A stretch of 64,000 bases of DNA, taken from NCBI RefSeq assembly GCF_024347075.1, contig NZ_AP024900.1, forward strand, positions 1,674,001-1,738,000. Reading direction: 5' to 3'. This document shows, piece by piece, positions 1-64,000 of the stretch; position 1 is the first letter of the stretch, and each line of letters starts with the position of its first letter. The DNA is from Vibrio rarus. GTDB taxonomy: Bacteria; Pseudomonadota; Gammaproteobacteria; Enterobacterales; Vibrionaceae. The translations under genes and the position numbers were made by a program. The notes under the pieces were generated by a model that was not told where the DNA came from, searched no databases, and saw only the letters and a list, made by a program, of their open reading frames with translations.

Positions 1-140
1 ATGATTATAAGTTGCGTGATTCATAGAGATGGTTTCAATTTTCGTAACTGAAGAACAAACTTGTATTTCTGCTCTTAAAACCGCTCTCTCTTGCTCTCGT
101 AGCGCTGAGATACATCTTCAGATAAAGGGGAATCACTGTT

Positions 141-1271
141 TCAGCAAATGTTGATTTGCTCAAAGTTCTCAATAAATTCGTCCGTGCTATATGCCTTCCA
201 CCCGACCCTCTCTAAAGCCATTTTTTCATAGCTATCTAATACAACGGCCAAATTATGTAACGGCCACGCTAACTCCGCTATTATCTTTGATTGGGGACCA
301 TTGATAGAAAAACCTACTTTAGGCTTAGATAATCGTTGTTTTTTACACAGGTGAAGAACACCATGTACAGCAGGATCTGAAAATTCAAACAAGTCATGCC
401 AACTATTACTACTGTTTAGAATACCTTGCTGATTACGAAGTTGAATAATCATTTGACGCTGTTCGTGAGTCACAAACATATGTTCATGAAAAGCTTCTTT
501 ACTATGGCAATCTATACATAGTGCAATTAAATTAGAGTCTAGATTATTACTTTTCACTCCATCTTTATGATGAGTATGTAGTAAATAACTCGTCCTAACA
601 CCACTTAAGTTGACGTTACACTTCTCACAGCAATACCCTTTCGTGTATTTATAATTTGAACTTATTCTAGGCCAATCAGATGTATATATATCACGTATGT
701 CATCGGCTCTTTTAGTTGGTAAATGCTTAAAATGGGAGCTAAATGTTGAAAAGAACTCATCCATTGTAAAACGATTAAATATCGTTCTCTTTTCACCTCC
801 CACTTGATAGCCCTGATAATTCAAATGAGCAAGGCAAACTTTACACACCTTAAGCCCTGCTTCACCTTCAATGTACTGCCCAGAATACTTATTAGACCCT
901 GTGACAATGAATTGTTCAGAAGTATCATTAGTCACAACATAGCGATCAAAACGCCCTCGCTCGCGCATAATCTTCAATACTTTACAATCTGCCACATGAT
1001 ACTTTCTTCCCGTACTGCCATCTTCGATAGCACCAAGCACTGAAGAACCATGATCGCGAATATAAAGAAGAACTTGGCGACCTTTATAACTAAGTAAGCC
1101 CGCCGATGATTCCACTTCCTCAAGAGAGACTACAAGTCCCTCTGCAAGGTTGATATCTATTGGCTCTCTTGGCGATATTAGGACTGAGCTTGATGAAAAC
1201 TCTCCAGCTTTACTTGGATTCATCAATGTCACAGCTTTAGTGAGTCTAGAAAGGTTAAATGTTAATTTCAT
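141..1271 (-). CDS. zorE: ZorE-like HNH endonuclease of a Type II Zorya system
   Basis: A 376-residue protein with an HNH nuclease core at about residues 214-260: Cys215/Cys218, the His232-Thr-His-His cluster, Asn in the middle, and Cys252/Cys255-His256, the usual Zn-ribbon plus beta-beta-alpha layout. A second CxxC pair lies at 143/146. In Type II Zorya the third gene after zorA and zorB encodes an HNH protein (ZorE) thought to cut or nick phage DNA once the ZorAB motor has sensed infection. This gene starts 7 bp after zorB in the same direction, so it is the last gene of the operon. Assignment rests on gene order plus the HNH motif. An unrelated HNH nuclease is possible but unlikely in this position. 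The 140 bases downstream hold no recognisable gene. Confidence 0.85.
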   Translation of the reverse strand: MKLTFNLSRLTKAVTLMNPSKAGEFSSSSVLISPREPIDINLAEGLVVSLEEVESSAGLLSYKGRQVLLYIRDHGSSVLGAIEDGSTGRKYHVADCKVLKIMRERGRFDRYVVTNDTSEQFIVTGSNKYSGQYIEGEAGLKVCKVCLAHLNYQGYQVGGEKRTIFNRFTMDEFFSTFSSHFKHLPTKRADDIRDIYTSDWPRISSNYKYTKGYCCEKCNVNLSGVRTSYLLHTHHKDGVKSNNLDSNLIALCIDCHSKEAFHEHMFVTHEQRQMIIQLRNQQGILNSSNSWHDLFEFSDPAVHGVLHLCKKQRLSKPKVGFSINGPQSKIIAELAWPLHNLAVVLDSYEKMALERVGWKAYSTDEFIENFEQINIC

Positions 1272-1278
1272 CTATTGG

Positions 1279-2109
1279 CTAATTATTATGTAGTTCTAAT
1301 TGCTTAGTACAAAGTGATGTTACATCAGTAACGTGAGGGTTTTCCATTGCACTTTCCATACACGACTCTAAATTATAATGACTTGGGTTCTCACTGTTAG
1401 CATCATCAGACAATATTCGACGAATTTGTTCTTCTGCATTAGTAATCACTCGAAAAGATACGCGCCTAGACTTGGCCGCATTTTCAGTACCATTATCATT
1501 TAATATCAGTTTAGATGATGAATAACCAACCGCAGCAATATTAGACTTAACCCACTGCCTTTGAGGATTGTCTAAGCTTTTTAATTCCATTATGTAATTT
1601 AAAACGACTCTCGTTCTAGATTGAGACAGAGCCATATTACGGAAATAAGCTTCATTTACAGAGGAGTCTCTATTCCAACCACTAGATGTATGCCCTTCAA
1701 TACGTATTTCTTGAATTGAAAAATGATACTTGCGTAATGTTCTCAAATATCTTGGAATAAAATCATCTAAGATTGAACGAAACTTCCTTGTTAAGGTTGC
1801 ATGTCCATTAGCAAACAATACTTCAGGAGAGTTAAAATTTAAACTGAGTGTATTTCGATCAATTTCAGCACCCCATGACTTTAAATCTTTCTGAAATTCT
1901 TTAACTAAAGCTTGATATATTGCTTCTTGAGTTTGTTCGTATGCTTTGGCAACATCTTTGATTTTATCTCTTTCTGACAATGCATGTTGCATCAATGACA
2001 CGGAGATAAATAAGAACACCATCATTAGTCCAGCCATCAGATCTGAAACTGACATCCAGTGTTCACCACCCTCACCTTTACGCTTAGCTGTTCCAAAAAT
2101 CTTATTCAT
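1279..2109 (-). CDS. zorB: Zorya subunit ZorB, MotB/OmpA-like stator protein
   Basis: 276 residues. One N-terminal membrane helix (about 18-42) carries an Asp at residue 23 in the sequence MSVSDLMAGL, matching the ion-conducting Asp of MotB, TolR, ExbD and ZorB. An OmpA-like peptidoglycan-binding domain follows at about 85-225 (motifs IEGHTSSGW and LSQSRTRVVLNYI). The C-terminal 50 residues look like a short tail. In Zorya, ZorB dimers sit inside the ZorA pentamer, anchor it to the cell wall and use the ion gradient. The start is 2 nt after the zorA stop, which implies translational coupling. Confidence 0.93.
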   Translation of the reverse strand: MNKIFGTAKRKGEGGEHWMSVSDLMAGLMMVFLFISVSLMQHALSERDKIKDVAKAYEQTQEAIYQALVKEFQKDLKSWGAEIDRNTLSLNFNSPEVLFANGHATLTRKFRSILDDFIPRYLRTLRKYHFSIQEIRIEGHTSSGWNRDSSVNEAYFRNMALSQSRTRVVLNYIMELKSLDNPQRQWVKSNIAAVGYSSSKLILNDNGTENAAKSRRVSFRVITNAEEQIRRILSDDANSENPSHYNLESCMESAMENPHVTDVTSLCTKQLELHNN

Positions 2110-2111
2110 TA

Positions 2112-3884
2112 TTAAACACCTTGTCGCGCATGACTAATTACTTTAGCCATCTCATTAGTTAAATGAGTATAATCACGAGTAAACTGCTGGGTTACAGTAG
2201 CTAATTCACGCCCCATTAGCTCAATCACTCGATTGATCTCCTGTTGCATTTCTTCATCTAAATATTTTACTTGGCTACCAACAGCTGAACCTGTTTTACT
2301 AACTGTGTCCTTTATGACATGTTCAACTGAATCAAAAGTGCGTTGGATTTCTCGAGCCTGCAGTGCAAACACTTCTTGCAAAGAGCCTTCTAGTTTATTT
2401 TGCAAATTAGTAATAGCACTTAATGTCTCATCACGTATGGTTTGAGTATCTAATACCAGTTGTTGATTAGCATTTCGCAAAGTGTCACTTGTTACTTTCG
2501 CGTCATCCTTAATACCCGTCACTAAGGATCTCATGATATTATTTAAATCTTCTAAGCCATCCTTGAGTTCATCTCGTATTTTTTCAGCAGCACTAGTTAC
2601 TTCGTTATTCATATTTTTCATGTTTGAAGTCGCTTCCGAAGCATTACTCTCGAATGCTTGAGATGCCTCAGCTAATTTGCCCCCAATACTGATAACCGAT
2701 TGGTTGAGTTCCTTAGAAATTTCTTGCGCACCGGAAAATAGTGAGGTTTTAATTTCATCTGCACTTTCTATACTTACTTTATTAAAATCTTCAACAGACT
2801 GTTTTGATTGCTCAAGCATATTAGAGTAATGCGTCGAAGCAGCGTCTACAGAACTAGAAACTTGCTTCATAACCAAATCTAATTGACTTTGGATCTGAGG
2901 CATCGCTGCAATGGCTTTATCTCTCAATTCATTGAATGCTTTTAAACGCTCTTCTAAATCTGTAATTTGCCCATGATTTAACGACATGACTTCCTGTAAT
3001 TTTTCCATTGATTGAGGTATAGACTCAGCTTTATCACTGATATGAGCAACGGATTCCTCTGTTTGACTGATAGCTTCAACTCCTAAGCGGTATTTATCTG
3101 CCATATCCTGTAATTGAATTCGATAATTATCCTGCCACTCTACTAATTTCTTTACTGAGTCATCTAAGCGTTTGAAATTTTCGCCAAACTGTTCAGTAAG
3201 GTGCTTATTAAAATCAACAATCACCTCCTTTAAAGCATTAATTACTTGCTCAGTAGCTGATTTTGAAAGAAGGTCACCAAAGTGCTGTAATTCAGCCCAA
3301 AGTTTATCTTGGAACTGATGAAAAGATTCACTTTGTTTATTCATTGAATCTAAAATTCTTTGATTGTCATCTTTATTATCAATACGTAAACGCTTAATTT
3401 GAGAGGCTAGTGATGAGTCCTCCTCTCCTTTAATTGCACCTACCAACTCTTTGGTCACTGATATGTTTTCTTGGAATAAATCGGATTGCTTACTGATGAC
3501 TTGATAGATTTGCTCTGGACCTACATCTACTATCTCTTCATCATCTTGGCTAATATATCCAAGCCACGTCTTTAAAATTATGGACGAAAGCATACCGCAT
3601 AGACTTGTGATAAAAGCTGTTTTTAAGCCTTCTAATAACAACGAAATAGAGTTATCAATATTATTTGGATCAAAATCCATCAATCCCACAACAATACCAC
3701 TAAAGGTACCAAGAATGCCTAATGATGTAAGTAAATTAGGCGCATAATCAATAAAATCCCTTTGAATGTTATGATAAGAAAAATATATACTTATGACTAA
3801 GACACAGATTATAACTAATAAAAAAGCATCTGAAATTGTAGCAGCTGTAAAACTACTAATGAAATGGGCAAGTAATTCGGACAT
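2112..3884 (-). CDS. zorA: Zorya subunit ZorA, MotA/TolQ/ExbB-like with long coiled-coil tail
   Basis: 590 residues. Three membrane helices (about 16-36, 51-69 and 84-106) have the MotA/TolQ/ExbB pattern, including the small-residue segment LGILGTFSGIVVGL. From about residue 130 to the end the protein is predicted coiled coil (many SxxEEI, KELNQ and TSxAEK type heptads). This matches ZorA, whose long cytoplasmic tail couples the membrane motor to the effector. The ATG is preceded by GAGAGAA at good spacing. It is the first gene of the zorABE operon. About 160 bp separate it from the upstream five-gene module on the same strand, so shared transcription is possible but not shown. Confidence 0.93.
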   Translation of the reverse strand: MSELLAHFISSFTAATISDAFLLVIICVLVISIYFSYHNIQRDFIDYAPNLLTSLGILGTFSGIVVGLMDFDPNNIDNSISLLLEGLKTAFITSLCGMLSSIILKTWLGYISQDDEEIVDVGPEQIYQVISKQSDLFQENISVTKELVGAIKGEEDSSLASQIKRLRIDNKDDNQRILDSMNKQSESFHQFQDKLWAELQHFGDLLSKSATEQVINALKEVIVDFNKHLTEQFGENFKRLDDSVKKLVEWQDNYRIQLQDMADKYRLGVEAISQTEESVAHISDKAESIPQSMEKLQEVMSLNHGQITDLEERLKAFNELRDKAIAAMPQIQSQLDLVMKQVSSSVDAASTHYSNMLEQSKQSVEDFNKVSIESADEIKTSLFSGAQEISKELNQSVISIGGKLAEASQAFESNASEATSNMKNMNNEVTSAAEKIRDELKDGLEDLNNIMRSLVTGIKDDAKVTSDTLRNANQQLVLDTQTIRDETLSAITNLQNKLEGSLQEVFALQAREIQRTFDSVEHVIKDTVSKTGSAVGSQVKYLDEEMQQEINRVIELMGRELATVTQQFTRDYTHLTNEMAKVISHARQGV

Positions 3885-4044
3885 CCGTTCTCTCTATTAT
3901 TTTATTATACTTGCCTATGCTGTTTATACTGCATTTTTGCAAGGTTTATCCAGTTTTAAGTTTAATAAATGTTTAATTTAATGTAAATTAGACAGTCTAA
4001 CTCTAGTTTCAAAATATAAACGACCAAAAAAGATATTAAGTCTA

Positions 4045-4392
4045 TTAATTTACGTTAGTAGTTAAATCATTCGCCAGCGTAATTTCCGTATTATCAGGTA
4101 TTGAATCTTCATTATGAACATCACTTAAGTAAATATCAGCATACTCCCTCTTTACAGACATCCCCTTAATAAAATACCCTGTTAAAGTATCAGACAGTAT
4201 TAATTTATTATGATTTCTAAATTTTACATTTAAATACCAACCACCATACGATCTCACTTTTATATCAATTACGAGACCATCCCCCCATAATCGATGATTT
4301 AATGTCATCCCATGCTCAACTTCAAAAACGTTATGCAACTCATGAGAATATTGTTTTAAACACTCTTGAAGTGAGTACTCAAGATGACACAT
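4045..4392 (-). CDS. Small protein with an SH3/Tudor-like fold signature, unknown function
   Basis: 115 residues, no signal peptide or membrane helix. The middle (about 28-75) has the pattern HRLWGDGLVIDI followed by WYLNVKFRNHNKLIL. That resembles small beta-barrel domains (CarD/TRCF-type Tudor or SH3-like), which typically read H-x-x-FG-x-GxV, then VxF, then KxL. The resemblance is by eye only. It is the last of five minus-strand genes, starting 6 bp after its neighbour, so it belongs to the same transcript. The cytoplasmic location suggests it is the non-membrane partner of the module. I do not recognise the family. Confidence 0.65.
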   Translation of the reverse strand: MCHLEYSLQECLKQYSHELHNVFEVEHGMTLNHRLWGDGLVIDIKVRSYGGWYLNVKFRNHNKLILSDTLTGYFIKGMSVKREYADIYLSDVHNEDSIPDNTEITLANDLTTNVN

Positions 4393-4398
4393 ATAATC

Positions 4399-5091
4399 CT
4401 ATTCCTGTACTAAATCTGGTACTTGTTCTAAATCTTTGTCTCCAAGGGTATTAGAACCATTAATTTTTACACCATCACAATCTATATAAATTTTGCCATT
4501 TCGCCGTATTTGAGTGCACTCATCAGGGATCACTTTTACCTTTTTCTCGACAACTTTTTCAACAGGAACTTCAACGGGAACTTCAACACGTTTTTCAACA
4601 GGTACCTCAACGACTTTTTCAACTTTTTTAATCAATGGCTCTTCAGTGACCCAGCGGTATGCTCTATATAGCCCTAATGAAATGATGCCTATTAAAAACA
4701 ATAACAGTACTAATTTGATGAGTGTATGCAGGATAAACATAATCGAATCTCTTTTCTGTTCATTCCTGCTTTTTCTCAGATTATATACATCAGATTTAGC
4801 TTGTTCATGTACAACACGAACTCTGGCTTCTTCTTGGGCTATCTGTGTTTTAATTTGCTGCTGCTTTAATCTACCCGTATCACCTGCATCAAGTGCACCA
4901 GATATATCCTTACCCTGAGCCTTTTCATTTGCAATCTCTGCTTCAATTTTTGCGGCCTCAAGTTGCTCTTTTAATACTTCAGTTTTATGTTTTAATTCCT
5001 CAATCTCAGCTTGCTGCTCTCTCTTTCGTTGATTCTTCAACCACTTCTTCCGGTTTAACTCTTGTAGTTTTCTGAGATCTAGACTCCGCAT
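4399..5091 (-). CDS. Coiled-coil, single-pass membrane protein with Glu-Val-Pro repeats
   Basis: 230 residues. A charged coiled coil (about 8-112) is followed by one membrane helix (about 117-141) and then a repeat tract (about 157-188) built from EVPVEK/VVEK units. The C-terminus contains DECTQ...YIDCDG, two Cys that could form a disulfide if it lies in the periplasm. The start is supported by GAGGAA seven to eight bases before ATG, although this makes it overlap the preceding gene by 86 bp in another frame. The neighbour upstream has the same repeat type, so the two probably interact. Function unknown; a structural, envelope-spanning role is inferred. Confidence 0.75.
   Translation of the reverse strand: MRSLDLRKLQELNRKKWLKNQRKREQQAEIEELKHKTEVLKEQLEAAKIEAEIANEKAQGKDISGALDAGDTGRLKQQQIKTQIAQEEARVRVVHEQAKSDVYNLRKSRNEQKRDSIMFILHTLIKLVLLLFLIGIISLGLYRAYRWVTEEPLIKKVEKVVEVPVEKRVEVPVEVPVEKVVEKKVKVIPDECTQIRRNGKIYIDCDGVKINGSNTLGDKDLEQVPDLVQE
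4543..4632 (-). repeat. Degenerate tandem repeat encoding EVPVE units
   Basis: On the plus strand a phrase like ttcaac(a/g)gGaacttcaac recurs in tandem at about 15-30 base intervals. It encodes the EVPVEK-type repeats of the 230-residue membrane protein. Boundaries are approximate. Confidence 0.7.
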
Positions 5092-6433
5092 CGAGTAATT
5101 CCTCTAATTCATTAGCTGTAATGTTTTCTGGGATAGGTACAATTCGTTCATGTATGATAATTTGTGGCTCTTTTATAACCATTGGTTCACTTACCTTGTG
5201 AATCCTCTCTACGTACACTGGTACTTCCATTTCAACTGGAACTTCGACTATTTTCTCAATTTCGACTTCAACAATCTTTTCCACTTCAACAATACGCTCA
5301 ACCTCTTTCTCAATCTCAACTTCGACTATTTTCTCTACTTCAACTATTCGTTCTATTTCTTTTTCAATTTCTATAGGCACCTCTATCGTAGTGGTTACCT
5401 GTAAGGTTTTATTACGTCTATGAGCCCAAACTCGTAAATATTTCAATAATTTAGTTAATAAAATTTTTCTTATTTCTATATTATATTTTTTATGATCTAA
5501 ACGCTTTATTCTACGTTCGATATGCTCTTTGGTATTTAGTGAACTAAGTAGATTTAAAATAAAGTACACTGGATATATCAAGGCTGATAGGAAACTCACA
5601 AATGCACCAAAAGGATCGTCAAACTTAACACCAAACCAAGAACTTACTTTATTAACAATTGCAACATACATGTCCTTCTTCTGACTGTATGCACTTTTAG
5701 TTTCAGCATGTGCATGATTAGTTTGCGCTACTTTATTACGTAACTCAGACATCTGCTCCCTAGCCTTTATATTACTGCTTTCTAAGGTTCTTATATTGTT
5801 ACTATTAGATTCTTTATTTTTTTGTGAAGTCTCTATTGCTCTATTTAACGCATCCAATTGCTTTGTGAAATTCTTGACGGCTGCTGAACAATCTGGATTT
5901 AATGAACAATCTTTAGCTGTTTTTCTTCTCTCGCTATCTTGAATATTTATCTTTGATAGTTGAGTAGAATCTTTATGTATTTGATCATCAATTTGTAAGT
6001 TTCGTTCTCTTAGAGAATTTATTTCTATCTGATTATCAGCAATATCGCGTTTTAAATCTTCTATTTGCTTCTCACGAGTTGCATTATTATTTTCAGCTGT
6101 TTTAACAATTTTTACATCTCCTGTTGCTAAATCATTCAGGTAACTATTGATACCAACATAGCTAATAAACCAAAATGACGGTACAAGAATGAACATTGCA
6201 AACTTTAATACCCAACTAGTTGTATACCAACCTTCTATTACCTTTGATGTCCACATTAAAACAGCTGCTTCAGTTACAAATAGAAGTACTGAAAATGGAT
6301 TAATGGAATAGGCGTGATTTGGAAATAATATTCCATAACCAAGAACATTGAAGCCAACGATAAGAAAACCTAACAGTATAGTCATGAGATTTATCCCATG
6401 ATATGTATTGAATTTTTTATTTATTTTTGTCAT
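5006..6433 (-). CDS. Multi-pass membrane protein with coiled coil and long Glu-Val repeat tail
   Basis: 475 residues. Three N-terminal hydrophobic helices (about 15-37, 46-62, 74-95), a coiled coil (about 110-245) containing a Cys pair in CSLNPDCS, another hydrophobic segment (about 275-298), and then a tail (about 350-420) of repeats such as EIERIVEVEKIVEVE and EVPVEMEVPVYVE. The tail is likely an extended or stacked beta/coiled rod. The start codon overlaps the upstream stop by 4 bp (ATGA), and the 3' end overlaps the next gene by 86 bp. No catalytic motif is visible. I do not recognise the family. A scaffold coupling the membrane to a cytoplasmic or periplasmic partner is an inference. Confidence 0.75.
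   Translation of the reverse strand: MTKINKKFNTYHGINLMTILLGFLIVGFNVLGYGILFPNHAYSINPFSVLLFVTEAAVLMWTSKVIEGWYTTSWVLKFAMFILVPSFWFISYVGINSYLNDLATGDVKIVKTAENNNATREKQIEDLKRDIADNQIEINSLRERNLQIDDQIHKDSTQLSKINIQDSERRKTAKDCSLNPDCSAAVKNFTKQLDALNRAIETSQKNKESNSNNIRTLESSNIKAREQMSELRNKVAQTNHAHAETKSAYSQKKDMYVAIVNKVSSWFGVKFDDPFGAFVSFLSALIYPVYFILNLLSSLNTKEHIERRIKRLDHKKYNIEIRKILLTKLLKYLRVWAHRRNKTLQVTTTIEVPIEIEKEIERIVEVEKIVEVEIEKEVERIVEVEKIVEVEIEKIVEVPVEMEVPVYVERIHKVSEPMVIKEPQIIIHERIVPIPENITANELEELLDAESRSQKTTRVKPEEVVEESTKERAAS
5212..5392 (-). repeat. Degenerate tandem repeat encoding IVEVEKIVEVE units
   Basis: About 180 bp of repeated ttcgactattttctc/cacttcaacaatacgctc-type phrases on the plus strand, encoding the Glu/Val-rich tail of the 475-residue protein. 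It is similar in kind to the repeat at 4543-4632, so the two genes could exchange sequence by recombination. Limits are approximate. Confidence 0.7.
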
Positions 6434-7350
6434 TTTATTCTTTCAACTTTCATAAAGTTACTAATGTTATCTTCCGTTAAAATTAACATCTGATCTCGAC
6501 CATAATTATTCATAAAATCGTTATATAGTTCTTCATTACCACCGATATAATTCCAATATGGTTTATATATATTATATATGTGTCTTTTAAATTTTTCCGT
6601 ATCAGCTTTATTAGGGTCATAAGGACGATGAAAACCTATTTCTGCACCTGACTGTATTTGTTTAAATACACCTGATGCGTATATAATTCCACAAGCTGAA
6701 TAGCACTTCATATATTTATCGCTTGCAGCACCCCACTGATGCTCTTGCATATATGTACCAATTTTTATAGCTTCATTCATTAACCCACCAGGACTATGCA
6801 TCATGATCCTATTTAAATTAATCCCTTTCTTATTATAATAGTTAATATAACGGAGGAATTTATCATATGTACCTTTTACTATCATTCCCTCACCATAAAG
6901 ATAATAACCCTGAGAGTCTTCACCTAGCATAAAAATGATTTTAGTACTATTAGCTAACGGGTGACCTATTCTCTTTGGTGCCGTTATTGGTGGCATGGGT
7001 TCAGGTAATGGTGGCGCTATATGGTGTACTTTATTTTTTATTTTCTTATCTTTATTATCTTTATTATCTTTATTATCCAAACCATTATTCATTTTTGTAT
7101 TTTTAAGTATGGATTTATGTTTCTTATCTTTTCCCTCGTGCTTATTACTCTTAGTTATAACATGATTTGATTTATTTTCAGAATGGCTGTCATTTTTAAT
7201 TTTAGAGCTTAAATATGATTTTTCTTTATCAATTGTGTGACTATCACTTTTTTTATTTAGATCATGTGGCACTGTATTACTACAACTACACAATATCAGC
7301 AGAGCACTTAACACAATGTCATTTTTACTAAACACTTTAATTCCTAACAT
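6430..7350 (-). CDS. Lipoprotein with ClpP-like serine protease domain (COG3904-like)
   Basis: 306 residues. An N-terminal hydrophobic segment (about 11-20) runs into Cys21/Cys23, a plausible though not ideal lipobox. A low-complexity Lys/Asn/Asp linker (about 30-110) and a proline stretch (PPLPEPMPP) lead into a domain at about 135-300. That domain shows the ClpP/crotonase-type signatures: HSPGG (Ser186, oxyanion loop), KCYSACG (Ser218, the expected nucleophile) and IGFHRPY (His241). This pattern is seen in predicted periplasmic ClpP-like proteins. The upstream Shine-Dalgarno is weak. The gene ends in a 4-bp overlap with the next one. Inferred role: a surface-tethered periplasmic protease or peptidase in an envelope complex. 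The substrate is unknown. Confidence 0.75.
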   Translation of the reverse strand: MLGIKVFSKNDIVLSALLILCSCSNTVPHDLNKKSDSHTIDKEKSYLSSKIKNDSHSENKSNHVITKSNKHEGKDKKHKSILKNTKMNNGLDNKDNKDNKDKKIKNKVHHIAPPLPEPMPPITAPKRIGHPLANSTKIIFMLGEDSQGYYLYGEGMIVKGTYDKFLRYINYYNKKGINLNRIMMHSPGGLMNEAIKIGTYMQEHQWGAASDKYMKCYSACGIIYASGVFKQIQSGAEIGFHRPYDPNKADTEKFKRHIYNIYKPYWNYIGGNEELYNDFMNNYGRDQMLILTEDNISNFMKVERIK

Positions 7351-7398
7351 TTATAAAAACAATACAAACTCACACTCACATGAGTTACAAAAATCTTT

Positions 7399-7758
7399 TT
7401 ACTTCCTTAACACATCAACACCATGTGATTGACTTTTTTCCTTTATAAATTTTGCTGACACCCAAGCACCAACACTAGGAATAAATAATATTAATGCAAT
7501 ATGAATAAATCGGTATTTAATCACATTTGAAAATACATACTCTATATAGTTAGAGTCCTTAAAGTACACGCGAATAATAATAGCAAGGGATAATACAGAC
7601 ATAAATTTACTTTCTGAGTTAACTAAAAACCCATAGTCTTTACACTGATAATACAACCATGGAATCATACTCATTATGACCATAAGATAGAATATTCTAT
7701 CAAAAATGTGCACACTATTAACACGCTCGATTTCATCCATTTTACTACACCTAATCAT
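7399..7758 (-). CDS. Small multi-pass membrane protein, unknown
   Basis: 119 residues, with hydrophobic segments at about 22-38, 48-62 and 84-105 separated by short charged loops. Met7 (MDEIERV) could be the true start. It is the first gene of the five-gene minus-strand module, 48 bp ahead of the lipoprotein protease gene. No motif recognised. Very AT-rich like the rest of the module, which suggests horizontal origin. Confidence 0.6.
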   Translation of the reverse strand: MIRCSKMDEIERVNSVHIFDRIFYLMVIMSMIPWLYYQCKDYGFLVNSESKFMSVLSLAIIIRVYFKDSNYIEYVFSNVIKYRFIHIALILFIPSVGAWVSAKFIKEKSQSHGVDVLRK

Positions 7759-7985
7759 AAGACCTATTTAATTTCAGACATAGGTTTCAACTTTATTCGA
7801 GTTTGCGCATAACAACATGACGCATATTAAATCTGAATAAAATCTGTTTATTGTATCCTCACCCGTATAATTAAATAGGAATAAAATTTTATTTTTGTTC
7901 ACCTTTAGTTTCATATGCGTCATTAGACCTCTGAGTTCTATCAGAATCTAATTAAGGTCTACAATTATTCATGTGAGACAAATAC

Positions 7986-8012
7986 AAAAAAGACGCCCCA
8001 TGGACGTCTTAA
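7986..8012 (-). terminator. Rho-independent terminator of rhlE
   Basis: Stem AAGACG / CGTCTT around loop ccccatgga at about 7990-8010. On the minus strand it is followed by TTTTTGTATTT. It lies just beyond the rhlE stop codon. Confidence 0.7.
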
Positions 8013-8038
8013 ATCGGCGTGTAGCTGTGTTGACTCGT

Positions 8039-9331
8039 TTACTTCTTAGTGCCTGCGGTTCTATTTTTCACCATTTTACGTAATCGAGCGTATCTCTCAG
8101 CAGAACCCTGGCTGGCATCAGAAGGGTTGTTCATTCGAGTTTTACGGTCTTTGAACGCAGGTTTACTGTGCATTTTCTGTAATAGTGCATCACGGTTTTT
8201 TGGCTCGTACCCTGGCTGCTCTACACGTCGAATCGTATGACCAATCAATGACTCTACTTGTTGCAACGTCAGTTCTTCTTCACGGCTTACAAAAGACACA
8301 GCGTGCCCTTTTTGTCCAGCTCGGCCTGTTCGACCAATACGGTGCACATAATCTTCCGCCAAGAATGGCATATCGAAATTCACTACGTGCGGCAGGTCTT
8401 TAATATCTAATCCGCGAGCGGCCACATCGGTGGCAATCATCACACGCGCCTTACCTTCTTTAAATTCGCTAAGTGCTCTACGACGGGCGCTTTGTGCTTT
8501 ATCACCGTGACATAGTACCGCTTTAATGCCATCCAGTTTAAGCTCTTTCAATAACATGTTGGCCGTTTCTTTGTAGTTCACAAAGACCAGTACTTGCTGC
8601 CAGTTCTTTCGACCAATAAGCTCAGATAACATTTCATATTTTCTTTCTTGGTCTACTGGGTAAACAACATGCGCGATAGTATTGGCCGTCGCGTTTTCTT
8701 GAGCTACAGATACTCTTTTCGGTTGATTCAACATATCAGCCGCGAGTTTGTTCATTTGCGCAGAGAAGGTCGCAGAGAACAACATTGTTTGTGGCTTTGT
8801 TGTAACACCAGACATAATCGTTTCAATTGATGAAATAAAGCCCATGTCCAACATACGGTCTGCTTCATCGAAAACCAAGAACTCAAGGTTCTGTAGAGAA
8901 ACACTTTTCTCATCCAAATGCTCTATTAAACGACCAGGTGTTGCCACTAAAATATCCACACCCTTGTTTAGCTTTTGCACCTGAGATGACATTTTTACGC
9001 CACCATAAATGGCAGCAACACTCAATGATGTGTACTTGATATAATCTGCAATACTTTGTGCAATCTGTGCCGCCAATTCACGAGTAGGAGCAAGAACCAG
9101 TGCGCGTGTTTGAAAATGGTTATTCACTTTCTGCTTATCTAATAACTGCTGAATAATTGGCAGAGCGAAAGCGGCAGTTTTACCTGTCCCTGTCTGAGCA
9201 TTGGCTAAGATATCGTGCCCTTTGCGAGCAAGAGGGATCGCTTTTTGCTGAACAGGAGTAAGTTTTTCGTAGCCACACTCTGACAGCGCTTTGACAATTT
9301 CTGAAGAAAAATTCTGAGATGAAAATGACAT
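8039..9331 (-). CDS. rhlE: ATP-dependent DEAD-box RNA helicase RhlE
   Basis: 430 residues with the full DEAD-box set: Q motif LTPVQQKAIP, motif I AQTGTGKT, PTRELA, TPGR, DEAD (VFDEADRMLD), SAT (LFSATFS), the ARGLD segment and motif VI HRIGRTGRAG. The C-terminal 60 residues are basic, as in RhlE-type helicases that act in ribosome assembly and mRNA turnover. ATG is preceded by AGGAA. It is a monocistronic gene with its own terminator, unlike the flanking defence genes, so it may be a core gene between two accessory insertions, or part of the island. SrmB is a less likely alternative. Confidence 0.9.
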   Translation of the reverse strand: MSFSSQNFSSEIVKALSECGYEKLTPVQQKAIPLARKGHDILANAQTGTGKTAAFALPIIQQLLDKQKVNNHFQTRALVLAPTRELAAQIAQSIADYIKYTSLSVAAIYGGVKMSSQVQKLNKGVDILVATPGRLIEHLDEKSVSLQNLEFLVFDEADRMLDMGFISSIETIMSGVTTKPQTMLFSATFSAQMNKLAADMLNQPKRVSVAQENATANTIAHVVYPVDQERKYEMLSELIGRKNWQQVLVFVNYKETANMLLKELKLDGIKAVLCHGDKAQSARRRALSEFKEGKARVMIATDVAARGLDIKDLPHVVNFDMPFLAEDYVHRIGRTGRAGQKGHAVSFVSREEELTLQQVESLIGHTIRRVEQPGYEPKNRDALLQKMHSKPAFKDRKTRMNNPSDASQGSAERYARLRKMVKNRTAGTKK

Positions 9332-9727
9332 AGTAGTGTTCCTAAAATTAAACGGCTACGACCACGCGAAGCATAACCAAAAATACGGTGGCAAATTGTA
9401 GAACAAACTGTAACGAAACGGCAGACTTTTTACCAAATCGTCGCCATAAGCTCGAAAATACCGCCGTTTAATGGCAACAAGCCCTTTAGCGGACATTTTT
9501 TCAGGATAAAAGCGCTGTTTAATTGCTTCCAATGACCAACAGTGTAATGGAATACACCTATTTTAGTGGATGGTTACAATATCCGAAAATCTGTGGCCAC
9601 TTATCAAGTTCGTTATCACGCAGTCTATCCCACCATCTGAATATCACTTTCAACAACCCATCTTTCTGCGGCACTCACTTAAAAGCTGAAAGAACACCGA
9701 CTTTCAACCATTGCCAAACTATCCGAG
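9332..9727. other. Intergenic region upstream of rhlE
   Basis: 396 bp. It should contain the rhlE promoter and 5' leader on the minus strand and the 3' end of the operon starting at 15455. I see no convincing gene, palindrome or terminator; the short plus-strand ORF here lacks coding character. Confidence 0.5.
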
Positions 9728-10732
9728 CTAACTCTTATTTATGAGATTCTTCATTATGTAATCTGTAGCCACTTTTGCACAATCAAACCTAATACCTTCT
9801 TCATCAAGTAAGGTAAAGTAGCCATCGCCTTGTATAAATATCTTTTGTAACGTCTCGTCCTTGGCCGGATAGCGCCAAATACTCAGCTCAATCCCATCAG
9901 TGACATTCTCTTTTTTTATTGTGCACTGCCGACTATCTAAAAGTGAAATCAGTTGGTTGTAATCGTGTACCTGCGTATCGCAATAGCCCAGCCCTATTTT
10001 CCAAAACGTATCAATTTTGCAAGGTTGACTGCCGCTCATTTGAATCTCTTGCACTACAGTTGTAATAGATGACCCTAACTGTGCACACTCTGCTTTAGAT
10101 TGATGACTTTTATAGACGGCACTATGAAATAGATAGAGATAAACGCCTAATTCACGGTGTTTGCTTGCTATAGCCAGTTTAGATACATCATTCAGCATTA
10201 AATCAAAAAGGGCTTGTCTGCCTGGGATAGTACGGCTTAATGCAGAAGGGTCAAATTCAATTAAAAGATGTTCAACTTGCCTGATAATTTCTTGATTAAG
10301 ATTACTATCTTCAATGAGTAAGTTTATCGTTGGCAATGTTTGAAACAGTTGGTGATTTATATCGCGCTCCCAAGATTGTTGTGGATTGTAATGACGCACA
10401 TAACTCGCGGAAGGATTGAACCCATAACCATAGTCCCCTGTTTCACCTTGAATTGAGTCAATAACATCGATATTAACGTCAATCCAATCAATCTCTGGGG
10501 CCTGCTCAATATCTGGATACCAAGCTTCAAAAGACTCAATCAATGCCAGTTGCAATTTACGTCCATCACTATCAGGAACAGAGCGATGACTAACTAGATG
10601 CTGATAAACATTAATATGAAACAACTCAGGGTCTATACGGCCGATAAAGCTAGGATACCTTTCGCTGTAACAGTCCCATAAATCATCACAAAATTGTTGA
10701 GCTATCTGCTTTATATCCACCGGTTCTAACAT
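9728..10732 (-). CDS. Unknown protein, last gene of the WYL-regulated operon
   Basis: 334 residues, soluble, mildly acidic, with no signal peptide or membrane helix. ATG is preceded by CGGGAA. The sequence has many Trp/Tyr/His (for example DLWDCYSERYPSF, GYGFNPSASYVRHY and LSIWRYPAK) but no motif I can name. It lies about 75 bp after the ADP-ribosylglycohydrolase gene on the same strand, so co-transcription is likely. Role cannot be assigned; a partner of the hydrolases upstream is only an inference from position. Confidence 0.6.
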   Translation of the reverse strand: MLEPVDIKQIAQQFCDDLWDCYSERYPSFIGRIDPELFHINVYQHLVSHRSVPDSDGRKLQLALIESFEAWYPDIEQAPEIDWIDVNIDVIDSIQGETGDYGYGFNPSASYVRHYNPQQSWERDINHQLFQTLPTINLLIEDSNLNQEIIRQVEHLLIEFDPSALSRTIPGRQALFDLMLNDVSKLAIASKHRELGVYLYLFHSAVYKSHQSKAECAQLGSSITTVVQEIQMSGSQPCKIDTFWKIGLGYCDTQVHDYNQLISLLDSRQCTIKKENVTDGIELSIWRYPAKDETLQKIFIQGDGYFTLLDEEGIRFDCAKVATDYIMKNLINKS

Positions 10733-10806
10733 TGTATATTCCCGCTACTTATTGTGATAATTTAATGAGCCTTTTTCTGACAATTTTCTAGGGATAATCC
10801 ATCCGC

Positions 10807-11769
10807 TTACGAAACTACCAACAAAGTGGCCCTTTCCTTTATGTCATCGTGCCAAGCTAGTTTTTCTAACCAAGATGAAGGAAGTTGACTATAGCCATAA
10901 AACGCTCCTGCCAGTTGTCCATATATTGCAGCGGTAGTATCGGCGTCCTCACCCAAATTTGCCGCTAATAACGCGCCTTCCTTAAAGGTATTGCTATTAG
11001 CAAATGACCATAATGCAGCTTCAAGTGATTTAACGACAAAACCACTTCCTTTGATTTCCTCCCTTGTCTTGGTCAAAAACGATCCCTGCACTACTTGATG
11101 TAAATCATCGTGAATCGTGGTTTTACCCCAATACTGTGCTAGCTGTGTGAACAACTCACTTTTGCTTAATACCCTGCCAATATCATCGAATATTCTGTAC
11201 ATTAGCCAAGCCATAATTTGACAAGACTCAATGGCTCTTTGCTCTGCATGTGTGGTGATGGAGCTTAATTTTGCAGCTTTAAGCACATCTTCCTCTGTAG
11301 CATTTCGGAAAGAAGAATAAAATATCGGGATGGGTGCCAAACGCATCAAACTGCCATTACCGGCGCTCCATTCATCACTAGATCCGGCAACGGCTACATT
11401 TGTCGTTTCATACACACACAAGGCATCAGCGACGGTATTACCAATATCAAAACATTGTCCAGTCACCGAGTTTTCACCCAGTTTCCACCATGCGGTATAA
11501 CGCTTCATTTGATCTTGTGCATTATGCTGACCCACTGCCAACAAACTGTCCGTCAGGCACAACATCATTGAGGTATCGTCCGTCCATTGACCCGGTTGCA
11601 AGTTAAATGGCCCGCCGCCGATGATATCTTCTAGCGGCGTATAAGTGTCTTTTTGGCGAAATTCCAATGTAGTACCTAATGCATCACCGAGCGCTAAGCC
11701 AATCATTGCTCCTTGCGCTCTATCTAGCATCCACTTTTTGTTATCTTTATTATTCGTTGAATGATTCAA
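10807..11769 (-). CDS. ADP-ribosylglycohydrolase (DraG/ARH family)
   Basis: 320 residues. Family signatures are clear: N-terminal GLALGDALG, the metal-binding GQWTDDTSMML, GNGSLMRLAP in the middle and C-terminal LGEDADTTAAIYGQLAGAFYG, giving both Mg-binding Asp clusters. Such enzymes remove ADP-ribose from proteins, nucleic acids or small molecules in the cytoplasm. The first codon of this reading frame is TTG, with AGAGAG upstream; an ATG 13 codons later (near 11730) has a weaker ribosome site. In this operon, with a WYL regulator and an SGNH hydrolase, it may reverse an ADP-ribosyl mark or detoxify one, but no ADP-ribosyltransferase is visible in the window. Confidence 0.9.
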   Translation of the reverse strand: MNHSTNNKDNKKWMLDRAQGAMIGLALGDALGTTLEFRQKDTYTPLEDIIGGGPFNLQPGQWTDDTSMMLCLTDSLLAVGQHNAQDQMKRYTAWWKLGENSVTGQCFDIGNTVADALCVYETTNVAVAGSSDEWSAGNGSLMRLAPIPIFYSSFRNATEEDVLKAAKLSSITTHAEQRAIESCQIMAWLMYRIFDDIGRVLSKSELFTQLAQYWGKTTIHDDLHQVVQGSFLTKTREEIKGSGFVVKSLEAALWSFANSNTFKEGALLAANLGEDADTTAAIYGQLAGAFYGYSQLPSSWLEKLAWHDDIKERATLLVVS

Positions 11770-11877
11770 ATGAAACTCTCTTACTGGTTAATTAATGTGC
11801 ATTTAATCTAATGCGCTTAGCTGATATCAGTGTCCCATTGTTATACATCCCATTATTTAATGGACCTGTGTGATGCA

Positions 11878-12450
11878 TTAATTACACATTTTCAGCCTTT
11901 GACAAACGGAGTAAATTAAATCCGTTAAACCATCAATTGTGTGACAATCATAGTAACTACCAAATTCGTTTTCCCCAGCGATGAATGTGGCATCAGCGGC
12001 GCTGTCAACGAGGTTAATTCCTATGAGTTTTGAAAACTCACCCAACGCAAACATCATCCCAAGCAACATACCCCGGTCTTCTAGCCCTCCAGTAACATTG
12101 CCATCATCATCTTGACTACACAATATTCTGCCGTAAGTGACATCTTCAAATGATACCCCTAACTCCTTTGCCCAAGCTAGACGCTCTATATGGTCAACTA
12201 AGCAGCTTTGTTCATTGAATTTTTCTTTTGGCACCTCAAAATAGTAAGCAAATAGATCGACGAGAAAATGGCTGATCTGCTGACGAGTTGTCGAACCACT
12301 AAGGTGTATTATTGGGCATTTTTCTAATAACTCTGTTTCCTGCTCAGGAGTTAATGCATCAACATTCATCAGTGGTAATAAAGGCGATGTTGGGGCTATT
12401 TTTATGTATAACGTATTCTCTTCACACTTTTCGGTCTGAGTCATCTTCAA
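11878..12450 (-). CDS. Unknown 190-residue protein
   Basis: Soluble acidic protein without recognisable motif; no signal or membrane segment. The longest frame starts at TTG; ATG two codons later (12444) is the likelier start, with AGG further upstream. Segments such as IIHLSGSTTRQQISHFLVDLFAYYF suggest an alpha/beta fold, but this is a guess. It lies 23 bp after the 430-residue gene and about 110 bp before the ADP-ribosylglycohydrolase gene, in one direction. Confidence 0.6.
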   Translation of the reverse strand: MKMTQTEKCEENTLYIKIAPTSPLLPLMNVDALTPEQETELLEKCPIIHLSGSTTRQQISHFLVDLFAYYFEVPKEKFNEQSCLVDHIERLAWAKELGVSFEDVTYGRILCSQDDDGNVTGGLEDRGMLLGMMFALGEFSKLIGINLVDSAADATFIAGENEFGSYYDCHTIDGLTDLIYSVCQRLKMCN

Positions 12451-12473
12451 AGATACCTATTTTTAATTCATTA

Positions 12474-13766
12474 TTATTTTTCAAGTACATCATCTATTTG
12501 TTGTTCGATACTTTGTCGCTGCTCTAATAACTGGATAAGATGATTGTATTTATTATCTAAATAGTGACTCTTTACTTGGCTAAGATCTGGAAGTTCGAGC
12601 TTTCTGAGATCACTTGGAAAAATCCTATAATGCGCAAGGCCATTGACTGAAAAATGTTTAAGAGTAAATTCCAATAATGTTTTTCCAACTTGAGAGGCTA
12701 AAAATAAGAATAATCTTTTACCATCCCAGTTACTGCCTTCCTTTGCTCGTAAAACGCTAAAAATCCCTTGGCAATAAATTTCCTGTTGCGGATAATCGGC
12801 TGGATAATAAGCAACTTTAATGTTTTCTCTATCGCCTCCCTTATACAATAAAATATCGCCTGGATTAACTAAGATACAAGAGTTTTGGCTTCTAACTTTT
12901 CGTTTAGATAATTCTATTTTTTGGGGTTCCACAATACCGAATGGGTTAATAGATTTAGGCAACAGTAGTCGAACATCCATTTCACCCTCTTCATTAACTA
13001 ATCCGCTGTCGATTAGAGCATCTCGCTCCGGTCGCACTAACTCAAAGTATTGATTGCAGGGTAGCCATTTTGTATTTGGCTGAGAATAAGCCTGTTTTAT
13101 GTGAGCTTTTAGCGTTGCTAGGTTGTGTTCAAAACCAATTTGATGCATTTGACTACGAAAGTGACGCTTTATAAGTGCATGCCAAGGACTACAAATATGG
13201 CTAATAAGCTCCTCATTGGTCGCAATGTCAACATTGGTTGTCGATAGCGGTTGGTTTTCGATAATATTGACGCACTCAATGAAATTATTCCAAATATTCA
13301 AAAGTTGCGCCGAATCATCATTGCCCATTAAACGTTCCATTTTGGATTGAATCTGTTTAACTTGAAACCGTAAATGATGGCGATATTCACCACCACTCAC
13401 AGTCAAAGTCACCGTTCGTTGGTTTCTCACCGCTATTGTTGCGACTACATCAGACTCTGCGAGTGGATTTTGCAGAGTAAAATCATCCCAATTTTCAAGT
13501 GATTGCTTTAATTTAATTAGATTGTCAGGAGTGATGAAAATCTGCTGGTTTTGCTCTATGAAAAAGAGCCCACCTAACACGGTTAGTTGCGTCAAATTCA
13601 TGGAGGTTGTCGATAAATCACGTTGCGTTAAAATTCCTAAATCAAAGAAATAACGCGATGTCACTGAAAGCGCTTCTAAAGCCGAATCTAACGTTAAGTG
13701 GCCCAGTTCCGTTTGCGTTGCAATAAAGTGATCACGCTGATCAAACCATTCTTTTGTTAAGCTCAT
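12474..13766 (-). CDS. 430-residue protein, C-terminal part resembles a Type I specificity (HsdS) domain
   Basis: Residues about 285-430 have the layout of an HsdS target-recognition domain plus a helical conserved region: a VNPGDILLYKGGD segment, a compact beta region, YRIFPSDLRKLELPDLSQ, and a final helix LLEQRQSIEQQIDDVLE. HsdS half-subunits often contain GDIL, a phrase like IPLPPL and a coiled coil in this order. The N-terminal half is unassigned. Its ATG overlaps the SGNH gene's stop by 4 bp (ATGA), so translation is coupled. No HsdM or HsdR partner is nearby, so a direct restriction role is not supported. It might recognise DNA or an RNA end for the operon's enzymes. Confidence 0.55.
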   Translation of the reverse strand: MSLTKEWFDQRDHFIATQTELGHLTLDSALEALSVTSRYFFDLGILTQRDLSTTSMNLTQLTVLGGLFFIEQNQQIFITPDNLIKLKQSLENWDDFTLQNPLAESDVVATIAVRNQRTVTLTVSGGEYRHHLRFQVKQIQSKMERLMGNDDSAQLLNIWNNFIECVNIIENQPLSTTNVDIATNEELISHICSPWHALIKRHFRSQMHQIGFEHNLATLKAHIKQAYSQPNTKWLPCNQYFELVRPERDALIDSGLVNEEGEMDVRLLLPKSINPFGIVEPQKIELSKRKVRSQNSCILVNPGDILLYKGGDRENIKVAYYPADYPQQEIYCQGIFSVLRAKEGSNWDGKRLFLFLASQVGKTLLEFTLKHFSVNGLAHYRIFPSDLRKLELPDLSQVKSHYLDNKYNHLIQLLEQRQSIEQQIDDVLEK

Positions 13767-14461
13767 GAACTTATCCCTCTTCCTAAATCATTTGACTCAT
13801 CGCAACGTTCCCATATTGCCTGCGCAATCTTTTTCGCGCCATATTTTGATGGTTCAATAGGTGATACCGGAGCGTAGTCTAGCTGTTGATTACAAATAAA
13901 TCGCAAGTCTAAAACAGGCAGTTTTCTGTTGGCGGCTTCTCGTAAAATCACTTCATTAAATAGACATAAAGCCACGCGTTCTGAATCAGGTAAATTAGGG
14001 ATGCTGTCATAAATTGTGCATACCGTCAGGCACTCAAATTTGCTCTGTAGCTCATCAAGCATTTTTGTATAGCCTTGACGAAAATATTCACGAGCTTGAT
14101 CCATAGACTCTAACGCATCAGCAACCGTTTTTGCTTGCGCTAATAGCAGTCCCGATGCGGTGTAACCTAATAAGTCGTTACCACCGCATGAAACAAAAGC
14201 ATATTGTTTAGCAAATTGATCTTTTGGCTGAACTTTTTCTAGCTGGCCTGGGATATGCGCCATCACATGACCATCAACCGCTAACAGATCCACTTGAGTG
14301 GTGCACGATGTGTTATGTGGTTTACCAATTAAAGTCTCAAGCTGCTCTGAAACTGACTCACCTGATTGAACGTACGGTGCATTGTCAAAAATAGAGTCAC
14401 CTAATAGAACAATTTGATTCGGTTGATATTGCGCTGCTTTCTCGTTTATTGTGTGTTTCAT
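13763..14461 (-). CDS. SGNH/GDSL-family hydrolase
   Basis: About 232 residues from the ATG at 14461, which has AGAAAGG nine bases upstream; a longer frame from a TTG at 14503 is less likely. Block I is VLLGDSIFDN (nucleophile Ser) and block III is SCGGNDLLGY. In block V the usual D-x-x-H is replaced by SPIEPSKYGAKKIA, so the catalytic His position reads Glu. SGNH enzymes cleave esters on lipids, sugars or nucleotides. The variant block V makes activity uncertain or implies a sub-family with a different base. The gene is coupled to the following one by a 4-bp overlap. Confidence 0.8.
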   Translation of the reverse strand: MKHTINEKAAQYQPNQIVLLGDSIFDNAPYVQSGESVSEQLETLIGKPHNTSCTTQVDLLAVDGHVMAHIPGQLEKVQPKDQFAKQYAFVSCGGNDLLGYTASGLLLAQAKTVADALESMDQAREYFRQGYTKMLDELQSKFECLTVCTIYDSIPNLPDSERVALCLFNEVILREAANRKLPVLDLRFICNQQLDYAPVSPIEPSKYGAKKIAQAIWERCDESNDLGRGISS

Positions 14462-14532
14462 GGTTATGTACCTTTCTCGTTGTTGTGGCTCTACTTTATG
14501 CAAAAAATAACAACTGCATAAGTATCGAAAAA

Positions 14533-14556
14533 TGGTACATGTAGCATTTTGGTACA
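14533..14556 (-). promoter_or_regulatory. Candidate WYL-regulator operator (copy 2)
   Basis: On the minus strand GTACCAAA-(3 nt)-CTACATG, flanked by further GTAC. The same two half-elements occur upstream of the WYL gene at 15493-15515 with a 5-nt spacer. It lies between the WYL stop and the SGNH start. Confidence 0.4.
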
Positions 14557-14558
14557 GG

Positions 14559-15455
14559 CTATTCTTTCAACAAACCACGACCGATTAGCACAGCTCTAAT
14601 CTCTGCCATATTTTTTATACTGATTTGACGATAATTTGACGGGTTACTTTGCTGGCAAAGACTTAACCCTAGGGATTCAATCAGATAATTTATCTGTGAC
14701 AAACGACTGGCAATAACGAGCTCTTGATTGCTCATACCGTAGTCCTTTTCGATTAAGGATCGTTGATGTGCGTTCAGTTTTGGATCAGCTTGCAAAATAA
14801 GGTCAATGTCTGTGTTCCAATCACTGTCATTTTCTTTTGGATTAGGCGACCTACCTATGAGTTCAGGCTCTCCCACAAAGCGACTCAATACAAAGTCTCT
14901 ATACGCTCTATTTTTTTCACAATAAGCACGAACGTGCCAGCGCAATGGCGTTTCAACTAATGAGTGCGGCGCGATGATACGAGACTCAACGTCTTCTGAG
15001 TTCATCGACAAGTATTCCACCTCCACGCGATCACCATTACTAATCGCCCGAACAATCGTCCTCATGATAATGGGATCAATAGCTCTAACTGGTGGCATTA
15101 TAGAAGTCACTTCTCTAAAGCCGAGAGCCGAATGATTATTTTTTGACATTAGACGGTCATTAACCGCTAATAAATTAAGATATTCATCGACATGCCCTTT
15201 GGTAAATAAAGGTTGGAACGTTTTAGATGCAGTGTAACCGGCAAGTGGTAAGTCATATTCTAAATTGGTTGTAGAGTGCTCATTAATGTAACTATTAATC
15301 TCTCTAGAAGCCTGCTGGCGACCAATATCAAAACACTCACAAAGATGTCTGGTGGTTACCCTACCTTCCCAGTAGGCAATGATTTCGATGACTTGAAATC
15401 GAAGTAATGTTTTTTTGTTTATTGGTCTATCGGATGATGAACTATAAATTGGCAT
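14559..15455 (-). CDS. WYL-domain transcriptional regulator (BrxR/CapW type)
   Basis: 298 residues. An N-terminal winged helix (about 15-75, with TTRHLCECFDIGRQQASREI as recognition region), a WYL domain (about 125-205, with the family phrase LRWHVRAYC then YRDFVLSRF) and a C-terminal dimerisation part. This architecture is that of BrxR and CapW, regulators that repress BREX, CBASS and related defence operons and release on a nucleotide-like signal. It is the first gene of a six-gene minus-strand operon and probably autoregulates through the site at 15493-15515. It could also act on the BREX operon, but no matching site was found in the brxA leader. Confidence 0.88.
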   Translation of the reverse strand: MPIYSSSSDRPINKKTLLRFQVIEIIAYWEGRVTTRHLCECFDIGRQQASREINSYINEHSTTNLEYDLPLAGYTASKTFQPLFTKGHVDEYLNLLAVNDRLMSKNNHSALGFREVTSIMPPVRAIDPIIMRTIVRAISNGDRVEVEYLSMNSEDVESRIIAPHSLVETPLRWHVRAYCEKNRAYRDFVLSRFVGEPELIGRSPNPKENDSDWNTDIDLILQADPKLNAHQRSLIEKDYGMSNQELVIASRLSQINYLIESLGLSLCQQSNPSNYRQISIKNMAEIRAVLIGRGLLKE

Positions 15456-16088
15456 AAGTTATTGAAAGTATGATTGAAATTTCGCAAAATTTTACCATGT
15501 AGAAAAATTTGGTACTGAAACATAGGTCTGATTTTAGTTAAATTTCGCTTATTAAAAGGCCCATAAATTTCTACTAATAGGCTTATGATGATGACTTCTA
15601 TATTCTATTCTGTAGTGGATGAATTGATTTGGCCACCTAACTAGATGTTTCGCAGTACTTCAGGTAACCTATAAAAAGCTAGATTAGCAATATAACTCAG
15701 AAATACCCTATTAGAATTTAAGTTGCTTTTTTACCATACATTAAGACAGATTATATTATCTGCTTATTCTAATTAGAGTAACGTCTAGTTAAATAAAGTC
15801 GTACTATTCCATGAGTGTACTCTTATTATCTCAACCCAGGGCAACCGCATGAGTGCCTAGTTTTTAGTCAGCGATCTAAATCCAGCATTAAGTACTGCCT
15901 CTAACTGTAATGATCCCGTTGGCGAGAGGACGTTAGAGACATTCTAGCTGTTTCTTGTAGCAAAGTAGATGGCGTAATATGATAAGCATTATACTATTGA
16001 ATGTCGTATATTGAATCATATTAACTTGCCTCGAGGCTCCGGCTTTGGGGCTCCTTTTTTTAAACTCTTCCTCTTTTGATGGTATTTT
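15456..16088. other. Divergent intergenic region between the WYL operon and the helicase pair
   Basis: 633 bp, AT-rich. It holds the candidate WYL operator near its left end and should contain promoters for both sides. A weak inverted repeat (CTCTAAC at 15899-15905, GTTAGAG at 15932-15938) and a short palindrome gcctcgaggc near 16027 are the only other structures seen. No gene is supported here. Confidence 0.5.
15493..15515 (-). promoter_or_regulatory. Candidate WYL-regulator operator (copy 1)
   Basis: On the minus strand GTACCAAA-(5 nt)-CTACATGGTA, an imperfect inverted repeat (TACC on each strand), centred about 50 bp upstream of the WYL start. A TAAAAT hexamer that could be the -10 element overlaps its edge (15489-15494), as expected for an autorepressor. 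Confidence 0.4.
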
Positions 16089-18086
16089 ATGCACGATAAA
16101 GCTCAAAGATTGCGTCAAGCGGTACATGCCGTATTAGAAGGTGACACATTGCATTCGCATCAGGTTTCAGCTGCAAGCAAAACATTTGAAGCCTTTCACG
16201 GTAACGTTAGAGCAGTTGTTACAGCCGCAGAAATGCAAGCTGGTAAATCTGGTATCGCCTTAGCTTTATGTTGCCTACAGCGTTTGAGTTTATCTGATAA
16301 AAATATCTGTGACCGTAAGCAGCTGAAAGATACCCTTTATCTCGTCACAATGCCCGATACAGCCCTAAAGGAACAAGCCGAAGATGATCTAAAACTTGCC
16401 AAGAACGTTATTGTTAGCAACTTCATCAACTTCGAAAAAGCTTTAGAGAATGAATTTAAAGGTAATCCTCCAAAGCTGATCATTATCGACGAATGTCATT
16501 ATGGTTCAAATGTTGCTGCTGTTCGGTATAGCAAGGTATTTGACTACCTAGAAAGAGAGAATGACACCTGTAAAGTTGTCTTTATCTCCGCGACCCCTTT
16601 CGGTGCTCTATATGGTGCTGAAACCGAGTATCAAACTGCTATTGAATATCAGGCCGCTGCAGAGCATAACAACAACCAGAAATTATTAAATCAAGCAAAA
16701 GAAGCTGCTGAAAACGCAATTCGTGACTCCATCTTACGCAGAGACTTCAACACTCGCCTGGTTTTCCATAAAACGAGTGACGAATATTATGGTGTTCGAG
16801 AGATGCTCAAAAGCGGACGGGTTCATGGGCTAGATAAAGACAATAAAAACTTCCTAAATCAATCCGATGAACGAGATTCATTTGTTGAGCATTTCAAAAA
16901 GCATGAAGGTATGGGTTGGTCACTAGTCCGCGTACCTGCTGGCTTTGCAATGGAAGCTAAAGATTTTTTCATCTCGAACGGCATAGATAAAGAATCCGTT
17001 TATATTCTAGGTAACTCTTTAACAGGTGTTCCAGAAGACGAGCACTGTAGCATAGAGCAGTTTAAAAAGATCTTCGATGACGCTCAGCTTTTTGAAGACA
17101 AACTAATAGCTATAACTGTTGCTGGAGCTCGTGCAGGTATTAATTTCGGTTCAATGATGAAAAATGACCTAATCTCGACATGGGATAGCACTATTGCGAG
17201 TGTAGCTGCTGTAGTTCAGGCCAATATTGGACGAGCGTGTGGCTACCATGGCAACAACTCATCTATCCACTTTACAAATCTTAACGCTGCTGAAGCTTAT
17301 GGCGGTATATTAGACCATCTCGAAAAAACATGCTCCGAACATGCAGCATCAGACTTCGAAGGCCTACGAGAATTCTTCGACGATATCTGTCAGGAGTATC
17401 ATGTGAATGGCCTCGATGTCGGTCTAACAATAAAATACAAACGTCGTCGCCCTATTGGTGATGTGGAAACTTACAGTACGCAAGGATATACCGTGGTCCC
17501 TGCCAAACTGTTGGAAAACGACTACGACTTTGAAAAGCATACTAAAGATAAAGATGTTCTTCGAGCAATCCAAACTATTCGCGACGAATTCACTGCAAAA
17601 GGTGCCCCTAGCGTTAAAGGCAACCGTGCTATGCGTGGTAAAAAGAAAAACTGGATTAAAGCTCACTGGATCAATGGTGACAGTTACGACAACCCTGAAA
17701 AAGCTCGTGCTGACGGTACTCAGAAAGAGAAAACTCTGATGTATACAAAAATGCTAGATGACAATGAATATCTTGAGTTTAACAGAGTTGTCGCCCCCGG
17801 TTCCGGTGAACTATCAGAAAATAAGCTGGTTACTGCCGCGATATTTAGCATCTACAACATATCAAGACGTGATGTAAGCAAAAAGATAATGACTCAAGAA
17901 GATGTTTGGGAAATGTGTGATCACTTTGGCGTCGAGCGAGACGACACGTTATTTGTCGTTTATAAACGCGGCGAATACAATATAGAACGCTCAATAGCAA
18001 AGAAAGAACACAACGAACTACCCGAGAAAACGGGAGAACTGAGCGATGAGTCTCACTTCTCAGATACCACAGAATCAACATATTAG
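16089..18086 (+). CDS. SF2 helicase-like ATPase, first of a tandem paralogous pair
   Basis: 665 residues. Superfamily 2 motifs in order: motif I EMQAGKSG (Lys53), motif II DECH (134-137), motif III SATP (167-170), a motif V-like segment TVAGARAGINFG and motif VI QANIGRACGYHG. The GRACGYH ending is typical of a small SF2 branch that reads like Z1/DEAD-type proteins rather than RecQ or DEAD-box RNA helicases. The C-terminal 200 residues are unassigned. The next gene starts 17 bp downstream and is a paralogue over nearly its full length. The Shine-Dalgarno site is weak. A DNA translocase in a defence context is inferred; no nuclease motif is visible. Confidence 0.75.
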   Translation: MHDKAQRLRQAVHAVLEGDTLHSHQVSAASKTFEAFHGNVRAVVTAAEMQAGKSGIALALCCLQRLSLSDKNICDRKQLKDTLYLVTMPDTALKEQAEDDLKLAKNVIVSNFINFEKALENEFKGNPPKLIIIDECHYGSNVAAVRYSKVFDYLERENDTCKVVFISATPFGALYGAETEYQTAIEYQAAAEHNNNQKLLNQAKEAAENAIRDSILRRDFNTRLVFHKTSDEYYGVREMLKSGRVHGLDKDNKNFLNQSDERDSFVEHFKKHEGMGWSLVRVPAGFAMEAKDFFISNGIDKESVYILGNSLTGVPEDEHCSIEQFKKIFDDAQLFEDKLIAITVAGARAGINFGSMMKNDLISTWDSTIASVAAVVQANIGRACGYHGNNSSIHFTNLNAAEAYGGILDHLEKTCSEHAASDFEGLREFFDDICQEYHVNGLDVGLTIKYKRRRPIGDVETYSTQGYTVVPAKLLENDYDFEKHTKDKDVLRAIQTIRDEFTAKGAPSVKGNRAMRGKKKNWIKAHWINGDSYDNPEKARADGTQKEKTLMYTKMLDDNEYLEFNRVVAPGSGELSENKLVTAAIFSIYNISRRDVSKKIMTQEDVWEMCDHFGVERDDTLFVVYKRGEYNIERSIAKKEHNELPEKTGELSDESHFSDTTESTY

Positions 18087-18103
18087 AAGAGAATCAAAGA
18101 ACT

Positions 18104-19963
18104 ATGGAAAACGCTAATAAACATAGAGAGTTGGTACAAAATTCGATGCAAGAGCTCACCTTTGCACACCAAAGAATTGCTGCCGACAAAGCGTTTTCCA
18201 AATTTCAAAATGGCTCTAGAGCAGTAGTTATCGCAGCAGAAATGCAGTCAGGAAAATCAGGAATTTCATTGGCGCTGAGTGGCCTACAAAGACTTTCATT
18301 GCCCGATGATAAAATATGCTCTCGCAAGTACCTTAAAGATACACTCTATCTCGTTACTATGGCTGACATAGCTCTCCAAGAGCAAGCTAAACAAGACCTG
18401 GCTGGAAGTAAAAATGTCATAGTTAGCAATTTCACAAATTTTGAACATTGCCTACGCGCTAGTTTCAAGCATCAGCCTCCCAAGTTAATTATTATCGATG
18501 AGTGCCATTATGGTTCAAGTAATAATAGTGTCCGATACGACGGCATATTTAATTATCTAGAGAAAGAAAATACAGATTGTAAAGTTGCATTTATTTCCGC
18601 CACTCCCTTTAGTGCTTTATATGCTGCAGGGGCTGACTCTATACTTCGTCACAGCTTTAATACATCTTTAGTGTTTCACAAAACAAGCAGCGACTACCAC
18701 GGCATTCGTCAAATGCATCGCAATAACCAAATTATTAAACTCGATGAAGATTTCAGAGACTTTTGCGAAGAGTCCCTACTTCGCAGTCGGTTTATCAGGC
18801 AAATTCGGGAGCATTCGGGTAGCGGTTGGTCTTTGATTCGTGTCCCCTCTAGCCAAGCTAGATTGGCAAAAGACATTCTAGTAGCACAAGGCTTTGAAGC
18901 AGAACAGATTCATATAATTGGCCAAAAGCTGGTTGGCGTAGAAGATTCTGAGCTCTCTTCTATTGAAGACTTTAAGCGTGATTTTGAGGTGGCCCAGCTA
19001 TTTGACGATAAGTTGATCGCAATTACTGTCGCTGGTTTTAGAGCTGGAGTGAACTTCGGTCAAGATATGAAACAAAGCCTCATCAACACATGGGATAGTA
19101 CGATTGCTAACATTGCTGCGGTTGTTCAGGCTAACATTGGTCGTTCATGTGGCTATCACAACAATTCTACGGCAAAACACTACACCAACTTAGACGCTAT
19201 AGGTGCTTATAGTGAGCTATTGGAGCATTTAGAGTCTCGAGATGAAAGTCAAGAATTTGAGGGTCTTCAGGACTTATTTGAACAAGTATGTGATAAATAT
19301 AATGTTAGAGGTTTTGATAGAGGAATTGAAGTTTCACCGTTTAGACAAGTTAAAGAAACGAAAAAACTCGACGACACTAAAACCTACCTAACCAAAGGCT
19401 TTATCGTTGTACCAGGTAAGTTAGCAGAGCTTGACTTTGACTATAGTGCTTACACCCAAGATCCTGAGCTTCTTGAAGCGATAACTCTCATTCGCCAAGA
19501 ATATCTTCAAGATGATGGGCCATATAGGAAGAAAGGTCGTGCAATGCGGGGCAACCACCAGAACTGGGTTAAAGCGCAATGGGTAAATGGCGCTACGTAC
19601 GATGACAACACCGCAAGCTGTGCTAAATCCAGATCGATATCACTCACCTCTAAAATAAATAACGGTGAAGAGATCGAGTTCAATCAAATTGTTAATCCTG
19701 GTGGTGGTGAAAAAACCGAAGATAAGCGTGTTATGGCAAGTGTGTTCAGTATTTATAACCTTTCCGGTCAGATGGATGCATACAAACGTGCAATGGATGA
19801 CGACGACATGCGGGAGATCTGCCGTATTTTTAACGTCGAAGAAGACAACACCCTAATCCTTATCTATCAGCGTGGCAATTTTTCACAAAGTTTGTCAGAT
19901 CATAAAGCTCTTGCTGAAGATAAAGGGCAATATGGTCGTATTCGCCACAAAAGTGTGTTCTAG
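18104..19963 (+). CDS. SF2 helicase-like ATPase, second of a tandem paralogous pair
   Basis: 619 residues, clearly related to the preceding protein along its length: motif I EMQSGKSG (Lys51), motif II DECH at about 132, SATPF, TVAGFRAGVNFG and QANIGRSCGYHN. It lacks an insert of about 30 residues (rich in Ala/Glu/Gln) that the first copy carries after its SATPF motif. ATG has AAGAGA upstream and follows the first gene by 17 bp, so they form one operon ending at the terminator at 19969. Two diverged but intact copies suggest a hetero-oligomer or division of roles rather than recent duplication. Confidence 0.75.
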   Translation: MENANKHRELVQNSMQELTFAHQRIAADKAFSKFQNGSRAVVIAAEMQSGKSGISLALSGLQRLSLPDDKICSRKYLKDTLYLVTMADIALQEQAKQDLAGSKNVIVSNFTNFEHCLRASFKHQPPKLIIIDECHYGSSNNSVRYDGIFNYLEKENTDCKVAFISATPFSALYAAGADSILRHSFNTSLVFHKTSSDYHGIRQMHRNNQIIKLDEDFRDFCEESLLRSRFIRQIREHSGSGWSLIRVPSSQARLAKDILVAQGFEAEQIHIIGQKLVGVEDSELSSIEDFKRDFEVAQLFDDKLIAITVAGFRAGVNFGQDMKQSLINTWDSTIANIAAVVQANIGRSCGYHNNSTAKHYTNLDAIGAYSELLEHLESRDESQEFEGLQDLFEQVCDKYNVRGFDRGIEVSPFRQVKETKKLDDTKTYLTKGFIVVPGKLAELDFDYSAYTQDPELLEAITLIRQEYLQDDGPYRKKGRAMRGNHQNWVKAQWVNGATYDDNTASCAKSRSISLTSKINNGEEIEFNQIVNPGGGEKTEDKRVMASVFSIYNLSGQMDAYKRAMDDDDMREICRIFNVEEDNTLILIYQRGNFSQSLSDHKALAEDKGQYGRIRHKSVF

Positions 19964-19968
19964 ATACA

Positions 19969-19997
19969 ACAAAGCCGCGTTGTTCGCGGCTTTGTTT
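19969..19997. terminator. Bidirectional terminator between helicase pair and BREX operon
   Basis: Perfect 11-bp stem ACAAAGCCGCG / CGCGGCTTTGT with a 5-nt loop, then TTT. It sits between two convergent operons. Confidence 0.85.
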
Positions 19998-20021
19998 AAA
20001 ATACGCTAGTAGCTAACTGAC

Positions 20022-20189
20022 TTAACAGTGGCAATTGTGCTGCTTGGCTTTCGCTATCATTGTTTTTTGCTCTTCAATAGTTTCTTTAACTACCTTGTCG
20101 AAGAACTTACGCTTTTCACCAGATTTAGCGTTACGCACAAATTCAGAGAAAGGGGTCGATTTTACCTTTTCACGTTTTTCAGTAAACAT
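20022..20189 (-). CDS. 55-residue protein downstream of the zeta-type kinase
   Basis: A small ORF starting at ATG (20189) with a strong ribosome site GGAGGACAGG directly upstream, and 19 nt after the kinase stop codon. It begins MFTEKREKVKSTPFSEFVRN and ends in KQHNCHC. It is highly charged, rich in Lys and Glu, and probably helical, with a His/Cys-rich tail. Small proteins of this general look (TPFSEFVRNA-type start) occur beside zeta-family kinases, which suggests a partner or antitoxin-like role; this is from memory and unverified. It is the last gene of the BREX transcript. Confidence 0.7.
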   Translation of the reverse strand: MFTEKREKVKSTPFSEFVRNAKSGEKRKFFDKVVKETIEEQKTMIAKAKQHNCHC

Positions 20190-20208
20190 CCTGTCCTCCA
20201 TATATTTA

Positions 20209-20922
20209 TTAATTTAAGCCAACGATGGTTTTCAGATACTCGCGATTGTACTTTTTACGCAGAAGAGCGTCAATATCCGTCACATTAAAATGAGGTCTTT
20301 CGTTATTGCCGTCAATATTTTTCTCAATGAAAATAATATCAATTTGATCCTCGAAAAGCTTTTTCAGTTCACTGACTACTCTTTGTGATTCCATAAACTG
20401 ATTTACAAATACCTCTTCAGGAACCCGCCTTCCTTCTACTATCTCTCGCGCCTTAACTAAGCACCATGCTTGCTCAGGTTCTTGATACACAAAAATAATC
20501 AGTATATAGCGATTACGTTTTAAAGAGCGCTGGATATTATCTTTAGCTTTTTCGAGACTAGAGAGCGTAGAATCCAATATAAAACTAACATCTCTCTTCA
20601 AAGCCCTATCATGGATCGCTTCTACTAATAATGTAGCAGGCCTTTGGAACAAAGGTGAGTTTATGCCATCATAATCTTCAAACTCTTTACGTAACTCGTC
20701 ATTTTCTATATGAACAAGATCTACACCAGATTCACTTTTGAAGGTTTTGATCATGTTTCGAGCCGTTTCTGTTTTACCTGCCCCTGGAGAGCCAGCCATA
20801 AAAACCGACACCGCAGACTCTTCCTGAGGTAAATGATCGACCATCTCTCGAGCCAACTTCTTTTTCAGTTTTTTAGCTTCTTTAATCGCTTTCTGAGTAA
20901 TCAGCTCTTCTTGAGATGACAT
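20209..20922 (-). CDS. Zeta-toxin-family P-loop kinase within the BREX operon
   Basis: 237 residues. Walker A is GSPGAGKT (44-51), followed by HIENDELRKEF, the zeta-type substrate and base region, and a C-terminal part with ARxIVEGRRVPEEVF. Zeta toxins phosphorylate UDP-N-acetylglucosamine; relatives act as nucleotide or antibiotic kinases. The gene starts 2 nt after pglZ stops, so it is translated with the BREX genes. BREX systems of type 1 normally have brxL here. Whether it acts as a toxin triggered by BREX failure, or has another substrate, cannot be told from sequence. Confidence 0.82.
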   Translation of the reverse strand: MSSQEELITQKAIKEAKKLKKKLAREMVDHLPQEESAVSVFMAGSPGAGKTETARNMIKTFKSESGVDLVHIENDELRKEFEDYDGINSPLFQRPATLLVEAIHDRALKRDVSFILDSTLSSLEKAKDNIQRSLKRNRYILIIFVYQEPEQAWCLVKAREIVEGRRVPEEVFVNQFMESQRVVSELKKLFEDQIDIIFIEKNIDGNNERPHFNVTDIDALLRKKYNREYLKTIVGLN

Positions 20923-20924
20923 AA

Positions 20925-22964
20925 TTAAGCCTTATTAATATTTAACACAGGCGTCAAACATTCCTGCAATGACAGACCACCGTGATTATAGTGATCACCT
21001 GATACATAACCTGAAATACCAGGAGCCATCGCTATAGAAACATTCGGATTCCAGAACCAAGGTACGACTAAACCATCGTATTGAACATTGCTCTTCAATA
21101 TCGCACAGCGACGTTGACGATTTGTCCCCAATGACTTGTGAATTTCACCTTTTGGTAAGCCATCTGGCACCCATAACCAGCCATGGTCTGTGACGATTTT
21201 GATTCGCTTCCAACCCGCGTCCAATAGACCTCGAATTCGTGCGACAACATCATCTAATACCTGCTCAATGTACTGGGGCATCTTTAACTGTTGCTTGTGA
21301 CCTAAGTTATCTAGGTCTCCTGTTTGCACCCAGGCATAACCATTCTGTTCACCTGTTTCAAGGCCATCTAAGTACTGCCAGCCTCGTTCGGCAAGTAACT
21401 TCTTAAGGTAGTGACTACTAAAAGATGCTTGTGTACTCGCTAATGCTGGAATGAAATCATTGTTATCTTCTAAACCCGTTAGCAAGTCAGCCAACGGTGT
21501 TACCGCGGCTTTGGCTGTTGCTGTCAATGACGGAAGCGCAGACCATTGAGAAGTGAGATCGGTGTTTACACCAATGGCTGAAAGTTTGCTCTCCAATTGC
21601 TTCGCGGTATCGAAACGCAACCCATCAACAAAGAAAATCACTTGGCTACCAACAGAGTAGTTTGCTGATGTTTCTTTTAACTGTTTATCGCCAGGGTAAC
21701 CATTCAATCGGACTTGATCTTGAAAGTTAAGCGCCACCCTTTCCAACCATGGCGTATAGATCACAGCTAGTACATCCGCAACCAACTGCTGATGGTGAAT
21801 ATCTTTCGCTTTTGCCATCGCACTCAGCACTGCGGCATCAGCCTGCCAGAAACGACTGGTATACAACTCAGCCATGCCCTCTGGCGAACCTGATGTAAAT
21901 GGGATCTCTGTATGCTCAAGAACAATCGTAACTTGCTCTAAAATGTCTAACCAAGGAGAAAAGCCTAGCTGAGACCATATCCAATCTTGGCGTGATTGTT
22001 GGCTATTCCACAGTGTAGTGAACGTCTGCTTCAGGTTCTCACGATTACTGCCCGCTATTTGCTTAAATGCCTCTTCAATAGCAGATTCATCACGCAAGTT
22101 TTCGGATAAGTAATTTTGAGCGTCAAAAGCAAGTCCCGATGGTATTACTGTTTTTAGGCGGTCAACCAATGCAGAAAGATTGCTTGCTGTCTCTTCAAAT
22201 CGCTCCCATACGCCTTGCCATACACCTTGAGCATCACAGAGCAACTCTAGAGCAAGTGCTATATTCGCTTCGTTCGGTTCAAAACCGTATCTTGACAAGC
22301 AGGACTGACTGAAAATACCCCACTTACTGCCTTGCCATTGTTCGAACTTTTCCGTTGGGTTATTAAGCCAACCTAGGATGTCTTTGATCGGATCATCCAA
22401 AACGATAGAATAAAAATCTTCAGCCTCTAACCTCTTGCCCTTCAACTTAGTTTCAGGCGTTTCCAACAGATCTGGCAATACTTGGATGATAGCTTCTTGA
22501 GTCTTTTTATCTTTTGCAAGGTCGAGTTCTAGACCTACTTTAGGATTAGTTAGGAACGAACCAACTGACCAGTCACGCCCTGCCGTGTTATACGCCCACC
22601 AGCAACCACGGTATTGTAGTTCAGCCAATGGTTGCAAATTCTCAGGGCATTGCTCAATAGCTCGTAAATCTTTTCGCCCAACACCAGGAAGATAAATGAT
22701 TGGCGTTTTATCTTCAGGTAGTTCGCACTCTTCTAGTTTTGCAGCAATAGCACACTTAACCCAAATCGCTGGGCCTGTACGCTCTTCTGGCTTGTATTCA
22801 CCGAGTTCAATTAGTTCAGGCAACTGCTGCTTGATGTATGGCATTGCGGATTGCCATTGGCAATCAATGTCTGTCCACAAAATGGCAGCAGGTGCTACTT
22901 GAACTGACTTATTAAAAGTTGCTGAGTTTCGCAACTGCTCGATTAAATAATTAACGACTAACAT
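20925..22964 (-). CDS. pglZ: BREX protein PglZ, alkaline-phosphatase-like
   Basis: 679 residues. Alkaline phosphatase superfamily metal-site motifs are present: FFVDGLRFD (Asp), TDHGW and the C-terminal NHGGLSLQE. PglZ is a core BREX protein; members act as metal-dependent nucleases or phosphatase-like enzymes and are needed for both methylation and exclusion. It overlaps the stop of the preceding brxU-like gene by one base (TAATG). Somewhat shorter than many type 1 PglZ proteins, but all key residues are there. Confidence 0.9.
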   Translation of the reverse strand: MLVVNYLIEQLRNSATFNKSVQVAPAAILWTDIDCQWQSAMPYIKQQLPELIELGEYKPEERTGPAIWVKCAIAAKLEECELPEDKTPIIYLPGVGRKDLRAIEQCPENLQPLAELQYRGCWWAYNTAGRDWSVGSFLTNPKVGLELDLAKDKKTQEAIIQVLPDLLETPETKLKGKRLEAEDFYSIVLDDPIKDILGWLNNPTEKFEQWQGSKWGIFSQSCLSRYGFEPNEANIALALELLCDAQGVWQGVWERFEETASNLSALVDRLKTVIPSGLAFDAQNYLSENLRDESAIEEAFKQIAGSNRENLKQTFTTLWNSQQSRQDWIWSQLGFSPWLDILEQVTIVLEHTEIPFTSGSPEGMAELYTSRFWQADAAVLSAMAKAKDIHHQQLVADVLAVIYTPWLERVALNFQDQVRLNGYPGDKQLKETSANYSVGSQVIFFVDGLRFDTAKQLESKLSAIGVNTDLTSQWSALPSLTATAKAAVTPLADLLTGLEDNNDFIPALASTQASFSSHYLKKLLAERGWQYLDGLETGEQNGYAWVQTGDLDNLGHKQQLKMPQYIEQVLDDVVARIRGLLDAGWKRIKIVTDHGWLWVPDGLPKGEIHKSLGTNRQRRCAILKSNVQYDGLVVPWFWNPNVSIAMAPGISGYVSGDHYNHGGLSLQECLTPVLNINKA

Positions 22965-24769
22965 TAAAGCCTTTCTTTGTTCGAAATTGGTAACGGGTAC
23001 ATCTGCAAAATCTGTTGTACAAGCTCTTGCGTTCGATTATCGATCTGCTCGACCGACCACGAATCAGCTTTAGCAAGCTCAGCATTGAGGTACAAACCAT
23101 TATTGTATCCCACAGGGCTGCCTTTCTTGTCCTGTCTATCTCGCTTTTCAATAAAGCTTTTGTTTCCAAGCGTACTGTTGTAGCCAGAAATAGTCAGATT
23201 ACCGAGTTTATGAGCGTGTGTTTCCAAATACTGCTTCGCCAAAGCCTCATCACCTTGTGCGATCATATCGACCCAGCACTGAGGAATATTTTCTCCTTGC
23301 GGGAAGATATGCTCAATAGTCCAGACAAACTGCTTACCTTTAACAACCCACAAATTGCGCTCTGTCTCTCGTGTCATCCGACTCTGCTCTAGCGCACACA
23401 ACACGTAACGACACACCGACTTATTGTCTGCGTATAAGTTGCCTGACAAATCACGTTTAAACGTTTCGTCATCAGCACTAACTCGACTTAAGCTCGTCGC
23501 CACCGCATCAACAATTTCATCCCCTTGAAGAGTTGGTATTACCCCAGTCAAATCCATAAAGATTCGAGTAAGATCGCGAGTGGCAGGTTTGTCGGTTGTA
23601 TTACGTCTAACAAAGAAAGCAATCAATAACTTGGTGATATTTTCTAGGTGATCAAATGACAACCTTAGCTTTTCTTGCTTAGCAAAAAGCAGCATCAGAA
23701 GCAGATAAGAAGGCACCCCTTGAACACGTTCTAAATCTTCAAGCAAATAAGAAAGCCTTGGTTGCTCAGGAACCTGGTTATGGCAAATGATCTGTGCATA
23801 CAGCTCAGAATGCTTAATCATCTTGGCAAGAAATGTCTCTGCATCATGTGAGATAAGCTTCTCATAGACTTGCATCAGGTTCGACTTAGTCGCAACAGGA
23901 ACACTAACTATGTCTTTCAACTTAGGCTTAAACGCATTGTAGTATTGCCTAAAAAAGCGCTCCTGAACGCCATAATCATCACCGAGGTAACCTAATACCT
24001 TCGTCCAATTATTGAAATGCTTGTCGATTTGGCCTTCATCATCACTTTCAAGCTTAGCAAGTAGCTTGTTTTTAATAAGATCAATCGCGGTAAGTGGCAC
24101 ACCTCTATTGTTCAATGATTCAAACAATGTGTACGCATCAGCATGACTTGCCACCTCAATCTTGACTAAGGTTGCAGTATTCACTTTTTCTATTAGCGAT
24201 GTTAGCGCTGACACTCTATCGCTTGATTCTTGGAGATATTCCTCAATTCGAGAGCTGAAATGTCGGAAAGCTCGAACAATTCTCCGATTACCCGCATTTG
24301 ATGGGTAGTCGGCTTCTTTGAGTACGCCTGCTTGATTTAATACCCAGAAATAATCCTGCTGATTGCTATTTTGAACTTGCGGCACAATACGAGTCTGATC
24401 TGCATTGCTTTTCAAAATCAACTTGTGCTTCAAGTTATGAAGTTCGAGTTGTTGTTCAAATTCAAGTTCTACGTCAAGGTTCTTGAAGCATGAGTATATG
24501 GCTGCTTTAAGCAATGACAGAGTAGTCATTCTCTGTTGACCATCAACCAGCTCCAATGATTGTACGGCTAGGGCGTCGGTACTTTGGTTGATACAGATAA
24601 TAGAACCCAAAAAGTAGCTTGGATCATTATCGAGCAAATCTTCAAATAATGTATCCCACTGCCATTTACCCCAGGTGTATTCACGCTGATACCTAGGAAT
24701 AGCGTAGATGACTTTCTCATCTACGCTAAACAAGGCAGAAACCGCGTAGTTTTCTACCGACTTAATCAT
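22964..24769 (-). CDS. brxU: BrxU-like GmrSD-family Type IV restriction enzyme (DUF262 + DUF1524)
   Basis: 601 residues from the ATG at 24769, which overlaps the pglX stop in ATGATTAA; a longer frame from 24802 is possible. The N-terminal DUF262 domain has RYQREYTW and VDGQQRMTTL (nucleotide-binding DGQQR) and NRGVPLTAIDLIKNK. The C-terminal DUF1524 nuclease domain has IEHIFPQ and LGNLT, an HNH-like arrangement. GmrSD enzymes cut DNA with modified cytosines. In Escherichia fergusonii the same enzyme, BrxU, lies between pglX and pglZ in a BREX operon, as here. It would complement BREX by attacking phages whose DNA modification escapes BREX. Confidence 0.88.
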   Translation of the reverse strand: MIKSVENYAVSALFSVDEKVIYAIPRYQREYTWGKWQWDTLFEDLLDNDPSYFLGSIICINQSTDALAVQSLELVDGQQRMTTLSLLKAAIYSCFKNLDVELEFEQQLELHNLKHKLILKSNADQTRIVPQVQNSNQQDYFWVLNQAGVLKEADYPSNAGNRRIVRAFRHFSSRIEEYLQESSDRVSALTSLIEKVNTATLVKIEVASHADAYTLFESLNNRGVPLTAIDLIKNKLLAKLESDDEGQIDKHFNNWTKVLGYLGDDYGVQERFFRQYYNAFKPKLKDIVSVPVATKSNLMQVYEKLISHDAETFLAKMIKHSELYAQIICHNQVPEQPRLSYLLEDLERVQGVPSYLLLMLLFAKQEKLRLSFDHLENITKLLIAFFVRRNTTDKPATRDLTRIFMDLTGVIPTLQGDEIVDAVATSLSRVSADDETFKRDLSGNLYADNKSVCRYVLCALEQSRMTRETERNLWVVKGKQFVWTIEHIFPQGENIPQCWVDMIAQGDEALAKQYLETHAHKLGNLTISGYNSTLGNKSFIEKRDRQDKKGSPVGYNNGLYLNAELAKADSWSVEQIDNRTQELVQQILQMYPLPISNKERL

Positions 24770-27700
24770 TCGCTTGTTCCCTAGCTGCTTTCTTTTCAGC
24801 AAGCGTTAGATGATGATCGTTAATACGACTACCCTCTTTCTCACCATAGACTGGGCCAAGATCAAACCATGGAGCGGAAGCTACGTCTGTACCTCGGTCT
24901 TTTTTCCAGTGGATGTTTGGCTTGCCACGAAGTACACCAGCGCCTTTTTTACCCACGTCTTTTGCTAGCATAAATGGGCGGATGTTGAGACGTACCCCAT
25001 CATTCAAGTCTGGGTTCCAACCAATAGGTTGCTCTGCTAATGGTTTCCAGCGCACGAAGATATCCAAGCCTTTTTCTCCAGACAAAATAGCTTCAAGTTG
25101 AGTCTTTAAAATTTCAGCATGATTTAGGCGAATATCTGCACCATCTTTGTCGTCAGCTAGGTCGCGTTTCTGGGTACTGATCCAGTCATCTAGGTAAGTA
25201 TAAATCAGGCGTTCAAGTCCTTTGTAATCAAGCTTATGGTAGTTAACAAGAGCTGAGAAGCCGTCTTTTAAGCCGTCCCAAACTTGCCAAATAAATGGAC
25301 GGTGTTGGAACAGTTTAGAGTGTTGGTCAAAGAACTTGTCTCGCAACCAGCTTTCAAGATCTTTCGCTTTTACTGCTTTAAGTAGATTTTGTTCAACTGA
25401 ACTTGTCCACTCGTTTCCGTAGGCTTTATGTAAGATTGCTTCTAAACGCTTAGCCGCTGTTTTCTCGCCACGCACTGCTGGAATACAAACAATACCGTCA
25501 TCGTCAATCAAGCCAGCAAAGTCTTCTTTCTTCTTCATCACTTCGCGCATTTCTGGCGCAAGCTCCATTTCAGGATCAAGTTCGGCAGGCCATTGATAGC
25601 CAAGTAAACGAGCGACAGTAACTTGTAGCACAGTGTCATCTTCGCGCAGTTTAGTTACAGCCGTCGTTTTAGATTCTTCATCCCAAATAACTGATGCGCA
25701 TGGGTGGCCGTGAAACACCCATTGAGTAGGATCATCTGAATAAGGTAAAGGAAGACCTTTTGGAAACTGTTGATTTGATACACTCACCCAATGTTCAATG
25801 TCAACCTGAAATCTTTCAAAGTATCCATTGTCAACACTTAATGATTGATTCATCTGTCTAACTGAATTCACCATTTCTTCAGACGAAGCAAATGCCCAAA
25901 TAGCCGAGAGATGTTTTTCATCTTTTGGTATCAACGTAGGCACAAGGCTATGAAAATAATCACCTTGATACAAAGAGGGGTAAAGTGAAGCCACTCGATC
26001 TATAGATATACCTTTCTTCTTCCAAGCATCCTTACCTCTCAATGCACCTAATTTTAATAGACCATTGGTTACTTGCTTACTAATTAAGTTATCTCTACCA
26101 GAAAAGACGCCCTTACCTTGACATGAGCCTTGCATAAACTCCCACTGCGCAACTCTGTTACGATAATCTAACTCCCATATTGCTCGCTTTAACCTCAAGT
26201 CGTCACCAGAACTGAGTCCTTGATATGAGTTTAGATAGTCCCTCATATAACCTAGTTTCGAGCTAGCCTCTAACTGAATCATAGAATCTGGATTTTTCAT
26301 TTGACCTAGTTGATTTACTTCTTGAATATTTACCTTGGGAAGCGCTACTTGTTTATCTATAGCTGCTGATTCTTTAGATACATCAACCCCCACAAATGAG
26401 TAAGAATTATTTGGCAAAGAATTAGTTAAAGTTAATAGCTGCACATTAAAATCCCACATAGGAGTTTGAAACCCTTTTGCACCCAAGCGACAAAGAAAAT
26501 TCCAGCTGCTAAATTTAAGAAGTTTGTCTCTGAACGTTTTATATGTCGTCAAAAACAACCAGTTTTGAGGAATTACAACACTAACCACTCCAGATTTACT
26601 GGTTTGCTGGAGGCTACGCTCCAAGAATACTGTCGCTAAATCATTACTTGCTTCAAGGTAATATTTTTCGCAAAACTCTCTTAAAGTCTTACTTTGTTTA
26701 CTACGACTCAAATAAGGTACATTTGTTACAACCCACTGATAATTCCCCGATAAGATCTCAGCAACTTTGACCAACCCTTGCGTAAAAACTTTTGCTTCGC
26801 GACTAGCTTCGGATTTATTTGGAATTGCTTGTTGAAAATATCTCCACGGCGTTAACTGGCTGTCTTTTAAAGCTTTAACTGGATCAATCAAACTCCCTAA
26901 CGTAGGAGCATCTTTAAAAGTATCCTGCATCCAAGTAATAGCATCTGTTAATGCTTCATCACCTTTCGCTAAATCTTTCCACTCTTTTTGTGCTTCAGCA
27001 ATCGACATACCTGAACAGGCTAATTGCAGCTCAGGTAACACACGGTAACCACCCGCATTTGGGTAACGCCACGCTTCTAAAGCCAGCGCAAATGCCGCCA
27101 GCTCTACACAGCGTTGATCAAGCTCAAGGCCATGAATGTTATCGCGCAGTACCGCATCAACCGCTTGCTTCTCTGACAATCCTTCAAGTTGCATACGCAT
27201 AGGGACAAGCATTAGGAAAACAGCCACTAGGAAGTGACCAGAGCCACAACAAGGATCGAGTGTTTTTAGCTCCGACAAGTGCTCAGGCCATTTTTCAAAC
27301 CCACCCGCTGCTGGTTTCCATGATTCTGCTTTTTGTTCGCTGTCGGCACTCTCTTCCTTAGTAAAACGAAGATACTCTAGAGGAACCCCAGGAATAGCCG
27401 CTAACTCACGAAGTTCTTGCTCATTGTTTGCGCGGATTAAATCATCTTGAGAAAGGCGTTTATTGGCCCACCAAGCCCCAAGCGCATTGTCGAGTAAGAA
27501 GCTCACCATGTAAGGTTCTGTAAATAGCTGGGTAACAGGGCTTAGTTCCTGTGCACCAATTTTCACACCTGACTTATTAACCTGATCTTTCTTCTTGGTT
27601 TGCCAGAACTGGTAACACCAACCTAAGCTGTCTTGCGCTTGGTAGGTTTGAGGATCTAGCTGAACAATCAGACTTTCTAACTCTTCCACGCGGTTCATCG

Positions 27701-28166
27701 ATAGCTTGATATCGAATACAGGTGAGTCCACACGGAAAATCTGTGGCAGCATTTTTTGAGCTAAGCGACCTGCAAGTTCCCAACCGTCTTTACAATCAGG
27801 CTCTTCTTCTGCCAGCTCAAAACATTCATCTAGCGAGACTGGCGTGTACTCGTCATACATCAATAGGTCGTTTTGTTCTAGGTAACGAGCAAACAGCATA
27901 CGATGCCAGTGCTCATAGGCCATTTCGTTGATTAGTCGCTCAGTTTTTTGCTTGCCATCTTTTAGTTTGTCGCCGAGCTGACGAGCATGGGCACGCAACT
28001 TATTACGCAGCGTACGTTCTTCTTCGCTTAAATAGCTTGGAGCTTGAGTCTCTGCCACACCCAAACGTTGTAGCGCTTCAAATACGGCTTTTTCTACAAT
28101 ATCACGGGCTTTAACAACCGTATCTTCTAACTTTTTACGCAGTATTTTATCTAATGCTTGTCTCAT
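24762..28166 (-). CDS. pglX: BREX adenine methyltransferase PglX, copy 2
   Basis: 1134 residues. Motif I is LDPCCGSGHF (about 300) and motif IV is TNVPYL, with Val where most adenine methyltransferases have NPPY. PglX adds N6-methyladenine to a non-palindromic site to mark host DNA. The protein is almost identical to copy 1 at both ends (about 1-425 and 800-1134) but differs in the middle, where the target-recognition part lies. Its 3' 543 bp (24813-25355) match copy 1 (28208-28750) with one mismatch. It overlaps copy 1 by 4 bp (ATGA). It should supply a second recognition specificity. Confidence 0.92.
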   Translation of the reverse strand: MRQALDKILRKKLEDTVVKARDIVEKAVFEALQRLGVAETQAPSYLSEEERTLRNKLRAHARQLGDKLKDGKQKTERLINEMAYEHWHRMLFARYLEQNDLLMYDEYTPVSLDECFELAEEEPDCKDGWELAGRLAQKMLPQIFRVDSPVFDIKLSMNRVEELESLIVQLDPQTYQAQDSLGWCYQFWQTKKKDQVNKSGVKIGAQELSPVTQLFTEPYMVSFLLDNALGAWWANKRLSQDDLIRANNEQELRELAAIPGVPLEYLRFTKEESADSEQKAESWKPAAGGFEKWPEHLSELKTLDPCCGSGHFLVAVFLMLVPMRMQLEGLSEKQAVDAVLRDNIHGLELDQRCVELAAFALALEAWRYPNAGGYRVLPELQLACSGMSIAEAQKEWKDLAKGDEALTDAITWMQDTFKDAPTLGSLIDPVKALKDSQLTPWRYFQQAIPNKSEASREAKVFTQGLVKVAEILSGNYQWVVTNVPYLSRSKQSKTLREFCEKYYLEASNDLATVFLERSLQQTSKSGVVSVVIPQNWLFLTTYKTFRDKLLKFSSWNFLCRLGAKGFQTPMWDFNVQLLTLTNSLPNNSYSFVGVDVSKESAAIDKQVALPKVNIQEVNQLGQMKNPDSMIQLEASSKLGYMRDYLNSYQGLSSGDDLRLKRAIWELDYRNRVAQWEFMQGSCQGKGVFSGRDNLISKQVTNGLLKLGALRGKDAWKKKGISIDRVASLYPSLYQGDYFHSLVPTLIPKDEKHLSAIWAFASSEEMVNSVRQMNQSLSVDNGYFERFQVDIEHWVSVSNQQFPKGLPLPYSDDPTQWVFHGHPCASVIWDEESKTTAVTKLREDDTVLQVTVARLLGYQWPAELDPEMELAPEMREVMKKKEDFAGLIDDDGIVCIPAVRGEKTAAKRLEAILHKAYGNEWTSSVEQNLLKAVKAKDLESWLRDKFFDQHSKLFQHRPFIWQVWDGLKDGFSALVNYHKLDYKGLERLIYTYLDDWISTQKRDLADDKDGADIRLNHAEILKTQLEAILSGEKGLDIFVRWKPLAEQPIGWNPDLNDGVRLNIRPFMLAKDVGKKGAGVLRGKPNIHWKKDRGTDVASAPWFDLGPVYGEKEGSRINDHHLTLAEKKAAREQAND

Positions 28167-31100
28167 GATTGCTCTCTTGCTGCTTTCTTTTCTGCGAGAG
28201 TTAAATAATGATCGTTAATACGACTACCCTCTTTCTCACCATAGACTAGGCCAAGATCAAACCATGGAGCGGAAGCTACGTCTGTACCTCGGTCTTTTTT
28301 CCAGTGGATGTTTGGCTTGCCACGAAGTACACCAGCGCCTTTTTTACCCACGTCTTTTGCTAGCATAAATGGGCGGATGTTGAGACGTACCCCATCATTC
28401 AAGTCTGGGTTCCAACCAATAGGTTGCTCTGCTAATGGTTTCCAGCGCACGAAGATATCCAAGCCTTTTTCTCCAGACAAAATAGCTTCAAGTTGAGTCT
28501 TTAAAATTTCAGCATGATTTAGGCGAATATCTGCACCATCTTTGTCGTCAGCTAGGTCGCGTTTCTGGGTACTGATCCAGTCATCTAGGTAAGTATAAAT
28601 CAGGCGTTCAAGTCCTTTGTAATCAAGCTTATGGTAGTTAACAAGAGCTGAGAAGCCGTCTTTTAAGCCGTCCCAAACTTGCCAAATAAATGGACGGTGT
28701 TGGAACAGTTTAGAGTGTTGGTCAAAGAACTTGTCTCGCAACCAGCTTTCTAGATCTTTCGCTTTTACTGCTTTAAGTAGGTTTTGTTCGACCGAGGTTG
28801 TCCACTCGTCACCGTAGGCTTTGTGTAAGATAGCTTCTAAACGCTTAGCTGCGGTTTTCTCACCGCGCACTGCTGGAATACAAACAATCCCGTCATCATC
28901 AATCAAGCCAGCAAAGTCTGCGTTCTTCTTCATCACTTCGCGCATTTCTGGCGCAAGTTCCATTTCAGGATTAAGTTCCGCAGGCCATTGGTAACCGAGT
29001 AAACGAGCGACAGCGACTTGAAGTGCAGTGTCATCTTGGCGCAGATAAGCTACAGCAGTCGTTTTAGAATCTTTATCCCAAATAACTGATGCGCATGGGT
29101 GACCATGAAAGATCCATTGAGTCAAATCGTTGCTATATGGTTTCGGTAATCCATTAGGATATAAATATTTAGCTATGTGCTCCCACTTAGACAACTCAAA
29201 CCCAACTTTTAGCATCGTAGAATTGGTAACTTTCAACGCTTGATCGATTTCTCTAATTTGACGGGATAGCTCACCTGACTCGGCATAACACCAAAGCGCA
29301 GGTAATGCCTTAGAGTCATTAATAACCATCTGTGCGACATTTGTATCTGATGCTTCTCCTGTTCCAAGGGTTACTGGTAAATCTCCCATAGCACTGATGG
29401 TTATACATTTTTTCCCCCAAGCTTCTGTACCACGAATATACGCTGTACCCTCTACTTCAGCTTTATATTTAACATCAGACAAATTTAGAACTAGCTCGCG
29501 ACCACCGAAATGAAGCGTCTGCTTAACTGTGCTTTGCCAGTGAACCCATCCGTTAGCGTTAACTTCACTAAAATTACGACCAAACCGAGGGAAATCAGCA
29601 GGTGAAATACCTTGGTAGCAACCAGCAGATTCCTCTAATAATTCGCCATACTCTTGTTTAAAGTTAATTCTACTATCTGGATTTTTAAGTTGATTTACTT
29701 GGATTCCAAATTCAGGATCACCATACCTCAAAGAATTACTTTTTTGCTGAACATATTTAAAATCTGACACATCTATGCTTGCAATAACATTTGTTTCCAA
29801 TGGATGGCTTTTCCTCATCTGAAGTAATACGACTTGTACAACCTCACCTGAGATAGTTTCAAATGCCCCGCTCCCGAGTCGACAAACACTAATCCATGTA
29901 TAATTTTCGAGTAAATATTTACGAAGGTGCTTATAGCTAGTGAGAAACAGCCAGTTTTGTGGCAATACAATACTTGATACTCCACCTGTTTTACTAAGCT
30001 CAAAGCTTTTCTCTAAAAATACCGTAGCTAAATCACTTTTTGAAAGTGGATAGTTATCTTCAATCTCTTGTTTTAGTACATCTGTATGTTTACTCTTGGA
30101 AAGGTAAGGCACATTTGTAATCACCCATTGGTACTTATCAACCAACAAACTAGCTGCCTTTAATAAACCTTGTGCAACACTTTTTGATTCAAAGTCAACA
30201 TCCATTTGATTCGCAAGTCTATGCTGAAGAACCTCCCAAGGTTTTGATTTATCGTCACTTAATACTTTTAGAGGGTTAATTAAACTACCCAAAGTCGATG
30301 CATCTTTAAAGGTATCCTGCATCCATGCAATCGCATCGGTCAATGCTTCATCACCTTTCGCTAAATCTTTCCACTCTTTTTGTGCTTCAGTAATCGACAT
30401 ACCAGAACAAGCTAATTGAAGCTCTGGTAACACACGGTAGCCGCCTGCATTTGGATAACGCCATGCTTCTAAAGCCAATGCAAATGCCGCCAGCTCTACA
30501 CAGCGTTGATCAAGCTCAAGGCCGTGAATATTATCGCGTAGTACCGCGTCAACCGCTTGCTTCTCAGACAGTCCTTCAAGTTGCATACGCATAGGTACAA
30601 GCATTAGGAAAACTGCCACTAGAAAGTGACCAGAACCACAGCAAGGATCGAGTGTTTTAAGCTCCGATAGATGCTCTGGCCATTTTTCAAACCCACCTGC
30701 TGCTGGTTTCCATTGAGTCGCCTCCTCTTCCTTAGAGAAGCGAAGATATTCTAAAGGAACCCCAGGAATAGCCGCTAACTCACGAAGCTCTTGCTCATTG
30801 TTTGCGCGGATTAAATCATCTTGAGAAAGGCGTTTATTGGCCCACCAAGCCCCAAGCGCATTGTCGAGTAAGAAGCTCACCATGTAAGGTTCTGTAAATA
30901 GCTGGGTAACAGGGCTTAGTTCCTGTGCACCAATTTTCACACCTGACTTATTAACCTGATCTTTCTTCTTAGTTTGCCAAAACTGGTAACACCACCCTAA
31001 GCTGTCTTGCGCTTGATAGGTTTGAGGGTCTAGTTGTGCAATCAGACTTTCTAACTCTTCAACTCGGTTCATCGACAGCTTGATATCGAAAACAGGCGAG

Positions 31101-31540
31101 TCCACACGGAAGATTTGTGGCAGCATTTTTTGTGCTAAGCGACCTGCAAGTTCCCAACCGTCTTTACAATCAGGCTCTTGTTCTGCCAGCTCAACACATT
31201 CGTCCAATGTGACTGGCGTGTGCTCGTCATACATCAGTAGGTCATTTTGCTCTAGGTAACGAGCAAACAGCATGCGATGCCAATGCTCATACGCCATCTC
31301 ATTAGCCAAGCGCTCTGTCCCTTGCTTACCGTCTAGCAGGCGATCACCCAACTGTCGTGCATGGGCGCGTAATTTATTTCTTAATTTGCGTTGCTCTTCA
31401 GTCAGATAACTTGGCGCCTGACTTTCTGCTACGCCTAGGCGCTCTAGGACTTCATTAACGGCAGCCTCTACAATGTCACGGGCTTTAATTACTGTATCTT
31501 CAAGTTTTTTACGAAGTGTTTTATCTAGTGCTGTTCTCAT
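28163..31540 (-). CDS. pglX: BREX adenine methyltransferase PglX, copy 1
   Basis: 1125 residues, with the same motif I (LDPCCGSGHF) and TNVPYL motif IV as copy 2. The ends are near identical to copy 2, and the central block (about 430-800, DNA about 29150-30260) is divergent, with only scattered identities such as LPQNWLFLT. Two pglX genes are a feature of Type 5 BREX and of some variants. The gene lies 60 bp after brxC, across a short hairpin. Because the two copies flank one another in direct orientation, recombination could delete or swap a specificity block. Confidence 0.92.
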   Translation of the reverse strand: MRTALDKTLRKKLEDTVIKARDIVEAAVNEVLERLGVAESQAPSYLTEEQRKLRNKLRAHARQLGDRLLDGKQGTERLANEMAYEHWHRMLFARYLEQNDLLMYDEHTPVTLDECVELAEQEPDCKDGWELAGRLAQKMLPQIFRVDSPVFDIKLSMNRVEELESLIAQLDPQTYQAQDSLGWCYQFWQTKKKDQVNKSGVKIGAQELSPVTQLFTEPYMVSFLLDNALGAWWANKRLSQDDLIRANNEQELRELAAIPGVPLEYLRFSKEEEATQWKPAAGGFEKWPEHLSELKTLDPCCGSGHFLVAVFLMLVPMRMQLEGLSEKQAVDAVLRDNIHGLELDQRCVELAAFALALEAWRYPNAGGYRVLPELQLACSGMSITEAQKEWKDLAKGDEALTDAIAWMQDTFKDASTLGSLINPLKVLSDDKSKPWEVLQHRLANQMDVDFESKSVAQGLLKAASLLVDKYQWVITNVPYLSKSKHTDVLKQEIEDNYPLSKSDLATVFLEKSFELSKTGGVSSIVLPQNWLFLTSYKHLRKYLLENYTWISVCRLGSGAFETISGEVVQVVLLQMRKSHPLETNVIASIDVSDFKYVQQKSNSLRYGDPEFGIQVNQLKNPDSRINFKQEYGELLEESAGCYQGISPADFPRFGRNFSEVNANGWVHWQSTVKQTLHFGGRELVLNLSDVKYKAEVEGTAYIRGTEAWGKKCITISAMGDLPVTLGTGEASDTNVAQMVINDSKALPALWCYAESGELSRQIREIDQALKVTNSTMLKVGFELSKWEHIAKYLYPNGLPKPYSNDLTQWIFHGHPCASVIWDKDSKTTAVAYLRQDDTALQVAVARLLGYQWPAELNPEMELAPEMREVMKKNADFAGLIDDDGIVCIPAVRGEKTAAKRLEAILHKAYGDEWTTSVEQNLLKAVKAKDLESWLRDKFFDQHSKLFQHRPFIWQVWDGLKDGFSALVNYHKLDYKGLERLIYTYLDDWISTQKRDLADDKDGADIRLNHAEILKTQLEAILSGEKGLDIFVRWKPLAEQPIGWNPDLNDGVRLNIRPFMLAKDVGKKGAGVLRGKPNIHWKKDRGTDVASAPWFDLGLVYGEKEGSRINDHYLTLAEKKAAREQS

Positions 31541-31562
31541 AGTTCTATCTCGTAAAATGAAT

Positions 31563-31582
31563 GCCCGCCAATAAAGGCGGGC
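31563..31582 (-). ncRNA. Intercistronic hairpin between brxC and pglX
   Basis: Perfect 7-bp stem GCCCGCC / GGCGGGC with a 6-nt loop, between the brxC stop and the pglX ATG. No T-run follows on the transcribed strand, so it is not a classic terminator. It could stabilise the brxC end of the mRNA or lower pglX expression. Confidence 0.55.
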
Positions 31583-31600
31583 AGTTTACTTAATTGTTAG

Positions 31601-34600
31601 TTAGTTTGGCATTACAGGGCCATTTGCCAGTTGGGCACGAAGTTTTTGCTCAGTATCTGCTAGCCATTTCTGCAAGTCTTGCTCAGACTCAATAATAGTC
31701 CGATCCAACTTTTGGTAACGAACCTTGGGTTTAAGCTCTTGAATGACGTCTTTGAGCATCCTTGTGAAGATACTTTGTAATGCAGATGTTTTATCATTCC
31801 ACTGATTAAAACTAATCTCATCTAAGCTGTTAAATACTCCATCCGCATCACCTATATTGAGCTTTGGAAGTTCTAACAAGTTGTACTTATTCAGATAGCT
31901 CTCTTGTTTGTCTTTAGAAATAGACTCCCAAGTTTGATCACTTTGTAACTCGATAAGACAACTGCGGTGCTCTTTCTCAAACTTATCGTAATGTGCCGTG
32001 ATAGCAGTGCGAAGTTCATCTATTGCTCTTTTAAATAGAGGTTCAATAGGGTTAGGTTCTTCTAGCAAACTTCGGTTTGCAACAATCGCTTTCATTTGTT
32101 CAGTTAACTGCGTATGGATAGACAAGTCTTTACAATAGCCCAAGGCTTCGTTGATCTTATGCCATTGCTTCAATCGCATATCAGATTTGTGCGCAAGGTC
32201 TTTCCACTGTTGAAAATCACTAATAAGCTGGTCTTTGTATTCATATGCTTTAAGCAATTGATCGTTACCCGCATACATCTCAAGCTCTGCTAGCAGTTTG
32301 GTCGATGGCGCCATAGGCAAGGGGGCACTCCCTCCTGCACTATTAGCAACTTGCTTAGCATTCAAAATTGCTAGGGGTAGTTTTACCGCCTCTTCTCCTG
32401 CTCCGCATGCCTCTTCTAATAAAGTATTAACGACACTTTTGATTTTTATTAATTGCACTTTTGATAAAGTGACACTTTCAGGTCTGAACTTTGATTTGGT
32501 GACCGCACTTCGCTCTAAACTTTTTGCATCGAGCACTTTTTCGTTAGTGTCTGATGCGCGCAGAACATTACCTGTAAGCATGGCATAAAGCGCACCATCG
32601 ATTGTGTCGTTGCTCCAGCCATATGGGGCTTGTTTAAAGTTATCTCGAATATCTTTACCTGTTTTCATTGCGCCAATGAAACGATGTATCTCAGCACAAA
32701 CAGGATGCTTAACCACTTCACCTGTATAGTTAATTTGCTCAAGAGCGTTAGGATCTGAGTGTTGACTTGCACTGTTAAATACCCTCGCCCATCCGCGATC
32801 ATCCGCAAGCTTGAATTTAGGGAATAAACGTTTGCACGATATCTCTCCCGCCGCTTGTATCTGCTCAGTTAGTGAATCACCTTCAATTTGCTGACCTCCC
32901 GCTAACCTGACTTGAATTTGAGAGTAAATTTCACTCAAAATCTGCTTCTTGGTTCGCTCAGCTTCAGTGCGGCGCGTCTCCATAGCTTGAAGTGCATCTT
33001 TGCCTGCTTCGGTATTCGCTCTACCTCGAATATCTAGCGTATTCTCTGCCGCCTTAAAAGCAACGATGGCTTTTTGCAACTCGCTTTGATGTGTAGCCGG
33101 AACGTAAATAAAGATAGTAGCGCTATCTGGATCTGAGCCACGCGAATAATCATTGAATTGCTTCTCGGTTAGCACTGGTGCCCAAGCATAGATTTGTTGA
33201 TTAGCCTCAGTTGGCAACTCCGAATCAAAACTAATTAGGATCGGGCGTGGTTCCTTAATCTCACCTTGTGTAATACGGGTTTGTAGAACTTGTTTTCTTA
33301 CATGGCTCTGAATTTCTGAGCTTCGATATTTTTCTAGTATCTGAGGGTTACTTACCAAGTCACTTTCTTGGCGACGGAACTCATCATACCAAGCCTGGCT
33401 TTCGACGGTCTGCAAGCTGTATTCACGGCCTTGGGTTGTCTCACGAGACATGATCAAGTGTTCGTCTTCGAGCGCTTGCAACATTTTTGGAACGCGGACT
33501 CGCAGTTCATGCTTATCGTTCACTAAATCTTCTAGAAGCAAATCCGACAAACTGTCTACCGTTGCATAAATGCCATACTTCATCTCAGCCGGGAGTTTGC
33601 TAATCAGGAGAATTAGAGAGAGCAAACGGCCTTGCAGCTTATTGTCCGCGTCACTATTCACTTTACGACTGATGGTTTCGTAAATGTCTTTTGAGATCAC
33701 ACCTGTTTGTAGCAGGTTTGTTGAGATTTGTTGGTAAAGGAAATCAGCTGGAACCACATAACCTAAATCTTGTTCAGCGTTGGATTTTAACGCTTCATGA
33801 ACAACACGAAGTTGGTTACGCAACTGTGAACCTGTTCCAGTGCGATCAAGTGCGGGTAATACGCGCTCCCAGAAGCGACGGCGAACGGGTAGTAATGGAT
33901 AATCAGGTACCATCCACTGTTCGTCATCTTTATTGTGCTCAATAGTACTGCCACGCAAATGCCTGGAGATTTCACCCAGGTTGCCATCAACTACTGCTTT
34001 CACCGCAGGTTTGGCGGATTCTTTTTTCTGCAGTATAACTTTACGAATAACCGCATCTACATCAGTATCTTCTAACTGAACGGGAACTTGGAAACGTCCC
34101 ATCAATCGTTGCAGGTTAGCCATTCCTGACAGTGCACTTTGACCAGTAGCGACAAACAAAAGCTTTGTTTTTAGCGCACCTGCGCCACTACAAGTTTCGA
34201 CAACCTCTTGTACATCGAATGCTTTTTGTACATTGTCACCGATGTACTGCTGGACCTCATCCAGAACAACCAATGTTAAAGGCAGTTCACCGTTTTCTGA
34301 AATAGCGTCGACAATAGCTGAGACCATTTCGTCATTACTGACGTCATCTACTATTTTGTATTGCGCTCGCAAAGTTTCGCGTACATCTTTAAGATCTGAG
34401 CCAATACCGGGAACGGATTGCATTACAGCATCATGCATAATAGGTGATACGTGTAAATTTTTAAGCTCTTTCTCCCACTGCTTCCCTTTTCCTTCAATGA
34501 AGGTTTTCACGGCTTCAAATACGCCTTCAGATTTCAGCCACATTACAAATCTTGCTAGGTGATATTGCTCTGGAAGTCCTGCTGATTTGAAAATAATCCC

Positions 34601-35056
34601 CAATAATGCCATTCGCACCTTGTCACCCGCACCAGCGCCAAGCGTTCCTGACGCTGCATGTAGGCCACCATGGACTTCAGCCAGTGAGGTTAATTCGTCC
34701 AACTGACAAGAAATCCCATCAGGAAGATCCGCTATCGAACGAGCTTTAGCTCCCCCGTTTAGGGTCTGGTTTGTCCATAGAGTTCTTAGCATTTTAGCCA
34801 AATGGGATTTACCTGAACCAAAGAAGCCGCTAATCCACACGCCTGGCTGCTCACCACGTGATTTGAGTGCAGATAGATAGTTGAACAGGATACTATCCAT
34901 ACCTTTTTCATAAGCGCCATCACAGACAAAGGTGCGCAGTTCGTACTCCAGAGTATCTAGCGCGCCCTCTGAGAGATCATCTTTAACTTGTGCAACACCA
35001 TTGTTTGCAAGACGGCTGTTTACCGGATCGTTGACAAATATTTCACGATTGAGCAT
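31601..35056 (-). CDS. brxC: BREX AAA+ ATPase BrxC
   Basis: 1151 residues. Walker A is GFFGSGKSHL (77-86) and Walker B is TLVVLDEVQQY (about 265), in a long P-loop protein typical of BrxC/PglY. BrxC binds and hydrolyses ATP and is required for BREX defence, probably by assembling with other BREX proteins on DNA. It starts 9 bp after brxB. The C-terminal 300 residues are helical and carry charged heptads. No truncation is apparent. Confidence 0.93.
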   Translation of the reverse strand: MLNREIFVNDPVNSRLANNGVAQVKDDLSEGALDTLEYELRTFVCDGAYEKGMDSILFNYLSALKSRGEQPGVWISGFFGSGKSHLAKMLRTLWTNQTLNGGAKARSIADLPDGISCQLDELTSLAEVHGGLHAASGTLGAGAGDKVRMALLGIIFKSAGLPEQYHLARFVMWLKSEGVFEAVKTFIEGKGKQWEKELKNLHVSPIMHDAVMQSVPGIGSDLKDVRETLRAQYKIVDDVSNDEMVSAIVDAISENGELPLTLVVLDEVQQYIGDNVQKAFDVQEVVETCSGAGALKTKLLFVATGQSALSGMANLQRLMGRFQVPVQLEDTDVDAVIRKVILQKKESAKPAVKAVVDGNLGEISRHLRGSTIEHNKDDEQWMVPDYPLLPVRRRFWERVLPALDRTGTGSQLRNQLRVVHEALKSNAEQDLGYVVPADFLYQQISTNLLQTGVISKDIYETISRKVNSDADNKLQGRLLSLILLISKLPAEMKYGIYATVDSLSDLLLEDLVNDKHELRVRVPKMLQALEDEHLIMSRETTQGREYSLQTVESQAWYDEFRRQESDLVSNPQILEKYRSSEIQSHVRKQVLQTRITQGEIKEPRPILISFDSELPTEANQQIYAWAPVLTEKQFNDYSRGSDPDSATIFIYVPATHQSELQKAIVAFKAAENTLDIRGRANTEAGKDALQAMETRRTEAERTKKQILSEIYSQIQVRLAGGQQIEGDSLTEQIQAAGEISCKRLFPKFKLADDRGWARVFNSASQHSDPNALEQINYTGEVVKHPVCAEIHRFIGAMKTGKDIRDNFKQAPYGWSNDTIDGALYAMLTGNVLRASDTNEKVLDAKSLERSAVTKSKFRPESVTLSKVQLIKIKSVVNTLLEEACGAGEEAVKLPLAILNAKQVANSAGGSAPLPMAPSTKLLAELEMYAGNDQLLKAYEYKDQLISDFQQWKDLAHKSDMRLKQWHKINEALGYCKDLSIHTQLTEQMKAIVANRSLLEEPNPIEPLFKRAIDELRTAITAHYDKFEKEHRSCLIELQSDQTWESISKDKQESYLNKYNLLELPKLNIGDADGVFNSLDEISFNQWNDKTSALQSIFTRMLKDVIQELKPKVRYQKLDRTIIESEQDLQKWLADTEQKLRAQLANGPVMPN

Positions 35057-35065
35057 TTGAATTCC

Positions 35066-35614
35066 TTATGACGTGGCTGAAATGGCGGTTGCGTGATATC
35101 CCCAACCATCTTTCGCATCTAAAAGTTGATAATTATTGTTCTGGACTTCGCCAGGGAAGAAAACGACTAAACGACCCGTGATACGATCTGCTAGGGCTTC
35201 TACAAGACCAGAAACCGAAGCAAAGCCAAATAAAGTCCCGCACCCTAATAAAGCGACTACACCATCTGGTGATTGAGACTCTTCTACTCTCTCTATGAGT
35301 TTATCGACGAGCTCGTCTGCAAAATCTTCGTACAGCGCTTTCAAATACTCAGGATCTTCAAAGTACGTTTCCTTATATTCATTAGTTGACATCCATTCTT
35401 CGAAACTGAGGGTAAGATCGTGCAAGCTCCATGGATGATTGCTCGCAGTTGTTGCCAGTTCAAAGTCTTCAACCCGCGCTCTGAGTTTTAGCTCGTCTTC
35501 CTTGTGGTACACCAAGAATATGGTTCTTTCTGCAGCCGAGACGGTAGTGGGCCAAGGTGTTGATACATGTTTTTCGTAGCTTCTTAAAAGCTTGGATATT
35601 CTATCTTGCATCAT
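35066..35614 (-). CDS. brxB: BREX protein BrxB
   Basis: 182 residues of the DUF1788 family. The C-terminal phrase RLVVFFPGEVQNNNYQLLDAKDGWGY is close to the conserved BrxB ending; the N-terminal half contains LVYHKEDELKLRARV. BrxB is an essential BREX component whose biochemical role is unclear. Its ATG overlaps the brxA stop (ATGA). Confidence 0.93.
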   Translation of the reverse strand: MMQDRISKLLRSYEKHVSTPWPTTVSAAERTIFLVYHKEDELKLRARVEDFELATTASNHPWSLHDLTLSFEEWMSTNEYKETYFEDPEYLKALYEDFADELVDKLIERVEESQSPDGVVALLGCGTLFGFASVSGLVEALADRITGRLVVFFPGEVQNNNYQLLDAKDGWGYHATAISATS

Positions 35615-36459
35615 TCATTACCCGGCATTTCTATAGTGGGAAACGTTACTTCAACCACTTCACTCGCTTGCTTAAATTTAAGTAGCCCTCTCATAGAGGC
35701 TCGGTGGGCTAAGTCGTATAACTCTTCTTTGTCGTCTGAAAGCAACTGACACCAAAAACTGTCAAATAAACGTTGCCCACTTAAACCGTGGCAATGAGCT
35801 AGAAAAAGAGCAAACGCTACATTGACATAACTTATTTGTGGAGCCTCCCGAGATTTCTTAGAGGAATTAGATAAGTAACCTGCCTGTGACCAACTACTAC
35901 TTAAATTCCGGACTAAAGACTCTAGTGTATTCTTACTAAACTTTTCGGGGTATGCTGCTGCCATGTGCTCTTCGAGATCACTTTTCACAAATGCCGCTCC
36001 AGGCCTCAAAATACAGATCATTGACGCTGAATTGTACAGATAAGGATCACGAGCTATGGCTAGCTGGAAAGCAAGCAAGTCTTGTGCTGATTCATCAAGC
36101 TCCCACCAACTGCGGAACACTTGAAATAGAAATACATCAGGAGACAAAGCATATAGGGTACTCAATGGCTTGAATGTATATTTACGCGAGTTTTCAGTTG
36201 GTTTTTGCAGCAAGTTAAAATCTTCAACATCACTTCGGTAGTCTTCATGAGTTGCTGATTCTGGGCGGCTAAACAGCAATGTCTTTAGCTCTTCTAGCAT
36301 AATTGTACGAGCAGTATGTGCCCCGCTAGTCGTTTTATAGCGAAACCCTATAGAGTCCAGGTTTGATCGACTTTGCGTACTATTATCTTCCAACAAGCTT
36401 TTTACCTTTTCAATTAATATTCTATTTACAGGCACAAATTGTAATTTAATTTTCTGCAA
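35611..36459 (-). CDS. brxA: BrxA-like first gene of the BREX operon
   Basis: 282 residues. Position before brxB and a C-terminus ending in EVVEVTFP suggest BrxA (DUF1819), a DNA-binding BREX protein. It is longer than the usual BrxA of about 200 residues, mostly because of an extra N-terminal part (about 1-80). Helical segments such as LLAFQLAIARDPYL and the AGYLSNSSKK region agree with the family by eye. Moderately confident; a distant homologue filling the same role is possible. It is the promoter-proximal gene of the operon. Confidence 0.65.
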   Translation of the reverse strand: MQKIKLQFVPVNRILIEKVKSLLEDNSTQSRSNLDSIGFRYKTTSGAHTARTIMLEELKTLLFSRPESATHEDYRSDVEDFNLLQKPTENSRKYTFKPLSTLYALSPDVFLFQVFRSWWELDESAQDLLAFQLAIARDPYLYNSASMICILRPGAAFVKSDLEEHMAAAYPEKFSKNTLESLVRNLSSSWSQAGYLSNSSKKSREAPQISYVNVAFALFLAHCHGLSGQRLFDSFWCQLLSDDKEELYDLAHRASMRGLLKFKQASEVVEVTFPTIEMPGNE

Positions 36460-36687
36460 ACTAATATGATGTCATTACTCGTATGTGGCTGAAATCTCAT
36501 CAAACAATCGGATATTTCAATCATTCGAGTGAAAGTTTAAACTTCAAAGTTCGATATCTGTTTTTGACATCGACATGCGGTTCAGTTTTACTCAAGATCT
36601 AAGCGGTCAAAGGCTACCATGTAAGAATGTGTCGCATTTGTTATAAATGGACAAAGTGCGCCTTATATATCAAGGGCTTAGAAACGC
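36460..36687 (-). promoter_or_regulatory. BREX operon leader with a 12-bp palindrome
   Basis: 228 bp between the tRNA terminator and brxA. It contains the perfect palindrome AAGTTTAAACTT (36533-36544), within GAAAGTTTAAACTTCAAAG. No clear -35/-10 pair stands out; TTGACC is seen at 36605-36610 on the minus strand. No copy of the WYL candidate site is present. Confidence 0.4.
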
Positions 36688-36715
36688 AAAAAGGTGTCCG
36701 AATGGACACCTTTTT
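36688..36715 (-). terminator. Terminator downstream of tRNA-Ser
   Basis: Perfect 10-bp stem AAAGGTGTCC / GGACACCTTT with a GAAT loop. On the minus strand it is followed by TTG and Ts. It sits 10-35 bp beyond the tRNA 3' end. Confidence 0.85.
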
Positions 36716-36724
36716 ACTTGAATG

Positions 36725-36812
36725 TGGCGGTGAGTGAGAGATTCGAACTCTCGATACGTTGCCGTATACACGCTTTCCAGGCGTGCTCCTTCAGCCACTC
36801 GGACAACTCACC
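36725..36812 (-). tRNA. tRNA-Ser (GGA anticodon)
   Basis: 88 nt including encoded CCA. The minus strand begins GGTGAGTTGTCCGAGTGGC, has the anticodon stem CACGCCTGGAAAGCGTG (anticodon GGA, reading UCC), a long variable arm and GAGTTCGAATCTC in the T arm, then CACTCACCGCCA. A typical class II tRNA. It marks the boundary between the accessory region on its 3' side and conserved chromosome on its 5' side. Confidence 0.97.
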
Positions 36813-36997
36813 GAATTTGTAGTGTTGACTGTGTGTGTCAACGAGGCGCTAATTTAATGATTTGTTGGCGGTTGGTCAAGTCTATTTGTAGGGTTTTTAC
36901 TATGTTTTTGTTTGTTTGCGCAATTATTGTCTAGTTGGTAAGAAATTAAAGCATTTACTGTGATTTATCACAGCTTTTAGCTTGCTAGGCTTGTACA

Positions 36998-37597
36998 ATG
37001 TGCAAAACCTTTTTATGGATAAACATTTTGGATTTAGCTCAGATTATTGCTCAACCAGAGCTGGAAGATCGCCTTCTTCCTTATCATCAAACACTTGGGT
37101 TTATTACGGCTCTTGCGGCCGCGCCCAATACTCTGGATCCTTCACAATGGATTGCTTACTTATGGGGCGGTGAAGAACAGGCGCCTTTTAGTGATGGGGA
37201 GCAGTTAGAGTCTTATTTAGAGGCGGTCATTGGTTCGTGGAATGCCACTCGCCCTGCTCTGTTTGAAGGCACTTGGCAATGGCCTGTTGAGTGTGACTTA
37301 AATGATCAAGAGATTGTGACTGAAGCCACTAAACAGTTTTGTGAAGGCTTGCTACAAGGGTGGCAGTTAGCTCAGGATGATTGGCAAACGCTGATGCCTG
37401 AAGAGAGTCAAGACAATGCCTTGCTAGGTGGTGTATTGCTTTCTATTAGTATGCTGTACGATCCTGAGACGTCTCTTGCTACCCTTTCTGAAGAAGGGAT
37501 GAACGGTCTGGACCAGTTTGTCGAAATCTTTAACGCTGTGCCTATGATGTTATGTGGTTTAACCCAGCGCGGCGCAACATTGGCTGCTGATCAATAA
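36998..37597 (+). CDS. UPF0149 family protein (YecA/YgfB-like)
   Basis: 199 residues. Phrases such as LGFITALAAAP, WIAYLWGGEEQAPF, FCEGLLQGWQLAQDDW and a late LGGVLLSISMLYDPE match the UPF0149/YecA family of small helical proteins. There is no SEC-C zinc tail at the C-terminus. The ATG at 36998 lacks a strong ribosome site; a start a few codons later (TTG near 37026) is possible. It faces nadA across a strong terminator. Function unclear. Confidence 0.75.
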   Translation: MCKTFLWINILDLAQIIAQPELEDRLLPYHQTLGFITALAAAPNTLDPSQWIAYLWGGEEQAPFSDGEQLESYLEAVIGSWNATRPALFEGTWQWPVECDLNDQEIVTEATKQFCEGLLQGWQLAQDDWQTLMPEESQDNALLGGVLLSISMLYDPETSLATLSEEGMNGLDQFVEIFNAVPMMLCGLTQRGATLAADQ

Positions 37598-37618
37598 ACT
37601 GGCCTGCACCCACAAAAA

Positions 37619-37652
37619 AAGCCCTCGCTATGAATACAATAGCGAGGGCTTT
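37619..37652. terminator. Bidirectional terminator between the UPF0149 gene and nadA
   Basis: Stem AGCCCTCGCTAT / ATAGCGAGGGCT type (at least 9 bp) with runs of A on one side and T on the other, placed between convergent genes. Confidence 0.9.
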
Positions 37653-37688
37653 TCTCATTTTATGCACGATAAAAAGCAATGTATAAAA

Positions 37689-38765
37689 TTACGCGTTGCC
37701 TTTTACTTTTATGTTTAATTGCTCAGCAAAATCTAACATGCGATTGAGTGGAATGAGTGACTTAACTCGTACACTTTCATCGACAAATATCTCGTGCTCG
37801 GCTCCGCCTTCGGCTAATGCTGATTCAATGGCTTTAAGGCCGTTCATGGCCATCCACGGGCAATGAGCACAGCTGCGACAAGTGGCACCTGCACCGGCTG
37901 TTGGGGCTTCGATAAGCTCTTTTTCTGGCACTAACTGCTGCATCTTAAAGAAGATGCCTTTATCCGTTGCCACTATCAGTTTACTTTGCTTGAGTGTTTT
38001 TGCCGCTTTGATAAGTTGGCTGGTTGAGCCTACCGCATCGGCCAGTTCGACTACGCTTGCGGGTGATTCTGGATGCACCAAAATCGCCGCGTCTGGGTAG
38101 ACTGCTTTCATGTCGCGAAGCGCCTTGGCGGAGAACTCATCGTGTACGACACACTCACCGTTCCAAAGTAGCATGTCAGCGCCTGTTTGATTGGCGATGT
38201 AAGAACCTAAATGACGGTCTGGGCCCCAGATAATGGGTGTGCCTTCTGCGTCTAGGTGCTCAACAATTTCTAATGCGATACTGGATGTCACAACCCAATC
38301 GGCGCGCGCTTTTACTGCCGCTGATGTGTTGGCGTAGACCACAACAGTATGGTCCGGGTGTTCATCGCAAAATTGACTAAATTCTTGTTCTGGACAACCG
38401 AGGTCAAGAGAACATTCGGCGGCTAATGTCGGCATTAAAATGGTTTTTTCTGGTGTCAGAATTTTGGCTGACTCCCCCATAAAACGTACCCCTGCAATGA
38501 TCAATGTTTTTGCAGGATGACGATTACCGAACTTGGCCATTTCTAGGGAATCACCGACAAAACCACCGGTCTCTTCAGCTAAGGCTTGGATCTCAGGATC
38601 GGTGTAGTAATGGGCAATCAAAACCGCATCTTTTTGTTGTAGAAGGGTTTTTATGCTCCCCTTGTAAGCCTGTTTCTGCTCATCGCTCAGTGGTACAGGT
38701 TTAGGTGGGAATGGGTAAATTGTTGGTGCTGTTTCTAATATTTGGCTCATTGCAATACTCGGCAA
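37689..38765 (-). CDS. nadA: Quinolinate synthase NadA
   Basis: 358 residues. NadA condenses iminoaspartate with dihydroxyacetone phosphate to quinolinate in de novo NAD synthesis and uses a [4Fe-4S] cluster. Cys residues occur at the expected places ([19 protein letters not shown] and [10 protein letters not shown]). [19 protein letters not shown] and VHPESPASV match the family. Single gene on the minus strand, with the tol-pal cluster upstream of it. Confidence 0.97.
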
Positions 38766-38814
38766 CTTCCTTTAACTTCGGGCATTGTACACTGCTTTGA
38801 GTGCGCTTGCCAAA

Positions 38815-38852
38815 AGCAAAAAGCTCAACCATTAGCTGGCGAGCTTTTCCAT
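38815..38852 (-). terminator. Terminator after cpoB
   Basis: Stem AAAAGCTC / GAGCTTTT (38819-38826 and 38841-38848) followed on the minus strand by TTTTTGCTTTT. It ends the tol-pal transcript. Confidence 0.7.
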
Positions 38853-38864
38853 TACTTATGGTGA

Positions 38865-39644
38865 TTATTTCAGCTTCTGCAGTTTTTCTTTTGCTAAGCT
38901 TGCAGATGCGCTGTTTGGGTACTCATCTACCGCCTGCTGAAAATATTTTTTCGCGGCTGGATTACTGTTATTTCGCACAGCAATATCCCCTAACTTCACT
39001 AACGCATCGGCGCGTTTGTTCGAGTCTTTGTAAGAGACCACTGTGGCAAATGCTTTAGCAGCTTCTACATCTTTCTTCTGCGTAAAATAGATCTGTCCTA
39101 GCCAGTAATTCGCATTCGCAGAAAAAACTGAGTCGGGGAAATCTTTTTTGAATTGCTCAAGAGCCACTGTCGCTGCATCGAAATCTTTCTTTTTCAAGAC
39201 CAGAGCAACAGCACTGTCATACGCCTGTTGTTCGTCTTGATTTGAGGAATAGTGACCCGTAGTAGCTAGTGCGGTGTCTTGGGCGGGTGTTTTTTTAATG
39301 TTTGCAAGTTCTGAACGAATACGATCTAGCTCGATAAACAAGTCTTTTTGTCGTTCAACAAGCTGGTCTCTTTCGTGATTGCTTCTTTCTAGCTGACCAC
39401 GTAACTCACTAAGATCCATCGACAATTCATCGACTTGTTGCTGCAAATTTGCTTGTACTCGATTACTGTTTTTTAGCAGACGTTCCAGTTTAGCTGTGTG
39501 CGCTTCAGGGGTCACTGTTGTAGGTTTTGAAGCTACAGTGCTACTTGAATTGAGATCAGATACTGGAGCGGGTGCGGCGAATGTAAAACTCGCCGCACTT
39601 GCTAGTAACGTAAACGCAACTACTCGCTTGTAGTTACTGTTCAT
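38865..39644 (-). CDS. cpoB: Cell division coordinator CpoB (YbgF)
   Basis: 259 residues. N-terminal signal peptide ending near AAPAPV, a coiled coil (about 50-115) that trimerises the protein, then three TPR-like repeats (AYDSAVALVLKKKDF, FSANANYWLGQIYF, ASASLAKEKLQKL). CpoB is periplasmic, binds TolA and coordinates peptidoglycan synthesis with outer membrane constriction. Last gene of the tol-pal cluster, 15 bp after pal. Confidence 0.95.
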   Translation of the reverse strand: MNSNYKRVVAFTLLASAASFTFAAPAPVSDLNSSSTVASKPTTVTPEAHTAKLERLLKNSNRVQANLQQQVDELSMDLSELRGQLERSNHERDQLVERQKDLFIELDRIRSELANIKKTPAQDTALATTGHYSSNQDEQQAYDSAVALVLKKKDFDAATVALEQFKKDFPDSVFSANANYWLGQIYFTQKKDVEAAKAFATVVSYKDSNKRADALVKLGDIAVRNNSNPAAKKYFQQAVDEYPNSASASLAKEKLQKLK

Positions 39645-39659
39645 GTTTACTTCCTAGAA

Positions 39660-40235
39660 TTAGTAAACTAAAACTGCACGACGGTTTTTCGCGTACGCTT
39701 CTTCAGTTTGACCAAGTTGTAGAGGTTTCTCTTCACCATAACTTACGATAGTGATTTGGTCAGCTTGAACACCTGACGCTTGTAGGTAGTTAGATACTGC
39801 GTTAGCACGACGTTCGCCTAGAGCGATGTTGTATTCAGGCGTACCGCGTTCATCAGCGTGACCTTCGATAGACACTTTAACGTCTGGGTTTTCACTTAGG
39901 AATTTAGCGTGAGCCGATAGCATTTCTTCGTACTCAGAGCTGATGTTTGAGTTGTCGTAAGCAAAGTAAAGCGTTGTGTTTTCACGTAGTGCTTTTTCTG
40001 CTACTTCACGCTCTTCAGCAAGTTTTTGCTCTTCAGTCATAGGTGATACAACTGTAGTTTCTGATGACGCATCAGTTGTTGTTGTGCCACTGTTAGGATC
40101 AATTGGCGCTGTTTGAGATTGCTGGTTTGTTTGAGCATCAATCGGATCAGTTGCATCATCCGTAGAGCTACAAGCTGTAACAGCAAGAATAGGAAGTGCG
40201 ATTAGCAGCCCTTTAAGTACTTTATTAAGTTGCAT
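39660..40235 (-). CDS. pal: Peptidoglycan-associated lipoprotein Pal
   Basis: 191 residues. Lipobox LAVTAC gives lipidated Cys22. A Thr/Asp/Gln-rich linker leads into an OmpA-like domain (about 80-190) with [16 protein letters not shown] and [13 protein letters not shown]. Pal ties the outer membrane to peptidoglycan and is moved by the TolQRA motor. It follows tolB by 36 bp. Confidence 0.97.
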
Positions 40236-40271
40236 TATTAAATTTTCCTTATTGTATAAAAAGTAACGTTT

Positions 40272-41621
40272 TTACAAAAACGGAGACCAAGCAGGAGCTC
40301 TTACGCGCCCATTAGTAGTTGGTAGTCTGGCTTTAAACCGTCCATCGATAGAAACCATCGATAATACATTGTTTTTATTATACATCGAGCTGTATATCAC
40401 CATTCCTCCATTTGGAGCTATGCTTGGAGACTCGTCGAGCAGTGTTTTAGTTAACACTTGCACAGCACCTGTCTCCAAATCCTGTTTTGCCAAGTTAAAT
40501 CCTGACGATGACTGATTCACCATAATCATGAAGCGTCCGTCTGGAGTAATTTGACCACCCAAATTTTGGTTTCCTTGCCAAGTTAATCTCTTTGTTGCTC
40601 CACTTGCTAAATTTACTTGATAAATCTGAGGCTTACCACCCCTATCAGAAGTGAATATTAGAGATTTTCCATCTGGATTCCAAAACGGTTCGGTATTGTT
40701 AGCTCGGCCATGAGTCACTTGTTTGAGCTTTCTCGTCGCCAAATCCATAGTGTACACCTGCAAACTGCCCGTTTTTGACAAGACTAATGCCAAAGACTTA
40801 CCGTCGGGAGAGAAAATAGGCGCACCATTATGGCGAGGGAACGAGGTGAGCTTCTCTCTCTTACCGGTGTAAATGTTCATTAAGAAGATTTCAGCATGAC
40901 CACTTTGGAAGCTCACATAAGCTAACTGGCGGCCATCCGGTGACCATGAAGGGGACATTAATGGCTGTTTAGAACGCAAGACTAAGCGCTCGTTGTATCC
41001 ATCGTAATCTGCAATTCTAAGTTGATAAGGGTATTTGTCTTTATCGCTGACGACCACATACGCAATGCGGGTTAAAAAGGCGCCGCGCTCCCCCGTCAGT
41101 TGTTTATACACTAGATCAGAAATGCGATGTGCGTATTCACGCAGACGAGGCCCAGGAACCGTAGCTTGTTTATTAAATAGAATATGATCTTTTGACAGCA
41201 CTAACTGGCCACCTTGCAAAGACTTAGACTGCCCTTTAGTCAAGGCGCCGCGCACAACATCAATTAATTGATACTGAACTTTGTATTTGCCATTGCCCGC
41301 ATCGGTGATAGTCCCTGTAAGCAAGGAATCCACCCCCATCGCTGTCCACGCCGAGTAATTCACATCCTTATCTTGGTAAGGGGTTTGTGGCATTTGACTG
41401 ATGGCCACAGGACTAAACTTGCCACTGCGTTGTAAATCGGAAGCAATAACGGCCGACACATCATGAGGGAGTTTCCCCGGTCCATCCCATTTAAAAGGGA
41501 CTATGCCGATTGGGCGAGCCGAGTTCACCCCTTCTGTAATGACAAGCTCTAGTGATGCATGAGCAAAAGTTACGCTCAAACTGCACATTATAACTAAACT
41601 AGTAAGTAATCGTTTAATCAC
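40272..41621 (-). CDS. tolB: Tol-Pal periplasmic protein TolB
   Basis: About 449 residues from a GTG start at 41621, which has AAGGAA seven bases upstream; the longer TTG-initiated frame to 41645 would overlap tolA. A signal peptide ends near AHA. The N-terminal domain is followed by a six-bladed beta propeller with repeats like [43 protein letters not shown] and [11 protein letters not shown]. TolB binds Pal and TolA in the periplasm. Confidence 0.95.
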
Positions 41622-41631
41622 CAGGTATTCC

Positions 41632-42687
41632 TTATTCAGGTGCAAAAGTTAAGTTAATATTTTTCAATTTTTCAATCACAGCTTTGTCTTTCGGTAGTGG
41701 GAAACTCGCCACTTTAGATACCGCCAATTTTGCCGCACGACAAAGAGCGTTATCTCCAGAAAGGGTTTTTATGTCACTGACAATAAAACTGGAACCTGTG
41801 CTGAGCAAACGTAAATTAACTCTGCAGTTTTTCCCTTTATACGAGTCCTCTACCAGCAACTCTCGTTGAATCATTTGTTTGTACACTTCGCCCATTCGTG
41901 ACACTTCATCAGTAATGGCGCGATTGCGTGCGCTAGAGTTACTTTCAGCCTCAGCGGAAAGCCCAGAGAAAATATCGTTTAATGCGGCTTCTTTCTCTTT
42001 ACGCTCTCGCTCTAATTGCGCTAAGCGAGCTTTCTCTTTTTTGGCCTTTTCTGCCGCTTCGGCGGCGGCCTTTTGCTCCGCTAGCTTTTGTTGCTCGGCT
42101 TTACGGGCTTTTTCAGCAGCTGCTTTGGCGGCTTTTTCTTTGGCAACACGATCTGCTTCGGCTTTAGCTGCTTTTTGCTTTGCCAACTGCGCCGCTTTTG
42201 CTTTTGCAGCTCGCTGTGCTTCCGCCTTGGCCGCTTTCGCTTTAGCGACTTTGGCCTGTTGCTCTTTTTCCTTTCTTTGCTGCTCTGCAACTTTGGCCCG
42301 TTGCTCTTCTTCTTTACGCTGTTTTTCTTTTAGCTTTCGGTGTTGCTCCGCTTGGCGCGCTTTCTTTTCTGCTTGCGCTTTTTGTTCCGCTAAGCGTCGA
42401 ATACGTTGCTCTTCAGCCTTGCGATTTTTTTCAAGTTGCTCACTTTGCTCACGCAACTTACGAACGCGTTCTTTTTCTGCGTTAGCGGATGCTTGACGTT
42501 GCTCTCTTATTTGTTTCGCTTGCTGTTGAATTACATTGGGGTCAATGATCACCGCCTCAACCATTTTTGGCTTAGGCTGAGGTTTTGACATATTAAATTT
42601 AGTGCCCCAAATCAAAGCAATAACCAACACTAAATGGATGGCAAGTGATATGGCTAGCGATTTAATGAACTTCTTATCTTGTTTCAT
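41632..42687 (-). CDS. tolA: Tol-Pal envelope-spanning protein TolA
   Basis: 351 residues. One membrane helix (about 10-28), a very long Lys/Ala/Glu/Gln helical domain (about 45-235, with AAKAEA- and KAEQQK-type repeats) and a C-terminal globular domain with [12 protein letters not shown] and [17 protein letters not shown], containing the two conserved Cys. TolA links the TolQR motor to Pal and TolB across the periplasm. Length and layout are normal. It lies 13 bp after tolR. Confidence 0.97.
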
Positions 42688-42700
42688 TGGCTATTGGACT

Positions 42701-43144
42701 CTATTCCTTGATGTCCGTTAACAGGCCAACCTTGGCAATACCTGCTTGACTTAATTCATCCAAAACCAACACTACATCCGCGTATGAAGTCGCAGCATCA
42801 CCACCAACAGCCACGGGTGAGTCAGGAGATATCGCTCGCTCAGCTTTCACACGCACTATGACGTCTTCTAGACTCATTCCTCGTTGCATATCTTCATCGT
42901 TGACACTTAAGCCCAGTTCACCTTTTGCATTAATTTCAATGATAATGAAACTTGCTTGGCTATCTCCGGCCATTTCTGAAGCGGGCGTAGCACTGTGTGT
43001 TTTTGGTAATTCAACATCCACACCTTGGGTGATAAATGGCGAGGTCACCATAAAGATAATCAATAACACCAACATGACATCAATGTAAGGTACCACATTA
43101 ATTTCCGCGGTGAGTTTGCGTTTTTTTGGTTGATAACCCGCCAT
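42701..43144 (-). CDS. tolR: Tol-Pal inner-membrane protein TolR
   Basis: 147 residues with one membrane helix carrying the ion-conducting Asp in NVVPYIDVMLVLLIIFM, followed by a periplasmic domain. TolR pairs with TolQ as the proton-driven motor of the Tol system. The ATG is 3 bp after the tolQ stop, so the pair is coupled. Confidence 0.97.
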   Translation of the reverse strand: MAGYQPKKRKLTAEINVVPYIDVMLVLLIIFMVTSPFITQGVDVELPKTHSATPASEMAGDSQASFIIIEINAKGELGLSVNDEDMQRGMSLEDVIVRVKAERAISPDSPVAVGGDAATSYADVVLVLDELSQAGIAKVGLLTDIKE

Positions 43145-43147
43145 TAT

Positions 43148-43831
43148 TTAGTTCCTTTCACTCATCGCTTGACGGTGAAGAATGGCATGAAACTCTTCTG
43201 AGAAGGTGGCGTAAGAGTGTTCTAACTTACCTACTCGGTTACTCAATCGGTTGTAAAACATCACCGCTGGAATCGCGGCAAATAAGCCCATTGCCGTAGC
43301 AATCAAGGCTTCGGCAATACCCGGCGCTACCATTGCTAATGTTGCTTGTTTCACTTGGCCTAATGCGATAAAGGCATGCATGATCCCCCACACGGTACCA
43401 AACAAACCAATATAAGGACTGATTGAGCCGACAGTGGCCAAAAATGGCAAGTTGGTCTCAAGGTTATCCACTTCTTTAGCTACCGAGACACGCATAGCAC
43501 GGCCGGTGCCTTCCATAATAAAATCGGGAGAACTGGCATTGGTGCGACGAAGGCGCGCAAACTCAGTAAAACCTGAATAAAAAATTTCTTCAATGCCGGT
43601 TAAACTTTCTTTACGAGCTTTTACTTCTTGATAAAGTTTTCCCAGATCTTTGCCTGACCAAAACTTATCTTCAAAACGTTCCGTATGAGCATACGCCCCT
43701 GAAATAACTTTACTGCGGCTAATAATCATGGCCCAAGAGGCCACCGACATTCCGACCAAAGTAAGCATTACCAACTGCACTAATAAGCTGGCGTGTAAAA
43801 TAAGATCAATAAAATTGATATCTGCGGACAC
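43148..43831 (-). CDS. tolQ: Tol-Pal inner-membrane motor protein TolQ
   Basis: 227 residues with three membrane helices (about 15-37, 135-157, 170-190), including the family phrases [20 protein letters not shown] and [21 protein letters not shown]. It forms the stator ring around TolR. It starts right after ybgC, which is the usual order. The distantly related ZorA at 2112-3884 belongs to the same motor superfamily. Confidence 0.97.
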
Positions 43832-43832
43832 T

Positions 43833-44243
43833 TTACGATAACTCCGTGATCATGAAACTGGGTATGGCCTGAGGCCTCATTTTTGCGGTATGAATACATG
43901 CTACCTTAACCATAGCTTTGCACAATACTCTGCCGTCTAGATTGACTATCTCTTGACAAAAATCGAGAGAAGCACGCTTTAATTGAGAGATATGTGTGAG
44001 AACTGTCAGCTGTTGGTCGAGTTTTGCACCTTGCAAAAAATCGATGTCCATATGCCGAACCACAAAACCTAACTGCTGTTGCAATAACATCTCTTGGGAG
44101 ACGCCAATACTTCTTAACATTTCAGTGCGCGCACGCTCAAAATAGTTAAGGTAGTTTGAATGATAAACAATACCGCCAGCGTCCGTATCTTCGTAATAAA
44201 TACGTATTGGCCAACGAAACTGTTTTGTTTGGTCTTGTGACAT
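43833..44243 (-). CDS. ybgC: Acyl-CoA thioesterase YbgC
   Basis: 136 residues with a hotdog fold; the signature [25 protein letters not shown] carries the catalytic Asp. YbgC hydrolyses acyl-CoA and is tied to the Tol-Pal cluster in most gammaproteobacteria. It is the first gene of the cluster here; the 246-bp gap before it holds the cyd terminator and should hold the tol promoter. Confidence 0.95.
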
Positions 44244-44438
44244 TACCTAACACCCTGATCTCTTTGCTTGTAATATACACAATGTATCCCTTTATTATTT
44301 CTGTAACACGTTTTTTTTGATGTAAGCACCACTTTCTTACTCTAAGTGACTAAAATTTGACTCACATCGCAACATTTATTAACAAATTCAGGGTTATGCA
44401 TAGCTAACAATTGCTTAATTATCCAAGTATAGGTCGAA

Positions 44439-44474
44439 AAAAGGCCGCAGTAGGATTACCACTGCGGCCTTATT
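44439..44474 (-). terminator. Terminator after cydX
   Basis: Perfect 11-bp stem AAGGCCGCAGT / ACTGCGGCCTT with a 9-nt loop, followed on the minus strand by TTTTTTCG. It ends the cydABX transcript. The gap between it and ybgC is too short for a ybgE gene. Confidence 0.92.
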
Positions 44475-44489
44475 AGATAAACGCCAGAC

Positions 44490-44600
44490 TTAGTCTTGCT
44501 TATCTTGATCCATCATTTCTGTATGCTCAAGCCATAGAGCATTGATGATGCCGAAAGCACAAGCTAGCAACACACCTAATATCCAAGCAAAATACCACAT
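44490..44600 (-). CDS. cydX: Cytochrome bd-I accessory subunit CydX
   Basis: 36 residues beginning MWYFAWILGVLLACAFGIIN and ending in EHTEMMDQDKQD. One membrane helix, with the conserved W-Y-F-A-W-I-L-G start of CydX. AAGGGA stands seven bases before ATG. CydX stabilises the heme groups of the CydAB oxidase. It follows cydB by 13 bp. Confidence 0.96.
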   Translation of the reverse strand: MWYFAWILGVLLACAFGIINALWLEHTEMMDQDKQD

Positions 44601-44613
44601 ATCTTGTCCCTTA

Positions 44614-45750
44614 TTAGTAAAGTGAATTCTTGTTTTCTTCAATGAATTTATCATCTAAACGGCCAAACATTTTATAGTAAGACCAACTGGTGTAAGCCAA
44701 GATGATAGGCACCATGACAAAGGCCACGCCTGTCATAATATTCAGTGTTAGTTCACTGGATGTTGAATCCCACATAGTTAAGCTATGCGCAGGATTTAAG
44801 CTAGAAGGCATAACGAATGGGAACATCGCCAAGCCTGCGGTAAAGATAATGCCAGCACTGCCTACACTTGAGCAGAAAAAGGCAAAGCCACCCTTTTCAA
44901 AGCGAGAGGCAATCAATGCCAATAATGGCATAGCAACACCTAATGCAGGCGCTATCCAAAATGCTGGGTATTGGGCAAAGTTCTTTAACCAAGCACCGGT
45001 TTCCACGATGACGTCTTTATTTAGCGGGTTCGATGCCGCTGCGTGATCAATTTGGCTAGTGATCACATAACCGTCTAAACCTTTTACCCAGAAGCCACCC
45101 ATCACAAACAGTATTGCGGTGGTTAAACCTGTGATCTGAGCGACTAGGCGAGCACGAGCATGCACGTCTGATGTGGTCTTCATTTGTAACCAAGTTGACC
45201 CTTGCAACACAATCATTGACAGGCTTACAAAACCACACAGTAAGGCAAATGGATTAAGCAGAGCAAAGAAACTGCCATGGTAACTTGGCATCATGAACTC
45301 GTTGAGCTGAAACGGCAGTCCTTGCAGTAAGTTACCAAATGCCACACCAAAAATAATAGGTGGAACGAAACCACTGATAGAAATACAAATATCCCAAGCG
45401 TTACGCCATTTTGGCTCTTCAATTTTTGAACGATAATCCAAACCTAGAGGGCGCAACCATAAGGCGGCCAAAGTTAAAATCATCGCAAAATAGAAACCAG
45501 AAAACGACGTGGCATACACAAGAGGCCAAGCGGCAAAGAGTGCGCCACCTGCCGTAATCAACCAAACTTGGTTACCATCCCAGTGCGGTGCAATGGTGTT
45601 GATCATTACACGGCGCTCGTTATCGGTTTTACCGATGACAGGTACTAGCGCACCTACCCCCATATCAAACCCATCAGTGACTGCAAAGCCGACAAATAAT
45701 ACGCCGATCAGTAGCCACCATATAAATCTTAAAACTTCGTAATCAAACAT
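44614..45750 (-). CDS. cydB: Cytochrome bd ubiquinol oxidase subunit II CydB
   Basis: 378 residues with about eight to nine membrane helices. Phrases such as AVTDGFDMGVGALVP, TIAPHWDGNQVWLI and ATSFSGFYFAM are conserved in CydB. Together with CydA and CydX it makes a high-affinity quinol oxidase of the inner membrane that works at low oxygen. It follows cydA by 14 bp. Confidence 0.97.
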   Translation of the reverse strand: MFDYEVLRFIWWLLIGVLFVGFAVTDGFDMGVGALVPVIGKTDNERRVMINTIAPHWDGNQVWLITAGGALFAAWPLVYATSFSGFYFAMILTLAALWLRPLGLDYRSKIEEPKWRNAWDICISISGFVPPIIFGVAFGNLLQGLPFQLNEFMMPSYHGSFFALLNPFALLCGFVSLSMIVLQGSTWLQMKTTSDVHARARLVAQITGLTTAILFVMGGFWVKGLDGYVITSQIDHAAASNPLNKDVIVETGAWLKNFAQYPAFWIAPALGVAMPLLALIASRFEKGGFAFFCSSVGSAGIIFTAGLAMFPFVMPSSLNPAHSLTMWDSTSSELTLNIMTGVAFVMVPIILAYTSWSYYKMFGRLDDKFIEENKNSLY

Positions 45751-45764
45751 AATTACACTCCCTA

Positions 45765-47354
45765 TTACGCTTCAACTTGGCGACCGATTTTTGCTTTCGC
45801 TTCATCGTCGTTATCTTGTTCAAAGTGGTAGCGACCGGTTTTTAGGCTACTTGGTCCTTTACGAGCAAATTTCACCATCAGGTATACTTCTGCAATCAAG
45901 AATACGGTATACAGTGCTAAAATTGCGGCCAGCGATGCCCATAGTTGTCCAATGGTCAATGCTGAGGCGGCCACATGCACCGGTAAAATTTCACCTACCG
46001 CCCATGGTTGTCGTCCAAACTCGGCCACGAACCAACCGGCTTCGATGGCAATCCATGGCAATGGGATACTCAATAGTGCGGCTTTAAGTAACCAAGGTTT
46101 CTGCTCGATTTTTTGACGACAGGTTTGTAGGAATGCCATGCCAAATACGAATAGCATTACAAATCCACATGCGACCATTAGGCGGAAAGACCAAAACAGA
46201 GGCCATACCGTTGGAATGGAATCGTCAGCGGCTGCTTGAATTTGCGTTTCGGTGGCATCCACCACTTTATCTGTATAACGCTTCAGTAGCAGGCCGTAAC
46301 CCAGATCGTGTTTCACTTCATCAAATGCGGCAACATTGGCATCAGAGCGATCCCCTGAGCGCAGTTTCTCTAGCAGTTCATAAGCAAACATACCGTTACG
46401 AATACGATCTACATGTTCTTCACGAAGATCACGTAGGCCCGTAACTTGTGTGTCTGTAGAACGCGTAGCAACAATACCCATCACGTATGGGATTTTGATG
46501 GCGTAATCCGTTTCCATTGTTTCTTGGTTAGGGATACCAAATGCGGTAAATGCGGCAGGTGCTGGCTCGGTATGCCATTCGGCTTCAATAGCGGCAAGCT
46601 TCACTTTCTGTACATCACCTAACTCATAACCGGATTCGTCACCCAGTACGATAACAGAAAGGATCGCGGCCATACCAAACGAAGCGGCTATAGCAAATGA
46701 ACGACGTGCGAAGGCTACATCACGACCTTTTAATAGGTAGTATGAACTGATACCTAAGACAAACATCGCGCCTGTTGTATAGCCTGATGCTACCGTGTGC
46801 ACAAATTTAACTTGAGCCACAGGGTTAAAGATCACTTCAGAGAAGCTGACCATTTCCATACGCATGGTTTCAAAGTTAAATTCTGCACCAACGGGATGTT
46901 GCATCCAACCGTTTGCAATAAGAATCCACAATGCGGAGAAGTTTGAACCAAGAGCCACTAACCAAGTTACCGCCAAATGCTGGCGCTTGGACAGTCTGTC
47001 CCAGCCAAAGAAGAATAGACCAACAAATGTTGATTCTAAGAAGAAGGCGACCAAGGCTTCAATTGCCAGTGGTGCACCAAAAATATCACCCACGTAGTGC
47101 GAGTAGTAAGCCCAGTTTGTTCCGAATTGGAACTCCATGGTAAGGCCTGTTGCTACACCTAGGGCAAAGTTAATGCCAAATAGCTTACCCCAGAACTTAG
47201 TCATATCTTTATAAATCTGTTTGCCTGTCATCACGTAAACGGATTCCATAATGGCAAGTAAGAAAGCAAGACCTAAAGTTAGTGGTACAAACAGGAAGTG
47301 GTACATTGCTGTCAACGCGAATTGCAATCGCGACAGATCAACGACGTCTATCAT
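45765..47354 (-). CDS. cydA: Cytochrome bd ubiquinol oxidase subunit I CydA
   Basis: 529 residues, multi-pass membrane protein. [20 protein letters not shown] contains the first heme-ligand His; [12 protein letters not shown] and the Q loop (about 250-380) with the usual Pro/Glu-rich part follow. CydA binds quinol and hemes b558, b595 and d. The upstream region has an FNR-like and an ArcA-like site, fitting known oxygen control of cyd. Confidence 0.97.
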
Positions 47355-47467
47355 AAGAACTCCTTGGGTGTCTTCCTCGACACTGGTTCAACCTAAAAGC
47401 GCAAAGTTAAAAATAAGTACAGGATGTTAAAAGTTGGTGATTTTTATTAATCTCACGATGCGTCGCG

Positions 47468-47482
47468 GTTAATCACTCGTTA
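47468..47482 (-). promoter_or_regulatory. ArcA-like site upstream of cydA
   Basis: GTTAATCACTCGTTA matches the ArcA direct repeat (GTTA repeated at an 11-bp interval, GTTAAT-N5-GTTA). About 120 bp upstream of the cydA start. Inferred from sequence only. Confidence 0.5.
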
Positions 47483-47560
47483 AGTATCCTCTAATATACT
47501 CGGCAGGTATCTTATCGGTTTAAGCGCTTAGTTTCAAAGGCTTTATTTGAGAAAGTTTCC

Positions 47561-47574
47561 TTGATTTGAATCAA
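47561..47574 (-). promoter_or_regulatory. FNR/CRP-type box upstream of cydA
   Basis: TTGATTTGAATCAA is a perfect FNR consensus (TTGAT-N4-ATCAA). It is centred about 213 bp before the cydA start codon. Confidence 0.65.
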
Positions 47575-47697
47575 GAATAATGAATTGATATCGTTCTTAT
47601 ATTGAGCGGAATAGAAGTGAAATGTGACCAAAGTTAACTATATTTGGGCTTTATTGTCGTACAAATAAAAGGGCCATTACAGCCCCTTAACAATTCT

Positions 47698-48711
47698 TTA
47701 ATTTTTTAGATCGAAGCCAAAATGCAAATAAGCACGATCTGTAACAATTCGACCCCGCGGAGTTCTTTGCAAATATCCTTGCTGGATCAAATAAGGCTCT
47801 AGGACATCTTCAATGGTGTCTTTTTCTTCACCTATGGCCGCCGCCATATTATCTAAGCCCACCGGACCACCATTAAATTTTTCAATAATGGCCAATAATA
47901 ATTTTCTGTCCATATAATCAAAGCCCAGACTGTCGACATCGAGCATATCCAATGCTTTATCAGCAATATCTGAATTAATATGCCCATCCCCTTTCACTTC
48001 GGCATAATCTCGTACGCGTCTTAAAAGGCGGTTAGCAATACGTGGCGTTCCGCGAGCACGTCTAGCCACTTCTAATGCCCCCGCTTGTTCCATAGATAAA
48101 TTGAGACAATCGGCACTGCGTTGCACTATGTGTTGTAAGTCTTCAACTTTGTAATACTCTAAACGCTGCGTGATACCAAAGCGATCACGCAGTGGTGAGG
48201 TCAGTGAACCTGCGCGGGTGGTGGCGCCAATTAAGGTAAAAGGAGGTAAGTCTATTTTGATAGAGCGCGCCGCAGGCCCTTCACCTATCATAATGTCCAG
48301 TTGGTAATCTTCCATTGCCGGATACAAGACTTCTTCTACCATTGGGCTAAGACGATGGATCTCATCAATAAACAGAACGTCATTTTCTTCGAGGTTGGTT
48401 AACAGCGCCGCTAAATCCCCCGCTTTTTCAAGCACAGGGCCTGATGTGGTGCGAATATTGACGCCCATTTCATTGGCCACAATATTTGCTAAAGTGGTCT
48501 TACCTAGCCCTGGTGGCCCAAAAATAAGCAGGTGGTCTAAGGCTTCGTTGCGCATTTGCGCAGCCTTAATAAAGATTTCCATCTGTCCACGAACATGGTC
48601 CTGACCGCGATAGTCTGCCAGCTTTTTCGGCCTTATGGCTCTATCTATGGCTTCTTCATCCTTAAAAATAGGATTATCAGGAGCGATCAGTCGGTCTGCT
48701 TCAATCATCAA
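47698..48711 (-). CDS. ruvB: Holliday junction branch migration ATPase RuvB
   Basis: 337 residues. Walker [13 protein letters not shown], Walker [10 protein letters not shown] and the sensor phrase GATTRAG, with the C-terminal winged-helix region [11 protein letters not shown]. RuvB hexamers drive branch migration at Holliday junctions with RuvA. ruvB begins one base after the ruvA stop. Confidence 0.98.
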
Positions 48712-49353
48712 TTACACCATAGCTCTTAAGGCTTCTTTTATTAGCGATTCACTGCTCATACCAGGCTTGGCAATTTGCGAAATGGCTTTAGAGGCCATTG
48801 CGGGTTTGTACCCTAGAGCAAGTAACGCACTGACGGCTTCATCTATGGCACTTTCATCACTAGAAAGCCCATTATTAAGCGGCGCGGCATCGGTGGCTGG
48901 GGTAAATAAATCCCCTGCGCCCCAACCTTTTAAGCGGTCTTTCATTTCAACAACAAGACGTTCGGCGGTTTTTTTACCTACCCCCGGTAGTTTCACCAGT
49001 GTTGAAATGTCTTCGTTTTCCACACAACTAACAAACTGAGACGCCGTCATGCCAGACAAGATACCTAAACCCAGTTTTGGACCTACCCCATTGGCTTTAA
49101 TCACTTCTCGAAAAAGTGCTCGCTCACTGACACTATTAAAACCATACAGCAACTGCGCATCCTCGCGGACGACAAAATGAGTATAGATAATGGCTTCTTG
49201 GCCTGTCTCTGGTAATTCATAGAAACAGCTCATTGGCATTTGTACTTCATAGCCAACACCAGCCACTTCAATGAGTAATTCTGGTGGCTGTTTTTCGATA
49301 AGGGTTCCACGTAGGCGTCCGATCACGGTTTTTGTTCCAATAGCTGATTGCAA
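48712..49353 (-). CDS. ruvA: Holliday junction-binding protein RuvA
   Basis: 213 residues: an N-terminal OB fold (MIGRLRG-like [10 protein letters not shown]), helix-hairpin-helix repeats ([13 protein letters not shown] and [18 protein letters not shown]) and a C-terminal domain that binds RuvB. Here a dozen extra residues precede the usual N-terminal phrase, so an internal start (near VIGRLRG) is possible. Length is near family average. Confidence 0.95.
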
Positions 49354-49481
49354 TGTTAGTGATAATAATAAATAACTGGACGGATAGCCAGTATTTCACC
49401 AAGGACAAGCCGCTTAACGAGACAAAGCGGAGAAAATGTAATCATTGCACAATCACAGGCCAGTTTGAGTGCTCGCTGTTA

Positions 49482-50003
49482 TTAACGGTAACGCCCTCTG
49501 CGCGCTGATGTAGCCTTTCCTGCCAAGGCAATCAATGTTTTGTTGGTGTTGGCATGGCATATAGCGACCCCCAGAGCATCCGCTGCATCCGCTTGAGGTT
49601 TTGCTGGGAGTTTTAGCATTTGTTGCACCATATGCTGAACTTGCGCTTTGTCCGCCCCACCTGTGCCTACCACCGCTTGTTTAATTAATCGAGCGGCGTA
49701 TTCGTGCACGGGGAGATCCGCATTAACTGCGGCCACAATGGCACTGCCTCTGGCTTGGCCTAGCTTTAATGCTGAATCGGCATTTTTCGACATAAACACT
49801 TGTTCAATGGCAAAAACCTCCGGCTGAAACTGCGTAATGATTTCACTGACTCCGGCGTAGATCTGCTTTAATCTACCAGGAAGCTCTTTTTCAGACATGC
49901 GAATACAGCCACTACCTAAATAGTGTAGGTGCCTGCCATTTTGTCGAATGACCCCGTAGCCGGTAATTCTCGACCCCGGATCAATACCTAAAATAATCGT
50001 CAT
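49482..50003 (-). CDS. ruvC: Holliday junction resolvase RuvC
   Basis: 173 residues with the catalytic Asp in [14 protein letters not shown], the Glu in AIEQVFM and the C-terminal [12 protein letters not shown]. RuvC cleaves Holliday junctions. The gene is in the usual aspS-ruvC-ruvA-ruvB direction, separated from aspS by a terminator; no yebC gene lies between them. Confidence 0.97.
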
Positions 50004-50023
50004 TAATCTTGCTACCCCTTAAA

Positions 50024-50054
50024 CAAAAACTCCCGCCATAATAGCGGGAGTTGA
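50024..50054 (-). terminator. Terminator after aspS
   Basis: Perfect 9-bp stem AACTCCCGC / GCGGGAGTT with a 7-nt loop, followed on the minus strand by TTTTGTTT. Confidence 0.88.
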
Positions 50055-50072
50055 TATCAATCACGACGGATG

Positions 50073-51848
50073 TTATTCACTGTCTTTTTTAGCCAGTTTA
50101 ACCGCAATAGATAATTCTTCTAGTGACGCTGGATTAGCAAGGCTAGGAGCATCGGTCAACAAACAAGAAGCATTAGTGGTTTTAGGGAAGGCGATCACGT
50201 CGCGAATGTTCTCTGTACCACAAAGCAACATCACCAAGCGATCTAAACCAAAGGCAAGACCGGCGTGAGGTGGTGTACCGTATTTTAGAGCTTCAAGTAA
50301 GAAACCAAATTTCAGTTGTTGCTCTTTGGCATCAATACCCAAAATATCAAACACTGCTGCTTGCATTTCAGCATTATGAATACGAACTGAACCACCGCCC
50401 ACTTCATAGCCATTGATAACCATATCGTAAGCGTTTGAATTTACTTTGGCAGGGTTCTCTTTAAGCTGTTGCGCTGTCACATCTAAAGGTGAAGTGAATG
50501 GATGGTGCATGGCGTGTAAGTTGCCTTCGCCATCTTCTTCAAACATTGGGAAGTCCACAACCCACAGTGGTTTCCAAGCGGCCAGATCGGTCAATTCAAG
50601 ATCGTCACCCACTTTCAGGCGTAGTGCACCTAATGCTTCTGCCACAACGTTTGCTTTGTCTGCGCCAAATAAAATAATATCGCCTGTTTGTGCGTTAGTA
50701 CGCTCAAGAATACCATTTATGATGTCGGCACTTAGGAATTTAGCCACTGGAGATTGAACGCCTTCTGCACCCGCTGCGCGATCGTTCACTTTCATCCATG
50801 CCAAACCTTTCGCACCGTAGATACCAACAAATTCAGCATAACCATCAATTTGTTTACGGCTTAATTTAGCACCACCAGGAACACAAAGTACCGCTACACG
50901 GCCTTTTTCATCATTTGCAGGGCCTGAGAATACTTTAAACTCAACTTCTTTTACGATGTCTGCAACATCAACAAGCTCTAGCGGGTTACGTAGATCGGGT
51001 TTATCTGAACCAAAGCGGCGAATGGCTTCGCTAAATGGCATAACAGGGAACTCACCAAGATCTACATTAAGTAACTCTAACCACATGTCGTGAACCATTT
51101 TTTCAGTGGTTGCACGTACTTGGTCAGCACTCATAAATGAGGTTTCGATATCGATTTGTGTAAATTCTGGTTGGCGGTCAGCACGCAAATCTTCATCACG
51201 GAAACATTTCACGATTTGGTAGTAACGGTCAAAACCAGACATCATCAACAATTGTTTAAATAGCTGTGGTGATTGTGGTAATGCGTAAAAACTGCCTTTA
51301 TGTACACGGCTCGGTACTAGGTAATCACGAGCACCTTCTGGGGTCGCTTTCGTCAATACTGGCGTTTCAATGTCTAAGAAACCGTTGTCATCAAGGAAAC
51401 GACGGACAAAGCTTGATGCTTTAGCACGTAATTTAATACGGTCGCTCATTTCAGGACGACGCAAGTCCAAGTAACGGTATTTAAGACGTTGTTCTTCAGA
51501 GTTCTTTTGATTGAAGTCCAGTGGTAAAACATCAGCACGGTTGATAATTTCAAGACCGGTGGCAATCAGTTCTACTTCACCCGTTGCCATATCTTTATTC
51601 ACTTGGCTATCTGGGCGAACACGCACTTCACCCGTCAACTTGATGCAAAACTCATTACGCAGTTGGTTTGCCACTTCATATGCTTCGGCCATATCTGGGT
51701 CAACAACGACTTGAACGATACCTTCACGATCTCGCATGTCGATAAAAATAAGACCACCTAAATCACGGCGACGGTTTACCCAACCGCAAAGTTCTACAGT
51801 TTGTCCTGCTAGGGACTTGTTCAGTTGACCACAATAATGGCTACGCAT
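50073..51848 (-). CDS. aspS: Aspartyl-tRNA synthetase
   Basis: 591 residues. N-terminal OB anticodon-binding domain ([22 protein letters not shown]), class II motif 2 region [16 protein letters not shown], a bacterial GAD insertion, and motif 3 [13 protein letters not shown]. It charges tRNA-Asp. Length matches bacterial AspRS. Confidence 0.98.
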
Positions 51849-52085
51849 ATTGAATTTCCCGACTATTTTCTAATTACTAATAAGGTTCTATCGAGCGAAT
51901 AAGATCTCGACGCAATTAACCGATATTTATACGCGCAAATAGCTTTAAAATCGACACTCAATGCAACTTTTTATGCGCTTTACGGTGGCTTTGCTCTGTT
52001 TTTGAGCAAGGGAAGCAAAAAATGGCGGGTTGAAGTGGAATTGAGCTGGATTAATGACAGTTCGCACGCTTTTCTCTAAACTTAG

Positions 52086-52841
<756 letters not shown>

Positions 52842-52951
52842 CTCAGACTATGGTTCTTGCACACTGAACTCCCCTGATATTGGCTGTATCCAGAAAATTA
52901 TAAAACGGCATGTGCGTGAATACGCTTAAGCAAAAATACAATCCGCATTGC

Positions 52952-52976
52952 ATTATGCAATTGCAAATTGCATAAT
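52952..52976. repeat. Perfect 25-bp palindrome
   Basis: Arms ATTATGCAATT and AATTGCATAAT around GCA; a second, overlapping palindrome TTGCATTATGCAA begins three bases before it. Two-fold symmetry suggests a dimeric regulator site. Confidence 0.7.
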
Positions 52977-53061
52977 GGTTATTTCCTATAATTATAAACC
53001 TTATATAACAAAGGTTTTAAGGCGTGATTACAAAGTTGGCATAGATACTGCATTAACTTTA

Positions 53062-53172
53062 GTGATCCTTTTAAGCCAAGGATCACCTAGCCAACTGACG
53101 TTGTTAGTGAACGAAGTTTTGTTCACAAGAATATAAGCCGATCGCACATTTTAGTGGTCGGCTTTTTTTTTG
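53062..53172 (+). ncRNA. Candidate small RNA: three hairpins ending in a Rho-independent terminator
   Basis: Hairpin 1: GTGATCCTT / AAGGATCAC, loop 7 (53062-53086). Hairpin 2: GTGAAC / GTTCAC (53107-53126). Hairpin 3: AAGCCGA / TCGGCTT (53135-53164) followed by a run of Ts. It could be the end of cmoA mRNA or an independent transcript started near the palindrome at 52952. Confidence 0.4.
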
Positions 53173-53408
53173 TCTATTCATTGCCACTATGGTTATATCA
53201 ACCACAGTAATTAAGTGGACAGAAATAGTGCAGGAAAAACACTTAACAACAAGGCTATTTGTGATAAGTCGTTGTTCTACATTTATAAATTACAAGGCCG
53301 TTATCAAGTGTTTTAACACGTTGAATGATCCGTTAATTACTACGGTTATGGCTTTACCTTACCTGCCCTTTGTTACAGTTCGGTATATCAGTTTCAATAT
53401 AACTTCAT

Positions 53409-53449
53409 TACATAAAAAAAAAAACCGCCAAACTTTTTGACGGTTTCCT
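53409..53449 (-). terminator. Terminator of the torECA operon
   Basis: Stem AAACCG(T/C)CA / TGGCGGTTT-type, 8 bp with one mismatch, and a run of at least ten Ts on the minus strand. It lies 65 bp beyond the torA stop. Confidence 0.85.
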
Positions 53450-53513
53450 AGATTAAGATTTACTCATCACAGTAAGCAATAGCCTGAAATCGCATAACGC
53501 AACAGACATGATG

Positions 53514-55979
53514 TTAAGAGACCTCTATCGGTCCACCAAAAGAGGTCACCGGTGGTACCTCCCCCTTAAACTTCTCAATATCCACTAAACAAGTATTCGC
53601 TGAGGTGGCCTGGGCCAATTCAGAAGAAGGGATATCTTGGGTAAGGGTATTAGGATCGCCATAGGTATCAATTGCGCCAACTTTCTCATTGAGCGGGCCA
53701 TACCAAGCCCCCTCTTCAATTCGAATCACGCCCTGAGGGTAATGATCACTGATCACTGCCCCTGCAAGCAACTGCCCTCGTTGATTGAAGACGCGGATAA
53801 GATCCCCCTCTTTAATCCCTTTTGCTTTGGCATCTTTTGGATTCAAATAACAAGGCTCTCTCCCCTGCACCGCATAGGTGGCGCGGAACTCTTCTGACTC
53901 ACACATTTGTGAGTGAAGGCGCTTGTCTGGGTGACAAGATTGTAACCAGAACGGATGTTTATCTGAGCCAGGACCCCCGTGAGAGCGTTCCGATTTTTCA
54001 AACCACATTGGGTGCTCTTGACAATGTTCATAGCCATAGCGACCAATGGTGCGACTGGTGATCTCAATAAAGCCCGATGGCGTGCCCAAGGCGCTGATCT
54101 CGGGATCTTCCCGAAAATCCGCATGACGCGTCCAAGGTTTGCCTTTGCCAAAGTCCAAAAAGCCTTTTTCCCAAAACTCTTCAAACTCGGGTAATTTAAA
54201 GGAAGCGTTGGCCGCTTTACAATCATTGTAAAGGTGCTTAACCCACTCCATTTCCGACATTCCACGAGTGTAGTCTTTATCTCTGCCCCAGCGAGCGGTC
54301 AACTCTGTCATGATGTCAAAATCGGTTTTCGACTGGAACAGTGGGTCAACCAACTTGTGCATTGCCACTAAGCCTCGACCAGAATAGGCACCGTAACCAT
54401 CAATATCATTACGTTCAAACTGGGTACATGCCGGTAGCACAATGTCTGAGAAGCGACAGGTGGCATTCCACGCAAAATCTATAGTCACTAAGGTTTGCAG
54501 GTTTTTAAACGCCGCTTTCATATTGTTGCGATCTTGATGGTGATGCCAAGGATTATTACCGCTGACCACCATCATTTTAAAGGCTGGTAATGTCACCTCT
54601 TTACCGTTGGCTTGGATCTTTTTACCTGGCTCTTTTAGGCAGTCAATCCAGCGCGCCACGGGAATGACACTGCTGTACTCTTTAAAATCGGTATTGGTGT
54701 ACTTAGGTGACTGACCGGTATCAATGTTAAGTGGGTAGGACCCCGGTGCGCCAAAGCCCGTTGAAGGAACCCCAATACCAGAATAATGGTGACCATAGGA
54801 CACACCACCACCGGGCAAGCCTATTTGACCTATCATAGCGGCCAATACAGCCCCCATCCAATAGGGTTGCTCACCGTGTTGTTGGCGCTGAATACACCAA
54901 CCAAACAGAATTTGCGTTCTGCCACTCACCAACATACGAGCAAACTCACGGATTTTATCCGCGGGTACCCCACAAATTTCAGCGGCCCATTCGGGTGTTT
55001 TTTCTACTTTATCTTTGGATTCACCCATTAAATAAGGGACAAACTCTTTATAGCCTAAGCAGTACAGATCCATGAACTTTTTGTCATACAGTTCTTCTTT
55101 ATGCAGGGTATGCGCGATACCCAGCATAAACGCCACATCTGTTTGAGGGTTCACATATAGGTGTTCATTGCCTAAATATTGCTGAGTTTTATTTTTAACT
55201 GGGTCTACAGAAATAACATTGATTTTTTTGCTGGCGACTTTCGCTTTTAATTGCTCTAAATACTCAAAGGACTCATGGGTTTCACACGTCCAACCTACTT
55301 GAAGGTTTTTAACAGGATCATTGGCCCATATAATGATGTTGTCACTGTTTTCTAAGATGAGCTCCCAAGAAGTACCTTGCGCATACACCTCAGTTGAACC
55401 CAACACATAAGGTAAAATAGTTTGTCCCGCCCCCGTTGAGTAATCCCCAACTTTTTTCACCGAATGTCCATGCAAGCCAATTGCGCGCTGCATATGGTTA
55501 TTACAACTGTGCATTTGCCCTGTTTGACGCCATCCCGTTTGACCTGCATGTAATGCCCAAGGGCCGTAATCTTTTTGTACTCGCTCTAATTCACGATAGA
55601 AAAGATCAAGAGCTTCATCCCAAGTTACACGCACAAAACGGTTGTTACCTCGAGTTTCTGTGGAGTATTTATGTTTCTTTAACCAATCTAATCGCACCAT
55701 AGGGTAACGCACACGTGAGGGACTATAGATAATCCCTTTGATCCCATTGAGCATCTCTGTAGGGTGCTTATCTACCTCTAACGGTTTAATTTCTTGCACC
55801 TTTCCTGCCCAAATTCGAGCTCTAAATGCCCCCCAGTGTGAGCCTGATGTTTTCCAAACCCCTTCGGCTTGTGCTGTGGCATTAGCGGAAGTTGAGACCA
55901 ACAAACTAGGACCGATAACCGAGGCGGCGGCACCGGATGCCCCTAAACCTTTGAGAAAGCTTCTTCTTGATAATGACAT
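53514..55979 (-). CDS. torA: Trimethylamine-N-oxide reductase TorA
   Basis: 821 residues from the ATG at 55979, which has GGAG upstream; the longer frame would overlap torC. A twin-arginine signal [10 protein letters not shown] leads to export of the folded molybdoenzyme. Molybdopterin-oxidoreductase phrases include GDYSTGAGQ (with the Ser that ligates Mo in TorA/DMSO reductase types), [13 protein letters not shown] and HQDRNN. It reduces TMAO in the periplasm using electrons from TorC. Last of the torECA operon. Confidence 0.93.
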
Positions 55980-55998
55980 TATTTCTCTCCGTGCCGAA

Positions 55999-57198
55999 TT
56001 AGTGAGATTGGTCTGCAAAATCAGACGAGTGTTTTTGTAGGTACTTTAAGACCAAGGCTTCACTGTCTCTATCGAGATTAACGAAGGCTGACATACCATT
56101 AAACATACCGGGCCACGCATTGGCGGTAAAATGAGCCGGTGCTGGTTGGGTATGACATGTGGAACAGTTAACGGTATAAGACTCACCGGCCTTCTTCCAA
56201 ATTGCCTCGTAGCCTTCAACTAATGCTTCTGGTTTCATCCACACTTTTGCTACGACTCGGCTCCACGGTAATCCCGTGAGTTCATCTTCTTTTTCTTCAA
56301 AGCTTTGTACTATGGCATCATTTTGCGCAGACTCTTTAAGTAGCGAGCCTACAGGGATGTTCATACCAAAATCTTCTTGGATCACACGACCAAACCCTTT
56401 GTCCTTACGCCAGCCAGAAATTTCCACTTGCAGCGCCGTTTTGGTCACTTTAAGCACTTTAATTTCTGATGCTGGATTCAGAAGTCCTGCCTCTACGGTC
56501 AGTTTTTCATCTTCATAAACCGGTAAGTGACGGACAGAGACATAAGAGGCATCTTTAGCGTAAGAGGTGGAGTGGGCGATCTGCTCTAATTCACCTATCA
56601 TGCCACCGGAGGAGTCCATATTTTTCGGTAAGTTATGAGCGATACCTTTATGACAATCAAGACAGCTTTGATCGCGCTCTGCTGCATGTTTCATTTGGAT
56701 GCGCGCCGTTGGAGACATGGCTTCAAAGTCCATTGAATCGTATTGGTGACAGTTTTTACATTCTAAAGACTTGTTGGCAGAAAAGCGGTTCCATTCATGG
56801 CGGGCTAATTCAAAGCGACGGGCTTCAAACTTCTCTGGAGTGCCTAAATCGCCAAAAATTTGTGCATACACTTCTTTTGACGCCTGCATTTTCCTAGCTA
56901 TTTTTGCAGTCCATTCATGGGGAACATGACAATCTGGACATGTGGCTCGAACCCCTGCATGGTTTTTCCAATGCACTGTGGTTTGCAACTCTTCATAGAC
57001 GTTATCACGCATAGTGTGACAGCTAATACAAAACTCCTCTGTATTGGCCGCTTCTAATGCCGTATTAAATCCGCCCCAAAAGATCACCCCAGCGGTAAAA
57101 CCGCCTAAGGTAAGCACCCCTAAGCTGATGTGTTTAGCAGGGCGACTCATGGTCGTCCATAGTTTAACAATTAGTGACTTCATATTGGTCTCGCTCAT
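55999..57198 (-). CDS. torC: Pentaheme c-type cytochrome TorC
   Basis: About 399 residues; the exact start (57183, 57198 or a TTG at 57207) is uncertain. One membrane helix (about 25-45) and NapC/NirT-type CxxCH sites CISCH, CPDCH, CKNCH and CLDCH, plus a C-terminal CSTCH of the TorC-specific monoheme part. It carries electrons from menaquinol to TorA. It lies 19 bp before torA. Confidence 0.95.
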
Positions 57199-57221
57199 CC
57201 TATCCAAGATTTAATCCAAGT

Positions 57222-57398
57222 CTAACCATGACTTCCAGGGGGACCCCAAACGAACATTTGCAGCATCCAAACGGTAAAGCCATACCCGCCCACAAACATG
57301 ACGCTCAAAATAGGAAAAAGTACCACGGCTATAAATAAAAACGCTTTCCACTCCAAGGAGCGCTTTTCCTCTTCATGGATAGTATTGATCTCACTCAT
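57222..57398 (-). CDS. torE: Small membrane protein TorE (NapE/TorE family)
   Basis: 58 residues from the ATG at 57398, with AAGG upstream (a longer frame reaches 57419). A single membrane helix with FLFIAVVLFPILSVMFVGGYGF, typical of NapE/TorE. It precedes torC by about 25 bp. Its role is poorly known; it is common at the start of torECAD operons in marine bacteria. Confidence 0.88.
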   Translation of the reverse strand: MSEINTIHEEEKRSLEWKAFLFIAVVLFPILSVMFVGGYGFTVWMLQMFVWGPPGSHG

Positions 57399-57864
57399 AC
57401 ACTCTGCCTTGCTGAACATTGCCCATCACTACGTAAACGCAGCAAACCGATAATAATAATTTAGACCATATCCCTGATCTATCTAGGGAGAATGATAAAA
57501 TGTTGCGCAAAGTACGCTTTTTTTGCTCAATATTTCGCCATTATCGCTCTCTAAAATGTTGCCTTTTTGAGCGATATGAGCGATTTTCATTTGCTGTTTG
57601 CATGGCAATGCCAGTTGGGAGGTTATCCACAATTATTGTGGATAAAAAGTGTAAACACACTGCTTGTATGGGATAGCGAAGAGTCAATGGTTTTTTTGGT
57701 TTTTTTCACTTAATAATGATATTTGTCATATTTAATAATTTTGCCCCTAGAGAATGGTGAACAATTGAACGCTCATCTGATAGAGGTAACGTTTTTAACA
57801 GCTATTTGTTGATTCACTTGCATTCAAGTTCTAATGTGATTGAAAACTATAAAAAGGAAGCAGC
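57399..57864. promoter_or_regulatory. Divergent region between torE and the TIGR02647-like gene
   Basis: 466 bp, the upstream region of torECA on one side and of the small gene on the other. I did not find clear TorR boxes. The notable element is the DnaA-box pair (listed separately). Confidence 0.5.
57623..57645. promoter_or_regulatory. Head-to-head DnaA boxes
   Basis: Arms TTATCCACAA and TTGTGGATAA around TTA: two copies of the strong consensus DnaA box TTATCCACA in inverted orientation, with a perfect 10-bp repeat. Confidence 0.7.
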
Positions 57865-58098
57865 ATGAAATTTGACCAACTCATCGTCGATGAACTTAAC
57901 CTACTTTTACAATTCAATATGGACAGCACAGCCACTGGTATCAAAGTTCACAGTGACGCTGCACAAAGTACTCAACTTGCGGTTAAGGCTTTATTTGAAA
58001 AAGGGCTATGCACCCTTAGTGATGGCGGTTACCTAACCAATGAGGGTATCGCTATTGCCGAACGTGCCGATAAAATATTGAGAGCACTTAGCCACTAA
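57865..58098 (+). CDS. TIGR02647-like small protein
   Basis: 77 residues, soluble, beginning MKFDQLIVDELNLLLQFN and containing TTGIKVH-like ATGIKVH. It is similar by eye to a family of short proteins of unknown function in Vibrio and relatives. AAGGAAG stands six bases before ATG. It is followed directly by the next gene (TAATATG), so the two are coupled. Confidence 0.75.
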   Translation: MKFDQLIVDELNLLLQFNMDSTATGIKVHSDAAQSTQLAVKALFEKGLCTLSDGGYLTNEGIAIAERADKILRALSH

Positions 58099-58099
58099 T

Positions 58100-58945
58100 A
58101 TGGCCTCGATATTAATAGTAGGTGCCGGTTGGCTTGGTCGTCCTTTAGCCAAACAACTGAGCACCTTAGGCCATCAAGTTTCTGTCACCAACTCTCAGCA
58201 AAATAGCGTTTTACTCAGCCAGCAATATGGACTGCAATCTAGCCTAATTCAGTTACCTTTAACGCACTCCACCACTTTTTCAGCACTCATAAACTCATTA
58301 AATATCGACATCGTGATCGGTTGTATTACCCCAGGTTTTCGACGCCAACAAACACCTGACTGGGATAGCTATGCCAATAATTGGCAACAAATTTGTGATG
58401 GGGCGGCACGCGGTGGCGCTAAAAAAATAATTATGGTTAGCTCAACAGCGGTCTACCCTTCCATAGCAAAAGAGATGGTTGAACAAGATGCTCACTTTAA
58501 TTTAGCGAGGGAGGATGTTCACTTTTCTCAGAAAAGTATCGCTCTGCTAAAAGCCGAACAAGTGGTGATGGATTGCGGGATCAATTTTGCGATCATTCGC
58601 TGTAGTGGTTTAGTGGATGACAAGCGCCACCCATCTCGATTTGTCTCTCGTCTCAAGTCCATAAGTACTCAGGCACCCGCGAACATGTTACACAAACGCG
58701 ATGCTATTGGCTTTATTACCCTCGCTTTAGATGCAGTGAATCATCAGGTGGTGAATGTATCGACACCCAACACTTGCGATAAAGCGACGTTTTATACCGC
58801 CGCATTAAAAGAAAGTAAGGTCACACCTGCATCTAGCGTCGCTTTGCCTACAATTGTGCATACACCAGATAAAAAAATAGACAGTTCATTGTCCCAGCAA
58901 CTAGGGTATCAATACCTGTACCAACACAGCCTAGACTTATTGTAA
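58100..58945 (+). CDS. NAD(P)-dependent SDR-type epimerase/dehydratase (YeeZ-like)
   Basis: 281 residues. N-terminal Rossmann motif GAGWLGRPLAKQL, then MVSSTAVYPS with the Ser-Tyr region, and IRCSGLVDDKRHP. It resembles YeeZ-type sugar-nucleotide epimerase-like proteins, whose substrate is unknown. The YxxxK of classical SDRs is not evident, so activity is uncertain. Coupled to the preceding 77-residue gene. Confidence 0.8.
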   Translation: MASILIVGAGWLGRPLAKQLSTLGHQVSVTNSQQNSVLLSQQYGLQSSLIQLPLTHSTTFSALINSLNIDIVIGCITPGFRRQQTPDWDSYANNWQQICDGAARGGAKKIIMVSSTAVYPSIAKEMVEQDAHFNLAREDVHFSQKSIALLKAEQVVMDCGINFAIIRCSGLVDDKRHPSRFVSRLKSISTQAPANMLHKRDAIGFITLALDAVNHQVVNVSTPNTCDKATFYTAALKESKVTPASSVALPTIVHTPDKKIDSSLSQQLGYQYLYQHSLDLL

Positions 58946-59093
58946 TACCATCGCAGTAATTAATTAGAATTTTTGATTGTAGAATAACGACTTATCGAAA
59001 AATTCCCTCCTTGATTTCGAGCACTTTTCCTACGCTATTTCTGAACACTGACTTGGTGTGATTGATATAACTGATCATTCTAGCTTGTTAAAA

Positions 59094-59139
59094 CAAAAAA
59101 CCAGCCGTGAGCAAATTAATGCTATGACTGGTTTTTTAA
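59094..59139. terminator. Bidirectional terminator between the epimerase-like gene and mukB
   Basis: AAAAAACCAG ... CTGGTTTTTT with a longer imperfect inner stem, lying between convergent genes. Confidence 0.8.
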
Positions 59140-59196
59140 TATAACGTCACAGAAATAGGGTCATAGGAGTGTGCCCTTTCGAGCACAGATCACCAT

Positions 59197-62100
59197 TTAT
59201 ATCACCTCAGCTTCATCCATCGCTTGGCTATCTAAAGTGTTTTGTGCAAAGCCTCTCAAGCCCACCACATGTACATGCTCGTGATCTTTAAACACTTTAC
59301 GCACTAACTTATAGGTGGTGCCTTTTTCTGGGCTGATGTTCTCAGGTGCAGCAATAAGTAACTGCATATTTAAACGGTCACACAGTTCAAATAAGGTCGC
59401 AATAGACTTCGCATCCAAGCGCGCAGCTTCATCTAAGAACAATAAGCGACATGGCACAATATCTTTGCTGCGCAAACGGCGGGACTCTTCCTCCCAGCTC
59501 TGTACCACCATCAATAGAATTGACTGACCAGTACCGATAGCCTCACCCGTTGAAAGAGCGCCAGATTCTGCTTGTAACCACCCTTCTGAGCCACGGTTAA
59601 CTTCTACGCCCATAGCAAGGTAGTTGCGGTAATCCAGTAATTCTTCGCCCAAAATTTGCGGTGAGCGTTGCCCCATATCAATATGTGGATTCACCCGTTG
59701 GAACAGCTTCGCTATCGCTTCTGAGAAGGTAAGACGAGAGTTGTCGAACAATTGCTGATGGGCTTTGTCTGGGTTGGCCAAACTGTCTAGCAAGATTTGA
59801 TGACTTTCACGAATTTCAACGTTAAGACGCACCCCATTCACCTGACCGAAATGAATATTCGATAAACCTTGGTTAAGGATACGAATACGATTTTGCTCAC
59901 GCTGAATGGTCTTCTTAATGATACTAGAAACCGACTCAGAGCTGATTGCCAAACGATTCTCACGTTGGTTTAGCTCTTCGGTTAAACGGCCTAGCTCCAC
60001 TTCCATCTCTTCGATAGCCTCTACAGGATCATCGGTGCGGATAATATCCTGACGAATTCGTTCACGCAGATATTGATACACCGCAATATAGAACAGTACT
60101 TTACGTTCAGGGTATGCGGTATCTTCTGATGCGCGCAGTGAATCACGTAAGGAGTCATCATTAGCAACCGCTAAACGAAGCGCACCTAAAGATTTATCTG
60201 ACATAGAGCGAAGCTCACCCTCAGACAAATACGCCAACTCACGTTTGTGTAGGCGGCGTTCGACATCATGCAATCGCGCCAATTTAAGTACCGAGCACCA
60301 ACCCGCTTTTGCTGTCACAACAAACGCACGCAGTTCTTTGTACTCTTTTTGTTGTTTTTTCAGAGCTTTGGTTGCACTGCGCAACTCCATTTCGGTTGCG
60401 GTAACTGTTTTTTGCATCTGTGCTTGAGTGCTACGAGAGGTCTCGATACGTTGATGCAACGCCTCTTTACGGCTGTGTGCTCGCTGTAAAATCCCCTCAT
60501 CTAATATCACTCCGGCGTCATTCAGTTCCTGACGAAACTCTTGAACTGTCTCAGATTTGGTTTGATGAGAGCTTTTCAGTGTGGCCAATAACTGATTGTA
60601 TTGTTGGAACTGTTGCTGAGCCTGTTTAAAGCTCACTCTGGCACGTTCTTTTTCTTGCTCTGCTGTGGTCAGTTTTAATTTAAGCTGTTCGCTTAACTCA
60701 CTGCTTTTATCCAGCAATTGCACAGAATCGGCGTAAGCAAAGTGCGCTTTACGTCCTAATACATTCGATAGGGCGAAGGTTTTTTGTTTATTTAATTGCA
60801 ACGCTTTATCTAACGCTTCATATTCCGCTTGCAAGGCATCAAATTGTTCAGGATCGGTGTCTAAAGCGCTGGCAATAGGCTCTAGTTGCTGCAAGATTTT
60901 ACCAAAGCGGTCTAAATAGCGTTTACTTTCATTAAGCTGTTGCAGTTTTGTGGCCACTTCTTCGACCCGCTCAGCTAAGGTCTCATCGTCTACAAGATGC
61001 AGATATGGCGAGATCTTATCTAATGCGGCCAGGGCTTTCTTACCTTTAGCAAGTGCCTGTTTATGCTCGGTTTCTGCGGTTTGCAACTTAGAAAGCTGCT
61101 CTAAAAGCGTGTTACGTTGACTGCGAAGTGAGTGGATACTTTGCTCAGGATCGTCTTCAAAAGCAACTTGTGCATGATGGGCAACAAAATCATTAAAGGC
61201 TTGGTATAAACGCTGCGCTTTTTGCGCATCAAATGACGCTTTGGCGTAATCTTCAACGATCTGATCACGCTGTTCACGTAAGATCTCTAAACGAGATTCA
61301 CGGGCGGCGCGACCAAATAATGGCACTTTAGGGAAACGAGAAAAACGCAGTTGCTGCTCGCTCACTTGAACGCACACCGCCCCTGCAAACTCTTCCACTT
61401 CAAACTGGCTGTCATCAAAGGCGTCCACATCCCCTTCAAGGATGTACACATCGTCTGGGCAGTCATCAAACTCCACCAAGCGCTCTTTGATTCCGCTCAT
61501 ATCAGACACCACAATGGCGTGACGGGCAGGACCATACATAGCACTGAAATACGGAGCATCTTCTAATGTGATGTCATCGTAAATCTCCGAAAGCAGAACG
61601 CCACCGACACTGTCAGCCAAAGCTTTAAGGCGAGCGTCATTCGCCCCCCCTGGGGCTGCAAGAGCTTCAATTTCTTTTTCAATGTCTGTGCGACGCAGTG
61701 CTAAAGCATCTTTATTGGAAAGTAACGACTTTTCTGTTTCCAGCACTTGTTGCATGGTGGCCATGACCGATTGCGCATCGGTTAGGGAGACCTCTGTTTG
61801 CTCACTGATCTGAGTTAACGCATCATTAGCTTTAATCCATTTTGGCGCAATGGACTCGAAACGTTGAATATCACTAACGATTTGCTTTTCATTGCGGCGC
61901 ATTTCCATCAAGCTTTCACGGCCAGATTCTATACTTTGCTCTGCCGTTTCAATCACTTGTGATTGACGTTCGTACTCAACTTCTAAATCCGCTTCGTCCA
62001 TGATCTGACTGGCAAATTGTTGCTGATACTCCGCCAGTTGTCCTTGCACGCTTTTTTGCTTGGTTAACGCTTTGCTCATCTCTTGTTGCTGAGACTGCCA

Positions 62101-63651
62101 GTGACTTAACTGTTGAACATCGTTATTGGCCGCCACCGCTTTAGCCAAGGCGCTCTTAGCAAAACGGGCTGCCTCACTGCGAGAGCAATCCGCATCTAAT
62201 TGTTTCACCAAATCAAAGGCGCGATTAAACTGCTGAGCACTGGCCGAGTTAAGATCTAGCTTGTGTTTCAGTGACAATATATGCGCAGTTTGCGATTGCT
62301 GTTCTGTACCAAGTTGCGTAATCAGTGCAGGAATAGCATCCACACTGTCAATGTCTAAACCACATAGCTCACGTGTCTCTTGTAGCGCTTTTATGGCTTG
62401 TTGATATTGCAGAGCTCGAGTTTGCTGAACATCTAGCGCTTGTTGATAATCGGCAAGTTGCGATTTCAGACTATCCACTTCTTGTTCGGTTAATTCACTT
62501 TGCTCTTCGGCAGCCATTAACCGCTCTTGGGCTTCTTCCACCACCATGACTTGCTCTTCAAGGCGCTCACTCAGCTCAATCAAATCCTCTTCATAGCGAG
62601 CAATTTTTTGTTGCTGTTGCAAAGCACTTTGCACTAATTGCAAGTAATCGGATGCCGATTGATGATCTTGCTCTAGAGCCGAATATTCATCGACAATGGC
62701 GTTTAGCTGCTGCTGGGTGGTATTGAGTAGCGTATTGTTGTCTAAAATTTGCTGGCGATTATTAAATAGCTCCGCGCGCAATCCCAATGTCGCCTCTAAC
62801 TTAGTGCGGCGTTGATTGGCGTGGCGCATGTAATCGGCAGCCACATAACTGGTGGACTCGGTAAGCAAGTGCTTAAACAAGTCTCTATCTGCTTGGGTAT
62901 TTTTGATCGCTTCAAGGGTGATGCGGTTCTCGCGAAGCGCCGATTCCATATCTTGGAACGCTTTTTTCACGCCACCATTTTGTGGCAGTAAGTAGTCACG
63001 CAGTGAACGGGTAATGGTGCTGGAAATGCCCCCGTACAGCGACGCTTCAATCAGGCGATAGAACTTAGAGCGATCACTTGAGTTACGCAATTTTTTTGGC
63101 ACCACGCCAAAATCAAACATTTGTGCATGGTAATCAGTAATCGAGTTAAACGCTTTAAATTGCGCTCCTTCAATTTGGGCAACGCGCTCTTTCACATCAT
63201 TTAACTGACAAACTTTGGCTTGTGTTTCATTGATGGTTTCAATGAACAACTGCGCCGCTTTCATCGAGCTTGGCAGTCCTTGAATTAAGAAAGGTTTAAT
63301 GTCCACTTTCTTATCGCGACCCGCGATTTGTTGTAATTTAACCGCAAACACTAAGCGTTGATTTCGTGAGTTAACCACTTCTAGTGCGGCATAACACACT
63401 CCAGGCTGTAGCTTGCCGTACAAGCCTTTATCGCGCGAGGCTTGTGAGCTACCCGCCTCAGTGGTGTTGCGAAAGTGCAATAAGCTTTGGTCTGGGATCA
63501 AGGTAGTAATAAATGCCGCCATTGTGGTGGATTTACCCGCACCGTTACCGCCCGATAACGTGGTGACAAGACCATCGATGTCAAAAGTACGTGCGAAAAA
63601 GCCGTTCCAGTTAACCATCGTCAGTGATTGATATTTACCTCTTTCAATCAT
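59197..63651 (-). CDS. mukB: Chromosome condensin subunit MukB
   Basis: 1484 residues. The N-terminal head has Walker A GGNGAGKSTT, long coiled coils span about 280-1150 around a hinge (about 640-780), and the C-terminal head carries the ABC signature LSTGEAIGTGQS and Walker B LLFLDEAARLD. MukB compacts and segregates the chromosome with MukE and MukF. Its ATG overlaps the mukE stop (ATGA). Length is the family norm. Confidence 0.98.
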   Translation of the reverse strand: MIERGKYQSLTMVNWNGFFARTFDIDGLVTTLSGGNGAGKSTTMAAFITTLIPDQSLLHFRNTTEAGSSQASRDKGLYGKLQPGVCYAALEVVNSRNQRLVFAVKLQQIAGRDKKVDIKPFLIQGLPSSMKAAQLFIETINETQAKVCQLNDVKERVAQIEGAQFKAFNSITDYHAQMFDFGVVPKKLRNSSDRSKFYRLIEASLYGGISSTITRSLRDYLLPQNGGVKKAFQDMESALRENRITLEAIKNTQADRDLFKHLLTESTSYVAADYMRHANQRRTKLEATLGLRAELFNNRQQILDNNTLLNTTQQQLNAIVDEYSALEQDHQSASDYLQLVQSALQQQQKIARYEEDLIELSERLEEQVMVVEEAQERLMAAEEQSELTEQEVDSLKSQLADYQQALDVQQTRALQYQQAIKALQETRELCGLDIDSVDAIPALITQLGTEQQSQTAHILSLKHKLDLNSASAQQFNRAFDLVKQLDADCSRSEAARFAKSALAKAVAANNDVQQLSHWQSQQQEMSKALTKQKSVQGQLAEYQQQFASQIMDEADLEVEYERQSQVIETAEQSIESGRESLMEMRRNEKQIVSDIQRFESIAPKWIKANDALTQISEQTEVSLTDAQSVMATMQQVLETEKSLLSNKDALALRRTDIEKEIEALAAPGGANDARLKALADSVGGVLLSEIYDDITLEDAPYFSAMYGPARHAIVVSDMSGIKERLVEFDDCPDDVYILEGDVDAFDDSQFEVEEFAGAVCVQVSEQQLRFSRFPKVPLFGRAARESRLEILREQRDQIVEDYAKASFDAQKAQRLYQAFNDFVAHHAQVAFEDDPEQSIHSLRSQRNTLLEQLSKLQTAETEHKQALAKGKKALAALDKISPYLHLVDDETLAERVEEVATKLQQLNESKRYLDRFGKILQQLEPIASALDTDPEQFDALQAEYEALDKALQLNKQKTFALSNVLGRKAHFAYADSVQLLDKSSELSEQLKLKLTTAEQEKERARVSFKQAQQQFQQYNQLLATLKSSHQTKSETVQEFRQELNDAGVILDEGILQRAHSRKEALHQRIETSRSTQAQMQKTVTATEMELRSATKALKKQQKEYKELRAFVVTAKAGWCSVLKLARLHDVERRLHKRELAYLSEGELRSMSDKSLGALRLAVANDDSLRDSLRASEDTAYPERKVLFYIAVYQYLRERIRQDIIRTDDPVEAIEEMEVELGRLTEELNQRENRLAISSESVSSIIKKTIQREQNRIRILNQGLSNIHFGQVNGVRLNVEIRESHQILLDSLANPDKAHQQLFDNSRLTFSEAIAKLFQRVNPHIDMGQRSPQILGEELLDYRNYLAMGVEVNRGSEGWLQAESGALSTGEAIGTGQSILLMVVQSWEEESRRLRSKDIVPCRLLFLDEAARLDAKSIATLFELCDRLNMQLLIAAPENISPEKGTTYKLVRKVFKDHEHVHVVGLRGFAQNTLDSQAMDEAEVI

Positions 63652-64000
63652 GCTTGTTCCTCATTTTTGGATTCTTCCAGCAAGCTGCCTTGTTGCATAT
63701 CTTCTGCCGGTACGGCTTCACCGTCTCTAATTAGGCGCATTTGCGCTTGTTGTACGTCATCGCCAACGCGAACATCCGCGCCAAAGCGAAATACTGCTTC
63801 ACTGATACGAAACTTATCCCCTTCGCCAATGGGTAATAACATGCCCAGTCGTTTTAAACGGCGTAAAGAAGTACGCACTTTTTCATACAGTTTTTCTTTA
63901 TCTAAATCCGTACCTGTGGCTTTATGGGTGACAAACTTCATCAGTGTGCTGTGATCCGCAATCGCCACCAGTTCGTCAAACATTTCTTGGTTGCTAAAAA
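63648..64000 (-). CDS. mukE: Condensin subunit MukE, C-terminal part, cut by the window edge
   Basis: About 117 residues of the C-terminal half are visible; the frame stays open to position 64000, so the gene continues beyond the window. Phrases DLDKEKLYEKVRTSLRRLKRLGML and EAVFRFGADVR match MukE. MukE with the kleisin MukF regulates MukB. The 3' end overlaps mukB by 4 bp. Confidence 0.92.
   Translation of the reverse strand, partial: FSNQEMFDELVAIADHSTLMKFVTHKATGTDLDKEKLYEKVRTSLRRLKRLGMLLPIGEGDKFRISEAVFRFGADVRVGDDVQQAQMRLIRDGEAVPAEDMQQGSLLEESKNEEQA

Follow-up and report, generated by a model that had tools for sequence, protein, structure and literature searches.

The question raised by this locus is whether the five genes directly upstream of a Zorya system in Vibrio rarus form one unit, and what such a unit would do. 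In the window, by which we mean the whole 64,000-nucleotide stretch that was analysed, these genes (E, C, A, B and D, in order of transcription) lie on the minus strand, and their downstream partner system, also on the minus strand, is a type II Zorya according to PADLOC, with ZorA2 at 2112..3884 (PDLC00640, E 1e-231), ZorB2 at 1279..2109 (PDLC00641, E 1.6e-101) and the HNH nuclease ZorE2 at 141..1271 (PDLC00645, E 1e-136). The start of ZorA, at 3884, lies 160 bp beyond D, which bears out the spacing to a proton-driven motor system given in the preliminary description. The block from ZorE to E is co-directional and forms a single stretch of low GC content (0.30-0.37, against 0.44 for 37-64 kb), flanked by a lipoprotein-type gene and a DEAD-box gene, both flanks being read by eye.

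All five ORFs lie where they had been placed, but the proposed five-gene unit had to be given up: the conserved unit consists of three genes, C-A-B, to which D is added in one clade. Gene E (7399..7758, minus strand), coding for a hydrophobic protein of 119 aa and situated 48 bp upstream of C, probably lies outside the conserved module. Among 36 genomes of the same genus, the only match to E outside its own genome was one fragment, not a credible relative, with a stop (E=0.0076), and blastp found E neither in 24 fetched loci (L037-L060) nor in 7 more, which argues against its former inclusion as a member. Gene D (4045..4392, minus strand) codes for a soluble protein of 115 aa, and in the tree of A a branch (93/92) separates the loci with D from the others. 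The label SH3/Tudor-like once attached to D traces back to one sub-threshold Pfam match (E 0.087) and is not retained; no credible relative of D was found in the PDB.

C-A-B, with its order kept, is present at 18 cellular loci in Gammaproteobacteria, in one copy broken by an IS, and in one phage contig of 172 kb. Since the order recurs in other species at 27-65% protein identity, the C-A-B(-D) arrangement is far beyond chance. Its spread is conserved yet patchy. Gene A was found in 13 of 329 Vibrionaceae genomes, 12 of which carry C-A-B unbroken, the thirteenth being the one with the IS, so that the co-occurrence proposed earlier as a check on the five genes is observed for these three. In the 247 genomes searched at order level, the strong matches for C and those for A fell in the identical four genomes, namely the window's own and three of the other 246, while at class level the window's genome was the sole carrier among 248. 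The source organisms of C-A-B are marine bacteria. In the searched set no known non-defence operon was matched, and the parts were not seen apart, save that the C domain has paralogues elsewhere and that one protein weakly similar to D occurs where C-A-B is absent. No plasmid-borne copies were found for A, D or the GIY-YIG protein of locus L059, and a plasmid search with C returned 30 records with distant partial matches, none reaching 80% query coverage.

Gene C (6430..7350, minus strand) encodes a lipoprotein of 306 aa with a lipobox cysteine (C21), a low-complexity linker and a domain of ClpP/NfeD fold at residues ~124-306. The AlphaFold model of this domain has a pLDDT of 96.2, and its best PDB match in Foldseek is PH1510-N (E 1.6e-8), ClpP appearing from 6.6e-7. 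S218 and H241, which align with the Ser and His of ClpP, are invariant in 17 of 17 C sequences and in four paralogues; as to a catalytic Asp, the position opposite the RD motif of ClpP varies, and D250, though kept in all module copies, is not shared by all paralogues. By its fold and its Ser/His pair, C is assigned a putative serine-protease domain of the ClpP/NfeD type, with peptidase activity as a prediction, and the first description of a lipoprotein with a ClpP-like domain stands as regards protein type and fold. The fold is common to C, the stomatin-specific protease NfeD/PH1510-N and ClpP, from which C differs in being a lipoprotein and in having no adjoining ATPase or stomatin gene in the window. 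PH1510 is a Ser-Lys protease (the PDB titles of the PH1510 matches name S97 and K138), whereas C has the His of ClpP. The copy of C in L083 has no in-frame signal peptide, and that in L058 is truncated at the end of its contig.

Gene A (5006..6433, minus strand) encodes an inner-membrane protein of 475 aa. In its predicted layout, TM helices at the N-terminus are followed by a periplasmic segment, a further TM helix and a basic tail that carries Glu-Val repeats. The periplasmic segment has a near-constant length, with ~82 and ~92 residues on the two sides of a C-x5-C motif (C176-x5-C182), and is modelled as two long helices joined at this motif, with a pLDDT of 81-95 over model residues 101-230 (whole model: pLDDT 81.0, pTM 0.46). 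Heptad periodicity in the first arm was not significant (64/1000 shuffles). The fold of A gave no PDB match at E 0.001 or better and, in BFVD, one unnamed protein (8.5e-4, TM-score 0.21), the remainder being generic coiled coils. Gene B (4399..5091, minus strand), whose start overlaps the end of A by 86 nt out of frame, encodes a single-pass membrane protein of 230 aa with a conserved start (M-R-S-L-D-L) and a C-terminal part containing C192 and C205. No solved relatives were found for either protein, B having no credible relative in the PDB. Candidate identities of A as a phage spanin, an SMC or an Abi_C protein were rejected, the coiled-coil matches being sub-threshold only and without a PDB relative. 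A and B had been presented as two membrane/coiled-coil proteins with Glu-Val-Pro repeats, and they are indeed membrane proteins with Glu-Val repeats, but the repeat does not mark a family, since other repeat proteins match weakly as well, for example a 210-aa protein in L002.

No Pfam, NCBIfam or PADLOC model names C-A-B, in agreement with the initial view that the composition fits no named system, and the absence of an ATPase or nuclease also holds, none being recognized within the module by family-model searches. In PADLOC-DB 2.0.0 (2023), none of C, A, B, D and E had a defence-system match, A resembling only weakly the JetC coiled coil (best E 0.0012).

The neighbours of the C-A-B loci, which were partly named by eye, include a defence gene immediately next to the module in 8 of the 18 cellular loci, one of the eight being weak. 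Apart from Zorya, a TM-GIY-YIG protein directly follows B in two loci (1-nt overlap in L039, 5-bp gap in L059), PD-Lambda-1/SNIPE lies within 0.7 kb in two (L039, E 1.4e-122; L051, 2.3e-178), and one locus each has a T5orf172 protein with a TM segment (L057) and McrBC (L055). As the GIY-YIG pair of L039 and L059 and the Zorya pair may each reflect one ancestral event, there would be about five independent associations. SNIPE is described as a nuclease of the membrane by which phage DNA is cut while it is being injected (PMC13190303). At the inner membrane it faces injected DNA, and SNIPE/PD-Lambda-1 and other TM GIY-YIG proteins stand beside C-A-B in four loci (L039, L051, L057 and L059). However, SNIPE combines DUF4041 and a nuclease domain in a single protein, and C-A-B has neither: DUF4041 and GIY-YIG gave no match in the five window proteins, and a search of the window's genome for DUF4041, which is present in neighbours of the module in L039 and L051, gave none either. 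In 197 Vibrionaceae genomes there are 39 occurrences of DUF4041, and its expected number within 3 kb of the 18 loci is 0.0045, against two seen, a post hoc figure for one family that uses an estimated mean genome size. Defence genes cluster anyway, which bears on this figure. SNIPE is mostly without C-A-B, 2 of its 39 places adjoining the module.

We favour the reading, with a probability of about 0.45, that C-A-B is a trans-envelope complex directed against phages at genome entry, which pairs with a lineage-specific, cytoplasm-facing nuclease. This reading draws on anatomy and genomic context, that is, on a unit that is conserved but patchy, on DNA-acting neighbours, several with membrane segments, on the DUF4041 figure, on the co-directional low-GC block of the window, on an anatomy compatible with a set that spans the envelope and on a phage-borne copy. 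The 10 of 18 loci, listed below, in which no recognized defence gene directly adjoins the module speak against it. A module that appears to reach from the outer to the inner membrane, and that recurs next to antiviral genes for DNA cleavage, may be a device, as yet without a name, that confronts viral DNA on entry. The envelope complex suggested earlier is consistent with predicted parts that reach from a lipid anchor to the cytoplasm. Lipid-anchored C would sit at the outer membrane, on a tether long and flexible enough for its protease domain to reach the hairpin of A, a presumably ruler-like pair of antiparallel helices rising from the inner membrane. Proteolysis by the ClpP/NfeD-type domain and complex formation are both presumed, and A and B would pass the periplasmic state to the cytoplasmic face through the basic tail of A and through the N-terminal part of B, where the conserved start lies. 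The partner there would be Zorya II with D in the window, and a membrane GIY-YIG nuclease or SNIPE elsewhere; phage injection would be the trigger for a signal to the nuclease. The elements of this model that were computed are the gene order, the fold and Ser/His of C, the hydrophobic segments, the length and helices of the periplasmic part of A, and the neighbours.

One could suppose instead that C-A-B-D arose in the service of type II Zorya, as additional subunits or as sensors, stand-alone copies being leftovers. The Zorya link proposed earlier is real: the window and Vibrio Isolate34 (L054) share the seven-gene order C-A-B-D-ZorA-ZorB-ZorE, with A and the Zorya proteins diverging in parallel (identity 50% for A, 48% for ZorA, 67% for ZorB and 45% for ZorE), the D-ZorA gap in L054 is 9 bp, and the deepest split of the D clade has Zorya-bearing copies on either side. 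Zorya II is, like the predicted C-A-B complex, envelope-spanning and inner-membrane based. The link is nevertheless optional. Zorya II adjoins 2 of the 18 cellular loci only, so that C-A-B is no obligate Zorya subunit; at three further type II Zorya loci (L111, L112, L113), the sequence retrieved around ZorA contained no match to C, A, B or D; elsewhere in the family the adjoining nucleases are different ones or are missing; neither Zorya nor D was matched in the stretch retrieved around the phage copy; and none of the five proteins was hit by a PADLOC Zorya model at E up to 1. An origin as a Zorya accessory thus appears improbable. Much the same holds for a superinfection-exclusion module of phage origin, which would itself stop the DNA from passing, either by proteolysis of the incoming injection machinery or by occluding it, and would need no nuclease. 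Such a role would suit a module lacking a recognized nuclease or ATPase, some cellular copies without a nuclease next door, and the tRNA-rich phage contig, where only 2 bp separate C-A-B from a preceding gene that has a PHROG match. Phage superinfection-exclusion proteins are envelope proteins carried by phages, as C-A-B is here, but the three-gene make-up differs and family searches show no sequence relation. As the one terminase family searched, PF03237, had no match in the contig, its phage identity rests on 10 tRNAs, PHROG matches and relatives of two genes in isolate phages. The contig was recovered by three of five IMG/VR scans and is the only phage contig found; the scan that used the C protein by itself and the one that used the profile of B gave nothing, the latter although L060 contains B, so that such pattern scans miss relatives, and the C-profile scan also gave a distant paralogue in another contig (L086). 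In isolate phages, the phage-borne A had no match, whereas 5 records matched C in part. The copies in cells outnumber the phage one and show more diversity, and the phage may therefore have picked up C-A-B.

It could also be that C-A-B is an accessory module for envelope maintenance or stress, combining periplasmic proteolysis with a membrane strut and having no anti-phage role, and that its proximity to defence genes comes from a shared residence in mobile islands. The closest fold of the C domain, a stomatin-specific membrane protease, and the stand-alone paralogues of this domain, two more of them in the window's genome, would be in keeping with this, as would the 10 of 18 loci without a recognized defence gene next door (L037, L047, L048, L049, L050, L053, L056, L058, L082 and L083), of which L058, L050, L048 and L082 have one within 2-5 kb. 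A maintenance function is less easily reconciled with the patchy spread described above and with the tight linkage, from a 1-nt overlap to 340 bp, to Zorya or GIY-YIG nucleases in several lineages, and we consider it rather unlikely.

A bolder version of the entry-stage reading, which we hold to be unlikely, would make C-A-B the first of a new class of immune devices, a protease-gated trip-wire across the whole envelope. It would sense or attack the phage injection machinery while this is in the periplasm, and on the cytoplasmic side it would license nucleases that can replace one another (Zorya II, GIY-YIG, SNIPE). If that were true, a modular sensor would be common to unrelated defence systems and would also have been captured by phages. 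For the question of how Zorya, SNIPE and similar systems sense DNA injection, C-A-B, which appears to run across the envelope and lies beside several of them, with nucleases that differ between lineages, offers a concrete and cheap experimental handle; it would also extend what is known of entry-stage immunity by a periplasmic protease.

C-A-B, a lipoprotein gene followed by two membrane protein genes, is a real, unnamed and conserved three-gene envelope module, and it forms the core of the five minus-strand genes singled out in the preliminary description. All five ORFs, E (7399-7758), C (6430-7350), A (5006-6433), B (4399-5091) and D (4045-4392), were recovered at the positions that it assigned, as was the type II Zorya system (ZorA2, ZorB2 and ZorE2) 160 bp downstream of D. 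Pfam, PADLOC, NCBIfam and PHROGs gave none of the five a solid name, the best family match being that of C to a PHROG of unknown function (E 3.5e-5), and C also matched a PHROG protease (E 8.4e-4). Full-text searches of the openly licensed PMC literature found no publication naming the module.

The GC content is 0.30-0.37 in C-A-B-D-E, 0.36 in Zorya, 0.43 in the BREX system at about 20-36 kb (PglZ, PglX and BrxC models matched among 10 window proteins scanned) and 0.44 at 37-64 kb. A tRNA-Ser gene is present at 36.7 kb. Left of ZorE the opposite strand carries a gene for a 1352-aa lipoprotein-type protein and then transport genes, as judged by eye. The scan placed a minus-strand terminator-like site at 8010-7990, after the DEAD-box gene, and listed none on that strand between E and ZorE; such matches were near chance overall (6 vs 4.5 expected), and promoter-like matches were at chance level (37 vs 38.6 expected). 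Based on this layout of GC content, flanking genes and terminator-like sites, the stretch from E to ZorE may be a single insertion of about 7.6 kb. Elsewhere in the defence island, the plus strand at 16089-19963 encodes two neighbouring paralogues of 665 and 619 aa that look helicase-like by eye, the first without a PADLOC match. The protein between PglX and PglZ (22964-24802) matches PADLOC Orf5 (E 1.9e-74) and HEC-06, and two tandem PglX-like genes (24762-31540; 1134 and 1125 aa), the first matching PglX at E 0 and the second identified by eye, are near-identical in their first and last parts and differ in the middle. ADP-ribosylglycohydrolase-like genes, also recognized by eye, occur near the module in two genomes (window 10807-11769; locus L083, 11906-13485).

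Among 247 order-level genomes, strong matches for C and for A fell in the same four (G000, G045, G141 and G157), in each of which B adjoins them, the weaker matches being C-domain paralogues and repeat proteins. The A profile was positive in 13 of 329 Vibrionaceae genomes, each assigned by script to one of the collected loci (ten to the window or known loci, three to the new L082, L083 and L084), and in none of 248 class-level genomes besides the window's own. The C profile reached 13 loci in 84,980 species genomes, a scan that did not return L037, L039, L082 and L083, which may lie outside the collection or lack its patterns. Merging of duplicates left 20 distinct loci: 18 cellular (the window, L037, L038, L039, L047-L051, L053-L059, L082 and L083), one on a phage contig (L060) and one carrying IS elements (L084). 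The order C-A-B on one strand is common to all 18 cellular loci and the phage copy; C is cut off by the contig end in L058 and lacks an in-frame signal peptide in L083. In 16 of 17 aligned loci B begins 1 to 158 nt before A ends, and in L058 it begins 9 nt after. In L084 (6296-9581), two IS transposase genes with identical printed sequence are found, one beside C and the other between the remains of A and B, and the module of this genome (G384) therefore looks broken.

The five-gene unit originally proposed thus holds for C-A-B; D is a fourth gene confined to one clade, and E is excluded. Five cellular loci out of 18 have D after B (window, L047, L048, L054 and L082), and its profile found six genomes among 325 Vibrionaceae, namely those five and a weak match in G554 (E 6.6e-5), where the fetched 16 kb lack C, A and B and carry OLD/AAA-like and Mrr-like genes (by eye). 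In the A tree, a branch with support 93/92 separates the four D-bearing rows that were included from all others. At L110 (6664-7233; 16 kb fetched, without C, A and B), a protein of 189 aa contains a D-like segment and lies in an island with OLD/AAA-like, Mrr-like and integrase-like genes (by eye). E was not found in 24 fetched loci and 7 more, and in 36 same-genus genomes it matched itself and one fragment with a stop (E=0.0076); because no credible relative was found, it was left out of the module.

The lipobox pattern is present in 15 of 17 C rows, the misses being L049 (a slightly different motif) and L058 (contig end), and is followed by a variable low-complexity linker. The residue after a lipoprotein's cysteine guides membrane placement (the +2 rule), and since it is mostly Ser or Thr here, the sequences suggest that C is located at the outer membrane. 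The domain of C at residues 124-306 was modelled at pLDDT 96.2. Among solved structures it is closest to PH1510-N, a stomatin-specific protease (Foldseek E 1.6e-8), and to ClpP; a profile built from 21 sequences recovers both (E 4.9e-5 and 3.3e-4), and a full-length C profile found nothing. S218, within a C-Y-S-x-C motif, and H241 align with the catalytic Ser and His of ClpP; both residues and G188-G189 are invariant in 17 module C proteins and kept in four paralogues. The acidic residue is less certain, as the site aligned with the RD motif of ClpP is variable and D250 is invariant among module proteins and not among the paralogues.

Hydropathy places three N-terminal TM segments in A in 14 of 17 rows (two in the window, L054 and L059) and one further, later TM, after which a net positive stretch follows in 16/17. 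The last two TM segments are separated by 178-187 residues (exactly 181 in 11/17), a stretch that a C-x5-C motif divides in all 17 rows into a first arm of 82 residues (14/17) and a second arm of 92 (14/17). Hydrophobic periodicity peaks at 3.50-3.55 in the arms and 3.45 in the whole segment, and is significant against shuffles for arm 2 (5/1000) and the whole (0/1000) and not for arm 1 (64/1000). AlphaFold predicts a pair of long helices, at model residues 92-159 and 167-228, with a short turn at the C-x5-C motif; pLDDT is 81-95 across residues 101-230 and 81.0 for the model as a whole (pTM 0.46), and the helices would pack as an antiparallel hairpin. B has one TM in 17/17 by hydropathy, and M1, D5, L6, P152, C192, G199, C205 and G207 are invariant. 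Judging from charge, B would be N-in and A N-in/C-in; the module proteins may contain disulfides and may form a complex.

In eight cellular loci out of 18 the immediate neighbour is a recognised defence gene (firmly in seven, weakly in one), and in ten it is not. Type II Zorya adjoins the module in the window and L054, a Vibrio locus where a second Zorya with a ZorA1-type protein follows (both together at 13302-20153). TM-GIY-YIG (PF01541) comes after B in L039 and L059; PD-Lambda-1 is convergent in L039 (0.7 kb from B) and L051 (206 bp); a T5orf172 protein with a C-terminal TM is divergent in L057 (340 bp), and so are McrBC (PF10117 E 3.7e-104) and an AAA protein in L055 (293 bp). The weak case is a methyltransferase/HNH-like protein in L038 (234 bp; weak matches), beyond which lies an MzaE-like protein (E 1.2e-101). 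Farther off, L058 has putAbiC (1.9 kb) and FRG proteins, L050 has DndB (3.8 kb) and L082 a macro-domain protein (3.5 kb), while L048 has a type II restriction-modification pair and L047 UvrD/NERD helicases, beyond transposases. L083 has a sub-threshold Cas_NE0113 match, and inspection of the ORF listings revealed no defence genes near the module in L037, L049, L053 and L056. DUF4041, a domain of PD-Lambda-1 (SNIPE), has 39 occurrences spread over 37 of 197 Vibrionaceae genomes; it lies within 3 kb of C-A-B in 2 of 18 loci against 0.0045 expected, a post hoc figure that takes genomes to average 4.8 Mb, an estimate, and assumes that L039 and L051 are independent.

Would the module then be an accessory of Zorya, as the preliminary description had entertained? 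The order C-A-B-D-ZorA-ZorB-ZorE is common to the window and L054 (identity 38-67% over matched parts; D-ZorA gap of 9 bp in L054). No Zorya match was found downstream of the closest C-A-B-D relatives L047, L048 and L082, which adjoin a gene for a 1548-aa alpha-2-macroglobulin-like protein (by eye). ZorA2 was positive in 11 of 369 class-level genomes, and blastp of the three strongest loci besides the own genome (L111, L112 and L113) found ZorA, ZorB and ZorE in each and none of C, A, B, D and E in the fetched regions. On the A tree two changes are enough for the pattern, either a gain plus a loss or a pair of gains. The link is therefore old or repeated, yet optional, and a role as Zorya accessory is improbable. 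The paper on Zorya modularity (PMC11890865) does not use the words accessory, upstream and neighbour in its main text.

An exclusion module of phage type has similarly poor odds. L060 is part of an IMG/VR contig of 172 kb. Its fetched 15 kb include 10 tRNA genes, PHROG_1735 is matched by a gene ending 2 bp before C, and isolate phages have relatives of some genes; the one terminase family searched, PF03237, had no match in the contig. The C-A-B reading frames are open in this copy, whose B is shorter (136 aa). Several small secreted pilin-like proteins and a DUF805-like membrane protein (by eye) are encoded after them (6863-8366). Envelope maintenance is a somewhat better candidate than either of these, though still an unlikely one. 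The SNIPE paper (PMC13190303) describes an inner-membrane GIY-YIG nuclease cutting phage DNA during injection and names Zorya and Kiwa as entry-stage systems. Defence at the stage of phage entry, to which we assign a probability of roughly 45%, is the leading explanation of C-A-B, with Zorya as one among several neighbours.
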